A stretch of DNA of 64,000 bases from Megaustenia siamemsis. Lineage: Eukaryota > Mollusca > Gastropoda > Stylommatophora > Ariophantidae. This document shows positions 1 to 64,000 of this stretch, in pieces; position 1 is the first letter of the stretch; the number at the start of each line of letters is the position of its first letter. The translations under genes were made by a program, and so were the position numbers. Location: NCBI GenBank assembly GCA_032433765.1, contig JAVIAB010000092.1:101358064-101422063 (forward strand), given 5' to 3'. Below the pieces are notes generated by a model that was given only the letters and a program-made list of their open reading frames with translations, was not told the DNA's origin and made no database searches.

Positions 1-20
1 TGTAAAAAAAATTTTTTCAC

Positions 21-416
21 GTAAAAGTGTTTTTCTTTGTGTTTGTGGTAAAAGTGTTTTTCTTTGTGTTTGTGGTAAAAGTGTTTTTCTTTGTGTTTCT
101 GGTAAAAGTGTTTTTCTTTGTGTTTCTGGTAAAAGTGTTTTTATCTGTGTTTCTAGTAAAAGTGTTTTTCTTTGTGTTTCTAGTAAAAGTGTTTTTCTTT
201 GTGTTTCTGGTAAAAGTGTTTTTCTTTGTGTTTCTAGTAAAAGTGTTTTTCTTTGTGTTTCTGGTAAAAGTGTTTTTCTTTGTGTTTCTAGTAAAAGTGT
301 TTTTCTTTGTGTTTCTAGTAAAAGTGTTTTTCTTTGTGTTTGTGGTAAAAGTGTTTTTCTTTGTGTTTCTAGTAAAAGTGTTTTTCTTTGTGTTTGTGGT
401 AAAAGTGTTTTTCTTT
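21..416. repeat. 27-bp minisatellite, about 15 units
   Basis: Head-to-tail units begin with GTAAAAGTGTTTTTCTTTGT and repeat every 27 bases, with small changes such as CTG/CTA/GTG at the unit end. The period is nine codons, so both strands stay open through the array (a KKNTFTRNT repeat on the minus strand). That openness follows from the period and is not evidence of a protein. Confidence 0.95.
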
Positions 417-776
417 AACCGAAACGCCCGAACATAAAGCTCTGATGTCTTCGATAGAACCATATGTTGTTCTTTCGTGTTTCTCTCCTCTATTCGACAA
501 GGGAGAATTCTTGTTCTTCATTCCCTACGTCTGCATCTTCGAAATTGTCTTTGTGATACTACATTATATTCTCTTATATTCTAATCTTTTAATGAAAACA
601 GTTTCATTGTTGTCGTGACATACCCATATCCGTACCACCGTTAATCCCAGCATTTCTCGAAACGTATGCACACTAACTGTTCCTGATAGGAATTAATTGT
701 AGATAAATCTTATCCCACTAGGTACTCCAGGTCGATCAGACTCCATTTGCACATCCAGACTCATGAGAGTGGTTAT
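417..776. other. no gene seen
   Basis: AT-rich sequence between the first minisatellite and a LINE tail. I see no motif, tRNA-like box or repeat shared with the rest of the window. Confidence 0.6.
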
Positions 777-955
777 TAAATAACTCCGGGGGTATTTGGG
801 GCACCTCTGACAGACTTCACCAACCTCCATTGATCTCTATTTTCAGTTATTTCTCTGCGACACTGAAGTACAAGCCTGTCCATTCTTTGATGCTATCTTG
901 CCATATCTTTCTCCTAACTCTTCTTCTACTTTCCATGTTCACCGTATCTAAAGCC
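777..955 (-). mobile_element. LINE-G reverse transcriptase C-terminal remnant
   Basis: On the minus strand the conceptual translation reads WQDSIKEWTGLYFS, then after a one-base frameshift TENRDQWRLVKSVRGAP, ending in a TAA stop at about 777-785. This is the short basic tail that follows the reverse transcriptase domain in many non-LTR retrotransposons (an RGRPR-type stretch, W-D-S-I-K-E-W, then R-D-x-W-R). A stop codon and a frameshift show it is dead. The catalytic part is absent, so this is a 5'-truncated copy. The clade cannot be fixed from the tail alone. Confidence 0.75.
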
Positions 956-1375
956 TGTATCACCATTCCGTCAAAGAAGGGGCTCACTAATGTTAAAGTG
1001 TAAGCAACCATCTTCAACGCCTGCTATTCTGAACAATTAGCACGATTTCCGTTGACAAGTTACTACACTTGTGGTCTTGTAGTATATATGTTTTGTATGC
1101 AAACTATGTTGGCATCGAAGTTACACATCCTCATTGCCGCCAATAGGGATGCATGCCAGACTATATCAAATTCTGTTTTCGAAGTCTACGAATACGTCAT
1201 ATACGTCTTGCTGGTACTAATGTTTACTTGGGTCTGTTAAAATATAATAGGAGACAGGCAATATAACGGTGGTCATGTTTTGAAGTTGAACTCGTTAAAG
1301 AAGCATTGGTTAACTGGCCGTATATCACTGCCCTGTTTATATCTATAAGTGTAACATTTCTACCATCAATAAAAT
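956..1375. other. no gene seen
   Basis: It may hold more decayed LINE-G sequence next to the remnant at 777-955, but I cannot align it. The short open frame at 1052-1240 has no recognisable domain. Confidence 0.5.
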
Positions 1376-1640
1376 ATGAACCAAGGAGGCCAACCTGGTG
1401 GACTGTCACCAGCAATTGAATTGAGAGCAGTCAGCGACCCACAGCTGACAACAACTGAGCTAATAAAGACCATATTCCACCTCCCAGTGTTGCTCCTGAA
1501 GATAAAGCAATCTGGCCAAGCGGGTAGGCATCGACAAAGGAAGTCATCAGTACTCACAAAAGTGATGAAGTGGCTTGGGCGAGAGGCGAAAATATCACAT
1601 TTATGCTACAAATGGCAACACATAGCATATTTGACCACTT
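1376..1640 (+). repeat. interspersed repeat R7, copy 1
   Basis: This segment is homologous to the reverse complement of 26235-26515. Shared blocks include GTCAGCGACCCACAGCTGA, a TCTGGCCAAGCG-like block and CAAATATCACA-like blocks, in the same order and spacing. One frame of this copy is open for 88 codons, but the other copy carries stops in the matching frame. I take it as a transposon-derived repeat, possibly the 5' part of a retroelement. No domain is recognised. Confidence 0.6.
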
Positions 1641-2648
1641 AATGTCCTGATAAGGGCGGATAATAAAGAGTAGCAGTTGTCGAATGAACTCTGTAGATGA
1701 AATATTAACAATCTTTTTTTTTAAAATTGTACCCGTATACGACCATACTGTGGAGTTACTGCATTGTCCCAGATCTTTGGGCGTGATCAGGAAAGATAAT
1801 ATTCAAATGTATTGTGTGTGGGTACTTGTCCTATTTAGATATATAAATCAGTTATAGAATAAAATGCATTGAGTCAATAAAGAATACAAAATGTTTATCG
1901 AAATGTATCTCACCTTCAGTTGAATACTTGTAGCGGTAATTCTCTGTCGTGACGCTACAATAGATACTGGATACGAGAAAGTAGAGAGCTATGCAGTTTG
2001 TCTTGCAGGACATCCTTCAGTAAAGCCAAATGTGTGAATTCTTGTTTAGAAGACTTAGAAAAGTGCAGCATGAATCTTCTGTCTTTAGTCCGGTTACTTT
2101 GCAGAAAATTCCAGTAATAAACCTCTCCAGATTTCTGTTGAATTATCGGACACCACAGAATTCACTCTAATTTGCACTAAAACGACACTGACATTTAAGA
2201 ACTTAGACGTATATAGACTTTAGTTATATATATTTATATACCTATTAATCAGGTAATGTTAGTTGTCACGCTTCGACAAAAGAGCTATTACACACAAACA
2301 ATATTCATTGAATTAACAGCACAATAACAACGCACTTTTCAGTAGCTTAAGAAATGAAATGTATAACAAATTCGGCAAGAAAACAAGAACATAAGAGCGA
2401 AATATGAAAGAAAGATCGGGGCCACCATGCCAGTCAAATAGTATATTGAACACAAACGAATTAAATGATTTGGAATCTGATCAGCATGAAACGCAATCAA
2501 CATGCCGCCGAAGCCTTCTATATAGAACTTGAGGACCCCTGGACAATTGTTTACCAGGAAAAGTTTGGTAGATAGAATCAGAGGCTCAAGTAAGAAGTCC
2601 CTCATGACAACAACTCAAACTATAATAGACATAATAGCTATAATATAA
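1641..2648. other. no gene seen
   Basis: AT-rich sequence with no supported gene, tRNA-like promoter or tandem structure. Confidence 0.6.
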
Positions 2649-3132
2649 TCATCATCAAGTACCGGGCCTGCTGGCGGAGGTGATCATGTCTCTCCACAAC
2701 TTTCGATCATAACGACATAATAACTATAATATAATAGATGACTGTAACTAATGATAGACAGAAGGGTTACACACATCTCCCCTTGCAACACTACACGGTA
2801 CAAGTCGTCATCATCACCAAGTACAGGGCCTACTGGAGTAGGTGATCATGCCTCGCCACAACTTTCGATCATAACGACATAATAACTATAATATAATAGA
2901 TGACTGTAACTAATGATAGACAGAAGGGTTACACACATCTCCCATTGCAACACTACACGGTACAAGTCGTCATCATCACCAAGTACAGGGCCTACTGGAG
3001 TAGGTGATCATGCCTCGCCACAACTTTCGATCATAACGACATAATAACTATAATATAATAGATAACTGTAACTAATGATAGACAGAAGGGTTACACACAT
3101 CTCCCCTTGCAACACTACACGGTACAAGTAGT
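2649..3132. repeat. 162-bp tandem triplication containing a LINE-C tail
   Basis: Three successive copies about 162 bases apart, the second and third nearly identical. Each starts with a short antisense LINE-C 3' end (AAGTACNGGGCCTNCTGG, then GTAGGTGATCATG and CCACAACTTTCGATC) followed by a shared spacer. A truncated LINE insertion was apparently amplified together with its flank. Confidence 0.85.
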
Positions 3133-3548
3133 CGAACTAATAAAAGACTCCCGAACATTGCTAATCTACTCTTTAAGTCATTAAGTGCATTTTGATAATC
3201 TCACAAATATAGGACCTTAATTTTCCTTTGGTTAATGTACGCCTTTGTTGGCATGCCTACTTCTACACTGCTTTAAAAAAAATATTTTGTTGGTGTAGAA
3301 ACAAGGATAATAGGTAGATGAATTGACGTCCGTGAAATGTATTTATAGAAGAATATTTTTTTTTTTTAATTTGTGAAGATTTTGGAAACGAAAGAGATTC
3401 AAGCAGATGCAGAATTAACAATTAAATCGATTAAAAGCATAATGACACATATCAAGGAAATAAAGAGACATTATAGCATTCCAAAAGTCATTTTAGAAGA
3501 CAATTGACGTTGCAGAAATAATATTTTAAAAAACAGGTAAAGCTGGAA
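3133..3548. other. no gene seen
   Basis: AT-rich. The end may hold further decayed LINE-A sequence, but I cannot place it in frame. Confidence 0.5.
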
Positions 3549-3850
3549 CATATATACATGGAGCAAATCTTTGAAACATCACAGAGAAGCCAGTCCTAAA
3601 CATAAATGGAAAGATAATCAATAACCTAGGATATGCTGACGATACTGTACTATAAGCAGATAATCCTACATATCTACAACAATTACTTAATGAAATAAAC
3701 ATGACGAGCAAAAAATATGGATTTGTTATGAATATCAAAAAAGACTAAAACTATGATCATATACAAAGATAATACTCAAAACCTACAGGTGAATGCCAAA
3801 GTTGGAGGAATAGACCTGGAGACAGTTCAGAGCTGCACCCTACCGTGGAC
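3549..3850 (+). mobile_element. LINE-A reverse transcriptase palm fragment with YADD
   Basis: Translation gives IYMEQIFETS, a frameshift, then INGKIINNLGYADDTVL. The YADD box at 3632-3643 is the catalytic motif of reverse transcriptase (two metal-binding aspartates). It is followed by LQQLLNEIN, then KKYGFVMNIKK, then after another frameshift TKTMIIYKDN, which is the usual motif order in non-LTR elements. A TAA interrupts the frame right after YADDTVL, so the copy is dead. The element appears to resume at 4353 on the same strand, split by an antisense LINE at 3851-4340. Confidence 0.85.
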
Positions 3851-4340
3851 ATATTATAACTTCTTTTTCTTCTACTTTCCTTCCTCATTTGCCTTTCAGC
3901 GTCGAGGGGAGATATAATTTGCGGTCTTTTGCTCTTCTGTTCGCCTCTGCTACCGTTATGTTTCCTAGTGAATCTAATATTCCGTCCATCCATCTTTTTC
4001 GTAGTCGACCCTTGGGTCTGATATTCTCGCAACGTTTATTGAGGGCTCGTTGTGTTGTGTTTTGATCTTTCTGTCGTGTCACGTGCCAAAACCATGTTAT
4101 CTGTTGTTTCTTTATTTATTCTATTGCGGGGACCTAGCTTTGTTCTCAGTTCTTCATTTCTAATCGTATCTCTCAGACTGTTTCCTCCCATTCGTCTGAC
4201 ACATTTAATCTCAGTAGAGATTATTTTTCTTATTGTTTTTGCATCTAGGGTCCAGGACTGGCATTGGTAGCACAACGTTGGGATGAAGATTGTATTGTAG
4301 AGTGCCCGTTTTGCCTCTAGAGTTATTTCCTTGTTGGACA
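3851..4340 (-). mobile_element. LINE-B 3' fragment inserted in LINE-A
   Basis: On the minus strand the translation contains a decayed 'YGCESWTL'-type motif (here YQCQSWTLDAKT), then CVRRMGGNSLRDTIRNEELR, then after a frameshift GRLRKRWMDGILDSLGNITV and EANRRAKDRK. This is the region downstream of the reverse transcriptase palm. It lies opposite to, and between, two pieces of LINE-A. The flanks TTATAACTT and CTATAACTA look like a worn target-site duplication, but I am not sure of that. Confidence 0.75.
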
Positions 4341-4352
4341 ATAGTGGTGATA

Positions 4353-4940
4353 ACGGTCCAATGATTTGATACTATAACTAGTGATAGAAAATATAACACT
4401 GAAAAAAAAAAAACGAAGGAACAGTAATGGCAAAAAGTAATTTTAATGCCATGAAAATATACTAATATCAAAACAAATAACACCAGGGCTAAAACTAAGA
4501 ATAACAAATTTTATTTCGTCTCAACATTCTTATATGGTGCAGAAACATGGATATTAAACAAGCAAGCGGAACAGAAAATTGAAGCCTTTGAAATGTGTAT
4601 CTATAGAAGAATATGAAGAATTGTATGGAAAGAAAATGAAACAAACGATGAAGTCTTAAAATAACCAAAAATTGAAAGAGAACTACTAAACACAATTCAA
4701 ACAATACAAATGCGATTTTTGGGTCCTATTAAAAGGACACAGCAGCCTATAAAAGTAATCTTGGAGGGAAAAATACAGGGTAAAACTGGTTGAGGCAGAC
4801 CAAGACTAACATGGACGAGTAAAATCAAAAGATGGACAAGACAGCCTATGACAATCTGCAGTATGCAAGCAAGAGACAGAGCTGAATGGCGCTCCATGGT
4901 AGGCAACCTTCCATGCGGAGGCGGCACTCAGTGATGATGA
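4353..4940 (+). mobile_element. LINE-A reverse transcriptase C-terminal part and 3' end
   Basis: Translation gives LYGAETWILNKQAEQKIEAF, CIYRRI, ETNDEVLK, FLGPIKR (the usual FLGHVKR box), VILEGKIQGK, GRPRLTWTSKIKRW, RDRAEWRSMVGNL and a final TGATGATGA at 4932-4940. This is the normal order of the tail region of the element whose palm lies at 3549-3850. At least three stop codons interrupt it. A better preserved antisense copy of the same family lies at 47587-48062, ending in the same ATGATGATGA-type tail, which fixes the 3' end. The 21-bp array begins within a few bases of this end. Confidence 0.85.
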
Positions 4941-4945
4941 AAGCT

Positions 4946-5743
4946 GAAAGTGGATTGATAACTTAAATAGTTGGATTGATGACTTAAATAGTTGGATTGA
5001 TGACTTAAAAAGCTGGATTGATGACTTAAATAGTTGGATTGATGACTTAAATAGTTGGATTGATGACTTAAATAGTTGGATTGATGACTTAAATAGTTGG
5101 ATTGATGACTTAAATAGTTGGATTGATGACTTAAATAGCTGGATTTATGAATTAAATAGTTGGATTGATGACTTAAATAGTTGGATTGATGACTTAAATA
5201 GTTGGATTGATGACTTAAATAGTTGGATTGATGACTTAAATAGTTGGATTGATGACTTAAATAGCTGGATTGATGACTTAAATAGCTGGATTGATGACTT
5301 AAATAGCTGGATTGATAATTTAAATAGATGGATTAATGACTCAAATAGCTGGATTGATAACTTAAATAGTTGGATTGATGACTTAAATAGCTGGATTTAT
5401 GAATTAAATAGTTGGATTGATGACTTAAATAGTTGGATTGATGACTTAAATAGTTGGATTGATTACTTAAATAGTTGGATTGATGACTTAAATAGTTGGA
5501 TTGATGACTTAAATAGCTGGATTGATGACTTAAATAGCTGGATTGATGACAAAAATAGCTGGATTGATAACTTAAATAGATGGATTAATGACTCAAATAG
5601 CTGGATTGATAACTTAAATAGCTGGATTGATAACTTAAATAGCTGGATTGATAACTTAAATAGATGGATTGATGACTCAAATATCTGGATTGATAACTTA
5701 AATAGTTGGATTGATAACTTAAATAGCTGGATTGATGATTCGG
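4946..5743. repeat. 21-bp array, about 38 units
   Basis: Units read AGTTGGATTGATGACTTAAA plus T, with variants such as AGC for AGT, GATAAC for GATGAC and TTATGAATT for TTGATGACT. All units that I followed keep the 21-base length. On the plus strand one frame stays open throughout as a seven-residue repeat (S/R)WIDDLN, but it starts right after a TGA and has no ATG until past the array. Confidence 0.95.
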
Positions 5744-5764
5744 TTATGGAGAAAAGTCTATATA

Positions 5765-5878
5765 CGAGATACTATGTAGGTGTGGAGAATGGAAAGACAA
5801 GCTGGTGCAGAGGCATTAACCTGGTTATGTGAGTAGGTATCTGAAAGGGAAGACAAGCTGGTACATAAACATCACCCT
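5765..5878. repeat. 54-bp minisatellite, left fragment
   Basis: About two diverged units (GGAAGACAAGCTGGTACATA, CTGGTTATGTGAGTAGGTAT) of the array that continues at 6349. The break coincides with the insertion at 5879-6348 and its duplicated flank. Confidence 0.8.
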
Positions 5879-6348
5879 TTTAAATACTATAACGATCATC
5901 ATTTTTAGGAGTACGTGAACTTCCGGGCAATATGGTGGATAGGCGGCAGGAACCATTGAAGGCTATGTCTGAAAAGTGTTCCTTGTTGCAGTTTCCTCAT
6001 ATTCCAAGTCCGGCTTGTTGCAGGAGCTACTGAGTTAAGTGCTCTGTACACACCGTAAGCTGTGTGTCTCATCCGTTTTCATCATGTTCCGATATTCCAA
6101 TAGTTTACGAGGAATGCTGATATCGTATGACCGGGAACAGTTGGCCGTGTTCACTTTCTGTGCGGTTTCGCCTTATGTCTTTTGGCGTGTGCTGAGACTG
6201 CTACGATGGGGACTACAGCTACCTTTCTTTGTTTGGGAGATGTGTGTTAGTAATTCGGATGATTCCACTGGCACGGGCGTTTGAGCAATTATGGATATTA
6301 ATTCGTTTGCAGTGATGCCGAGGCTTTCCATAACCAAATAACCAACCA
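5879..6348. mobile_element. 470-bp insertion with 12-bp target-site duplication
   Basis: AAACATCACCCT occurs at 5867-5878 and again at 6349-6360, exactly bounding this block within the 54-bp array. The left part (about 5895-6012) is clearly homologous to 51390-51510: both hold an ACGATCATC block, a GGGA-rich block and AAAAGTGTTCCTTGTTGCAG followed by TTTCCTCA. The rest differs from that copy. No tRNA-like boxes or protein domain were recognised. A retroposed fragment is likely. The open frame at 6039-6284 is not supported as a gene. Confidence 0.75.
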
Positions 6349-7042
6349 AAACATCACCCTGGTTATGTGAGTAGGTATCTGAAAGGGAAGACAAGCTGGT
6401 ACATAGGCATCAACCTGGTCATGTGAGTAGGTATTTGAAATGGAAGACAAGCTGGTACACAGATATCAACCTGGTTATGTGAGTAGGTATCTGAAAGGGT
6501 AGACAAGCTGGTACTTACACTAGTTAGCCTGGTTATGTAAGTACCTGAAAGGGTAGACAAGCAGGTACTTACACTAGTTAGCCTGGTTATGTAAGTACCT
6601 GAAAGGGAAGACAAGCTGGTACTTACACTAGTCAGCCTGGTTATGTAAGTACCTGAAAGGGAAGACAAGCTGGTACTTACACTAGTCAGCCTGGTTATGT
6701 AAGTACCTGAAAGGGAAGACAAGCTGGTACTTACACTAGTTAGCCTGGTTATGTAAGTACCTGAAAGGGTAGACAAGCTGGTACTTACACTAGTTAGCCT
6801 GGTTATGTAAGTACCTGAAAGGGTAGACAAGCTGGTACTTACACTAGTTAGCCTGGTTATGTAAGTACCTGAAAGGGTAGACAAGCAGGTACTTACACTA
6901 GTTAGCCTGGTTATGTAAGTATCTGAAAGGGTAGACAAGCTGGTACTTACACTAGTTAGCCTGGTTATGTAAGTACCTGAAAGGGAAGACAAGCTGGTAC
7001 TTACACTAGTTAGCCTGGTTATGTAAGTACCTGAAAGGGAAT
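6349..7042. repeat. 54-bp minisatellite, main part, about 12-13 units
   Basis: Units contain CTGGTTATGTAAGTACCTGA, AAGGGWAGACAAGCWGGTAC and TTACACTAGTTAGC. The first units are more diverged (GTGAGTAGGTATCTGAAA). The period is 18 codons, so the minus strand is open for 209 codons as a Ser/Thr-rich repeat (SLSTLSGTYITRLTSVST). I treat this as non-coding. Confidence 0.93.
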
Positions 7043-7445
7043 CCTGATATCCAAAAGTGTCTTAATGAAGGGACGAAACATTGCAGAGTGATGTAAGTAA
7101 TCGACAACACAAATAATCGACGTCCATTTAGTTTTCTTTTATGTGTGGACAATGATGTGGAACACATGGGAGTGTAGACATAAGCATTTGAAGGGCTGTT
7201 TGAGCTGTCCAAGCTAAAATTATATCAGCAAAGATTATCACCATTAATGAAACAGTTTTCAGATACAATCAAAGACCACTCCTCGTATGAGCATATGAAT
7301 TGTGCACTACTGGGAGAGAGGTTTCCTTGTGAGTGCCTAAGAGATTGGAGCAATAATGGTCTTTGAAAATCATTGATACTTTGAGTAGAAAACAAAATCA
7401 TTTTCTTAAGTAATAAAAAAACATTTCTGAAATGTTGATTTGGGG
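7043..7445. other. no gene seen
   Basis: Nothing recognised between the 54-bp array and SINE-2. Confidence 0.55.
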
Positions 7446-7733
7446 GCCTCGGTAGCCTTAGTTGGGAAAACCACCCGACTGGACTACCGACGTTCGGACA
7501 ACCCGTGTTCGATATTCCGCCTGGGAGCAGTGTGAGTTGTACTCGTGGTTGGAAAAAAAGAAATACCCCAACGGTCGACCCAGCCGTTGTCAGAAATGGG
7601 TACCAGAGTATTACCCTGGGAAGGTGAGGAATGTCGCCTCGCATCGTAAGTTTCGGCCGAGCACATATGGGTGGAAACTCGCGTGCTAAGACGCCGGTTC
7701 AAGTCTCGTACTTTACCTTTACCTTTACCATTT
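7446..7733 (+). mobile_element. SINE-2, tRNA-headed
   Basis: A tRNA-like head carries a box A resembling TAGCCTTAGTTGG and a box B resembling GTGTTCGATATTCC, as expected for an internal RNA polymerase III promoter. A body of about 200 bases follows and ends in TTTACC repeats. A full antisense copy at 20909-21235 matches over nearly its whole length and has a target-site duplication, which proves mobility of the family. An internal GCCGGTTCAAGTCTCG near the 3' end also resembles a box B, so the body may carry a second tRNA-like part. It encodes no protein and would have depended on a LINE for movement. Confidence 0.85.
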
Positions 7734-8999
7734 TTGAAAAAATATATTGAGACCATAAACATTATATAATAGGAACAATCACACAAATATTAACTGAGCA
7801 TTTAGCAATTAATTTACTACTGTCGAGTGTGTTTTTTGACGGATTTACCAAAATGGCTTCATTTTACACTGAACTAAAATCTGCAACGTTGCAATTGCTA
7901 CTATAATCCAAATGAGAAAAAAAAAATCACAATATGCCAGGAAGATTTATATTCCGGCTTAAATAGGCAATCACAATTGAACAATTACGGCGAGTTTCAC
8001 GAATTCATGAACGCTAATGACTGCTTTAGCCTCACGTTGGAGATAATACAATGCTACACTGTCGATGAAGGCAAAGCCACTGGCTACAATAATCTCGCTC
8101 TCAGCAATTATCGTCAACGCGAGTTGTTGGTAAACTGTCCCACGTGAAATTCACGCTTATTCTGTGAGCAAAGATGTACCGCGCGCCGTTTGCGTGCACT
8201 AATGCTCAGCTAAACTAGTCCACGCAGCACTTTAAAAAAAGAAAAGAATGAAAAAAAAACCACAATAAACGCAGTTTTGGTGTTGTCCCGGATCACGTTT
8301 TTTTTACCAGATTACCAAGTTAAAACCCATAGATCGAATCCTACAATTTAGAACATTTCCTTACATGTTTCGTTTATTTATTTTTTAAACACCCTTGTAA
8401 AGCTGTGAAGTGGATCATAATCAGATTGATTAAAAAGGAAACACACAAACAAGATATCCACGGTGTAGAGGAGTTTTTGTTTTTAATCTGCCATTTGTTT
8501 ACTTTATCCCGCCGAAATAAAATATGGTTTTCCTGATCAATCTGTAGTTGTTGTTCTCACATATAATGTTGTGTGTAGCTTTTTAATAATGGGGTCATTA
8601 AATTATTTGATTGTCGTATTTCCTCTGTTTTAGTTGTATCTGCTTCTTAATGTCTGTTACAAATCAACGTGCAGCAAATAAGGTAAATGAATTAAATAGA
8701 AGACAAGCAATTTTTATATGGTCTGGTTTACGGAATAAGGAACAAGCATTAATGAAGCAAAGCAAAAGTACAGCCCGAACAATCTTCACCAGAGACAACA
8801 TCAGCAATAAAAGGACAGAAAATGAAACTATAACATCAAACACGTTTTGGTTCTTAAGAAAGCAGCTTGTTTTTTTTTCCATAGAAGAGTAAGGGAGGTT
8901 GGTGGGAAAAGTGGGGGCGGGGGAGAGGGGTATTTGATAAGCGAACATATAGTTAATGCTATCACACTTCCTTTTTTATTTCACATTTTTTATAACATC
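7734..8999. other. no gene seen
   Basis: AT-rich. Frames at 8611-8948 have no recognised domain. Nothing repeated elsewhere in the window was found. Confidence 0.55.
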
Positions 9000-9054
9000 T
9001 CATCCACACTACCCTTGTCAGCTGTTCATGGTATTCTCAACATTTGTGGTTTCC
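9000..9054 (-). mobile_element. possible LINE-C scrap
   Basis: CAGCTGTTCATGGTATTCTC and the following bases match the antisense LINE-C copy near 15860-15900, just before the 20-bp array starts. Very short, so tentative. Confidence 0.35.
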
Positions 9055-9655
9055 ACTTGTTACGTGAAGTTTTAACTTGTTACGTGAAGTTTTAACTTGT
9101 TACGTGAAGCTTTATCTTGTTGCGTGAAGCTTTAACTTGTTACGTGAAGTTTTAACTTGCTACGTGAAGTTTTAACTTGTTACGTTAAGCTTAAACTTGT
9201 TACGTGAAGCTTTAACTTGTTACGTGAAGTTTTAACTTGTTACGTGAAGCTTTAACTTGTTACGTGAAGCTTTAACTTGTTGCGTGAAGCTTTAACTTGT
9301 TACGTGAAGTTTTAACTTGCTACGTGAAGTTTTAACTTGTTACGTTAAGCTTAAACTTGTTACGTGAAGTTTTAACTTGTTACGTGAAGTTTTAACTTGT
9401 TACGTGAAGTTTTAACTTGTTACGTGAAGTTTTAACTTGTTACGTTAAGCTTAAACTTGTTACGTGAAGTTTTAACTTGTTACGTGAAGCTTGAACTTGT
9501 TACGTGAAGCTTGAACTTGTTACGTGTAGCTTTAATTTGTTACGTGAAGTTTTAACTTGTTACGTGAAGTTTTAACTTGTCACGTGAAGCTTTAACTTGT
9601 TAAGTGAAGCTTTAAATTGTTACGTGAAGCTTGAACTTGTTACGCGTAGCTTTAA
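9052..9655. repeat. 20-bp array, about 30 units, with 160-bp higher-order pattern
   Basis: Units read TTGTTACGTGAAGTTTTAAC with variants GCTTT, TGCG and CTACG. A run of variant units (GCTACG, then GTTAAGCTTAAA) recurs exactly 160 bases apart (about 9158 and 9318), so eight units form a higher-order unit. Confidence 0.95.
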
Positions 9656-10451
9656 CCAAACCATTTTTTCCTCTTTATATTTGTTCATTTCTCCCCACTG
9701 TTAGCTTCACTGTAGCTTCGCATTTCTTTGCCTTGACCCTACTATTCTCAACATTATTCTGTAATCACATAAATAATGTTCATGTCTGTTGTCCGATTGT
9801 TCAGGATTCACTTTCATATGTCGAGACTGGCCCTACACAACAATAATTTACTCTTTTTCCTACCCCCATTGACTAAAATTATGCGGTATAATATCTTGAT
9901 AATATTTTGGAATGTAGTCTTTACTTGAGGTCATTTCAGTTGTACAACTACAATCTGAAGTTAATATCGTTCTGGTATTTGAGTTTATTATCTGTTTTAA
10001 TGATGTGCCATTTACTTTCTTTGTTCCTTTATGAGTTTCTTTTTCTTTGTTGCAGTCATTATTTCTGTCTTAATTTACTGTTGAGGCTCAGACCTTTATT
10101 TGTACCTTCCATCACTATAAGACGAACCATTTATAAAACTCATTTTCACACTTAACAATTTAGACTGAGTCATCAGCATACCTCAGATTCTTAATTTTGT
10201 GACCAACGATTCCTATTCTGAGTTAGACCTTTATAGAACATAGTCAAATCTGCCGAACACAATATTTATCATAAAATAACCTCTATGCGTAACGGAAACC
10301 ATTGTCCCTTAATGCATTACCGGATGTACGTAGAATTACGGTTCTTTTCAGGTTGTACCCTATGGCGAAGGCGGAGTCTCTACACCAAAATCCATAAAAA
10401 AAATAACAATTATACCATGCAATTACAGATGTTGTTTATACATTTATATAT
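9656..10451. other. no gene seen
   Basis: T-rich sequence. A 26-base motif at 10361-10386 (TATGGCGAAGGCGGAGTCTC, then TACACC) recurs at 11273-11298, probably a scrap of a mobile element. Open frames here are short and unsupported. Confidence 0.5.
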
Positions 10452-10602
10452 ATTATATTGTTGTACATTAGAACTTATGTACCGACGGGTGGCCAGGTTT
10501 ATATATATATTGTTGTACATTAGAACTTATGTACCGACGGGTGACCAGGTTTATATATATATTGTTGTACATTAGAACTTATGTACCGACGGGTGACCAG
10601 GT
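10452..10602. repeat. 52-bp tandem triplication
   Basis: Three nearly identical copies of TTGTTGTACATTAGAACTTA, TGTACCGACGGGTGACCAGG and a TATATATA linker, spaced 52 bases. Confidence 0.95.
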
Positions 10603-10845
10603 TTTTTTTTCCTCCAATCAGACTCGATTTCCAGTAGAGTGAACTAGTTCTTTTTTCCTTTCCGATTGCATGTATGTATGTTTATGTATGTTTGTATGGG
10701 TGGGAAAGGACGCGATAAACAAACACAAAAACACACTATGACCCTATACACGGCGTTTATTCACCAGCTTTCACAAAACCCCTCAGGTAGACTCCAAGAT
10801 ATGGAACAACAAAGCACCTTTCAAACACAAACACGCTCTCTTTCT

Positions 10846-10867
10846 TCCCTCTCTCTCTCTCTCCCTA

Positions 10868-10899
<32 letters not shown>

Positions 10900-10902
10900 A
10901 TG
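10846..10902. repeat. (CT)n microsatellite
   Basis: CT dinucleotide runs with a few interruptions. Confidence 0.95.
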
Positions 10903-11565
10903 CATGTTTAACCACAAATTATGAAATAGTAATCCTTGGTCTAATCTATTTACAAGAGAATGAAGACTAAATTATAAAAAAAAAATAAAGTCACTCGGCC
11001 CTCTATACAATACGGAACTTACAAAAGCCAAGGATCTGATATCAGGGCAAGAAGATCAAAGGATATATGACTCAACAACGTAACAGAAGATAACGCCTTG
11101 CTGCAGCGGCGTGTGGAAACAGCTACAATTGAAAAAAATGCAATATAATATCTTCTTGTAACACTCGAAACTCATCTTGTAACACTCGAAACTCATCTGT
11201 ATGTCTTCTCTTCGTAAGTTCAATAATCATCTTCTTTGCTACTTGTAGTTTTCTGCCTGAGTTCAATATTGCTATGGCGAAGGCGGAGTCTCTACACCGA
11301 AATTCAAAAAGTGTCAGAATAAATACAATCTTCATCCTACTCTCTGGACTCAGGAGATACTTTCTAGTCTCGGGAGACCAATTTTTCAGGAGATTTTTTT
11401 TACCCTCCTATGAAACACACTGAAGAACAATTCTCAAACTTATTGTGTTCTTTTTGTTTGCCCATGACAGATTCCTGTATAGGGAAGTACAAAGATTTCA
11501 GTTCCTGTGATACACTGCGTGCAAATTACTGATAGACTATTCTAATATATTCTATTATATCAATG
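10903..11565. other. no gene seen
   Basis: Contains a short direct repeat (CTTGTAACACTCGAAACTCA twice near 11154-11192) and the second copy of the 26-base motif at 11273-11298. No gene. Confidence 0.5.
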
Positions 11566-11795
11566 TAACCAATTTCATTGCAGTCAGAAATTCCGCATAT
11601 CTGCTGTACCACATGTCATAGCATATCCCAAAATGCATGGGCAAATTCTGTTGAAAAGGCGCTCAATGCACGTCCTAATTGACTGCACAGTCGACGATTC
11701 AAACCTCATTCTTACGACATGCGTGACAGGTAACATTGGCTATACTCTTTTCTCCCCTCCCCGTGGAGGCCCCGCTAGCCACACTGACAGACAGC
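11566..11795 (+). repeat. interspersed repeat R8, copy 1
   Basis: Homologous over about 220 bases to 49683-49912: shared blocks TTTCATT, CATATC, AAATTCTGTTG, GCACGTCCTA, TTGACTGCACAG/TTGATTGCACAG, and GTGGAGGCCCCG near the end. Both copies carry ATTCTA-type sequence on the left. It could be an old coding remnant, but neither copy has a recognisable domain. Confidence 0.65.
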
Positions 11796-11903
11796 CTGAT
11801 AGATAGACTGACAGACAACCTGATAGATAGACTGACAGACAACTTGATATATAGACTGACAGACAACCTGATAGATAGACTGACAGACAACCTGATATAT
11901 AAG
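11784..11903. repeat. 24-bp array, about 5 units
   Basis: Units of GACAGACAACCTGATAGATA plus GACT, lying directly at the end of R8. The related R8 copy at 49.7 kb has no such array. Confidence 0.93.
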
Positions 11904-11994
11904 TGCAGCATAAACCACTTGTCAAATTAAAGGACTGATACATATTTTAGTTCAAAATATGCAGGAACAGTTATTAAAACATACAACGTAATAT

Positions 11995-12097
11995 CATCAT
12001 CATCATGTGCCATACCGGTTGGCGTAGGCGATCATGTCCTTCCTTAATCTTCTATCTACAGTGCATCGTATCAGTTCTGTTGTTGACTATTATCCAG
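11995..12097 (-). mobile_element. 103-bp LINE-C tail with 10-bp target-site duplication
   Basis: AACGTAATAT occurs at 11985-11994 and 12098-12107, bounding an antisense fragment. The fragment encodes only the last residues of LINE-C (compare TIRCTVDRR-type sequence at 31.3 kb) and ends in CAT repeats, i.e. an (ATG)n tail on the sense strand. This extreme 5' truncation is typical of target-primed reverse transcription. It also shows that the family ends in an ATG-rich tail rather than poly(A). Confidence 0.85.
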
Positions 12098-12107
12098 AAC
12101 GTAATAT

Positions 12108-12530
12108 AAATAATAATTGGGTGCATGTCCACTGTGTGTTGGCTCTCTAAAGAAATACCGGATGTTTCTCACTTCTATTTACCCTTCGGATTGCACATAG
12201 TCTGAGCTTTGGGTTAGGAATGCACCAACGATGTGACCTAAGATCGTTACGACAGGGTCAGCACTTCAAGGCTGTCATGACCTCACTTTACTTTTTCAAA
12301 GAAGCCTGCCGGAAATAGTTTTTTTTATAAAATAAGACTGGTCAAGGAGGTAAAATTCGCAGCAGTCCACCGTCCACCCCCTCTCAAAAACTGATAATCC
12401 TCACTGATGTAAACACATAGTATTACAGCATGCATGGGATGGATAAGGCCTAACTTCTCAACAGAATCAGGTAATGATGACAATTACTGCAGGCTATGCG
12501 AATCGTTTTCTGATTTTTTGTTTGTTTTTG
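12108..12530. other. no gene seen
   Basis: Nothing recognised. Confidence 0.55.
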
Positions 12531-12846
12531 CGTTCGCCGTGTTTCACCTCCGACGAAGACCCTAAGACTAGGAACTGAATTTGTGAGTGTTAATCCTTTT
12601 TTTCCCTGGCAGTCGTGTGCACAGAAGTCCCTCGCCGCACATGCAGATAACTCCGCCTTCGGAGGTACTCATATTTTTCTCGTCGATGAGTAATTGACGT
12701 TTGATGTCGGGCCTCGCTGCTGAGACATGGGGTGGTTGCCGCTGAGAGAAATCCCAAATAAAAATCCCAACTGTTGCAGGCGGGATTTGAACACACAACC
12801 TCTCTGTCTCGAGACCGGCGTCTTGCCTCAACACCAACCAGTCCCG
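12531..12846 (-). mobile_element. SINE-3, tRNA-headed, full-length copy
   Basis: Read on the minus strand, the head starts near 12846 with ACTGGTTGGTGTTGAGGC, followed by GACGCCGGTCTCGAGAC and box B GTTCAAATCCCGCC, like a tRNA with a long variable arm (Leu/Ser type). The body contains CAATTACTCATCGACGAG, GAGTACCTCCGAAGGCGG and TGCGGCGAGGGAC, and ends near GGCGAACG. Two other copies (27680-27990 antisense, 52957-53100 sense, 5'-truncated) share body and end. A conserved central domain is possible but I cannot name it. Confidence 0.85.
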
Positions 12847-14262
12847 TTTTCATGGATTTAAAACTAAACACACATCGCTGATTCTGTTACATAATATCAA
12901 TCAATCAATCGTCAAATCATTCAAGCCCTGTGTCAAGGCTACTACTATATCTCATCTAGATGGCTAATTAGTTAACCTGACCTTAACGTCTCTATCAAAG
13001 GAGAATAGTACAATTTATGAAGAATTAAACCAAACCATCAACCGTTTACGAACTCTTCTCCATAATAAAAGAAACAGAAATTAATCCCCCTCTTGTCAAT
13101 AAATCTGTTCGATTAATACGGCCTTACTGATGCGGAGATTGTCATGAATATCCCCACGAAGAATTAGCTCTCCTCAATCAAACAAAGCCCATTAAACCCC
13201 TTTATGTTTTGGTCATAGGCCACGGACTCTCACCCACCCACATTCCTCGTCATTTTTTCTTCTTTTCTTCAGTCTAGATCAATGTACTTGAGGGCTTTCA
13301 TTACTTCTTTTTTCCCATGCATTCCTGGACTTTTCCTGGCATTCTCTTTCCTTGTGGGTCCTATGCCAGTGATTGTCTTGCTGTGGTTTTCTCATTTTGA
13401 GCCTAATCCATATCAAATTTCCACTTATAATCTGCAGCCCTATTGGCACTTGTTTTGCTCTTTTACTGTTATCGTCTTTTCTGCTCTTGTCATACAATTG
13501 ACTCTCCTAATTTAATTTATAATTCTGCGTGTCATTACAACAGAGTTTACGGCGATTTTCGTTTTCCTCACTAATACGTGGTCGGTTTGGAGCTCTCAAA
13601 ATGTGTTCCTCTTTTGGGCTGTAACATACACTCATACAAGACATGGTTAAAGCTTTACCAAGAAAAATAACACAACAAATACTGACATTTGGCCTACAAG
13701 CGGTCTTTTTTTTCAGAGAGAAAGAACAACGCGAACAGACAACGGAATAAAGAAAAGCTCTACTACATCTAGAATGAGCGTGAGAATTAAAGAAAAGAGA
13801 AATATAAATTGGAATAACAAATAAAACGATAACATAATAAACTAAAAGGGTACTACATTATATGCACAACTTTAAAAGAGAATAATAATTGATAATGAAT
13901 AAAAATGAGGAAATGAAAAGAATTTTTTGTCAAAATAATAAATAATGCAAGACAGCTGAGACTCGATCCAGAAGCTCCCAGTGTGTGTGTACGTCACATC
14001 CGGATGTGATAAGAAGTGAGAGAGGAAAAAACCTTGACCTTTAACGCGTACGAGTGTTTATGTATTCCCTTCTCAGTCTCAAATATAATTTTCCTTCACA
14101 CATCCCCCCTCTCTCTCCCTCTTTCAACGCATGTCTCTCTTCTACCTTCACCAAGTAGAGCGGCATCTGCCACTCTGTTGGATGAAACATTTACTGATAA
14201 GTGCTAAATCGTCTCCATTTCGTATACCCATCCAGTTTCCTCTTGTTTTATCATTATTCTTG
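12847..14262. other. no gene seen
   Basis: AT-rich. Frames at 13279-13515 overlap on opposite strands and show no domain. No repeat shared with the rest of the window was noticed. Confidence 0.5.
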
Positions 14263-14410
14263 TCCACTGAAGAAGACTTTTAGGTTGAAACATACTATGC
14301 AGTTATTTATTAGAAAAGCCCCAACATATCCTTTATATGTTTGATCATTTATATTTATTTATGTATGAAAAGGTATGGCAACAGCTTTACAGTAGGAGAT
14401 GATCATAAAT
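14263..14410 (+). repeat. possible retroelement 3' tail
   Basis: CACTGAAGAAGACTTTTAGG with TTGAAAC, then GGTATGGCAACAGCTTTACA, is similar to the reverse complement of about 23880-23975. The form 'TGAAGAAGGCnTTTnGGnnGAAACG' is seen at the 3' ends of several retroelements, including Penelope-like ones. Class not settled. Confidence 0.35.
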
Positions 14411-15035
14411 CACATTAAGTTGTATTCTACACTTTATTGTAATATGCCATATTGTTTTGTATAATTCTATATTATTTGTCTTATGATTTATTATATGTTA
14501 ACATATGCGATTCACTCTTAATTAATGTACAATATATGGGGCGCGTTCTTTCTGTCCTGCATCCAGAAGAACATATAAACATGTGTTGCTTCAGCGCACA
14601 CATTCATAGTTCGTTGGTTATTGATTCAGCAACATTTGGCCTTGTTACGCACATACACACATTTACCAATAATTTTTTCATCTTCTCCCAAAAAGATGAA
14701 TATCCCTTCACTAGAAGCAGCTTGAAGAGTCGATCAATTTGGAAGATGTTATTGCAGTTCACTTTCTGAGCTGACATTTAATCATTCGATATAAATAACA
14801 GCAAAATTGATCAGAAAAAAATATATGGGGTGAAACACATTTGTATATGTGTATTATATAATGTTTCACACAATCAAGAAAAGCACGCACACACATTTCC
14901 GTATCTTATTGATTTTATTTTCAATGATTTTTTTTTATTAAAAGATAAATTTGGTTAAAAATGTAATGACGTGTAAGCGACTTAGTTGTTAAAGCTATTG
15001 GATACAACATTTAGTGAAAATAGTCGTTGTGGTAT
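14411..15035. other. no gene seen
   Basis: AT-rich sequence leading into the TA/GA microsatellite. The frame at 14452-14769 has no recognised feature. Confidence 0.5.
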
Positions 15036-15104
15036 TATATATATATATATATATAACGTTTTTTCTGAGTATGTTTATATGTAAGACATACATATATATT
15101 TTTC

Positions 15105-15160
<56 letters not shown>

Positions 15161-15165
15161 CACAC

Positions 15166-15243
<78 letters not shown>
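15036..15243. repeat. compound (TA)n-(CA)n-(GA)n microsatellite
   Basis: TA runs at about 15037-15054 and 15098-15212, joined to a GA run at 15211-15243. Open frames here ([12 protein letters not shown]) are artefacts. Confidence 0.97.
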
Positions 15244-15247
<4 letters not shown>

Positions 15248-15394
15248 GAGATAGAGCATTTTTACTATTACGATTCTTTTTTGCGCTCAACATGAACAGG
15301 GACCTACACTTTTTTCGTTCGGCTCCAACAGGGCTATGTACTAAATTCCACATATCCTAAAATCAAGCACCACTCAACAAAATGGCACCAAAAA

Positions 15395-15505
15395 AATCAG
15401 GTGACACTAGGAAAAAAAGGCACAAAAAATGCAGGCAGTCACCGTATTAAGGATTTGAGCCAGCTAGCTTAGAGTAAGTGGCAACTACCTTAACTACTCA
15501 ACAAT
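15395..15505 (-). mobile_element. possible SINE-7 head
   Basis: Minus strand reads GTAGTTAAGGTAGTTGCCAC, then GCTGGCTCAAATCCTTAA, resembling box A and box B at tRNA-like spacing, followed by T-rich sequence. Single copy in this window, so tentative. Confidence 0.35.
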
Positions 15506-15544
15506 TCTCTGTCTCTACTCACAACTCTTCCCTTCAACCTTTCC

Positions 15545-15905
15545 TTCATCATCATCATCATAATCAAGTACCGGGCCTGCTGGCGTAGGTGATCATGTCT
15601 CTCCACAACTTTCGATCTCGACAGTTATTTATCATTTCTGTTTTTAACCTTCTGCCAAGCCATTCTCTTAAGCTGTCTGGTATTTTTTCTCTTTGCTTTC
15701 CTCTATCTCTTCGTCCCTCAATTTTTCCAGTTGTTACAATATATTCCATTTGTTCTCTTCTCATTACACGGCTAAAAATGATGATTGTTTCTTCCTAATA
15801 TTGGAAATTAGCTCTCTTTTTGCTTTCACCTCTTTCAGAACATTTTCATTACTCTTCTTAGCTGTCCATGGTATTCTTAACATTCTTCTGTAAAACCACA
15901 TTTCT
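15545..15905 (-). mobile_element. LINE-C reverse transcriptase C-terminal remnant and 3' end
   Basis: Minus-strand translation gives a degraded NVVLQKNVKNTMDS block (usual MWFYRRMLRIPW), then an open stretch RREQMEYIVTTGKIEGRRDR, KQREKIPDSLREWLGRR, NNCRDRKLWRDMITYASRPG and a stop, followed by an ATGATGATGATG tail at 15547-15560. This is the tail region of a non-LTR reverse transcriptase. LINE-C is the commonest LINE here (about eight copies), always only the 3' few hundred bases. The upstream part has several stops, so the copy is dead. Confidence 0.87.
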
Positions 15906-15909
15906 ACAG

Positions 15910-16060
15910 TAAAAAAAAAAGTAAAGTACCCCTGTCACGACAAGTGGCGTATAGTAAATATGGTGTTATTGACCCTATATTTTGCAGACCTTCAGCACAT
16001 GATTTTTGGGGTAATGTGGTCGGTATTACCAATTGATACTCAACTGATACTCAATTACGA
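15910..16060 (-). mobile_element. SINE-1, 3' part only
   Basis: The antisense tail GTAAAGTACCCCTGTCACGA, CAAGTGGCGTATAG, then GTAATGTGGTCGGTATTAC matches SINE-1. The tRNA-like head is lost. A worn stretch to about 16090 resembles the middle of the element. Confidence 0.8.
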
Positions 16061-16394
16061 CTCGGTGAACCTAGAAGCCAGCAATTAGGGACAAACCAGC
16101 AGCCTACATCTTTTCTTGCATAGATACATTCACAGATCACTGAGCCAACGCGGACTCATTTTACATTATTTTTTTGCGTTAAAACAAATCGTATTGTTAT
16201 ATTTTGAAGCGAATTCTGGATTATATGATAACGGTCAAGTAAACATTTGAGGTGACATAAATGTAGTGCTAGAGAGGAATAAGAAGAGCGGATTGTTTAA
16301 CTATAAAGGGTCGAATTTATGAAAAACTTATTACGAACCTCATGGGAGAACCCACATTTGGTAAAAATGTTTTGATAATGTAATGAAACAGAAA
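16061..16394. other. no gene seen
   Basis: Short AT-rich stretch with worn SINE-1 sequence at its left end. Confidence 0.5.
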
Positions 16395-16735
16395 CAATTG
16401 GAACATGTAGAGACAAGTGGAAAATGTAGAGACAAGTGGAACATGTAGAGACAAGTGGAACATGTAGAGACAAGTGGAACATGTAGAGACAAGTGGAACA
16501 TGTAGAGACAAGTGGAACATGTAGAGACAAGTGGAACATGTAGAGACAAGTGGAACATGTAGAGACAAGTGGAACATGTAGAGACAAATGGAAAATGCAA
16601 AGACACGTAGACCATGTAGAGACACATGTAAAATGTAAAGACAAGTTGAACAATTAAAGACAAGGGGAAAATGTAAAGATAACGATAATTTAGATAATGT
16701 AAAGGCAAATGGAAAATGTAAAGACAACGGGATCA
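16395..16735. repeat. 19-bp array, about 17 units
   Basis: Units read ACATGTAGAGACAAGTGGA. The central nine or so are perfect; the right end decays. Nineteen is not a multiple of three, so all three minus-strand frames read through the same 19-residue peptide cycle (STCSTCLYMFHLSLHVPLV). Confidence 0.95.
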
Positions 16736-16992
16736 AATTAAGGAAGGCAAAGTTGGAAGAAAATATTTGAAAAAAAAGATACTCGACAGGAAAAAGATAC
16801 CCGACAAGAAAATGACATCGCAATAAGTCAGCCGTGGAATTTATAAACAACTGTACAACGTTCTGATGAGTTATAATTACCTACACAAAGAGGTATTGTA
16901 TCCGCTGATGATGATAATATGTTCAATACTGTACATATTGTATCAAACAAACAAATTAAGGACTCGAAAAAATCCGTAAACAAACAGAGAAA

Positions 16993-17105
16993 AATAAACA
17001 TCCCGAACTAGGATTGAACCCGTTCTCCTCGAAACAGCGCCATGTCACGAGAGACCTGCATTTCAGCACACTCCAATTTGTACTTTTTTAGGTTGCTTAG
17101 CAGGT
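16993..17105 (-). mobile_element. SINE-4, tRNA-like head
   Basis: Minus strand contains CTCTCGTGACATGGCGCTGT, then CGAGGAGAACGGGTTCAATCC. The second half is a clear box B. The same arrangement (TCGTGGCAAGGCGCTGTGCC, GAGGAGTCCGGGTACGATCC) occurs antisense at 63733-63825. Two related copies support a tRNA-derived element rather than a tRNA gene; a clean acceptor stem is not seen. Confidence 0.6.
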
Positions 17106-17302
17106 AGTGTGCTGAACTGCAGGTCAAAATAATCTATCAAGTAACGGTGAAAAGGTGAACGACTTAGAAGTAAACAAATAGAGAACAGATGAATGGTATT
17201 TATGTCTTGACACGAAAAAATTTCATAAAAAACTGACACGCAAATGAGAAGATCAGAGAAAACTAGTAAACAAATCATCAAGACGACGCCCGAAAAGTGT
17301 TA

Positions 17303-17545
17303 AGGGTGGCCTGGCCTCATTCCGACCACATCACCCATGAAATGTGCTGTTCGTAATTTAAAAATATGGGCACCAGCACCACATTCCCTATGCGACGTAT
17401 ATATTTTATTACCCCACACACACACACATACACATTATTCCCTTCATGCGAATTCAGGGTGTCTTCTCACCGCAGAACCCGACATTTACTCAATCATTAT
17501 TATCTGATTTACACGGAAATGGTAGTCACTTGTTAAGTGTTGTAT
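17303..17545 (+). repeat. interspersed repeat R5, copy 1
   Basis: Near-colinear with the reverse complement of 19780-20042: GGCCTGGCC, ATTCCGACCACATC, TTAAAAATATGGGCAC, CACCACATTCCCTATGCG, a (CA)n tract, ATGCGAATTCAGGGT, AACCCGACATTTACTCAAT and ATTTACACGGAAATGGTAGT. Its first 120 bases also resemble the 3' half of SINE-1. Confidence 0.8.
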
Positions 17546-18249
17546 TTCTTTCTGATACACAATTAAGGTGAATGACTAACACAAATGTGTTTCGCCATGT
17601 ACCTAATCCCTAATGTATAAGGCAGGAAAGCAAAAGAAATATATACTTCTCTATATAATTTACATCAAATAGTAATTTTTAGAATCATAAACCCGATAAG
17701 TTGCATTCATTCCCTACACAATAATAAATCTGAGAGACATTAACCTGCACAAAGCCAATGTATTATTGCGCCCATCTAATAGCACTACATTGAAATATTA
17801 ACAATCTCTTCAACTATATTAACTGCAAGAAGTGTCGATTCAAATGTAACTGCAATCACACTGTATTGCACCGCCTTAATGAGAGTTGATCGATTCTTTC
17901 ACGATCATGTTCCGATGGGACAGTCAATATAAAACTTTTCATTTAAATTAGGTCTGGTATTAGAGAAAATCGTTAAAAGAAAAAAAAAATAGAAACACCA
18001 CCAACACGCAACCACTTTTTTAATGCACACAAAAAAGGGTAATTAGCAACACATAATGGAGCATGATAGTGTTGGGACCATCGATCTGTAACAATGGGCA
18101 TCTAACCGATGACGACATGAGCTTCAAACGTATGTTGTTGGCCTGTCTTGTGTGTAGAAAGAAGACTTGATCGTAGAAATCGTTTGGGGACATTGACTGC
18201 TGGTAAAGGTAGAGCATGTATTATGCTATGTTAAGATTATAATCAATGC
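17546..18249. other. no gene seen
   Basis: AT-rich. The frame at 18020-18217 is unsupported. Confidence 0.5.
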
Positions 18250-18375
18250 ACTCCGGATATACCCATAGGTGGTACGATCTTCTCCTCGAAAAATTGAGTA
18301 CCTCCGCTGAGAACCCAGAGCTATGTGCACGAGCTCCGATGTACGGCCTGTCATCCATAGAACATGTATGGTCAG
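18250..18375 (+). repeat. interspersed repeat R6, copy 1
   Basis: Homologous to 47270-47390: GCACTCCGGATAYACYCATA, CGATCTTCTCC, ACCTCCGCTGAGAACCC and GTGCACGAGCTCCG are shared in order. No class recognised. Confidence 0.6.
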
Positions 18376-18542
18376 TGTGAGCAAATCGATGTGAATTATT
18401 TTAGCCTTAAAAGCAGGGCGTGTCTGTGTTTAGCCTTATTAGTTCTGAATATTTCATCGAAGCAAGCAAATATATTGAAGGTGATTTTCTTTCCATTTGG
18501 ACGGTTATGGTCGAGATTTTCACGGGAAATACCCCCATAAAG

Positions 18543-19637
18543 AAGCTACCCTATGACAAGCTACCCTATGACAAGCTACCCTATGGCAAGCGACCCTATG
18601 ACAACCTACCCTATGGCAAGCTACCATATGGCAAGCTACCCTGTGGCAAGCTACCCTATTGCAAGCTACCCTATGGCAAGCTACCCTATGACAAGCTACC
18701 CTATGGCAAGCTACCCTATGACAAGCTACCCTATGACAAGCTACCCTGTGGCAAGCTACCCTATTGCAAGCTACCCTATGGCAAGCTACCCTATGACAAG
18801 CTACCCTATGACAAGCTACCCTATGGCAAGCTACCATATGGCAAGCTACCCTATTGCAAGCTACCCTATGGCAAGCTACCCTATGGCAAGCTACCATATG
18901 GCAAGCTACCATATGACAGGCTACCCTATGACAAGCTGCCCTATGACAAGCTACCCTATGACAGGCTACCCTATGACAAGCTACTCTATGACAAGATACT
19001 CTATGACAGGCTACCCTATGACAAGCTACTCTATGACAAGCTACCATATGACAAGCTACCCTATGACAGGCTACCCTATGACAGGCTACCCTATGACAAG
19101 CTACCTTATGACAGGCTACCCTAAGACAACCTACCCTATGACAACCTACCCTATGACAGGCTACCCTATGACAACCTACCCTATGACAGGCTACCCTATG
19201 ACAAGCTACCCTATGACAAGCTACCCTATGACAGGCTACCCTATGACAACCTACCCTATGACAGGCTACACTATGACAAGCTACCATATGACAAGCTACT
19301 CTATGACAAGCTACCCTATGACAAGTTACCCAATGACAAGCTACCCTATGACAACCTACCCTATGACAGGCTACCCTATGACAAGCTACCCTATGACAAG
19401 CTACCCTATGACAGGCTACCCTATGACAACCTACCCTATGACAGGCTACCCTATGACAAGCTACCATATGACAAGCTACTCTATGACAAGCCACCCTATG
19501 ACAAGTTACCCTATGACAGGCTACCCTATGACAAGCTACCCTATGACAAGCTACCCTATGACAGGCTACCCTATGACAGGCTACCCTATGACAAGCTACC
19601 CTATGACAGGCTACCCTATGACAAGCTACCCTATGAC
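18543..19637. repeat. 15-bp array, about 73 units, with higher-order patterns
   Basis: Units read AAGCTACCCTATGAC, with GGC, AGG and AAC variants. 19201-19260 and 19381-19440 are identical, so part of the array has a 180-bp higher-order unit; an earlier part repeats at about 105 bases. The period is five codons, which keeps long frames open on both strands (up to 397 codons). I do not regard them as genes. The right flank (about 19658-19695) resembles R5. Confidence 0.96.
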
Positions 19638-19779
19638 AGTGTCGCTGATTATCTACAGGGCATCTCACTCGCTTCAAAACCCGACATTTATTTAATAGTT
19701 GTACAGTAACCACTAACCAGGATGTTGCTAAAATATTTGAAGCGGGCTTACCCCATTTTGAAAGAAATGTGAAGCCATC

Positions 19780-20042
19780 ATAATATGCTGTAAGCGACTA
19801 CCATTTCCGTGTAAATCAGATAATAATTATTGAGTAAATGTCGGGTTCTGTAGAGAGAAGATACCCTGAATTCGCATGATGGAATAATGTTGGTGTGTGT
19901 GTGTGTGTGTGTGGGGGGGGGGGGTAATAAAAGATATAGGCCGCATAGGGAATGTGGTGCTAGTGCCCATATTTTTAAATTACCAGCAGTACATTTTATG
20001 GGCGATGTGGTCGGAATAGGGCCAGGCCGCTCTAATTTCATA
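19780..20042 (-). repeat. interspersed repeat R5, copy 2
   Basis: Antisense counterpart of 17303-17545, with an expanded (GT)n/G-run at about 19893-19924. Both ends of the similarity fall at similar points, suggesting element boundaries. Confidence 0.8.
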
Positions 20043-20268
20043 GAAAAAATAATTTAGACTTGTAAAGATTTTCTTAAATTAAACGACATGATTTCTGTCA
20101 CTGTGTTATTTATGTTCAATTTAAATTGTTTACTGTGTGTTGCGCAATCTCGTTATGTCATTCTTGAACTGTAGGAATGGAATATTCATGATTTGTCATT
20201 TGCGAATTCTTGCTTCTTGCACCGATGCCATTGTTCATCATATTATCCTCTCAGACTCTAGGATTATA

Positions 20269-20594
20269 CTCAGGGCTGGCGTGAGGGGATCTGACGTTCC
20301 TGAGTACGAAAGTGTAGGCTCCCTTTGATAAGTGTGTGAGTGTGTGTGTGTGTCTGTAGTATTATTATATTCATATTTTAGTCGATTTTTTAAACATAAT
20401 TTTAGGGTTTACTTAAATATTTTAGAAAAAAATTAAATGAAATATTTTTAAAATACTAAATACTTTGCTATAATAAAAAAAACCTGAAGGATTTAATTTT
20501 TTTTTTAATGGGGTGCTTATGATAAAGGCTAATGTTCCCTGCACATCTCATAGGTGATCGCCTAGGTTCGCCTAATGGTAACACAGGCCCTGAG
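20269..20594. mobile_element. possible hAT-like MITE
   Basis: Begins CAGGGCTGGCGTGAGG and ends, on the other strand, CAGGGCCTGTGTTACC. CAGGG termini and internal CCTAGG/GCCTAATGG motifs are common in hAT elements. The 8-base flanks do not match, so no target-site duplication is visible. No transposase. Confidence 0.35.
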
Positions 20595-20908
20595 CATTTT
20601 CTTGTTTTTGTTATTAGTTACCAGTCTTTTAAACCGAAATCAAACCATGATTGGTATCTAACTCATTGATTTTAATTTCAGGTTTTTTATTTCTGTTGAG
20701 AGAGTTCAGTGTCTGGCACTTTAACCAGCAATATATTTCGAAGTAATATACCTAAGACCTACTCAAAAGAAGGTACGTTTTAATGTAAACGAGAATATAA
20801 AGTCATGTTAGTTTAGTAATAGACAATAATCAAAGAAGAGAAAACCCCTTCAACAAACACGTAGTGTCGCAATGGTCAATGAGAAACGTTTGCTGGTAAT
20901 CAGTTAAA

Positions 20909-21235
20909 GGTAAACGTAAAGTACGAGACTTGAACCGGCGTCTTAGCACGCGAGTTTACATCCATATGTGCTCGGCCGCCTATCCAGAAATGTTCGGAGA
21001 TTTCTGTATAGTGTCGCCTCAAGCATCGAAGCTCAGATGCGAGGCAACATTCCTCACCTTTTCAAGGTAATACCCTGGTACCCATTTCTGCCAACGGCTG
21101 GGTCGACCGTGGGGGTATCTCTTTTTTCCAACCATGAGTAGAACTCACACTGCTCCCAGCGGGAATCGAACACGGGTTGTTCGAACGTCGGTAGTCCAGT
21201 CGGGTGGTTTTCCCAACTCGGCTACCGAGGCCCCT
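20909..21235 (-). mobile_element. SINE-2, full-length, with 12-bp target-site duplication
   Basis: TAATCAGTTAAA at 20897-20908 and 21236-21247 bounds the element. On the minus strand it starts GGGGCCTCGGTAGCCGAGTT (box A) and has box B CCCGTGTTCGATTCCCGC, better preserved than the 7.4-kb copy. It ends in GTACTTTACGTTTACCTTTA-type sequence. It contains about 40 bases absent from the 7.4-kb copy around 20985-21045. Confidence 0.9.
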
Positions 21236-21247
21236 TAATCAGTTAAA

Positions 21248-21778
21248 ATGCGTTCGAACTACATAACTGCTCGCCAATGAAACGAATACATATATAACGT
21301 ACATAGCTATCTGCTTCTCTAGGGGAAAACTATACTGCCGCATTTGTATGTAAATGAGAATATATAATTAACATGTCGATGACATATTGCTTTCCACATG
21401 GGATACACGATGTCTGATTAATTGGTTATAATTTCCGTGTAAATATAAAGATAATATCAAAACATTTATTTTTATGATTACGGGTAATAAGGTAAAGAGA
21501 GGGCAGGAAGAGAAGTACTGACGAATGAAAACTCAGTATTACGCGGGGGGAAAGGTTCTACTTTTATAGTTGAAACCGGGAATTTTATTAACTCAATGAA
21601 GCCCAGCATATGGAATGAGGCAGAAGTCGATCATATGAGATTAGAGAATACTCAAAATAAATAGGTTATCAACAGATGTCAATGGGATAAGAAAGTAGGT
21701 TTGATACAAGATTCCAACATACTAATTTAACATATCATACACTTTTAATATAATGTAGAATTTAAATTGTCATAAACT

Positions 21779-21822
<44 letters not shown>

Positions 21823-22130
21823 ATATCGAGCTATGCGTTTCTTAAATTAGTGCCCTTTAAGCAATAAATGCCAACTCTTTTATTGGACTCATGAGTGCAC
21901 TAGAAAGAGGTTATTTAAAAAAAAATCATTGAGGTCAGAATCATCCATACGTTGCTTCATTTAGAGACGTATCTAAGACATTATGTCGATTATGTCAAAC
22001 AACAACTAGGTTTATGAGCTCGTCTCATATAAGCATCTTTTCATCACTCAGCGCATTATTTACAGGGGGTAGGGGGGGGGAGAGAAAAACAAAATCAAAT
22101 GATATATTACTCCATTGTGCTTTAACAACA
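21248..22130. other. no gene seen; (TA)n at 21783-21818
   Basis: AT-rich, with a TA microsatellite and a G-run near 22067-22080. No gene or shared repeat recognised. Confidence 0.55.
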
Positions 22131-22559
22131 TAATATACCAAGCAGTGAAAGTTCTTGTTGTAAAGTCTGGCTCTTGAAATGTGAAATCGTGTTATGTTGT
22201 GTTATTGGGCAGTGAAAATTCAGAGAAAATTAAACGTTTATTTTACTACATACGTACAATACACGTAAAACACACAAATGACAAGTGAATGCATGAAAAC
22301 AATGCGCTCAAATGACACGTGAATGCAAGAAAATGATGTGCTCAAATGACACGTGAATGCAAGAAAATGATGTGCTCAAATGACACGTGAATGCAAGAAA
22401 ATGATGTGCTCAAATGACACGTGAATGCAAGAAAATAATGCGCACAAATGACACGCGAATGCAAGAAAATAATGTGCACAAATGACATGTGAATGCAAGA
22501 AAATGATGCGCACAAATTACCCTTAAATAATATAAAACTCAAGTGCGCTTAAAAAAAAC
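22131..22559. repeat. about 429-bp segmental duplication, copy 1
   Basis: ATATACCAAGCAGTGAAAGT, then TTGTTGTAAAGTCTGGCTCTTGAAATG, and onward into ACTACATACGTACAAT match 22563-22730 at about 429 bases offset, with many point differences. Each copy leads into the same 34-bp array, so a whole block including part of the array was duplicated in tandem. Confidence 0.85.
22258..22515. repeat. 34-bp array, first block, about 7 units
   Basis: Units contain CAAATGACACGTGAATGCAA and GAAAATGATGTGCT. Confidence 0.93.
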
Positions 22560-22752
22560 AGCAATATACCAAACAATGAAAAATCTTGTTGTAAAATCTG
22601 GCTCTTGAAATGAGATATCGTGTTGTGTTGTGTTATTGGGCATAGAAAATTCGGAAGAAAATTAAACGATTACTTTACTACATACGTACAATCCACTCGA
22701 AGCACACAAATGACAATTGCATGCAAGAAAAAGAAGTGCTCAAATGGCACGT
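22560..22752. repeat. about 429-bp segmental duplication, copy 2
   Basis: Second copy of the block at 22131; its array part is split from 23012 onward by a SINE-1. Confidence 0.85.
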
Positions 22753-23011
22753 AAAAAAAAGTAAAGTACCCCCGTCACGCCAAGTGGCGTATAGGGAAAT
22801 ATGGTGTTAGTGACCCTATATTTTACAGACCTTCAGCACATTATTTTGTGGTAATGTGGTCGGTATTACGCCCGTGCTGCTTTACTTTTCCAGAAAAAAA
22901 TCTGGTACCTATTTTAAGGCTGGGTGAACCCGGAAGCCATCGGTTAGGATCGAACCCTACCCCTTGTCCTTTGTAGTCCAGTTCACTAACCACTGAGCTA
23001 TCGTGGCTCCC
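22753..23011 (-). mobile_element. SINE-1, full-length, with 13-bp target-site duplication
   Basis: TCAAATGGCACGT at 22740-22752 and 23012-23024 bounds it. On the minus strand it starts GGGAGCCACGATAGCTCAGT (box A), then GTAGGGTTCGATCCTAAC (box B). The body has ATGGCTTCCGGGTTCACCCA, TACCAGATTTTTTTCTGG, CGTAATACCGACCACATTAC, and the end has CACTTGGCGTGACGGGGGTA and CTTTACTTTTTTTT. It landed inside a unit of the 34-bp array, so it is younger than the array. SINE-1 is the most frequent SINE here: seven near-complete copies plus fragments. Confidence 0.95.
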
Positions 23012-23244
23012 TCAAATGGCACGTGAATGCAAAAAAATAATGTGCACAAATGACACGTGAATGCAAGAAAATAATGTGCACATATGACACGTGAATGGAA
23101 GAAAATAATGTGCACATATGACACGTGAATGGAAGAAAATAATGTGCACATATGACACGTGAATGGAAGAAAATAATGTGCACATATGACACGTGAATGC
23201 AAGAAAATAATGTGCACATATGACACGTGAATGCAAGAAAATGT
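23012..23244. repeat. 34-bp array, second block, about 7 units
   Basis: Continues the array interrupted by SINE-1. These units are more homogeneous (ATGTGCACATATGACACGTG) than the first block. Confidence 0.93.
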
Positions 23245-23489
23245 ATTAAAAAAGTCACTAGAATTTCTAACGTGATAAGTGAACATAAAAATGGGACATA
23301 ACCGTGCTCGATAATGTGACCATTGAAGCGTCAGCATGAGAGCAATGAAGGTTAATGCTATTGGTGTGGGGTGTGTGGTGAAGTGTCAAAGTACATAATG
23401 AGAGAATTGAATGTTAGGAAATACACACTAGAAAACAGAGAGAATAACATTATACATATTAGCTTAGAACTGTGGGGAAGTATCAACAA

Positions 23490-23770
23490 GTGGACAAAGA
23501 GATGCGATAAAGACGATAGCGCTGGATAGAGAGACACACCGTAGAAGCCAACTGAGAGTATTATACGACAGACACTTTTTGGAATCCCCAGGGAAGGAGA
23601 CAAAAGGAAGGCCAAAATATGCTTGTAGAAGATAGTTGGAAGCAAAGTTGAAGAGGATGGAGAAGAAATAGACCAATCTTAATAGAAATGCAAGAAACAG
23701 GACGGATTGGAATGTGTTTGTTGAAGACCAGGGATCAAGAGAGATTTGGAAAGAAAAATAAGACAAATAA
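23490..23770 (+). mobile_element. LINE reverse transcriptase tail, same family as 46567-47001
   Basis: The sequence GATGCGATAAAGACGATAGC, TGGAATCCCCAGGG, AAGGAAGGCCAAAATATGC, and TGTTTGTTGAAGACCAGGGA parallels the 46.6-kb copy, which encodes the RRRWRWIGHKLRK, FWNPQGK and RGRPRYSWRR boxes. Here the frame is broken by stops and indels. The upstream palm domain is missing. Dead 3' fragment. Confidence 0.75.
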
Positions 23771-23983
23771 TAAGAAGATTAACTTAATATCAGTAAGGGG
23801 GCAAAGGTGTACAGATGCATCAATATGCATAGAAATGCGATAAGCTGTAACGCTGATGATAATAACGAAAAAAAAAAATTAATGAAAAAGTGGTATGATA
23901 ACAGCTTTACGTAGGTGAGAAACAAAACAAAAGTGGAACGACGTTTCAACCAAAAAGGCCTTCAGCAGGAACAACAAACAGCA

Positions 23984-24054
<71 letters not shown>

Positions 24055-24429
24055 AATCTAACTATAATATCAGTATATCATAATAATATCAGTATGGAAA
24101 GTTATATGAATAAGTGATAACCATACTAGAGAGAACAATATGTGGAATATATGTGGAAGAATATGTCGGATGTATTGGGCTGAATGGCACATATATTTCA
24201 CATTTCTGCAAAAAAAAGCAAAAACATAACATAACGCGTTTGAGCCAATAGAACGCCCTTTAAAGGTTGACGAGAAGAGGTGTATTCGCTGAACAAACAT
24301 AGAAGAAGAATGAATGTCTACATGATGGTAATGTATCATAGCTGCTAATATGTGATGGAAACAAGGGATGTCTTTACATTGGACTTGCAATACCGTGATC
24401 TATTTGTGTGTGTGGTCGATTGATGTTTT
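23771..24429. other. no gene; retroelement-tail-like stretch and (TA)n at 23988-24050
   Basis: About 23880-23975 carries AACAGCTTTACGTAGG and a CGTTTCAACCAAAAAGGCCT block similar to 14263-14410 on the other strand. A TA microsatellite follows. Otherwise nothing recognised. Confidence 0.45.
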
Positions 24430-25130
24430 AACTTATGACCGGAAACCTTCTGGTTTGTGCACTCGTCTACCAATCTGAAAATTCTGGATTGAGGCAACAT
24501 ATTTTTTCTCAACATAAAAGGCTGTCGGGGTGCATCCTGCCTCTGTAAAGGAGTCATTCATAGTTAATGTCGTGAGGTGTTGGATATCATAAACAAAGTA
24601 AAGAGAACCGTCACGCCGAGTGGCGAATAGGGAATATGGTGTTAGTGACCATAATATTTTACAGACTTTCAGCATATGATTTTTGGGGTAATGTGGTCGG
24701 TATTACGGCCGCACCGCTTTACTTTCCCATAAAAAAAATCAGGTACCCATTTAAGGCTGGGTGAACATAGAAGCCGTCGATCAGGATCGAATCCGATCAC
24801 TTGTCCTTTGTAGTCCAGTTCACTAACCACTGAGTTATCGCGGCTCCCTGTTGGATATCATGCTCCTTCGTAATCCGTGTTCGTGTACTCTGTATACAAG
24901 TGTTGATCTTTTCCTGTTCTACATCGTCAAACCATCCAGCTTCTTTTCCCTTTGTCTGCCTCCACCTCTCCGGCCTTCTATTTTTTTCTGTTGTTACTAG
25001 GTTTAACGACTCGCCTTTTCTCGACACAAACTCAAAAGATCTAGACTGTGGTTTTCTAATTAGGTGCATAATCTTCCCCTCTTCATCTGCCAATTTTAGT
25101 ACCTCAATGGATTTTTTCTTAATTGTAAAT
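24430..25130 (-). mobile_element. LINE-H tail, interrupted by SINE-1
   Basis: Minus-strand translation gives MADEEGKIMHLIRKPQSRSF, EFVSRKGESLNLVTT, KEAGWFDDVEQEKIN, TRTRITKEHDIQ, matching the usual order (R-x-R-Q, FGHVxRK, LVTTGKI, a basic RGR stretch, W-x-D-D). The SINE at 24591-24848 splits this frame. Past it, the frame continues as HLTTLTMNDSFTEAGCTPTA to a TAA near 24433. The TSD reads (H/Y)DIQH in the same phase on both sides, so the SINE hit an open frame of more than 200 codons. Whether that frame was ever functional is unknown; the catalytic part is absent. Confidence 0.7.
24591..24848 (-). mobile_element. SINE-1, full-length, with 13-bp target-site duplication
   Basis: TGTTGGATATCAT at 24578-24590 and 24849-24861. 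Head on the minus strand GGGAGCCGCGATAACTCAGT; box B is worn to GATTCGATCCTGATC. Same body and tail as the 22.8-kb copy. Inserted in LINE-H. Confidence 0.95.
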
Positions 25131-25395
25131 TAGCACCAGAGATATACTCTACGAATGAAAGGGAACGATGAAGTGAACTAGCCACCCTTCCTCGTGAAGT
25201 CCAGTTTTAGTACAATAAAGCCACTACCACCGATTTTCCCAAACGACATTTGCTAATAAACTGCCTTGACCGTTAATGTTTTGTTGAGAAAAGCAAAGCA
25301 GTTCTAGGAAATGTCGGGATATTCCAATATTGCTTTTCCTGTTTTGTAAAAGTGAGCTTTTAAATAAATCAAAATGTCAAGGTGATCACTATTCT
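25131..25395. other. no gene seen
   Basis: Nothing recognised. Confidence 0.5.
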
Positions 25396-25840
25396 GATGT
25401 ACGCCAATGAAACATGGACGATAGATATTAGACAAGCCAGAAGATTGAAACGTTTACACATGAGCTGTCTAGACTGTAGAATGCTTTTACAAAATAAAGT
25501 TGGGAGGAAAGAGATTCACATACTGGAACCCTAAATTTACACATCCACATGTTATTACAGGAGGCCATGTGATTTCGATTGTTCATTTATTTCGCATTCC
25601 TGATGAAAGCATCACCATGCAGCTGTTTTATGGCAAGCTCAGTGCATCCAAGAGATCCAGGAAACAGAAGAAGTGCTTCAAAGATTCTTTCACGGTGTCT
25701 ATACAAGTTTAAATATGAACGATACTTTCTGAGCAGGCCTTGTGCAGAACCGATCGCTATGGCGGAGAGAAAAGTACAAAAGGTGTCCGTATCACAGAGA
25801 CATACAAACGAAGAAACACGAAGAAAATAAATCTGAAATA
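25396..25840 (+). mobile_element. LINE-D reverse transcriptase C-terminal remnant
   Basis: Translation gives YANETWTIDIRQARRLKRLH and MSCLDCRMLL, a gap, then VHLFRIPDESITMQLFYGKL, SASKRSRKQKKCFKDS, two stops, and a worn CRTDRYGGEKSTKG stretch. This matches the common invertebrate LINE tail 'ETWTxxxRxxRRLxxFHxxCLRxxL', 'HVxRMPDERLPKxLxYGEL', 'GKRxxGxQKKRxKD', 'DRxxWR'. Stops and missing segments show decay. Only the tail is present, so the clade is left open. Confidence 0.8.
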
Positions 25841-26234
25841 ATTAAAACCCATAGAACCAAGTTCCATCGCACTTCTTCTACTAACCTTGAACTTTCGTTA
25901 ACTTCGCACACACAAGAATGGTTCAGTTACAAAAGACTGAATACGCCGTCATTATTGTTCGGTATATCATTATAATTATACCCGATGAAGGCAACGGATG
26001 TTTTAACGTTGGCAAAATCCTCACCTATAGAAATGGAATCAATCTGTTACATTTCATCGGAAATAATGATCAATAATGATCACAAGTGATGTTTTGATAA
26101 CGAAGAAAAGTTATCAACAACAGAACAGTTTGTCTGTTTTGGTCGCTCTTATGTTATTGCTTGCTTGCGTTCGCCCGATGACTAAAGGAGTATACCTCTT
26201 CGTCATCCTTAAAAGGACGTTATGTGGGCGTGTC
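25841..26234. other. no gene seen
   Basis: CCCGATGAAGGCAACGGATG and following TTTTAACG near 25981 resemble the retroelement-tail motif seen near 14.3 and 23.9 kb. No gene. Confidence 0.45.
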
Positions 26235-26515
26235 TACCTTGTGTTGTGGTTTGCAGTATAACTGTGATATTTGCGCCTTTCGGCCCAACACATCCGACTT
26301 CAGCATTTTTGAGTACCGGGTTGTCTTCCCTCTTCGATCCCTACTCGCTCGGCCAGACTAGGCAGGTTAGTCTGTTACTAGAGGCACCACGGAGAGGTGG
26401 AGCAGGGTCTGGGTGGTTCTGGTTCACCGATCCTGGCACAAGACATCAGCTGTGGGTCGCTGACAATTTCCAGCTCTGGTGCTGGGAGGCGCGCCTTCGC
26501 CTCCACATCTTATGT
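26235..26515 (-). repeat. interspersed repeat R7, copy 2
   Basis: Reverse complement of this GC-richer block aligns with 1376-1640 (GTCAGCGACCCACAGCTGA and six or more later blocks). Plus-strand frames of about 100 codons exist but the homology runs on the other strand and is broken there. Confidence 0.6.
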
Positions 26516-26782
26516 ATATAAGAAAAAGTCTATTTTGGGAGGGGGTATTTATATGATATTTGTTTCAATGTTCACATTAAAAGATGACTTGTTCATTCTT
26601 CAAAAACCTTTTAATCGATACAATAATTATTATTGGTGTTTTGATAGTTTGAGTATACAGATATTGTTGCTATGTTTTTATTTATTTGTGTGTGTGTGGT
26701 ATGTGGGTGTATGCTTCCGCAGATATTATCATAAATAATAATTGTGGTGTTTCAACTATCTGAGAATCAAGTATTCTTTTAT
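26516..26782. other. no gene seen
   Basis: AT-rich lead-in to the 33-bp array. Confidence 0.5.
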
Positions 26783-27183
26783 TATGATTCTATCTATTTA
26801 TCATAAGAATATTTTAATGTTTCTATTTATTTATCAACAGAACATTTTAATGTTTCTATCTATTTATCAGCAGAATATTTTAATGTTTCTATATATTTAT
26901 CAACATAATATTTTAATGTTTCTATCTATTTATCATAAGAATATTTTAATGTTTCTATCTATATATCATAGGAATATTTTAATGTTTCTATCTATCTATC
27001 ATAACAATATTTTAATGCTTCTAACTATTTATCAACAGAATATTTTAATGTTTCTAGCTATTTATCAACAGAATATTTTAATGTTTCTATCTATTTATTA
27101 TAAAAGCATTTAATGTTTCTATCTATTTATCATAAAATATTTTAATGTTTCTATCTATTTATTATTAGCATATTTTAATGTTT
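26783..27183. repeat. 33-bp array, about 12 units
   Basis: Units contain AATGTTTCTATCTATTTATC and AACAGAATATTTT. The period is eleven codons, giving an open hydrophobic repeat (LMFLSIYQQNI). Unit ends vary (AACAG, ATAAG, ATAGG). Confidence 0.94.
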
Positions 27184-27679
27184 TCATCGCTTTTTGCTTT
27201 ATTTTATTGCTTGCTCGAAATGATCAAGAAGAACATCTTTTAAAATATTTCTAAATTGATTTTACAATTTGTACAAAAATATCTTGATATTTCACGCGAG
27301 CTGATCAGAGCGAACAAATTCTCAATCTGTCCAACAGTAAAATCATAAGGAATGTTTTGTAGAAGAGATTCAAGTCACTAGGAAGAATATTCGGATGTAT
27401 TTCTGTTCCATAAAAACAACTAAAAATAGCGAGGAAAAGGCACGAAAATAAACATTAGTTTGTCGATCGGAATAATCCAGGAAAAACATTTTAGCGCCAA
27501 GTCGGAAACACGCAAAAAAATAGTTTGCATTGTTAATGTTATTTTCACACACAAAACATTGCAGTGGAAACGAAAAAAACAAACAAATTGGATGGTCGAC
27601 TAGATTTTAAGAAATCGATTGATCTTAAAGCTCTACACAAGTTCATTACTCATTCTGATTCTGAAGATGATGAAGGTTG
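27184..27679. other. no gene seen
   Basis: Nothing recognised. Confidence 0.5.
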
Positions 27680-27990
27680 TACAAACTACACTTCGCTAGC
27701 GAGGTCCCAACACACTAGGAACTGAATTCTGCATGTTAATCCGTTTTTTCCCTTGCAGCCCTGTGCATAGAGTCCCTCGCCGCACAGGCAAATAACGTCT
27801 TCGGAGGTACTCATATTTTTTTCCGTCGATGAGTAATTGACGTTTCATGCCGGGTCTCACTGCTGAGGCTAGGGGTTATTGTCCCCGAGAGAAATCATAA
27901 ATGAAAATCTCAACTTTCACAGACGGGATTAGAACTCACAGCCTGTCTCGAGACCGGCGTCTTCCCTTGAGACCAACCAGTCGCCCAATG
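27680..27990 (-). mobile_element. SINE-3, second copy
   Basis: Antisense copy matching 12531-12846 through head (GACTGGTTGGTCTCAAGG, GACGCCGGTCTCGAGAC), a worn box B, CAATTACTCATCGACGGA and TGTGCGGCGAGGGAC. More diverged than the 12.6-kb copy; ends are approximate. Confidence 0.82.
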
Positions 27991-28540
27991 CAAACTGTTG
28001 GTTCCAGTGGCTGGCTGGTTGTACATGCCTCTCTCTCCACTCTTGATACTCCAACTGCTTCACCATATAGTTTGAATTAGTAGTTTTATTAATGGCCGTG
28101 CTGATACTTATTATATAAATATCACTGGCACGCATGTTAGTAGCAGTAGTCGAAATATAATCTTCACTGGACATCGGACAACTCCATCAGTGCTAGAGCC
28201 CGTTTCAGTACTTCCCTCAATGTGTATCGACCAACATCCCCATTTCTCTGTTGATGGTAATTCTTATTTTCCTTCTTGATTGAATTTCTTGTCTGGACCA
28301 CCAATTTTGAAGTGATATTCTCGCAATCTATTCAGGGTGTGTTCTATGTACAGCAACACAAGTTTTGTGTAGTACTCGGAAAAATCTACAAACATGTATC
28401 TAACATCGGAGTTCTGTAATAAATATGTTATATTTAATGTATACACTTACTGAGAGTCTTCAAGACTCGCTTGTGTGCTGCATATCATTACCATCACAGG
28501 TGTACCAGAGGTCAGCCTATCATCATTTTCTTTAACACAA
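27991..28540. other. no gene seen
   Basis: Nothing recognised. Confidence 0.5.
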
Positions 28541-29592
28541 ACCCACTCACGAGACACCTACTTCCGATTGTAGTGACTGCCTCACGAAACACCTACTTCC
28601 AATTGTAGTGACCGCCTCACGAGACCTACTTCCAATTGTAGTGGCTGCCTCACGAGACACCTACCTCCAATTGTGGTGACTGCCTCACGAGACACCTTCT
28701 TCCAATTGCAGTGACTGCCTCACGAGACACCTTCTTCCAATTGTAGTGACTGCCTCATGAGACACCAACTTCCAATTGTAGTGACTGCCTCACGAGACAC
28801 CTACTTCCAATTGTAGTGACTGCCTCACGAGACACCAACTTCCAATTGTAGTGACTGCCTCACGAGACACCTACTTCCAATTGTAGTGACTGCCTCACGA
28901 GACACCTACTTTCAATTGTAGTGACGGCCTCACGAGACACCTACTTCCAATTGTAGTGACTGTCTCACGAGACACCTACTTTCAATTGTAGTGGCTGCCT
29001 CACGAGACACCTACTTCCAATTGTAGTGACTGCCTCACGAGACACCTACTTCCAATTGTAGTGACTGCCTCACGAGACCTACTTCCAATTGTAGTGGCTG
29101 CCTCACGAGACACCTACCTCCAATTGTGGTGACTGCCTCACGAGACACCTTCTTCCAATTGCAGTGACTGCCTCACGAGACACCTTCTTCCAATTGTAGT
29201 GACTGCCTCATGAGATACCAACTTCCAATTGTAGTGACTGCCTCACGAGACACCTACTTCCAATGTAGTGACTGCCTCACGAGACACCAACTTCCAATTG
29301 TAGTGACTGCCTCACGAGACACCTACTTCCAATTGTAGTGACTGCCTCACGAGACACCTACTTTCAATTGTAGTGACGGCCTCACGAGACACCTACTTCC
29401 AATTGTAGTGACTGTCTCACGAGACACCTACTTTCAATTGTAGTGGCTGCCTCACGAGACACCTACTTCCAATTGTAGTGACTGCCTCACGAGACACCTA
29501 CTTCTAATTGTAGTGACTGACTCACGAGACACCTACTTCCAATTGTAGTGACTGACTCACGAGACACCTACTTCCAATTGTAGTGGCTGCCA
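28541..29592. repeat. 35-bp array, about 30 units, duplicated in a block of about 453 bp
   Basis: Units contain GACTGCCTCACGAGACACCT and ACTTCCAATTGTAGT. A marker series (a unit with CACGAGACCT, then ACCTCCAATTGTGG, then TTCTTCCAATTGCAG) occurs near 28618 and again near 29071, showing that about 13 units were duplicated together. Confidence 0.95.
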
Positions 29593-29654
29593 TTCTTTTT
29601 TCAGACCGACAATACTCCGACGTTTACTAAGCTTTGGAACTAGATACCAGAGAT

Positions 29655-30352
29655 TTTATCTTGGGAGTAACAGCGACCTGGCGTGATAGCTTGGAAGTAA
29701 CAGCGGCCTGGCGTGATAGCTTGGAAGTAACAGCGGCCTGGCGTGATATCTTGGGAGTAACAGCGGCCTGGCGTGATATCTTTAGAGTAACAGCGGCCTG
29801 GCGTGATATCTTGGGAGTAACAGCGGCCTGGCGTGATATCTTGGGAGTAACAACGGCCTGGCATGATATCTTGGGAGTAACAGCGGCCTGGCGTGATATC
29901 TTGGGAGTAACAACAGCCTGGCGTTGTATCTTGGGAGTAACAGCGGCCTGGCGTGATATCTTGGGAGTAACAGCGGCCTGGCGTGATATCTTGGGAGTAA
30001 CAGCGGCCTGGCGTGATATCTTGGGAGTAACAACGGCCTGGCATGATATCTTGGGAGTAACAGCGGCCTGGCGTGATATCTTGGGAGTAACAGCGGCCTG
30101 GCGTGATATCTGGGGAGTAACAACAGCCTGGCGTGATATCTTGGGAGTAACAGCGGCCTGGCGTGATATCTTGGGAGTAACAGCGGCCTGGCGTGATATC
30201 TTGGGAGTAACAACGGCCTGGTATGATATCTTGGGAGTAACAGCGGCCTGGCGTGATATCTTGGGAGTAACAGCGGCCTGGCGTGATATCTTGGGAGTAA
30301 CAGCGGCCTGGCGTGATATCTTGGGAGTAACAACAGCCAGGCGTGATATCTT
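29655..30352. repeat. 30-bp array, about 23 units, derived from SINE-1
   Basis: Units contain GTAACAGCGGCCTGGCGTGA and TATCTTGGGA. The core resembles SINE-1's GTAAAGCGGCACGGGCGTAA, and the last unit runs straight into the following SINE-1 bases (GATACCGACCAC). A 180-bp pattern (six units) repeats at 29821, 30001 and 30181. The period is ten codons, so both strands have frames of about 250 codons; not genes. Confidence 0.95.
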
Positions 30353-30470
30353 GGGATACCGACCACTTCACCCAAAAATGTGTTGCGGTCATGGAATAAA
30401 AATATAGTCACAGACACCATATTGCACTTAGCAAGGCGTGGAGGGAACCGTTACATCTTTTACTTTACCG
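30353..30470 (+). mobile_element. SINE-1 3' tail downstream of the 30-bp array
   Basis: TACCGACCACTTCACCCAAA, AATATAGTCACAGACACCATATT and a worn GGCGTGGAGGG-TTTTACTTTA end match the order of SINE-1's last third. Confidence 0.7.
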
Positions 30471-30955
30471 CTATATGTGTGTCGAAGGAGTAATGCAGAA
30501 TATAGCGGTTCTGGACATTATAAATCTTGAATACGAATCTGACACCTTCATTGTTCTTTGAAGCCTATTTAGTGACAGGTGTACTACACTAGTTTCGTCT
30601 CTATTTGTATTATTTATGCGGTTCTTACAAACCGGTACATGTACACAACTATTAGTATGTTAAAGTTTAACAAAATTAACTTAATTTTACACTTTACAAA
30701 CTGTGAAAGATAATGTTAGAAGTGAAGAAAAATAATGAAATACAATATTTAAATATTACACATAAATTTAGTAGAACTTTAAATCGCCATCAGGTATCAA
30801 GCTCACGACAGCAAGCAACAATGTCTGTTAAAGTATTCAACTTCTCTTATTAGTTCCCCTAGTTGATCTATTTTCAAGCCATACCGCTACAATTTCTCTT
30901 GCCGTAACCGTAGTTATGCACTATCTCCTTTTTCTTCTATTTTGTCAGTTGTTGG
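30471..30955. other. no gene seen
   Basis: Nothing recognised. Confidence 0.5.
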
Positions 30956-31163
30956 GAGCCGCGTTAGCTCAGCGGTTAGTGGACTCGATTACTAAGGACA
31001 AGAGGTCGGGTTCATCCTGATCGACGGCTTCCGGGTTCATCCAGCCTTAAATGGGTACCGGATTTTTTTTTTTTTCTGTGAAGGTAAAGCGGCACAGACA
31101 TAATACCAAGCACATTACCCCAAAAATCATTCATGTGCCGAAGATCAATACAAATTATGTTCA
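30956..31163 (+). mobile_element. SINE-1, 5' and middle part
   Basis: Starts GGGAGCCGCGTTAGCTCAGC with box A; box B is worn (GGGTTCATCCTGATC). Body GACGGCTTCCGGGTTCATCC and AAAGCGGCACAGACATAATA. It stops inside the 3' part at CACTAACAC and resumes at 31412 after a LINE-C fragment. Confidence 0.88.
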
Positions 31164-31411
31164 CTAACACAATATAAGAAACAATCAATATTTTTCGGCC
31201 ACATCATGATAAGATGAAAGTTGGAATACTTGGTTACAACTGGCAAAATAAAAGGAAAGAGAGATCGCGGACGACAAAAAGAGAAAATACTGGATAGCTT
31301 GGTGTCATGGCATGGAAAACGGTCAACAACAGAACTGATACGATGCACTGTAGATAGAAGATTCTGGAGGGACATGATCACCTACGCCAACCGGTATGGC
31401 ACATGATGATG
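31164..31411 (+). mobile_element. LINE-C 3' fragment inserted in SINE-1
   Basis: Translation gives RKQSIFFGHIMI, a stop, then KLEYLVTTGKIKGKRDRG, KEKILDSLVSWHGKR, LIRCTVDRRFWRDMITYANR and a stop, followed by the ATGATGATGA tail. It sits inside SINE-1, whose missing 3' end (ACACCATATCCCCTATC) begins at about 31412. AACAC occurs at both junctions and may be part of the target-site duplication. Confidence 0.85.
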
Positions 31412-31466
31412 ATGAACACCATATCCCCTATCATCCACGTGGCGTGACGGTGCTACCTACTCTTTC
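31412..31466 (+). mobile_element. SINE-1, 3' end, resumed
   Basis: CACCATATCCCCTATCATCC and ACGTGGCGTGACGGTGCTAC complete the SINE-1 interrupted at 31163. Confidence 0.85.
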
Positions 31467-31479
31467 TTTTTTTTGGGGG

Positions 31480-31680
31480 GAGGGGTCAGTTGTCACAATA
31501 CTTTTTAATTTTCTAGTCATGACAACTCAAGAGAGCTTGACGTGTTTTTGTCTCATTCGTGTCATGGAGTCGCTTTTCAGCACAGCTATCATTCAAGACT
31601 TCTTCCATTACAGCATCTAACTGATTATAGTCATCTCAATATTCTTCTGCAGAACCACATATCCTCTGTCGCCAAGCATC
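31480..31680 (-). mobile_element. LINE-C internal fragment, decayed
   Basis: Minus-strand pieces read MWFCRRIL, then TKTRQALLS (usual RKRQATFFGHV), then KSIVTT (usual EYLVTT), in the right order but in different frames. No 3' tail. Weak on its own, but the order supports it. Confidence 0.5.
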
Positions 31681-32795
31681 TTCTTGTCTATTTATCAATT
31701 ACCCATTCACGTAAAACATGACCGTTCCTTGTATCGCTGAACTAAGTCACAATAAGTGTAGCCCAATGACTAGTCACTCGTTCTGTGACCACAGACAAGA
31801 ACGAAGATGTATGGTTGATACAGTTGTTTTGTTCATCTCGAAGTGACATTGAAGTTATGACCTTGACAATGTTTACAGTATCTATGACTACAGATGTCTG
31901 GGGTCTAGTACATTCCACCAATTCTTAAAATGTATATTTGATGGACATGGTTTCAATTTGTGACGTCACGCACAAAACGTAAAATAGTTGATGTAAAGTC
32001 AATATTTTTATATGAATTATATTTTAGTCATTGTGCTCTTAACAAACAGATACAAGACTGAAAAGTCTGGCAGATTCGGGGGGGCCGGGGGGGGGGGCAC
32101 AACAGTTTTTACATTTGAAGAGAGAGCTTCTTCTAATCACTGTGAATGTATAATAGAAGAAGTACGTGCTTTTTTATCTTCACTGAAACACAAACGAGGA
32201 AATAAACTAAAAAGTATCAGTGACAAACAACTACGAAAAAAAAAACTCTGGTAAAAAATATATGAATAATCGGTAATATCGAGAGGATTATGCAAACGAA
32301 CAAGATAAGAAAATAGATTCATGAAGTCTGTTATAATAACACAATTATTGGAAAAGATTACCGTGTACATAAAGTACTGAAATGATAAAAAACACATTCA
32401 CGAGTAGGGAAATTTGTCGTCTTTGACGACACAAACGACACAGGAAATGACGAAATTTTTCCACGCCTGCCTTTTGGCGCGTGTCGTCATCCGATATTGC
32501 AATTGCTTCTTCATGAATCAACAAAATGTGATTCAATCATTTTTGCAATTCACTCTTTCGTCACCACGATGGAAATTACATTTGATTGTTTTTACTCCAC
32601 ACGAGGATAGTTCATAAAAAAGTCTCTCCGTTTAATATTTCCGTTTCATTAATTGAATATTGAGTGCCTTTGTGGCATCGTTAATATTTTAAATATAAAA
32701 CGCTACACAACATTTTTGCTGCATCAAAAATCCTGCTGATGACATTTCCTGGAAAATATAAACTGTTTTATCCTTGACATATAAAACATGATGAC
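31681..32795. other. no gene seen
   Basis: AT-rich with a G-run near 32079-32097. Frames at 32012-32617 are short and overlap on opposite strands. Confidence 0.5.
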
Positions 32796-35500
32796 TTGGA
32801 GAAAATTATTGTGGAGATATGGTACTTGGTAGATGTGAGAGGAAGACCATGGAGAAAATTATTGTGGAGATATGGTACTTGGTAGATGTGAGAGGAAGGC
32901 CAGGGAGAAAACGATTGTGGAGATATGGTACTTGGTAGATGTGAGAGGAAGGCCAGGGAGAAAATTATTGTGGATATATGGTACTTGGTAGATGTGAGAG
33001 GAAGGCCAGGGAGAAAATTATTGTGGATATATGGTACTTGGTAGATATGGGAGAGGAAGGCCAGGGAGAAAATTATTGTGGAGATATGGTACTTGGTAGA
33101 TGTGAGAGGAAGGCCAGGGAGAAAATTATTGTGGAGATATGGTACTTGGTAGATGTGAGAGGAAGACCAGGGAGGTAATTATTGTGGAGATATGGTACTG
33201 GGTAGATGTGAGAGGAAGGCCAGGGAGAAAATTATTGTGGAGATATGGTACTAGGTAGATGGGAGAGGAAGACCAGGGAGGTAATTATTGTGGAGATATG
33301 GTACTTGGTAGATGTGAGAGGAAGGCCAGGGAGAAAATTATTGTGGAGATATGGTACTTGGTAGATGTGAGAGGAAGGCCAGGGAGAAAATTATTGTGGA
33401 GATATGGTACTTGGTAGATGTGAGAGGAAAACCAATGAGAAAATTATTGTGGATATATGGTACTTGGTAGATGTGAGTGGATGACCAGGGAGGTAATTAT
33501 TGTGGAGATATGGTACTGGGTAGATGTGAGAGGAAGACCAAGGAGAAAATTATTGTGGATATATGGTACTTGGTAGTTGTGAGAGGAAGACCAATGAGAA
33601 AATTATTGTGGATATATGGTACTTGGTAGATGTGAGAGGAAGACCAATGAGAAAATTATTGTGGATATATGGTACTTGGTAGATGTGAGAGGAAGACCAA
33701 TGAGAAAATTATTGTGGATATATAGTACTTGGTAGATGTGAGAGGAAGACCAATGAGAAAATTATTGTGGATATATGGTACTTGGTAGATGTGAGAGGAA
33801 GACCAATGAGAAAAATTATTGTGGATATATGGTACTTGGTAGATGTGAGAGGAAGACCAATGAGAAAATTATTGTGGATATATGGTACTTGGTAGATGTG
33901 AGAGGAAGACCAATGAGAAAATTATTGTAGATATATAGTACTTGGTAGATGTGAGAGGAAGACCAATGAGAAAAATATTGTGGATATATGGTACTTGGTA
34001 GATGTGAGAGGAAGACCAATGAGAAAATTATTGTGGATATATGATACTTGGTAGATGTGAGAGGAAGACCAATGAGAAAATTATTGTGTAGATATGATAC
34101 TTGGTAGATGTGAGAGGAAGACCAATGAGAAAATTATTGTGGAGATATGGTACTTGGTAGATGTGAGAGGAAAGACCAGGGAGGTAATTATTGTGGAGAT
34201 ATGGTACTTGGTAGATGTGAGGGGAAGACCAAGGAGAAAATTATTGTGGAGATACGGTACTTGGTAGATGTGAGAGGAAGACCAAGGAGAAAATTATTGT
34301 GGAGATATGGTACTTGGTAGATGTGAGAGAAAGACCAAGAAGAAAATTATTGTGGAGATATAGTACTTGGTAGATGTGAGAGAAAGACCAAGAAGAAAAT
34401 TATTGTGGAGATATGGTACTTGGTAGATGTGAGAGGAAGACCAAGGATAAAATTATTCTGGAGATATGGTACTTGGTAGATGTGAGAGGAAAACCAGTGA
34501 GAAATTTATTGTGGAGATATGGTACTTGGTAGAAGTAAGAGGAAGACCAATGAGAAAATTATTGTGGAGATATGGTACTTGGTAGAAGTGAGAGGAAGAC
34601 CAATGAGAAAATTATTGTGGAGATATGGTACTTGGTAGATGTGAGAGGAAGAGCAATGAGAAAATTATTGTGGAGATATGGTACTTGGTAGAAGTGAGAG
34701 GAAGACCAATGAGAAAATTATTGTGGAGATATGGTACTTGGTAGATGTGAGAAGAAGACCAATGAGAAAGTTACTGTGGAGATATGGTTCTTGGTAGATG
34801 TGAGAGGAAGACAAGTGAGAAAATTATTGTGGAGATATGGTACTTGGTAGATGTGAGAGGAAGACTAGTGAGAAAATTATTTTGGAGATATGATACTTGG
34901 TAGATGTGAGAGGAAGACTAGTGAGAAAATTACTGTGGAGATATGGTACTTGGTAGATGTGAGAGGAGGACCAATGAGAAAATTACTGTGGAGATATGAT
35001 ACTTGGTAGATGTGAGAGGAGGACGAATGAGAAAATTACTGTGGAGATATGATACTTGGTAGATGTGAGAGGAGGACGAATGAGAAAATTACTGTGGAGA
35101 TATGGTACTTGGTAGATGTGAGAGGAGGACCAATGAGAAAATTACTGTGGAGATATGATACTTGGTAGATGTGAGAGGAGGACGAATGAGAAAATTACTG
35201 TGGAGATATGATACTTGGTAGATGTGAGAGGAGGACGAATGAGAAATTATTGTGGAGATATGGTACTTGGTAGATGTGAGAGGAGGACCAATAAGAAAAT
35301 TATTGTGGAGATATGGTACTTGGTAGATGTGAGAGGAAGACCAATGAGAAAATTACTGTGGAGATATAGTACTTGGTAGATGTGAGAGGAAGACCAATGA
35401 GAAAATTACTGTGGAGATATAGTACTTGGTAGATGTGAGAGGAAGACCAATGAGAAAATTACTGTGGAGATATAGTACTTGGTAGATGTGAGATGAGGAC
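32796..35500. repeat. 53-bp array, left part, about 51 units
   Basis: Units contain GAGAAAATTATTGTGGAGAT, ATGGTACTTGGTAGATGTGA and GAGGAAGACCAAT. Variants are clustered: CCAGGG near the left, CCAATG with GGATATATGG in the middle, GAGGACGAATGAG and ATTACTG toward the right, suggesting local homogenisation. The giant palindrome is inserted at the right edge, and the array resumes in the same orientation at 45761. Confidence 0.95.
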
Positions 35501-36305
35501 AGTAGTATATCAGGAAGGATTTGACCCGCATTTGGACCGTAAATTAACAAAGATATATAGTAGGTGCGCGGCGCACCTAATGTACCGTAGGTGCAGGGGG
35601 AGTTAACCATGATAGCTCGTTTCGAGGTGTTGACCTCTAGTCCCGGTGACCCCGGAAGTGACGTGTTTATGTTTGGTATAGGCTGACTTTGGTGTACTTG
35701 AGCGATAGTGATAGGTTAGTAGATTATACAACATCAGGTTTCTCATAATGAGGTTTCTTCTGGGCGCCTAATGTACTGTAGGCGCAGGGGGAGTTAACTG
35801 TAACATTTCGTGTCGGGATGTTGACTGGGGGTGTCTGTCGGCGTGACCTCGGCGCTCCGTATTTTAAAAATTCCGAATTATTTTTTAACTGTGACATTTC
35901 GTGTCGGGATGTTGACTGGGGGTGTCTGTCGGCGTGACCTCGGCGCTCCGTATTTTAAAAATTCCGAATTATTTAAAAAAAAACAGTCTCCATCTGATTT
36001 CGAACACGGGTCTACGGCGTGCCAGGCCAGACACTTACCACTATGCTACAGGCGATCACATAATTAGAGGCTGAATGAGACAGGTGAATCGTGATGCTTT
36101 TGTTGGTACCTGACAGCTAGCTAGTAGTAGAGAAAGATTGACCCGCATTTAGGAGCTAAATTAACGAAGATATATAGGGCGGCGCCCCGCGCGCATAACG
36201 CGTGCGGCGGAGGGGGAGTTATCCGTGATATTTCATGTCGGGATACCCGGTGACCTCTCGTTGACCTCTCAACCTCTCGGCGCCATGGTCGGGGTGAGCT
36301 CTCGC
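35501..36305. repeat. left terminal domain of the palindrome
   Basis: A TTGACCCGCATTT ... TTAAC(A/G)AAGATATATAG ... GGGGGAGTTA(A/T)CC signature occurs at the tip (from about 35519) and again at about 36129, with a partial third at about 35765 (TAGGCGCAGGGGGAGTTAAC). Around the signature are short perfect palindromes such as TAGGTGCGCGGCGCACCTA. A block of about 95 bases (CATTTCGTGTCGGGATGTTG ... CCGAATTATTT) is duplicated in tandem between 35805 and 35975. It is markedly more GC-rich than the surroundings. Confidence 0.9.
35987..36055 (-). other. tRNA-like sequence in left arm
   Basis: Mirror image of 45207-45275. See that entry for boxes and anticodon-like loop. Confidence 0.55.
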
Positions 36306-39300
36306 CGTATGTATGTCATGTCGAGGTAGTAGACACGTATGTCATGTCATTGTAACAGGCATGTCAATGTAACAGTCATTTCGTTGTAATAGTCATCTCG
36401 TTGTAACAGTCACGTGTGTCATGTCGTTTTATCAGAGACGTATGGTATGTCGTTGTAACAGTCATTTCGTTGTAATAGGCATCTCGTTGTAACAGTCACG
36501 CATGGCATGTCGTTTTATCAGACACGTATGGTATGTCGTTGTAACAGACATGTTGTTGTATCAGTCATGTCGATGTAGTAGACACGTATATCATGTCATT
36601 GTAACAGTCATGTCAATGTAACAGTCATGTCAATGTAACAGACATTTCGTTGTAATAGTCATCTCGTTGTAACAGTCACGTATGTCATGTCGTTCTATCA
36701 GACACGTATGGTATGTCGTTGTAAAAGACATGTCGTTGTATCAGTGATGTCGATGTAGTAGACACGTATGTCATGTCATTGTAACAGGCATGTCAATGTA
36801 ACAGTCATGTCAATGTAACAGGCATTTCGTTGTAATAGTCATCTCGTTGTAACAGTCACGTATGTCATGTCGTTTTATCAGACACGTATGACATGTCGTT
36901 GTAACAGACATGTCGTTGTATCAGTCATGTTGATGTAGTAGACACGTATGTCATGTCATTGTAACAGTCATGTCAATGTAAAAGTCATGTCAATGTAACA
37001 GTCATTTCGTTGTAATAGTCATCTCGTTATAACAGTCACGTATGTCATGTCGTTTTATCAGAGACGTATGGTATGTCGTTGTAACAGACATGTCGTTGCA
37101 TCAGTCATGTCGATGTAGTAGACACGTATGTCATGTCGTTGTAACAGACACGTATGGTATGTCGTTGTAACAGACATGTCGTTGTATCAGGCATGTCGAT
37201 GTAGTAGACACGTATATCATGTCATTGTAACAGTCATGTCAATGTAACAGTCATGACAATGTAACAGGCATTTCGTTGTAATAGTCATCTCGTTGTAACA
37301 GTCACGTATGTCATGTCGTTTTATCAGACACGTATGGCATGTCGTTGTAACATACATGTCGTTGTATCAGTCATGTCGATGTAGTAGACACGTATGTCAT
37401 GTCATTGTAACAGTCATGTCAATGTAACAGTCATGTCAATGTAACAGTCATTTCGTTGTAATAGTCATCTCGTTGTAACAGTCACGTATGTCATGTCGTT
37501 TTATCAGAGACGTAGGGTATGTTGTTGTAACAGACATGTCGTTGCATCAGTCATGTCGATGTAGTAGACACGTATGTCATGTCGTTGTAGCAGACACGTA
37601 TGGTATGTCGTTGTAACAGACATGTCGTTGTATCAGGCATGTTGATGTAGTAGACACGTATGTCATGTCATTGTAACAGTCATGTCAATGTAACAGTCAT
37701 GACAATGTAACAGGCATTTCGTTGTAATAGTCATCTCGTTTTAACAGTCACGTATGTCATGTCGTTTTATCAGACACGTATGGTATATCGTTGTAACAGA
37801 CATGTCGTTGTATCAGTCATGTCGATGTAGTAGACATGTATGTCATGTCATTGTAACAGTCATGTCAATGTAACAGTCATTTTCAATGTAACAGTCATTT
37901 CGTTGTAATAGTCATCTCGTTGTAACAGTCACGTATGTCATGTCGTTTTATCAGACACGTATGGTATATCGTTGTAACAGACATGTCGTTGTATCAGTCA
38001 TGTCGATGTAGTAGACATGTATGGCATGTCAATGTAACAGTCATGTCAATGTAACAGTCATTTTCAATGTAACAGTCATTTCGTTGTAATCGTCATCTCG
38101 TTGTAACAGTCACGTATGTCATGTTGTTTTATCAGAGACGTATGGTATGTCGTTGTAGCAGACATGTCGTTGTATCAGGCATGTCGATGTAGTAGACACG
38201 TATGTCATGTCATTGTAACAGTCATGTCAATGTAACAGTCATTTCGTTGTAATAGGCATCTCTTTGTAACAGACACGTATGTCATGTAGTTTTATCAGAC
38301 ACGTATGGTATGTCGTTGTAACAGACATGTCGTTGTATCAGGCATGTCGATGTAGTAGACACGTATGTCATGTCATTGTAACAGTCATGGCAATGTAACA
38401 GTCATATCAATGTAACAGACATTTCGTTGTAATAGTCATCTCGTTGTAACAGTCACAGATGGCATGTCGTTTTATCAGACACGTATGGTATGTCGTTGTA
38501 ACAGACATGTCGTTGTATCAGTCATGTCGATGTAGTAGATACGTATGTCATGTCATTGTAACAGTCATGTCAATGTAACAGTCTTGTCAATGTAACAGTC
38601 ATTTCGTTGTAATAGTCATCTCGTTGTAACAGGCACGTATGTCATGTCGTTTTATCAGAGACGTATGGTATGTCGTTGTAACAGACATGTCGTTGTATCA
38701 GTCATGTCGATGTAGTAGACACGTATGTCATGTCATTGTAACAGTCCTGTCAATGTAACAGTCATGTCAATGTAACAGTCATTTCGTTGTAATAGTCATC
38801 TCGTTGTAACAGTCACGTATGGCATGTCGTTTTATCAGACACGTATGGCATGTCGTTGTAACAGACATGTCGTTGTATCAGTCATGTCGACGTAGTAGAC
38901 ACGTATGCCATGTCATTGTAACAGTCATGTCAATGTAACAGTCATGCAAATGTAACAGTCATTTCGTTGTAATAGTCATCTCGTTGTAACAGTCACGTAT
39001 GTCATGTCGTTTTATCAGAGACGTATGGTTTGTCGTTGTAACAGACATGTCGTTGCATCAGGCATGTCGATGTAGCAGACACGTATGTTACGTCGTTGTA
39101 TGGTATGTCGTTGTAACAGACATGTCGTTGTATCAGGCATGTCGATGTAGTAGACACGTATGTCATGTCATTGTAACAGTCATGTCAATGTAACAGTCAT
39201 GACAATGTAACAGGCATTTCGTTGCAATAGTCATCTCGTTGTAACAGTCACGTATGTCATGTCTTTTTATCAGATACGTATGACATGTCGTTGTAACATA

Positions 39301-40566
39301 CATGTCGTTGTATCAGTCATGTCGATGTAGTAGACACTTATGTCATGTCATTGTAACAGGCATGTCAATGTAACAGTCATGACAATGTAACAGGCATTTC
39401 GTTGTAATAGTCATCTCGTTGTAACAGTCACGTATGTCATGTCGTTTTATCAGAGACGTATGGTATGTCGTTGTAACAGACATGTCGTTGCATCAGTCAT
39501 CTCGATGTAGTAGACACGTATGTCATGTCGTTGTAACAGACACGTATGGTATGTCGTTGTAACAGACATGTCGTTGTATCAGGCATGTCGATGTAGTAGA
39601 CACCTATGTCATGTCATTGTAACAGTCATATCAATGTAACAGTCATGACAATGTAACAGGCATTTCGTTGTAATAGTCATCTCGTTGTAACAGTCACGTA
39701 TGTCATGTCGTTTTATCAGACACGTATGGTATATCGTTGTAACAGACATGTCGTTGTATCAGGCATGTCGATGTAGTAGACACGTATGGCATGTCATTGT
39801 AACAGTCATGTCAATGTAACAGTCATGTCAATGTAACAGTCATTGCGTTGTAATAGTAATCTCGTTGTAACAGGCACGTATGTCATGTCGTTTTATCAGA
39901 GACGTATGGTATGTCGTTGTAACAGACATGTCGTTGTAGCAGGCATGTCGATGTAGTAGACACCTATGTCATGTCATTGTAACAGTCATGTCAATGTAAC
40001 AGTCATTTCGTTGTAATAGTCATCTCGTTGTAACAGACACGTATGTCATGTCGTTTTATCAGACACGTATGGTATGTCATTGTAACAGACATGTCGTTGT
40101 ATCAGTCATGTCGATGTAGTAGACACGTATGTCATGTCATTGTAACAGTCATGTCAATGTAACAGTCATGTCAATGTAACAGTCATTTCGTTGTAATAGT
40201 CATCTCGTTGTAACAGTCACGTATGTCATGTCGTTTTATCAGACACGTATGGTATGTCGTTGTAACAGACATGTCGTTGTATCAGTCATGTCGATGTAGT
40301 AGACACGTATGTCATATCATTGTAACAGTCATGTCAATGTAACAGTCATGTCAATATAACAGTCATTTCGTTGTAATAGTCATCTCGTTGTAACAGTCAC
40401 GTATGTCATGTCGTTTTATCAGAGACGTATGGTATGTCGTTGTAACAGACATGTCGTTGTATCAGTCATGTCCATGTAGTAGACACGTATGTCATGTCAT
40501 TGTAACAGTCATGTCAATGTAACAGTCATTTCGTTGTAATAGTCGGCTTGTTGTAACAGACACGTT
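36306..40566. repeat. 180-bp higher-order satellite, left arm, about 23-24 units
   Basis: The basic word is 17 bases, (G)(T/A)CATGTCGTTGTAACA and variants. Nine such words plus three 9-base inserts (GACACGTAT or GTCACGTAT, GAGACGTAT) make 180 bases. Word order within the unit is fixed (NNTTTTATCA, TTGTATCA, GATGTAGTA, ATTGTAACA, AATGTAACA, TTTCGTTGTAATA, CTCGTTGTAACA). Some units lack one word or carry an extra TTGTAACA-CACGTAT block. Confidence 0.95.
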
Positions 40567-40893
40567 GGTCACCAGTACAATGAGTATTCTGTTATTGGAT
40601 CATAGGTCACAATCTATTTTTAGTAACTAATCAGGTATTGCATCAGAGATCAAAATCTATTTTTAGTAACTCAACATCCCCATTATAGGGGAACTGAGTA
40701 ACACCATCTCTTTTTGTGAAAATTTCAGATTTCAATGCTGGCGCAAAAAGAGATGGTGTTACTCAGTTCCCCTATAATGGGGATGTTGAGTTACTAAAAA
40801 TAGATTTTGATCTCTGATGCAATACCTGATTAGTTACTAAAAATAGATTGTGACCTATGATCCAATAACAGAATACTCATTGTACTGGTGACC
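40567..40893. repeat. central core of the palindrome: 150-bp arms around a 27-bp spacer
   Basis: 40567-40716 and 40744-40893 are reverse complements. The innermost arm bases are CACCATCTCTTTTTG / CAAAAAGAGATGGTG. The spacer (TGAAAATTTCAGATTTC ...) is the only asymmetric part. The core holds two copies of AATCTATTTTTAGTAACT per arm. As single-stranded DNA or RNA it would form a very long hairpin. Confidence 0.95.
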
Positions 40894-43800
40894 AACGTGT
40901 CTGTTACAACGAGCCGACTATTACAACGAAATGACTGTTACATTGACATGACTGTTACAATGACATGACATACGTGTCTACTACATCGACATGACTGATA
41001 CAACGACATGTCTGTTACAACGACATACCATACGTCTCTGATAAAACGACATGACATACGTGACTGTTACAACGAGATGACTATTACAACGAAATGACTG
41101 TTATATTGACATGACTGTTACATTGACATGACTGTTACAATGATATGACATACGTGTCTACTACATCGACATGACTGATACAACGACATGTCTGTTACAA
41201 CGACATACCATACGTGTCTGATAAAACGACATGACATACGTGACTGTTACAACGAGATGACTATTACAACGAAATGACTGTTACATTGACATGACTGTTA
41301 CATTGACATGACTGTTACAATGACATGACATACGTGTCTACTACATCGACATGACTGATACAACGACATGTCTGTTACAATGACATACCATACGTGTCTG
41401 ATAAAACGACATGACATACGTGTCTGTTACAACGAGATGACTATTACAACGAAATGACTGTTACATTGACATGACTGTTACAATGACATGACATAGGTGT
41501 CTACTACATCGACATGCCTGCTACAACGACATGTCAGTTACAACGACATACCATACGTCTCTGATAAAACGACATGACATACGTGCCTGTTACAACGAGA
41601 TTACTATTACAACGCAATGACTGTTACATTGACATGACTGTTACATTGACATGACTGTTACAATGACATGCCATACGTGTCTACTACATCGACATGCCTG
41701 ATACAACGACATGTCTGTTACAACGATATACCATACGTGTCTGATAAAACGACATGACATACGTGACTGTTACAACGAGATGACTATTACAACGAAATGC
41801 CTGTTACATTGTCATGACTGTTACATTGACATGACTGTTACAATGACATGACATAGGTGTCTACTACATCGACATGCCTGATACAACGACATGTCTGTTA
41901 CAACGACATACCATACGTGTCTGTTACAACGACATGACATACGTGTCTACTACATCGAGATGACTGATGCAACGACATGTCTGTTACAACGACATACCAT
42001 ACGTCTCTGATAAAACGACATGACATACGTGACTGTTACAACGAGATGACTATTACAACGAAATGCCTGTTACATTGTCATGACTGTTACATTGACATGC
42101 CTGTTACAATGACATGACATAAGTGTCTACTACATCGACATGACTGATACAACGACATGTATGTTACAACGACATGTCATACGTATCTGATAAAAAGACA
42201 TGACATACGTGACTGTTACAACGAGATGACTATTGCAACGAAATGCCTGTTACATTGTCATGACTGTTACATTGACATGACTGTTACAATGACATGACAT
42301 ACGTGTCTACTACATCGACATGCCTGATACAACGACATGTCTGTTACAACGACATACCATACAACGACGTGACATACGTGTCTACTACATCGACATGCCT
42401 GATGCAACGACATGTCTGTTACAACGACAAACCATACGTCTCTGATAAAACGACATGACATACGTGACTGTTACAACGAGATGACTATTACAACGAAATG
42501 ACTGTTACATTTACATGACTGTTACATTGACATGACTGTTACAATGACATGACATACGTGTCTACTACGTCGACATGACTGATACAACGACATGTCTGTT
42601 ACAACGACATGCCATACGTGTCTGATAAAACGACATGACATACGTGACTGTTACAACGAGATGACTATTACAACGAAATGACTGTTACATTGACATGACT
42701 GTTACATTGACAGGACTGTTACAATGACATGACATACGTGTCTACTACATCGACATGACTGATACAACGACATGTCTGTTACAACGACATACCATACGTC
42801 TCTGATAAAACGACATGACATACGTGCCTGTTACAACGAGATGACTATTACAACGAAATGACTGTTACATTGACAAGACTGTTACATTGACATGACTGTT
42901 ACAATGACATGACATACGTGTCTACTACATCGACATGCCTGATACAACGACATGTCTGTTACAACGACATACCATACGTGTCTGATAAAACTACATGACA
43001 TACGTGTCTGTTACAAAGAGATGCCTATTACAACGAAATGACTGTTACATTGACATGACTGTTACAATGACATGACATACGTGTCTACTACATCGACATG
43101 CCTGATACAACGACATGTCTGCTACAACGACATACCATACGTCTCTGATAAAACAACATGACATACGTGACTGTTACAACGAGATGACGATTACAACGAA
43201 ATGACTGTTACATTGAAAATGACTGTTACATTGACATGACTGTTACCTTGACATGCCATACATGTCTACTACATCGACATGACTGATACAACGACATGTC
43301 TGTTACAACGATATACCATACGTGTCTGATAAAACAACATGACATACGTGACTGTTACAACGAGATGACTATTACAACGAAATGACTGTTACATTGAAAA
43401 TGACTGTTACATTGACATGACTGTACATTGACATGCCATACATGTCTACTACATCGACATGACTGATACAACGACATGTCTGTTACAACGATATACCATA
43501 CGTGTCTGATAAAACGACATGACATACGTGACTGTTAAAACGAGATGACTATTACAACGAAATGCCTGTTACATTTTCATGACTGTTACATTGACATGAC
43601 TGTTACAATGACATGACATACGTGTCTACTACATCAACATGCCTGATACAACGACATGTCTGTTACAACGACATACCATACGTGTCTGCTACAACGACAT
43701 GACATACGTGTCTACTACATCGACATGACTGATGCAACGAGATGTCTGTTACAACAACATACCCTACGTCTCTGATAAAACGACATGACATACGTGACTG

Positions 43801-44954
43801 TTACAACGAGATGACTATTACAACGAAATGACTGTTACATTGACATGACTGTTACAATGACATGACATACGTGTCTACTACATCGACATGACTGATACAA
43901 CGACATGTATGTTACAACGACATGCCATACGTGTCTGATAAAACGACATGACATACGTGACTGTTACAACGAGATGACTATTACAACGAAATGCCTGTTA
44001 CATTGTCATGACTGTTACATTGACATGACTGTTACAATGACATGATATACGTGTCTACTACATCGACATGCCTGATACAACGACATGTCTGTTACAACGA
44101 CATACCATACGTGTCTGTTACAACGACATGACATACGTGTCTACTACATCGACATGACTGATGCAACGACATGTCTGTTACAACGACATACCATACGTCT
44201 CTGATAAAACGACATGACATACGTGACTGTTATAACGAGATGACTATTACAACGAAATGACTGTTACATTGACATGACTTTTACATTGACATGACTGTTA
44301 CAATGACATGACATACGTGTCTACTACATCAACATGACTGATACAACGACATGTCTGTTACAACGACATGTCATACGTGTCTGATAAAACGACATGACAT
44401 ACGTGACTGTTACAACGAGATGACTATTACAACGAAATGCCTGTTACATTGACATGACTGTTACATTGACATGCCTGTTACAATGACATGACATACGTGT
44501 CTACTACATCGACATCACTGATACAACGACATGTCTTTTACAACGACATACCATACGTGTCTGATAGAACGACATGACATACGTGACTGTTACAACGAGA
44601 TGACTATTACAACGAAATGTCTGTTACATTGACATGACTGTTACATTGACATGACTGTTACAATGACATGATATACGTGTCTACTACATCGACATGACTG
44701 ATACAACAACATGTCTGTTACAACGACATACCATACGTGTCTGATAAAACGACATGCCATGCGTGACTGTTACAACGAGATGCCTATTACAACGAAATGA
44801 CTGTTACAACGACATACCATACGTCTCTGATAAAACGACATGACACACGTGACTGTTACAACGAGATGACTATTACAACGAAATGACTGTTACATTGACA
44901 TGCCTGTTACAATGACATGACATACGTGTCTACTACCTCGACATGACATACATA
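40894..44954. repeat. 180-bp higher-order satellite, right arm
   Basis: Reverse complement of the left-arm satellite, with the same rare variants in the same order (for example AAAACTACATG at about 42985 mirrors CATGTAGTTTT at about 38285). It is about 200 bases shorter. One unit present on the left (with CACAGATGGCATG at about 38454) has no counterpart. Confidence 0.95.
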
Positions 44955-45760
44955 CGGCGAGAGCTCACCCCGACCATGGCGCCGAGAGGTTGAGAGGTCA
45001 ACGAGAGGTCACCGGGTATCCCGACATGAAATATCACGGTTAACTCCCCCTCCGCCGCACGCGTTATGCGCGCGGGGCGCCGCCCTATATATCTTCGTTA
45101 ATTTAGCTCCTAAATGCGGGTCAATCTTTCTCTACTACTAGCTAGCTGTCAGGTACCAACAAAAGCATCACGATTCACCTGTCTCATTCAGCCTCTAATT
45201 ATGTGATCGCCTGTAGCATAGTGGTAAGTGTCTGGCCTGGCACGCCGTAGACCCGTGTTCGAAATCAGATGGAGACTGTTTTTTTTAAATAATTCGGAAT
45301 TTTAAAAATACGGAGCGCCGAGGTCACGCCGACAGACACCCCCAGTCAACATCCCGACACGAAATGTCACAGTTAAAAAATAATTCGGAATTTTTAAAAT
45401 ACGGAGCGCCGAGGTCACGCCGACAGACACCCCCAGTCAACATCCCGACACGAAATGTTACAGTTAACTCCCCCTGCGCCTACAGTACATTAGGCGCCCA
45501 GAAGAAACCTCATTATGAGAAACCTGATGTTGTATAATCTACTAACCTATCACTATCGCTCAAGTACACCAAAGTCAGCCTATACCAAACATAAACACGT
45601 CACTTCCGGGGTCACCGGGACTAGAGGTCAACACCTCGAAACGAGCTATCATGGTTAACTCCCCCTGCACCTACGGTACATTAGGTGCGCCGCGCACCTA
45701 CTATATATCTTTGTTAATTTACGGTCCAAATGCGGGTCAAATCCTTCCTGATATACTACT
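44955..45760. repeat. right terminal domain of the palindrome
   Basis: Mirror of 35501-36305 with only a few differences (for example AACCGTGAT versus ATCCGTGAT on comparison strands; 8 versus 9 bases in an A/T run near 45280). Confidence 0.9.
45207..45275 (+). other. tRNA-like sequence with A and B boxes in right arm
   Basis: TGTAGCATAGTGGTAAGTG fits box A, and CCGTGTTCGAAATC fits box B, at normal spacing. A CTGGC/GCCGT-type stem with loop CTGGCAC would place GGC (Ala) as anticodon. The 3' acceptor half is not clean, so this is more likely a SINE head captured by the element, or a Pol III promoter, than a working tRNA. It is present once per arm and nowhere else in this window. Confidence 0.55.
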
Positions 45761-46025
45761 GAGGACCAATGAGAAAATTATTGTGGAGATATTGTACTTG
45801 GTAGTTGTGAGAGGAAGACCAATGAGAAAATTATTGTGGAGATATGGTACTTGGTAGATGTGAGAGGAAGACCAATGAGAAAATTTTTTTGGAGATATGG
45901 TACTTGGTAGATGTGAGAGGAAGACCATTGAGAAAATTACTGTGGAGATATGGTAATTAGTAGATGTGAGTTCGAAGACCAAGGAGAAAATTATTGTGGA
46001 GATATGGTACTTGGTAGATGTGAGA
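45761..46025. repeat. 53-bp array, right part, about 5 units
   Basis: Resumes with GAGGACCAATGAGAAAATTA in the same orientation as the left part. Confidence 0.93.
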
Positions 46026-46249
46026 TAAGTACAAAGACGTTGGTGGGCTTTTCCTTTGACAAGTAGCAGACTAAGGGCATCTTGCACAAGACAGAGACAA
46101 CTTTCAGAGTGGGTTTTATGGCAGCTGGGTTCCAACAGAAACAATGCAAGAAGGTGATGTGGGCCCGGTATTTGAGAATTTATTTTAAGTGCTTAAGGTT
46201 TTATTGTATTTATTATATTACATAATATATTGTTATAGAAAGTAAAGAA

Positions 46250-46500
46250 AAAGTAAAGAGCCCCCGCCATGCCAAGTGGCGTATAGGAAATATAGTGTTA
46301 TTGACCATATATTTTACAGACCTTCGGCACATGATTTTTGGGGTAATGTGGTCGGTATTACGCCCGTGTCGATATACTTTCCCAGAAAAAAATCAGGTGC
46401 CCATTCAAGGCTGGGTAAACCCGAAAGCAGTTGGTTGGGATCGGACCCTACCTTTTGTCCTTTGTAGTCCAGTTCACTAACCGCTGAGCTATCGCGGCCC
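46250..46500 (-). mobile_element. SINE-1
   Basis: Antisense copy with box A (GCGATAGCTCAGCGG) and a worn box B (GGTCCGATCCCAAC), same body and tail. ATATATT occurs near both ends but sits in AT-rich sequence, so the duplication is uncertain. Confidence 0.9.
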
Positions 46501-46566
46501 CATATATTATTTTAGTAATTAATAAATAATAATAAATAAATTATATTATATTATGTAATAAATAAT

Positions 46567-47001
46567 ACAGTATTATTATATGGCTGTGAAACATGGAGAA
46601 CAACAGAAATGACAATCATAAAGATACAGACTTTCATTAACGGATGCTTACGCAGGATAAAAGGATGGAAATGGCAGGACAAAATCACTAACATAGAAGT
46701 ATGGAAATGTACCAGTCAAATACCTGTGGAGAAAGAGATACAGCGAAGACGATGGCGCTGGATAGGTCACAAACTGCGGAAGACAACTGAGAGTATTACA
46801 CAACAGACCCTTTTTTGGAACCCCCAAGGAAAAGGACAAAGAGGAAGACCAAGATATTCTTGGAGAAGACAGATGGAAGCAAAGATGAAGATGATGGGGA
46901 GAGGATGGAATGAACTAAAAAGAATGGCAAGAAACAGAACGGCTTAGAAAGTGTTTGTTGAATACCTATGCTCCACAGGGATCTGAAAAGGTAGAATAAG
47001 A
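46567..47001 (+). mobile_element. LINE reverse transcriptase C-terminal fragment, best-preserved frame
   Basis: Open frame runs from about 46567 as TVLLYGCETWRTTEM, then CLRRIKGWKWQDKITN, EKEIQRRRWRWIGHKLRK, LFWNPQGKGQRGRPRYSW, EAKMKMMGRGWNELKRMARN and RTA, then a TAG at 46945. Beyond it KVFVEYLCSTGI follows in the same frame, so the TAG probably replaced a tryptophan codon; a TGA follows. These are the conserved tail boxes of a non-LTR element, possibly RTE-like. The palm domain with YADD is not present upstream, so this is a 5'-truncated dead copy. Confidence 0.88.
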
Positions 47002-47269
47002 AGTATGGTATAGTTTACCATAATTATATTTCTAAGTTAGTTACTTGAAACGCGTGTACAGTTGAAATGTGTACATTGCTGAAATGCGTCTATTGGTGAC
47101 ACATATGTACAGTTGAACAGGAACTAATAACGTGACTTGTAAAATCAAAGCATATTAATGATTTTAGTATTGGAACAAGTGTTTGAAAAGTACAATCGCT
47201 TACCACGGAAGAATACAATACAATATGATTATTTTTATTATGTTATGTTATGTTAATTTCACGTCGCTG

Positions 47270-47390
47270 CACTCCGGATACTCTCATAGGTGCTCCGATC
47301 TTCTCTAAATACTGGAAACTCTGATGAAAACCCTAACCCATCTGCACGAACTCCGTTGAACAGCCCTGGAACAGTCTATCAATTGTACAG
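47270..47390 (+). repeat. interspersed repeat R6, copy 2
   Basis: Matches 18250-18375 in order and strand (GCACTCCGGATACTCTCATA, GATCTTCTC, TGCACGAACTCCG). Confidence 0.6.
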
Positions 47391-47586
47391 ATGCGTTAGT
47401 GGTTAGATTTCAGTGCATGAAACAAAGCTTAAGAGTAACATCATCTACTGAATTCTACCGTTCTCATTTTCAGATCTAACAGACCGGGGACGAGACTGCC
47501 AGACCTGGCTTGTGCCAACAGCATATTTTAATAATTTACATTTGTATTTTTGTTACTGTACTTTTATTTTGGACACTTCTTTACAA

Positions 47587-48062
47587 TAATGATCATCATC
47601 ATCGAGTGCCATCTTTGCAACGAAGGTTGGCTACCATGGAGCGCCATTCTGCTCTGTCACTTGCTTTGATGGTGCAGGTTGTTATAGGCTGGTTTGTCCA
47701 TCTTTTGATGTTACTCGTCCATGTTAGTCTAGGTCTGCCTCTGCCTCTTTTACCTTGTATTTTCCCCTCCAGGATTACTTTTAGTAGGTTGTTGTGTCTT
47801 TTAACATGGCCAAAAAATTGTATTTGTCTTGTTTCAATTATGTTTAGTAGTTCTCTTTTCAGTTTTAGTTGTTTTAAGACTTCATCGTTTGTTTTCTTTT
47901 CATTCCACCCAATTCTACCTATTCTTCTATATATCCACATTTCAAAGACTTCAATTCTCTGTTCTGTTTTCTTGTCTAATGTCCATGTCTCTGCACCACA
48001 TAGTAATGTTGAGAAGACATAACATTTTGCTATTCTTTAGTTTTAACCCTGGTGTTATTTGT
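47587..48062 (-). mobile_element. LINE-A reverse transcriptase C-terminal fragment and 3' end
   Basis: Minus-strand translation gives LLCGAETWTLDKKTEQRIEV, a frameshift, IYRRIGRIGW, KTNDEVLKQLKLKRELLN, TRQIQFFGHVKRHNNLLKVI, LEGKIQGKRGRGRPRLTW, TSNIKRWTNQPITTCTIKA, RAEWRSMVANLRC and ends at the ATGATGATG-type tail. It retains the FFGHVKR and RGRGRPRLTW boxes that are damaged in the 4.4-kb copy. A SINE-1 lies 33 bases beyond its upstream edge. Confidence 0.88.
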
Positions 48063-48094
48063 TTTGACAATCTTCATGACAATAATAATAGTAA

Positions 48095-48350
48095 AGTTAA
48101 AGTAAAGTACCCCCCTCACGCCAAGTGGCGCATAGGGAAATATGGTGTTAGTGACCCTATATTTTACATACTTTCAGCACATGATTTTTGGGGTAATGTG
48201 GTCGGTATTACGCCCGTGCTGCTTTACTTTCCCAGAAAAAAATCCGGTACCCATTTAAGGCTGCGTGAACCCAGAAGCCGTCGGTTGGGATCGAACCCTG
48301 TCCCTTGTCCTTTGTAGTCCAGTTCACTAACCACTGTGCTATCGCGGCTC
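48095..48350 (-). mobile_element. SINE-1, full-length, with target-site duplication
   Basis: GACAATAATAATAGTAA at 48078-48094 and 48351-48367. Good box A (CGATAGCACAGTGG) and box B (GGGTTCGATCCCAAC) on the minus strand. Part of the duplication is simple (AAT)n, so its length is uncertain. Confidence 0.93.
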
Positions 48351-48952
48351 GACAATAATAATAGTAATAATAAATTATATTTCTTATGAAGAAGTATGCA
48401 CAATGGGAAAAAAATAATAGAATCATTGAAAGATAACAGTAACTAGTATTATTACTATGAAACAGCGTAGCCTGAAATGGTACGTATGTGTGTTAAGCTT
48501 TCAAGACTGGCTAAAATAATAGTGCAGAAAACTGATTAGTGGGTTTAAAGAAGGCAGTAATACTTAGAGTTGGGAGGACAACAGCAACAAGCAGGCAGGA
48601 CTAATTCACCGAATCTCATACAACAGTGAAGTTGGTACGGGTGAAAACAATAACAGTAGATATATATTCACATCTGATATGCAACGGTTAGGGGATGGCA
48701 ATAGTCAAGTTGAAAATGATAAATATCAGGTTACAACAAGAAAAGGTAGATAAACAAAACTAAAAGCTACAGTTATATTCTAAATAAAAGCAACGCTATA
48801 CAACTGGCTTGTCTACGCAAAATGCAATACTTTCTCTCTACAATACTTCACAGTAAATGCAGTAGAACAAAACAAAAATAATAATATCATAATGATGATA
48901 GAATTTAACAATTTGTAAGTGAAGGCTACATAAAAGACAAATAAGTAAGTAA
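48351..48952. other. no gene seen
   Basis: AT-rich; nothing recognised. Confidence 0.5.
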
Positions 48953-49196
48953 GTAAAGAGCCACGTCACGCCAAGTGGCGTATAAGGAATATGGTGTTAG
49001 TGACATTAATATTTATAGACTGTCTGGACATAATTTTTGAGTTAATGTGATCGGTATTACACCCGTGCTGATTTACTTTCCCAGAAAAATGTCGGTACCC
49101 ATTTAAGGCTGGGTGAACATGAAAGTCATCGATCAGGATCGAACCTCTAGTCCTTTGTAGTCTAGTTCATTAACGACTGAGCTATCGCGGCTCCCC
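48953..49196 (-). mobile_element. SINE-1, diverged copy
   Basis: Box A (GGAGCCGCGATAGCTCAGTC) is intact; box B region is shortened (GAGGTTCGATCCTGATC). The flanks AAGACAAATAAGTAA and AAGAAGCAAATAAATAA look like a worn duplication. Confidence 0.9.
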
Positions 49197-49598
49197 AAGA
49201 AGCAAATAAATAAATCAGCAACTAAATTCAAAGCTTACAAACATTAAAGAAGACAATGAACAAAGCTTAATAATGAGCAATCGCATAATTTATACCCGTT
49301 ATTTAGGTATAGAAAGTAGTTTCGTAAGAAAAAAAAATCGTGATAAATGTTACTTTTCACTTGGGCTCTGCTTTCTTCTTGACCGCACATGATCTATTCA
49401 ACCTTAGACTATATCTTTCAGGTTCTTTTGGACAATAATTGCTTTTTTACAAAACATATGATAATAAACATTATTGGTATAAGGCCGATCTAGTTCAAGC
49501 TGCTGAGCCAAGATTGGAGTTGAGAATCACCGAGCTTTAATGAGGTCTGTCCAGATCTCGGTGGTTGTGCTGAGTCGTCAGTTTTTAACACACAATGT
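49197..49598. other. no gene seen
   Basis: Nothing recognised. Confidence 0.5.
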
Positions 49599-49672
49599 AA
49601 TTCTATTCTATTCTATTCTATTCTATTCTATTCTATTCTATTCTATTCTATTCTATTCTATTCTATTCTATT
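49599..49672. repeat. (TTCTA)n microsatellite
   Basis: About 15 perfect five-base units, directly left of R8. Confidence 0.97.
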
Positions 49673-49682
49673 CTCTCCATGG

Positions 49683-49912
49683 ACCCAGTTTCATTACAGT
49701 AAGGAATTCTCCATATCATCTCCACGACTTGTCACAGCATTTCCCAAAATTCATCGGTAAATTCTGTTGTCAAGGTCATTCCGTGCACGTCCTACTTGAT
49801 TGCACAGGCGACGATTTCAAACATCCTGAACGGCCTCTTACAAGAGCGGCAGGTAACTGTGGCTTTATTCTTTTCTACTCTCACTGTGGAGGCCCCGGTA
49901 GCCACACAGACT
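49683..49912 (+). repeat. interspersed repeat R8, copy 2
   Basis: Aligns with 11566-11795, better preserved. One frame (part of 49540-49920) is open, but the other copy has stops in that frame. Confidence 0.65.
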
Positions 49913-50315
49913 GCAGCTAATTCAATCTGCTATGAATCAAAGGAATAAGACGAACAAAGAAATCCCTTCCTGGGTAGCACAGGCAAGTATGGTTTGTCTA
50001 AAGCTAACAATAATAATAATACAATATCGAGCACGATTACGAAAGCAAGACGCATGAACTTTAGACAAAAAAGACAGACTGACTCATGAAGAATGTTTTC
50101 ATTTATTTAATTTATAGAGAGAGGACAAACAAAGTGGTCTCGGCGATTTATGAAAATGAAACCCAATTTAGTGATCACAACAGCACGTAGTACGGTTCTA
50201 GGACACAATGGAAGAGCGTACAGACGACAGTTACAGAAATACTGCCACAGCAATGTGAATTTACGTCAGTGAGACACAATACAGTACGAGCGTGAGTATA
50301 TATAAGTATGTATGC

Positions 50316-50379
<64 letters not shown>

Positions 50380-50438
50380 CCAAATACATAAATACACGAT
50401 GCTTTTTTTTATTTATAGAAAGGCATATCGGAACTCAT
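49913..50438. other. no gene; (TA)n at 50317-50378
   Basis: Nothing recognised apart from the TA microsatellite. ATATCGGAACTC at 50425-50436 is the left target-site copy of the next SINE-1. Confidence 0.6.
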
Positions 50439-50692
50439 GGGAGCCGCGATAGTGGTTAGTGAACTGGACTACAAAGGTCAAGGGATAGGGTTAGATCCCA
50501 ACCGACGGCTTCCGGGTTCACCCAACCTTTAATGGGTACCGGATTTTTTTCTGGGAATGTGAAGCGGCACGGGCGTAATACCGACCACATTACCCCAAAA
50601 ATCATGTGCTGAAGGTCAGTAAAATTTATGGTCACTAACACCATATACCCTATGCGTCACTTGGCGTGACGGGGGTACTTCACTTTACTTTT
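50439..50692 (+). mobile_element. SINE-1, with 12-bp target-site duplication
   Basis: ATATCGGAACTC at 50425-50436 and 50693-50704. Head GGGAGCCGCGATAGTGGTTA has lost CTCA inside box A, which should weaken its Pol III promoter. Body and tail are close to consensus. Confidence 0.94.
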
Positions 50693-50704
50693 ATATCGGA
50701 ACTC

Positions 50705-51385
50705 GATCAGGACATCTAATAAGACAATAAAATCCTGATATACCAAGCTTCTGAAGTTCTAATATAGTTATTTTGTTGGATGTTTTTATATTTCTCAAAT
50801 TATATCATGATGAATTGGATCTCCAAGATGGCGGATCTAGTCCACGTCCTCCCGATTGCTGCAGAAAGTGCACCCAGGGTCTGATTAAATTCGGATTTCC
50901 TTCGCACTTTTCTGCGTTAAAGTCAAAATGATGATATACTCAATACATCTGTGTCGCTAAAGCGAGGTCGTAGGCCGACAACAGTCCGTTTTTGACAAAT
51001 CAAGTGCTGTGAACGAGACCTTCCACCGTCTAGACTTGATCTGCACTTTACGTCACATTGATGCTGTTCATGACCGTTGTTGGCATTCTTTGACGCAAGT
51101 TATTTCCATGTTACACATTAATGTAAACTACTTCGTCAGCCGCAGTTTTGTCTCTTTGGGGAAGTTGTTTCGCGTTTTGTTCGTCGTGGGCTGCTTACAC
51201 TAGAGTAATTATACACAAATCTAAAGGGAGCGAGATTATTAGTGTCCGGCGACATTGTTATGTGCCACGTCACGTAAATGGTCCCCTAACCGGTCGTGCG
51301 CAAATCTTACGGTTTGCTGTTTGATGTGCGACGGGGAAAATTGACGATGAATGTTCGGAATTGGAGTCATCAACGATGGCCTAAC
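50705..51385. other. no gene seen
   Basis: Moderate GC content. Frames at 51009-51203 and 51296-51532 show no domain. It may be the upstream part of repeat R9. Confidence 0.5.
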
Positions 51386-51830
51386 ACCATCAAGTGCTAC
51401 GACGATCATCGTTTTCAAGAGGACAAGACTTACCGGTATATGGGGATTGGCGGCGGGAACAGTTGGAGGCTGTGCATGAAAAGTGTTCCTTGTTGCAGTT
51501 TCCTCACATTACAAGTCGCATGTCTGTGTTAGTCACCTCTAGTGACTCGGGCAGATGGTGCTCGTAAACCTGGGAGGGCCGACCATCTAAGGGCAGAATC
51601 CCCCTACGGAAAAGATCATATGCTGCCTTGCAAGAAGATTGGGGACAATCAAAGGCTAAGGAAAGCAAACCTGAACAAAATGCTGGCTGAAATCGGATGC
51701 ACTGGGCCACTGGCGCAGAACACAGTGCAACGTATTTAACAGGTATTCAAGCGGAGTGGATCTAACAGGCTCAAACAGACAGCTGTCTTCGTGCGAGAGT
51801 CTGGAGTCCTACTCTGATTGAATCCTGATC

Positions 51831-51833
<3 letters not shown>
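51386..51833 (+). mobile_element. composite repeat R9, short-VNTR copy
   Basis: Two joined segments. 51390-51510 matches 5895-6012. 51510-51833 matches the reverse complement of 56272-56640: TCGGGCAGATGGTGCTCGTA, GGGAGGGCCGAC, GGGCAGAATCCCCCTA, GCACTGGGCCACTGGCGCAG, ACACAGTGCAACG and ACTCTGATTGAA. It ends in GATCGCA followed by a (GA)n tract, as does the other copy, so (GA)n looks like its native 3' tail. The class is unknown; a non-LTR-mobilised element fits. Confidence 0.7.

Positions 51834-51896
<63 letters not shown>
51834..51896. repeat. (GA)n tract at the end of R9
   Basis: About 30 GA dinucleotides, mirrored by the (CT)n at 56237-56271 next to the antisense copy. Confidence 0.95.
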
Positions 51897-51900
<4 letters not shown>

Positions 51901-52224
51901 TATCATATAATTAACTGTATTTATATTTGTATTATGAAACTGAAACGAAAATTCGGGAATTGAGTGACTTGTAGAGATCTTTGCTTATAACGCATTAAAT
52001 ACAACTTAAAACAATACAAAGTCAAATGTGTACATAGCATTGTACATTCTTGCTGTATTCTCGACCGTCTGTTATAAAATCACATTATCATAGTGAATTA
52101 GCGGCATGACTCTATTACCATTAAAAGGCTGTAAAAGTTTACTGGAACACGCTCCGGACCGTTCCGGATAAAGCAGCCCACTATTACAGTGCATCACGTT
52201 TCTGATTGCTTATATCGTTATTCG
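51897..52224. other. no gene seen
   Basis: Nothing recognised. Confidence 0.5.
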
Positions 52225-52430
52225 AAGATGGTCTAGAAGTGAGACTTCGACATTTCGATAACCAGGCTCCGGGATTCGAATTTCACCACTGGGTTTTGAC
52301 ATTTTTTTTTCTAAAATTCGAATCCGTGGATTTCTCTTGGCTCTCCCCTCTCTCACCAAGATCTTTGGGTAGTGAGATCACATAACCCTCTCTGATGATA
52401 GCGAACACACAGGAGGTCCCGTGTGTACTT
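52225..52430 (+). mobile_element. possible SINE-5
   Basis: GATGGTCTAGAAGTGAGACT resembles box A and CTCCGGGATTCGAATTTCAC resembles box B, with a CGACATTTCGATAACCAGG anticodon-region between them. A T-run and a body containing TTTGGGTAGTGAGATCACAT follow. Only one copy here, so tentative. Confidence 0.45.
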
Positions 52431-52956
52431 TGCTCAAGCTAAATAACTCTTGGTGGTTAAAAATGGAAATTAATAAGTTTTAACAGTCTCACTCAGGACA
52501 CAATTGTTAAGTAAATTCAACGCAGCCCGAAAGGGGGATGCGTCGGGTCGAAAACGTAGGTATTGAGATTGTTGTAAATTAATGCCACAACTCATCCACG
52601 CCCACTTCAAGGCTGCAGGCTGAACAAGAAAAAAGAACATATTGTTTGTTCTCACTTTTTGCTGATGTTTTCTCGGTCTTTCTCTTCTCACATATTACGT
52701 TGATTGCTTTGTGGAATGTATGCTGTTTTAATTTCATAACATTTTCCATTTTAATCTATATGTTTTCGGTTATAGCCGTTGCCTCCCCGACAACTATAGC
52801 AAATATCGAATATGCCCATAATGCCGGATATACATACTTTATTATAACATTCTAAAGCTGTAGCTTTAAACGTTATATATTGTTCTCTGTGTTCTACATA
52901 TTGTCAGCTTTATAATAATCACACACAATTACTCCTATCTGCTCATTCATATAAAA
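52431..52956. other. no gene seen
   Basis: GAAAGGGGGATGCGTCGGGT with CGAAAACGT near 52539 resembles a retroelement 3' tail. Frames at 52646-52855 are unsupported. Confidence 0.45.
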
Positions 52957-53100
52957 TATGAGTACCTCCGAAGACGGAGTTATCTGCCTGTGCGGCGAGG
53001 GACCCCTGTGCACACGGTTGCCAGGGAAAAATGGATTAACACTTAAAATTCAGTTCCTAGTCTCCAGGGACTTCGTCAGAGGTCAAAGTTGGCGAACGAC
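52957..53100 (+). mobile_element. SINE-3, 5'-truncated copy
   Basis: ATGAGTACCTCCGAAGACGG, TGTGCGGCGAGGGACC, GGTTGCCAGGGAAAAA and ACTTCGTCAGAGGTCAAAG match the 3' half of SINE-3. The tRNA-like head is missing. It runs into a (TA)n tract. Confidence 0.82.
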
Positions 53101-53106
53101 AATATA

Positions 53107-53160
<54 letters not shown>
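53101..53160. repeat. (TA)n microsatellite
   Basis: TA run with one CA interruption, ending in (TG)n. Confidence 0.96.
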
Positions 53161-53162
<2 letters not shown>

Positions 53163-53567
53163 ATAAAAATGAGGTAACATACAGAGTTAAGTAAGGAATA
53201 CCTTACCATACCATACCATTTAAAAGAATTGTGTTTGTTGTATTTAAATTTTGTTCAACAGTTCTTTCTACATTTTCAGCTGTTTCAGACCTATATTTGT
53301 TTTATTAACTTGGCTGGCTTCTCTCACTTGACAAGATAAACGGAGGTTTGACATCGTTCAGTTGAGCTAAACATAAGGATCATAATATCATTAATGAAAC
53401 TGTAATAATGTGACTACGGGAATCAGGCTTGGCACAACAATATAGATGATTGAGGAAAGTGTTTTACCAGGAATGATGAACATATATGATTGTTGTCCTA
53501 TTTATTTAACGGTACCTATTAGGAAATGCAGTAAGCAATTATTTTCGAAAATGTTAATTGTCAAGAA
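53161..53567. other. no gene seen
   Basis: Nothing recognised. Confidence 0.5.
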
Positions 53568-53818
53568 AGCAACCAACCAATCAACCGATCCAACCAGGTC
53601 ACCCACCAAAGCAACCAACTAACAAACCGACAGACCAATCGTCCATCCATCTATGATCCAACCGACCGACCAACCAACCGACCGACCAACCAATCATCCA
53701 TCCATCGATCAAACCAACCATCGAACCATGTAACTTATCAACCACCAATAGAGAAAACCAACCAACAAATTAACAACCAATAACCACCCAACAAACCAAC
53801 AAAGAAACCACCTAACAT
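53568..53818. repeat. degenerate (CCAA)n/(CCGA)n tract
   Basis: Runs of CAACCAACC, ATCCATCCATC and ACCGACCGACC without a strict period; pyrimidine/purine-biased cryptic simple sequence. Confidence 0.85.
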
Positions 53819-54659
53819 TTTTCATTCCGAGATAACGGGAACTTCCAATAAATCAAGTACAGAAAAATGCGGCTTAAAAGGCTCAGCTACGAGTGCTTTA
53901 AAAAAAAATATCAACACAAGCGATGCATTTTCTTGAAATAAGACGGATCACTACAAGTTACTTTGGAATTGATTATTTTAACACAAACCGTTGATTGATC
54001 TTTACAAACGACCTTGAGGACGCGCCTCATACTTTTTAAAAATGGTTTGTTGTAACATTATGGGTGAAAATCGAAGGTATTTGTGCTCTTCATTGCACAA
54101 TGGACAAACGTTATAGTTCTCAGATTATTCATCCCAGCGTGCAGCACTGTGGCCAAACGTTAGTGAAAGCAATGAACATGGTTTTATCATTGTGTTGACC
54201 TTCGACAATTAAACACTACAAATAGGAACCTTACCTGTTCTAGTATTCGAGGCATGTCTACACAATATGGACACATCTGTGTCAACATCCAGTAAAAATT
54301 GGACTTTTCTACATCGTGTATTTTGTACATAACACACGTGGTTTCATTGTATGAGTCGGAAATAGTATCAGACGTAAAATGTTAAAAGCATTACGTGGTT
54401 TTGTTAATGGGAAATGTACAACAAACACCAATCAGCAAAATAGGAACAATGCTGGAATGAACTTTTGGAGTTACCACAAACACATACCTATGTTTCATTG
54501 CTATATAGTAACGGATTGAGAAACTAAAACATACACGTGATAATAAGGTTACAGAACACGTAAATGGCAATTGCCAAGAAATAAGAATTTCTAAAGAGAA
54601 AGCAATTGAAACAATCATCAACAGACAAAGGAGATAACCAAATAAGAGAATATATCATA
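53819..54659. other. no gene seen
   Basis: AT-rich; frames at 54391-54712 are unsupported. Confidence 0.5.
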
Positions 54660-54796
54660 ACAAGTACCCTTTTAAAGCTGGGTGAACATGAAAGAATATC
54701 AAAATCAAACACGGCCTCTTGTCTCAGCAGCCTCTTGTCTCAGCAGCCTCTTGTCTCAGCAGCCTCTTGTCTCAGTCCACTAACCACTGCGGCTTT
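54660..54796 (-). mobile_element. SINE-1 head fragment with internal 16-bp expansion
   Basis: Antisense pieces GTACCCTTTTAAAGCTGGGT, GAACATGAAAG and AGTCCACTAACCACTG are SINE-1 head and middle. Between them four copies of CCTCTTGTCTCAGCAG (54712-54776) expand the stretch where SINE-1 normally has CCTCTTGTCC, next to box B. The head is truncated before GGGAGCC. Confidence 0.72.
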
Positions 54797-54994
54797 CAAT
54801 GAGTTGGGGAAGGTACATGTCACCTCACCTTGAAGTACATGAAGTACTCTAGTACCTTGAAGCTAAACGGTTTATTCAATTGCGATATTAATAAACGTCC
54901 TGGGTCAATCTTAACCTTTGTTATCTTGTTATTACGACGAGGAACCGGTCTTGTTGTTGTAAATGGTAGGTTAGACTCCTAGCAATAGTCGTTG

Positions 54995-55227
54995 AATAAT
55001 GAGTGTTAATGACTCAACTGTACTAAGCCTCAACTTCATGAGGCGAGATGGCCAGTTCGCTTCCTCGCTGTCTTTCCTTCTCAGAGAATAGCACTAGTAC
55101 CATTTCTAGAAGCTAGAGAAACCTTAAGAATCTCTTAAGTCAAAAAAAAAGTTTACATCTACTGGCATTTGAACTCCAGGCTGTCTGGTGGGCAAGTAAG
55201 TGTACAAACCACAACGCTCCGGGGCTA
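54995..55227 (-). mobile_element. possible SINE-6
   Basis: Minus strand reads CCCCGGAGCGTTGTGGTTTG (box A-like), then CCTGGAGTTCAAATGCCAG (box B), a T-run, and a body with CTCATGAAGTTGAGGCTTAG. Single copy here. Confidence 0.4.
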
Positions 55228-55659
55228 TTATTGTGACTGTAACCATTTAAAATACAAAGTCGAACAAGCAGAAGGGACAGCCTGTACGGGCGAGTCACAT
55301 TTGTACATTATCATCGATTAATTGAGGTCATCAAAGAGTAAATTCTACGTCATCTTCTGAAATCGACTAAGCCCCTATAGGATTGGCAGGAGTATAATAA
55401 TGTTAGTTCTAAAAACACTAAATATGAAGTTAATGGTTGGGTTGGCTCGTTGTTGATTGCTTTCCACTCTGGTAACCAATCACAATTTCATTACGCATAA
55501 TGTAGATGTTATAGATGAAGGAATAGGGGACGGTAAAGAGTCAAGGAATAGTTATGATCTAATTCTATTATTGATACTAAGAGTAAATAATAATTAATTT
55601 GTCTGGATGTCTATCTTTAAGAAAAGTATGGTACTTATCCTTCAAATATGATATTAACG
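55228..55659. other. no gene seen
   Basis: Nothing recognised. Confidence 0.5.
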
Positions 55660-55798
<139 letters not shown>

Positions 55799-55805
55799 CA
55801 TCAAT

Positions 55806-56150
55806 ATGCAGGAGAAACTAAACATCAATGGCAAGGATCTGAGAATCATAGAAAAACATGTATTGGAAACAAACAGTACCCATAAGAATTGTCAACCAAA
55901 CATAACAGTTCCAATATATAAAACAAGGAGTTAGACCAGGTTGTGATCTCTCGTTCCCGGATATATTCTCACTTTTACAGCTAAAATATTGTGAGATCAA
56001 AAGTAGACAAAACAGGATTTGAAGTCAGTGGTAAACACCCCGAGATCTAACTACAAGAAATTATAGACATAATAGTAAGAGAAAGCAACAAGAAAGTGCT
56101 CAGTGGATACGCTAAGAAAACAGAAGTAATGGTCATATAGAAGAAATAAT
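55806..56150 (+). mobile_element. LINE-F reverse transcriptase finger/palm fragment
   Basis: Translation in shifting frames gives KLNINGKDLRIIEK, YWKQTVPIRIVNQT, a stop, QYIKQGVRPGCDLS (the G-V-R-Q-G-C-x-L-S-P box), then LQEIIDIIVRESNKKVLSGY and KKTEVMVI. In an intact LINE the YADD box lies between the last two groups and G-V-R-Q-G-C. Here it is deleted or lost, so the copy cannot be active. It is an internal fragment covering a part of the enzyme not seen in most other copies here. Confidence 0.8.
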
Positions 56151-56235
56151 CATCACCATCATGCACCATTACTAAACGGGACAAAACTGAAACTAGTGCA
56201 GAGTGTCAATACAGAGACCAAAGTAGCATTTCAGA

Positions 56236-56236
<1 letters not shown>

Positions 56237-56271
<35 letters not shown>
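56237..56271. repeat. (CT)n tract, R9 tail
   Basis: Antisense counterpart of the (GA)n at 51834-51896. Confidence 0.93.
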
Positions 56272-56273
<2 letters not shown>

Positions 56274-56610
56274 GATCAGGACTCAAACAAAGTAGGATTC
56301 CAGACTCTCACATGAAGTCAGCTGTCCGGTTAAGTGTGTTGATCGCCCCCACAGGCAGAACTTGACAATTAGAGTCTGCCAGATCCACTCTGATTGAACA
56401 CCCGTTAAAACGTTGCACTGTGTTCTGCGCCAGTGGCCCAGTGCATCCGATTTCAGCTAGCATTTTATTCAGGATTGCATTCCTTAGCCTTTGATTGTCT
56501 CCGATCTTCCTGCAAGGCAGCAGATGATCTTTTCTGTAGGGGGATTCTGCCCTTAGATAGTCGGCCCTCCCAGGTTTACGAGCACCATCTGCCCGAGTCA
56601 CTAGATGTAA
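56272..56610 (-). mobile_element. composite repeat R9, antisense copy
   Basis: Colinear with 51510-51833 (reverse complement), with about 60 extra bases near 56315-56400 absent from the other copy. Its upstream side (right) leads without break into a VNTR whose unit matches the single GCATGTCTGTGTTAGTCAC in the 51.5-kb copy. Confidence 0.75.
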
Positions 56611-57310
56611 CCAACACAGACATGCACACACAAAGATAGGAGATGTGACCAACACAGACATGCACACAGCGATACGAGGCATGACTAACACTGACACACA
56701 TCAAGATATATGACACATGACTAACATAAACATGCACATAAAGATATGAGGTATGACTGACATAGACATGCACACACAACGATATGACACATGCTTAACA
56801 TAGACATGCACACAAAGATATGAGATATGGTCAACATAGACATGCACACACAAAGATATGAGATGTGACTAACATAGCTATGCACACACACGGATATGAG
56901 ATATGACATACACAGATATGCACGCACAAAGATATGAGATATGAGTAACATAAACATGCACACAAAGATATGAGATATCTAACCCAAACACGCACACACA
57001 AAGATATGACACATGACTGACACAGATACACACTAAGATATGAGATATGACTAAACACATACACACATAAAGATATGAGACATGATTAACACGGACACAC
57101 CAAGATATGAGATATGACTAACATGACACACACCAAGATATGAGCCATGGCCAGCACACACACACACACACACACATACACACAACCCCCCCCCCCACAC
57201 ACACACACACAAGCTAAGATATGAGCCATGGCTAGCACAGAAACATATCAAGATATGAATCATGGCTTCACACTATGTCCAGCACGGAAACACATTAAGA
57301 TATCCATATG
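56600..57310. repeat. VNTR of about 38-42-bp units attached to R9
   Basis: Units contain GACTAACACAGACATGCACA, CACAAAGATATGAGATATG, with length changes and (CA)n growth near 57156-57215. Roughly 17-18 units. Period is not constant, unlike most arrays in this window. Confidence 0.88.
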
Positions 57311-57514
57311 TTTGGGTGTGTTGTATTATCCCCGATTAACTGTTCACAGGTTTCGTTCAAACAGTTGTCCGGAGATTTGAGAGTGCAGTCTGATCCGTAG
57401 TACGTTTCCGTGCATGTACAATCTGTAATTCCGGGTAATTTCAGAAAGTGAACAACATCTTGTGCAACAAGTCTATGTCAATAGAAATGAAAATGTGAGT
57501 TCATTTGTGTTATA

Positions 57515-57930
57515 TAGAGGCAATTCTGACCAATGAAAGTGAATTATGGACATCAAACAAATGAAAAGACGATTACAGGCCAGAGAGATGGAATTTCTTA
57601 GAAGAATGTTGAAAGTTCTCTGGACAGCTAAAAAGACCAACGAATAAATTATCAAAGAGGCCAACACAAAAAGGGAGCTCTTAAGAAACACCAGAAAGAA
57701 ACAATCAATATTTGTCTGGCACTTCATGATAAAAATAAAATTGTAATATTTAGTTACATCTGGTAGAATACAGGGAAAGAGAGATCATGGAAGACAAAGA
57801 TAGAAGATACTAGATAGCTTGGTGTCATGGCATGAAAACAATCAAAAGCAGAGTTGATACGATGCACTGTGGATAGAAACTTGTAGAAGGACATGATTGT
57901 CTACGCCAATCGCGTAAGACTCAAGCTACA
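57515..57930 (+). mobile_element. LINE-C reverse transcriptase C-terminal fragment
   Basis: Translation pieces LTNESELWTSNK, RWNFLRRMLKVLWTAKKTNE, IIKEANTKRELLRNTRKKQS, IFVWHFMIK (worn FFGHVMR), YLVTSGRIQGKRDHGRQR and KILDSLVSWHE occur in the usual order in one main frame, broken by several stops. It extends further 5' than other LINE-C copies but ends near 57930 without the ATG tail. Confidence 0.83.
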
Positions 57931-58134
57931 CAACTAGCGATGTTCACAAATCTACACATTCCTATCCTCTGTAATGACTCAAAGTACAAGCAGCGAGACA
58001 AAATGGTAATACAAAATAACACCAGGAGATTAATGATTGTACATTATGTATCAGAATGCAACATGCGGGGCAGGAAACTTTTAATGACGAGATACACCTG
58101 ACGTTGTGATGATGGTTACGGGTTATCTCTTAGT
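57931..58134. other. no gene seen
   Basis: Short stretch with nothing recognised. Confidence 0.5.
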
Positions 58135-58890
58135 CAGTCAGTCAGTCAGAACTGGCTTTAGTTTAATTTAGTTTAGTTGACGGATAATTCTTTGTGCACG
58201 TCGTCCATGTACATACATGTCCAGACCTCCTCCCCAATATGTTCCTCAGTGAGTGGGGGCCGATGACTTCAGTTATGTATTTATTTGTTTTTCGTCTGTT
58301 TCTTTACTTAGCGCTCGATTCTGGCATCCCTAGTGTTGACCTGATGTTGGTGCAGAGTGAACATGGTTGTAGATTCAGGATCACTGATTGAGTCATCCAC
58401 GCGCCCTGCTTCTCTAAGGACATTCACAATGTCAGTCCCGTCCATTGCAATCTACGGTAGCTGTCCTAGCCAGGCTGTCCGTTCGTTTCTTTTTCTATCA
58501 CACCGAAGTGTCCATGAACGAAGATGAATAAGATCCCAATCAGAATCATCTGAGGTCTCTTGTGACTCCAACCTCTGTTTTCGTGCCCAGCCTCTTTGAT
58601 TTTCCTGATCATAATCATCACATTACTCAGAAAGCACACTTGAGTTAAAGACTCAGTTTCTAGCCAGACCATTGCTTTAGTTACTGCCATGATCTCCATG
58701 GTTAAACTGATGGTTGTTACCCCGAAATCACTATTTTCCTTCTTTACAGTTCTTCCTTTGATATGGATCGTGAAATCCACAAACTCCGATCGTGTCGAAC
58801 AACGGATCCATCAGTTTCAATAACTGCTGCATCCTCAGGGGAATGTTGATAGATCAAGGCCCGCATCACTGCCTCAATAAGATCACACTT
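58135..58890 (-). mobile_element. LINE-I RNase H domain and C-terminal remnant
   Basis: Minus strand starts LIEAVMRALIYQHSPEDAAV and IETDGSVVRHDRS; TDGS is the first catalytic Asp region of RNase H. After a frameshift come DFTIHIKGRTVKKENSDFGV, SLTMEIMAVTKAMVWLE (catalytic Glu region), CFLSNVMIMIRKI (usual SD-S; the Asp is changed to Asn) and FVHGHFGVIEKET (usual V-P-GH-SG-x-x-GNE). Further on is a worn IGPHSLRNILGRRSGHVCTW-type tail. LINEs with a C-terminal RNase H belong to I/R1-like lineages, distinct from LINE-A to H, which end soon after the RT tail. Stops and a lost catalytic Asp show it is dead. Confidence 0.8.
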
Positions 58891-59774
58891 ATTCTACTTA
58901 ACGACACACAGCACTTCCAACTTTTTCTTGAACACTCAGGTAGAAAGAACTCAGCAAAGTGCATGAACCTCATGACACCCGATGAAGTAAATGAGCACTA
59001 TATGGCCGTCAGTGTATCTGTCTGTTCATTCTTTTAATGTATATCTCTCAGCGAATACACTCGCAATAAGGTAAAAAAAAGCACACAGAAAACAGGAAAG
59101 ACGAGACGAGATTGAAACGTTTCATTACTTAAAATTGGTAGACTGATGATTTATTCTCCGTCTCTACCAGATAAGCAGACAGTGCTAACAAGAAAGATAT
59201 CACGGAGTTATGTTATTGTATCTCTATTTACCAACGTGTCCTACACTACTCAAATCATAGTCCACGCGTGTGACATTTCCATTTTTTTTGGTGTTTAGCC
59301 AGACGGTCGGTACATATTCCACGATCGCGGGCACCTAAAAACAAAATTGAGAAACGAAGCGTTACTTCCTGTACTTCGACGTCTGCGGGACGTATTCAAC
59401 GGTAACAATGTTTCCCGCTTCAATTTTAACCGATAACCCTACAAATCAAGTAATGCAGTGAGGTCATCGACTGGGGCCATCGATTAATAAATGTGCCAGT
59501 TCTCTGGTCTTGTCTGTTTAAAATGTTAAGGCGGAGCGAATATGAAAGAAACAGTTATTTACGTAGTTGGAAATGCTTGCCCTTAACGGCCTACTGGGCA
59601 GCGGTGATATTATGAATCTCACTATTGACATCCTGCTGTCAAGACAGCTACATTATTTGCCATTCTCGCTGTTGGGCTTCAATAAATAGGTCACTGGTAA
59701 CATTAAACGACACATGTGTCAAGAGATATGTAAATGATTATGGGAATAACAGGCGTACTAAATTCGGAATATAT
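58891..59774. other. no gene seen
   Basis: Possibly more of the upstream LINE-I on the minus strand near 58900-59040, but I cannot read a motif. Rest featureless. Confidence 0.45.
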
Positions 59775-59955
59775 TATAACAACTGGAAAAATTGAGGGAC
59801 GAAGAGATAGAGGGAAGCAAAGAGAAAAAAATACCAGACAGCTTAAGAGAATGGCTTGGCAGAAGGTCAACAACAGAAATGATAAATAACTGTCGAGATC
59901 GAAAGTTGTGGAGAGACATGATCACCTACGCCAGCAGGCCCGGTACTTGATGATG
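59775..59955 (+). mobile_element. LINE-C 3' end
   Basis: NSEYIITTGKIEGRRDRGKQ, a frameshift in an A-run, DSLREWLGRRSTTEMINNCR, DRKLWRDMITYASRPGT, stop, and a TGATGATGA tail. Very close to the 15.6-kb copy, so these two are the youngest pair of the family here. Confidence 0.87.
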
Positions 59956-60833
59956 ATAACTGAATTCGACCTTGACACTCCCTTTTCTTATTTTGAGAAT
60001 AGGAGAAACTCTTCAAATTTTCAGGGCAGCAATCACTTGGTCAATTCAGGAACATCAAGCCGGCAAAGACAGGACAGTGACATCATTCATGTCAACCGTT
60101 GGGCAAAGCAGAACAACAAGTTCTTGCTGTCGAAGAAATCACCTTTATTATCATCACAGTAACCTGTGATGTCTGTTCTGCCGCCGTCAACTATCGTTCA
60201 GTTCTAAATTCATGATCCAGGCGACAGTCGATGGCGATGACGATCAGGTTCTATGTTAAAGTGTCGAGCCTCGCCAAAGGACACATATACGCCGAGAACA
60301 CAGACAGATAGATAAATATATTTTATCGTATTAATTTTAACTCATTTAAATGGCTGCCTTAGGCATGTCAGTGTTGAGAACAAATAATTTAAGTGGTCTT
60401 TGGCTTTTACTTTATTCTCGCACACGCATTTCGTCTCAGACGTACAGTGAAACACTGGTACCTGACTTAAGAAGGGATTATACAAATAAAGTAAAGTTGG
60501 AAAAGTACATACTCTTACTTTCAACAATTAAACCTTCGCAATGTTTTGAAAAAAATAGCAGGTGTGTGTGTGTGTGTGTGTGTGCGTGCGTGTGTGCGTG
60601 CGTGTGTGTGTGTGTGGAAGTACTAGAGTCTTTCTGAGGTCCAGTGTTCACAACACGACTTAATAAACCTAGTTCAAATAATGCATAGTTGGGAGGTATC
60701 CTTATGATTGCAGAATATATGAAATCGAGTGCATATCATTATCGGAAGCGAACTATACAAATGTAAATCTCGTGTACAAATTACTGATTGTAGACTGCCG
60801 AGAAAATATATATATATTTATAAGGGAGCCGCG
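59956..60833. other. no gene; (GT)n at 60561-60617
   Basis: Frames at 59908-60169 start in the LINE-C tail and show no domain. A GT microsatellite with GC interruptions follows. Confidence 0.55.
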
Positions 60834-61078
60834 ATAGCTCAGTGGTTAGTGAACTGGACTGCAAAGGACAAGAGGTAGGGTTCGATCCCAACCGACGGCT
60901 CCGGTTCACCCAGCCTTTAATTGGTACCGGATTTTTTTCTGGGAAAGTAAAGCGGCACGGTGCGTAATACCGACCACATTACCCCAAAAATAATGTGCTG
61001 AAGGTCTGTAAAATCTATGGTCACTAACATCATATTCCCTATACGCCACTTGGCGTGACGGGGGTACATTACTTTTTT
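60834..61078 (+). mobile_element. SINE-1
   Basis: GGGAGCCGCGATAGCTCAGT and GGGTTCGATCCCAACC are near-perfect A and B boxes. Tail CACTTGGCGTGACGGGGGTA, CATTACTTTTTTAC. The flanks are (TA)n on both sides, so a target-site duplication cannot be told from the microsatellite. Confidence 0.94.
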
Positions 61079-62559
61079 ACTATATATATATATCCAAGTG
61101 GCAGTTGAAAGTAAGTTATGTGGTAGAATCCATTTAACAACATAGTAGAGGTTTGAGCACTTGAGAACTGGATCTGAGCACTTGAGAACTGGACCTTTGT
61201 GCAGTGATTATGCTGATGATTGTCCTGTTGACTTGAAACTGAAACTAATCTGGAAATTAAAATTTTGCATCAAACACCAGAATTTATTTCTTAAAAATGT
61301 CATGATTTGAAAATCTCAGGTCCACATTTTTCGTTACTACAAACTTCCTATAATATTAATTTTTTTCATGTTCATTGTTATAATTCTCATATTCTAATAA
61401 CCATAAATAACATTGTTTCATAACGAATAATATCAATTTAATTATTATATTTTTATAATTTTCAGCGGGGAGAGAGCGGGTGTGTGTGGGTAATTCCCTC
61501 CAAAGCCCAGAAAGAAATCCTGATTTTGTGAGCCTCGCTATGGGAGATCATTAATGATGCACGGCTCAATCAACTACGGTCTGCATGATCATGAGAGAAT
61601 ATTCAAGCAGTGAGCTGTTTCATATGATTTGTTAGCCCTTGCCTTGGCACTTTAAACTGTAACGATTGTTACAAAATGAATACAATTATATTATGTATGT
61701 TATATGTAACGACGATGAAATCTCATTAGACTAGTTGGACGATGGATTTTTCTTTGGTGTACATCTTCATAACACATATACTCGTACATAAAACAGACAC
61801 ACGAATATAATTGGGTACCTAAACATATACATAAATATATGTCAGTGACTGTTTGTAATGCGATGTTGCAGTTACGTTTTTCTCTAGTTCATGTATCATC
61901 TGTTTAACGCTATTTCCAGACTTGACAATGGAAACACTGATAATCTCCCTTGTTCGTATATTACTTCCCTGCAACACAATTACATTTTCTGTCTGGGAGG
62001 GAACAATGGCGCCTGGTAGCCAAATTTAGTCCAGTATAAACACTACTAAATCATTTAAACACAATCACATTGGTCAAACGTTTTTAGCGTTAGTTTGTGT
62101 TTATTCAGCACTTTGCCCCTACTTCTAAAAGATCATAGGGTGCCCACATTCAGAAAGAAAAAGAAGAAAGAAAAAAATCCACGTCACGTCTTTAATGTGG
62201 AATTTGGGGGATATTTGTGCCAATATTTTTCTGACCAGGCGTTTTGGTTTTACTCTTTAGGTAACGTGGTCAGCATAATGTCATTGATGTGTGTCTTTGC
62301 TCCTGAATATATCTTACATTCACTGAATTCAGTGTCAACCGGTTTTCGTTGGGTAGAATTTGATTTATTGTCTAGAAATGCCCATTCCACTAATCAATAA
62401 CTCTAAAAGTGATGCGACCTACTATTCTTAGAAAAGGACTGTAGTAATAGCCGTCCATCTCAATTAACTAGCACATAGATTGGGATTTGTGTTGTTGCAA
62501 CTCTATTGTATGTGTGCGGCGCTGACTGTAAGAATGAAACAATAAGACAGTAAAATACA
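61079..62559. other. no gene seen
   Basis: AT-rich; small direct repeat GAGCACTTGAGAACTGGA twice near 61152-61192. Frame at 62095-62400 has no domain. Confidence 0.5.
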
Positions 62560-62960
62560 AACTTTTGAGGTCATGTGTCTTGTTAATGGCAGCATATGTC
62601 AGTGAATCATGGACAATCTCGCAAACAACAATGAAGAAAATGTCTTCACTCGAAACTAAATACTACAGAAAAAATATCTTACAATGACTTGGATAATAAA
62701 AATGAGCAATGAAGACTTCAACATAGTAAAGAAAATGGCTTTTGAACATCATCTTAGGGAATACATTAAAACAGTACTGTCACAGTAGGTTGGGAAAAAA
62801 GCAAGAATAGAAGATATTGTTCCAGGAAGATGAGACAGGGACAGATGATGAAAAAGATGGTTTTAAGACATCAAAGAGACATTGAACATGACAACAAAGG
62901 AAACGGGGAAAATAGCTAGAGATAAAGATTCTTTGCAACAGGATGACGAGTGCAACGTTC
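62560..62960 (+). mobile_element. LINE-E reverse transcriptase C-terminal remnant
   Basis: LMAAYVSESWTISQTTMKKM, SSLETKYYRK (usual 'LYGSESWTL' and 'FExxxYRR' boxes), frameshifts, KMSNEDFNIVKKMAFEHHL, KTVLSQ, a stop, KARIEDIVPGR and DIKETLNMTTKE with ARDKDS. The order matches a LINE tail but the FGH and RGRPR boxes are mostly lost. No other copy here. Confidence 0.7.
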
Positions 62961-63539
62961 TGTTCAGGAAATGCAAACCAATGATGGTTGATCGTAGAGC
63001 CCTGTTTTGGTCTCAAATTCGCAGCCACTGGTGCATGTCTGATATGTCATATTTGTTTATGCCTGTTAATGTTCTATTCTAGAAACAGAAAAAAAACTTT
63101 TTTTTCGCGTCTCGTCAACAGTTTTTCAATGCAGCACGCACATGTGCTACGGTAATGTTACTGCGTTAAAATATGAAGTTTCACGGACAGATTGCGTACA
63201 AGAAACGGCCAATAAAACCTTTGAGACTAAAGACATATGGAGAGAGTTTTATGTAAACAAGTCAGTCACATACCATTTTGCGCTTCACCTTGCAGCAACT
63301 CATGTGCTCAACATTGTACATCCCTACCCACATGGCTTTTGCTGCAGTGTGTATATGCCTAGCTGTAGCGATTTATGAGAACTTCGCTTCTTCTATTTCA
63401 TCCTACCACTTTACGTCGAACAATCTGTAAAATCTACATGTAGATAGATTTTTACATCTACAAAAGAATATTTAAGTCTGAAAAATAAGTAGTCATATTA
63501 TTTTAATGAGATTGGTTGAAATACTTTGTGGCAACATAA
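62961..63539. other. no gene seen
   Basis: Frames at 62882-63378 are short and show no domain. Confidence 0.5.
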
Positions 63540-63665
63540 AAAATAGAAAACCTATTAGATAGAGGTAGACAAAAGGAAAAGTTGTTGGATGATTTGATGA
63601 AGTGTCAGGGGAATAGATCAACAGTGGAAGTGTTACACAGCGCAAGAGATCGAGGTTATGGAGGA
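63540..63665 (+). mobile_element. LINE-C-like tail scrap
   Basis: DRGRQKEKLLDDLMKCQGNR, STVEVLHSARDRGYG parallels the LINE-C boxes RDRGRQKEKILDSL...R...DRRFW. Confidence 0.6.
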
Positions 63666-63732
63666 ACATCGAATCATTTCATGGGAAGAGGTATGTTTGC
63701 AGCATCCAGAAAAAAACAAAGAACAATGTATT

Positions 63733-63825
63733 GTACGAAGCAGGATCGTACCCGGACTCCTCGGCACAGCGCCTTGCCACGAGAAACTAAATGCTAGAGC
63801 ACACGGACAACTAACCCTTCTAAAA
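63733..63825 (-). mobile_element. SINE-4, second copy
   Basis: Minus strand GTTAGTTGTCCGTGTGCTCT, TCGTGGCAAGGCGCTGTGCC, GAGTCCGGGTACGATCC, matching 16993-17105. Box B is worn. Confidence 0.55.
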
Positions 63826-64000
63826 ATTAAATAACTATCATTGGCGATGTCTATCACGCAGGTGTACTGTAGCACAGTGTTACAATCAGAATTCGTGTGG
63901 AGGAACATCGTTTGCGACATCCTTCGGCATGAACGATGAACGAATAAATAAGTCATTCCCAAAGGTATCACAAATTATTTGCGTTAGTTCACCAGATCAT

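Follow-up and report, generated by a model that had tools for sequence, protein, structure and literature searches.

Mavericks, also termed Polintons, have been proposed to link transposons with DNA viruses, and to our knowledge their replication has hardly ever been observed. Among the foldback elements, FB and Galileo have very long, repeat-rich inverted arms, and we know of no Maverick ends in either. In the nomenclature of Repbase, families of the N type are non-autonomous. Polinton-1N1_DR of zebrafish is a named Polinton family of this type in the available part of the source (PMC9341505), so that a lack of genes would be no novelty in a Polinton; its putative likeness to the element described here lies in being non-autonomous. 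According to the available part of a report on vertebrate Mavericks, their commonest signature is (AGT)2//(ACT)2 ends together with a 6-bp target duplication (PMC8097293). Tetris, a foldback element of Drosophila virilis, has 8-10 bp target duplications and is suggested by its authors to belong to the Mutator superfamily, as far as the accessible portion of that description goes (PMC4079207).

The palindrome reported here lies in a 64,000-nucleotide stretch of Megaustenia siamemsis DNA (the window), and its parts are listed in Table 1. Arms of 5216 bp and 5017 bp flank a 27-bp spacer, the left terminus reading AGTAGTATATCAGG... from 35501 and the right ...CCTGATATACTACT up to 45760. Global alignment of one arm against the other gave 5017 aligned positions with 5000 identities, 17 mismatches and four gaps (1, 17, 1 and 180 bp). 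The window palindrome is real, and a near-perfect palindrome of 5 kb is not chance. The alignment reproduced the geometry given in a preliminary description of this DNA (arm lengths, 27-base spacer, exact ends and GAGGAC on both sides), and the 180-bp higher-order satellite which that description saw in both arms was found again as a period on each. It had also seen no coding frame, and no ORF of at least 150 aa (ATG, GTG or TTG start) overlapped the element. Each arm may be read as running from a putative Maverick-type end at its outer tip, through satellite filling, up to a conserved central hairpin. In the left arm the terminal sequence has an inner and an outer copy, which agreed at 73% across outer-copy positions 21-141.

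Table 1. Features of the palindromic element and of its insertion site, in window coordinates
Feature	Position	Strand	Basis
53-bp tandem array, left of insertion (host target)	32799..35500	+	
Left target-site duplication GAGGAC	35495..35500	.	sequence
Whole palindromic element, AGTAGTATA//TATACTACT	35501..45760	.	
Outer terminal domain, left arm; opens with (AGT)2, as published for the ends of vertebrate Mavericks (available part of PMC8097293)	35501..36122	+	
GC-rich hairpin TAGGTGCGC-G-GCGCACCTA, within terminal domain	35561..35579	+	
91-bp tandem duplication, left arm	35794..35974	+	
Inner, diverged second copy of terminal sequence (AGTAGTAG...), left arm	36123..36340	+	
Satellite, left arm; 180-bp higher-order period, ~17-26 bp base	36341..40544	+	
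Central domain, left half	40545..40716	+	
27-bp asymmetric spacer (hairpin loop)	40717..40743	.	
Central domain, right half	40744..40900	-	
Satellite, right arm	40901..44921	-	
Inner second copy of terminal sequence, right arm	44922..45139	-	sequence
Outer terminal domain, right arm; contains 91-bp duplication at 45287-45467	45140..45760	-	
Right target-site duplication GAGGAC	45761..45766	.	sequence
53-bp array, right of insertion	45764..46025	+	

The hexamer GAGGAC occurs eight times inside the left 53-bp array itself, and for this reason its duplication alone is weak evidence here. When the element and one GAGGAC were removed, six of six unit spacings in the joined flanks were 53 bp, in agreement with the earlier claim that excision restores one normal array unit. 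This undisturbed register is better evidence of insertion than the duplication.

The preliminary description regarded the palindrome as a mobile unit and proposed a search of the assembly for further copies. A 24-bp terminal word occurred exactly 1238 times in forward and 1222 times in reverse orientation in the genome, without mismatch (control, 0 and 0). On contig C1, 76 of the 92 end-word matches formed 38 head-to-head (+/-) pairs, 2.9-14.7 kb apart, and a single -/+ neighbour pair lay less than 25 kb apart. Fifteen elements were read, with both ends available for 13, and every one of these 13 had the ends shown for the whole element in Table 1 and an exact 6-bp target duplication; 12 different hexamers were duplicated, and the elements were spread over 11 contigs. 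The palindrome is thus a mobile unit and one of a family, as had been claimed. Long palindromes can be mis-assembled, and this speaks for an assembly artefact or a local inverted duplication of the satellite array, with no mobility; such an origin is nevertheless highly improbable, because copies elsewhere bear duplications of their own, and the head-to-head pairing on C1 and the intact 53-bp register of the target also stand against it.

The size of the family, estimated from the end-word counts and the C1 pairing, is about 1,200 element equivalents, or roughly 13 Mb (0.5% of 2.59 Gb). Arm length ranged from 2.9 to 7.0 kb over 11 measured elements, a set that excludes C123, which carries nested insertions. 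The 27-bp spacer was found, in either orientation and in some cases with substitutions, in 11 of the 15 copies across subfamilies, which indicates that the palindrome predates the subfamily split. The copies read were searched by tblastn with 170 queries, made up of polymerase relatives together with frames of at least 100 aa taken from portions of the C137 and C154 loci described below. Matches were confined to L088, C123 and sequence outside the C59 element, and these were taken, by eye, as retroelement and dispersed-repeat sequence. Three end words on C1 at 16-kb spacing (89892534, 89908608 and 89924685) looked like a tandem of coding elements; the 9.6 kb read there contained a diverged palindrome arm followed by apparent retroelement and dispersed-repeat sequence, and the triple was rejected as a coding tandem.

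The 6-bp target duplication, the (AGT)2//(ACT)2 end motif and the long inverted repeats are all shared with Mavericks/Polintons. Unlike these, the palindrome is filled with satellite, has no long frames such as those of polymerase B, integrase, ATPase, protease and capsid genes, and is an inverted repeat throughout, its arms contrasting with the 46-1447 bp given for the repeats of intact vertebrate Mavericks (PMC8097293, available part). Since Maverick genes are absent from the window copy, the palindrome can only be a non-autonomous derivative. On the features of its sequence, it is probably a fully palindromic Maverick/Polinton derivative that would be moved by a Maverick integrase and probably copied by a Maverick polymerase, both supplied by an autonomous Maverick partner that we infer.

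The preliminary description had instead compared the palindrome with Foldback and Galileo, which are alike in their arms and differ in duplication length and superfamily. As a foldback element in the manner of FB, Galileo or Tetris, moved by a DDE transposase of Mutator or other type, the palindrome would have no kinship with Mavericks, and its AGTAGT ends would be coincidental. Like a foldback element, the palindrome does have long inverted repeats that contain tandem repeats, and its build is close to that of Tetris, which is non-autonomous and combines a terminal flanking domain, tandem repeats inside inverted repeats and a middle domain, and lacks an ORF; Tetris differs in its ~220-bp repeats, its three structurally complete copies and the variable make-up of its middle domain (PMC4079207, accessible portion). 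The 6-bp duplications at all 13 elements with both ends read, against the 8-10 bp of Tetris and of Mutator foldbacks, and the Maverick-type end motif, which recurs in near-identical form (AGTAGA) on a Maverick-like element of the same genome, make this origin rather unlikely, and the Foldback/Galileo frame is unsupported in the form first given.

That Maverick-like element (C137:9133274-9153120; 19,847 bp) has polymerase matches to DNA_pol_B_2 and Endonuclease_7, an A32-like ATPase on the strand opposite the B-type polymerase, a ~190-bp inverted repeat opening AGTAGA, one base off (AGT)2, and 6-bp AAGTTG duplications. A Pfam scan of 20 of its frames recognised no family of integrases, proteases or capsid proteins, which leaves some room for the foldback origin. 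Its polymerase had 74 genome matches at 35 separate places by our count (45 scored of 4025 candidates), and the polymerase searches combined gave about 40 such loci. Beyond the 6-bp motif, the end of the window subfamily resembled the C137 end weakly (13 of 28 positions, uncorrected shuffle p 0.014), and four of six palindrome ends tested against it gave uncorrected shuffle p values above 0.05.

The earlier view that the enzymes come from a separate source is reasonable given these elements, but none of the few checked carried the inverted repeat of the palindrome. C137 and C154, both read through, have other ends, and C154 was rejected as partner on that ground. The repeat was likewise not found in the few kb covered at the presumed polymerase-side end of C124, C1, C41 and C105, or in the surroundings of the polymerase match at C100, C125 and C87; on C1, no listed end word came closer than about 161 kb to a polymerase match. 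These results are compatible with an undescribed transposase lineage belonging to the palindromes themselves and convergent on 6-bp duplications and AGT-type ends. This is quite unlikely, as a new enzyme would be needed although an element type with a matching motif and duplication length exists in the genome.

Snap-back copying yields palindromic defective genomes in other protein-primed replicons. Those of adenovirus and linear plasmids resemble the palindrome in having the same protein-primed origin at both ends and an inverted-duplication interior; they are extrachromosomal by-products, whereas the palindrome family amounts to an estimated 1,200 or so integrated copies. For a Maverick derivative, the founder may likewise have arisen by a snap-back copying event. 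The Maverick integrase would insert the palindrome, the protein-primed polymerase would copy it from two identical ends, and the displaced single strand could fold into a ~5-kb hairpin, with repair or recopying keeping the arms alike. Tentatively, the element may therefore be pictured as a gene-free hairpin satellite parasite of a virus-like transposon, replicated by the Maverick polymerase from its two identical ends, in which arm corrects arm on the ~5-kb folded strand and which has built up a substantial family in its host.

Subfamily changes were common to both arms: the two ends of C151 differed from each other by 5, versus 22 to the nearest other copy, and those of C116b by 3 versus 15. 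When whole arms were compared, each arm had its own partner as the top-ranking match in 4 of 13 elements (C41, C116a, C116b and C106). Arms of the young subfamily were no closer within copies than between different copies, indicating that transposition does not rebuild the palindrome every time. The centre of C116a is new: it has a 35-bp loop within the satellite, and the switch point shows, as we read it, 4 bp of microhomology (GAGA). The higher arm identity of C116a relative to the whole of C124 (Fisher p 0.005) was first read as a sign of fresh recopying, and disappeared when the same stretch was compared. The homologous outer stretch is equally alike in both (1 of 2513 in the C124 arms versus 3 of 2941 in C116a); C116a is consequently no proof of recopying, and deletion of the centre explains it too.

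A literature search gave no palindromic or satellite-filled Maverick among the matches listed. Polintons that are non-autonomous are known, as are foldback arms filled with repeats; their combination was unreported among those matches. For the satellite-filled arms, earlier put forward as novel, the repeats inside the inverted repeats of Tetris are a precedent (PMC4079207, accessible portion). A gene-free palindrome whose two identical ends are of Maverick type would report, in minimal form, which sequences integrase and polymerase need and whether single-stranded hairpins form in replication. With more than 1,000 estimated copies, one could count directly how often arms have been homogenised and centres lost or newly formed. 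The family shows a route by which a transposon-borne higher-order satellite can reach many chromosomal sites, and supplies 5-kb hairpin DNA in large amount and, potentially, double-stranded RNA.

The eight Rfam matches were all to microRNA families and fell between 40671 and 40789, in the central hairpin; as none reached its gathering score, they were rejected as chance matches to a hairpin. A tRNA-like stretch of the terminal domain was unrecognised by ARAGORN in the modes tried. In IMG/VR the terminal 20-mer had no hits, and a loose terminal pattern with 15 fixed bases had 41, treated as chance. The recurring terminal inverted repeat of the palindrome begins AGTAGTATA and runs ...AAATTAACAAAGATATATA. 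One stem pair of the terminal-domain hairpin was T-A in 25 of 29 aligned ends and C-G in the other four, which came from two elements.

The arms of the palindromic element in the window (see table) were aligned with 17 mismatches over 5017 aligned positions and with gaps of 1, 17, 1 and 180 bp, the last corresponding to one satellite period. The arm and spacer lengths are thus as given in the preliminary description, and its claim that the element lacks a coding frame agrees with the absence of ORFs of at least 150 aa inside the palindrome. GAGGAC was present at both flanks, although the left array itself holds this hexamer 8 times; when the palindrome and one GAGGAC were removed, 6/6 spacings in the joined array were 53 bp, confirming that excision restores the array. 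The tRNA-like stretch of each terminal domain has A and B boxes that appear near-consensus by eye, followed by a run of T, and was not called by ARAGORN.

Features of the palindromic element and of other repeats in the window
Feature	Position	Description
Left arm	35501-40716	5216 bp
Right arm	40744-45760	5017 bp
Spacer between arms		27 bp
Outer terminal domain		about 0.62 kb per arm
Inner second copy of terminal sequence		in each arm; 73% identical to outer; likewise begins AGTAGTAG
Satellite		4.0-4.2 kb per arm; 180-bp higher-order period
Central hairpin		~350 bp in all, one half per arm
Diverged Maverick-like end	36123, mirror 45139	start of the inner second copy; lies within the outer end, resembling an old terminus beyond which a newer one was gained
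tRNA-like stretch	35985-36060 (minus), mirror 45200-45276 (plus)	in each terminal domain
Dispersed repeat, tRNA-like stretch at one end	46262-46501, 48112-48351, 48961-49194 (+); 50451-50696, 60813-61085 (inverted)	five copies
Minisatellite arrays (examples)	21-416, 4951-5738, 6371-7041, 9055-9656, 18543-19638, 28546-29591, 29657-30356	many long arrays in 1-36000; differing units of 15-54 bp

A search of the window's own 2.59-Gb assembly using positions 35501-36305 as query gave 4466 first-look candidates and 40 scored hits. Fifteen elements were read, including the window copy; the right end was not reached for those on C106 and at C91:127079404. The search proposed in the preliminary description did reveal further copies: all 13 elements with both ends read, on 11 contigs, start with AGTAGTATA, end with TATACTACT and are flanked by an exact 6-bp duplication, with 12 different hexamers represented (GACACT twice). 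The copy on contig C41, like the window copy, is inserted in a tandem array. On contig C123 (G000:C123:99469425-99487179; L017+L015+L016) one family palindrome is nested in another; GTCATG is common to the outer pair of ends; for the nested copy a separate left end was identified but no right end, and the outer copy also contains apparent retroelement sequence.

The assembly contained 1238 forward and 1222 reverse occurrences of a 24-bp end word from the terminal domain, and none of its reversed control. The first 100 places listed cover the whole of contig C1, where 76 of 92 matches paired head to head, giving 38 pairs with a separation of 2.9-14.7 kb (median 10.7 kb), and 16 were unpaired; one pair of tail-to-tail neighbours lay under 25 kb apart. 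Halving the word count and multiplying by 10.7 kb, with C1 assumed typical, we estimate the family at about 1,200 element equivalents, or some 13 Mb. A diverged relative on C1 (L088:93-620; G000:C1:89892492 onward) has the end (AGT)3ATA, one triplet above the others read, and its end word occurs three times about 16 kb apart.

Vertebrate Mavericks are described with a duplication of 6 bp and with conserved termini, of which 5'-(AGT)2//(ACT)2-3' is the commonest form (PMC8097293); the 6-bp duplication and ends of the palindrome match this exactly. We therefore favour a non-autonomous palindromic Maverick/Polinton derivative. The polymerase encoded by Polintons is protein-primed, and their integrase is retroviral-like (PMC6431247). 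In this genome, 12 matches to the Pfam polymerase family PF03175 were obtained, against zero across 14 control genomes. A 19,847-bp Maverick-like element on contig C137 is flanked on each side by AAGTTG, and its inverted repeat of ~190 bp begins AGTAGATG. It contains a polymerase frame of 1025 aa with matches to DNA_pol_B_2 and Endonuclease_7, while an A32-like ATPase lies on the opposite strand. Of 7993 candidates scored against this polymerase, 7403 were relatives with an E value no higher than 0.001, and among the 120 listed, those with a named organism were animal proteins. Within this genome it had 74 matches, at 35 places by count (45 scored of 4025 candidates), many interrupted by stops.

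The inverted repeat of C137 differs from that of the palindrome, its sixth base departing from (AGT)2. Over the first 34 bases, ungapped, it shares 18 with the window ends and fewer with other ends; beyond the end motif, similarity reached a shuffle p <0.05 for 2/6 ends tested. A Pfam scan of 20 frames in C137 recognised no integrase, protease or capsid families, so an integrase is presumed from the type of element. On C154 (G000:C154:55887686-55906775; L084, L072, L085, L087), an element 19 kb long and matching DNA_pol_B_2 was rejected as partner, as its ends differ from those of the palindrome; it has inverted repeats of a different type and, by eye, a P-loop ATPase-like motif, and its left and right flanks repeat each other over about 280 bp. 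Nothing like the palindrome's end was found near the presumed polymerase-side ends on C124, C1, C41 and C105, and all polymerase matches on C1 lie at least about 161 kb from any end word listed. No shared inverted repeat was found at the loci read, a minority of roughly 40 polymerase loci, and the autonomous Maverick partner is putative.

Both sides of the central hairpin were recognisable in 13/15 copies, one side in C151 and neither in C116a. The 27-bp spacer was present in 11 of the 15 copies compared, some with substitutions, and was lost in the C91b and C154 copies; this asymmetric spacer is common to different subfamilies, so the palindrome predates them. The two terminal domains of C151 differ from each other at 5 positions and from any other copy at 22 or more, and those of C116b at 3 versus 15. 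Both ends were compared in 13 elements; in the 11 besides these two, the own partner and the nearest foreign end lay at similar distances, 1-4 differences in either case. When whole arms were aligned for 13 elements (C123 and C151, with nested or rearranged parts, set aside; two right arms incomplete), the own partner was the best match for both arms in C41, C116a, C116b and C106; in the window copy and in C124 it ranked best for one arm only, and in the remaining seven for neither. Together with subfamily-specific changes found on both arms, these rankings argue for longer-term arm homogenisation in at least some lineages, rather than at each transposition. The window copy is a member of a recent burst.

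Under the mechanism we propose, a Maverick integrase would join the palindrome ends to the target, protein-primed replication would start from each end, and the displaced strand, being self-complementary, would fold into a hairpin in which mismatch repair would keep the arms alike. Palindromic defective genomes occur in other protein-primed replicons. The new centre of C116a, a 35-bp loop in satellite whose switch point we read as carrying a GAGA microhomology, is the product expected from snap-back copying; deletion across an older centre would give the same product, and arm identity fails to separate the two.

Gene-less Polintons appear to be already known by name, the N in Polinton-1N1_DR standing for non-autonomous. 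That name denotes a Polinton family in PMC9341505. The foldback Tetris of Drosophila virilis has tandem repeats inside its arms (PMC4079207), as does the window palindrome. Among the papers listed by searches of mainly open literature, none was seen to describe a Maverick-type element that forms a single uninterrupted palindrome, nor a Maverick with a higher-order satellite.

Elsewhere in the window, the five-copy dispersed repeat looks like a host tRNA-derived SINE family.
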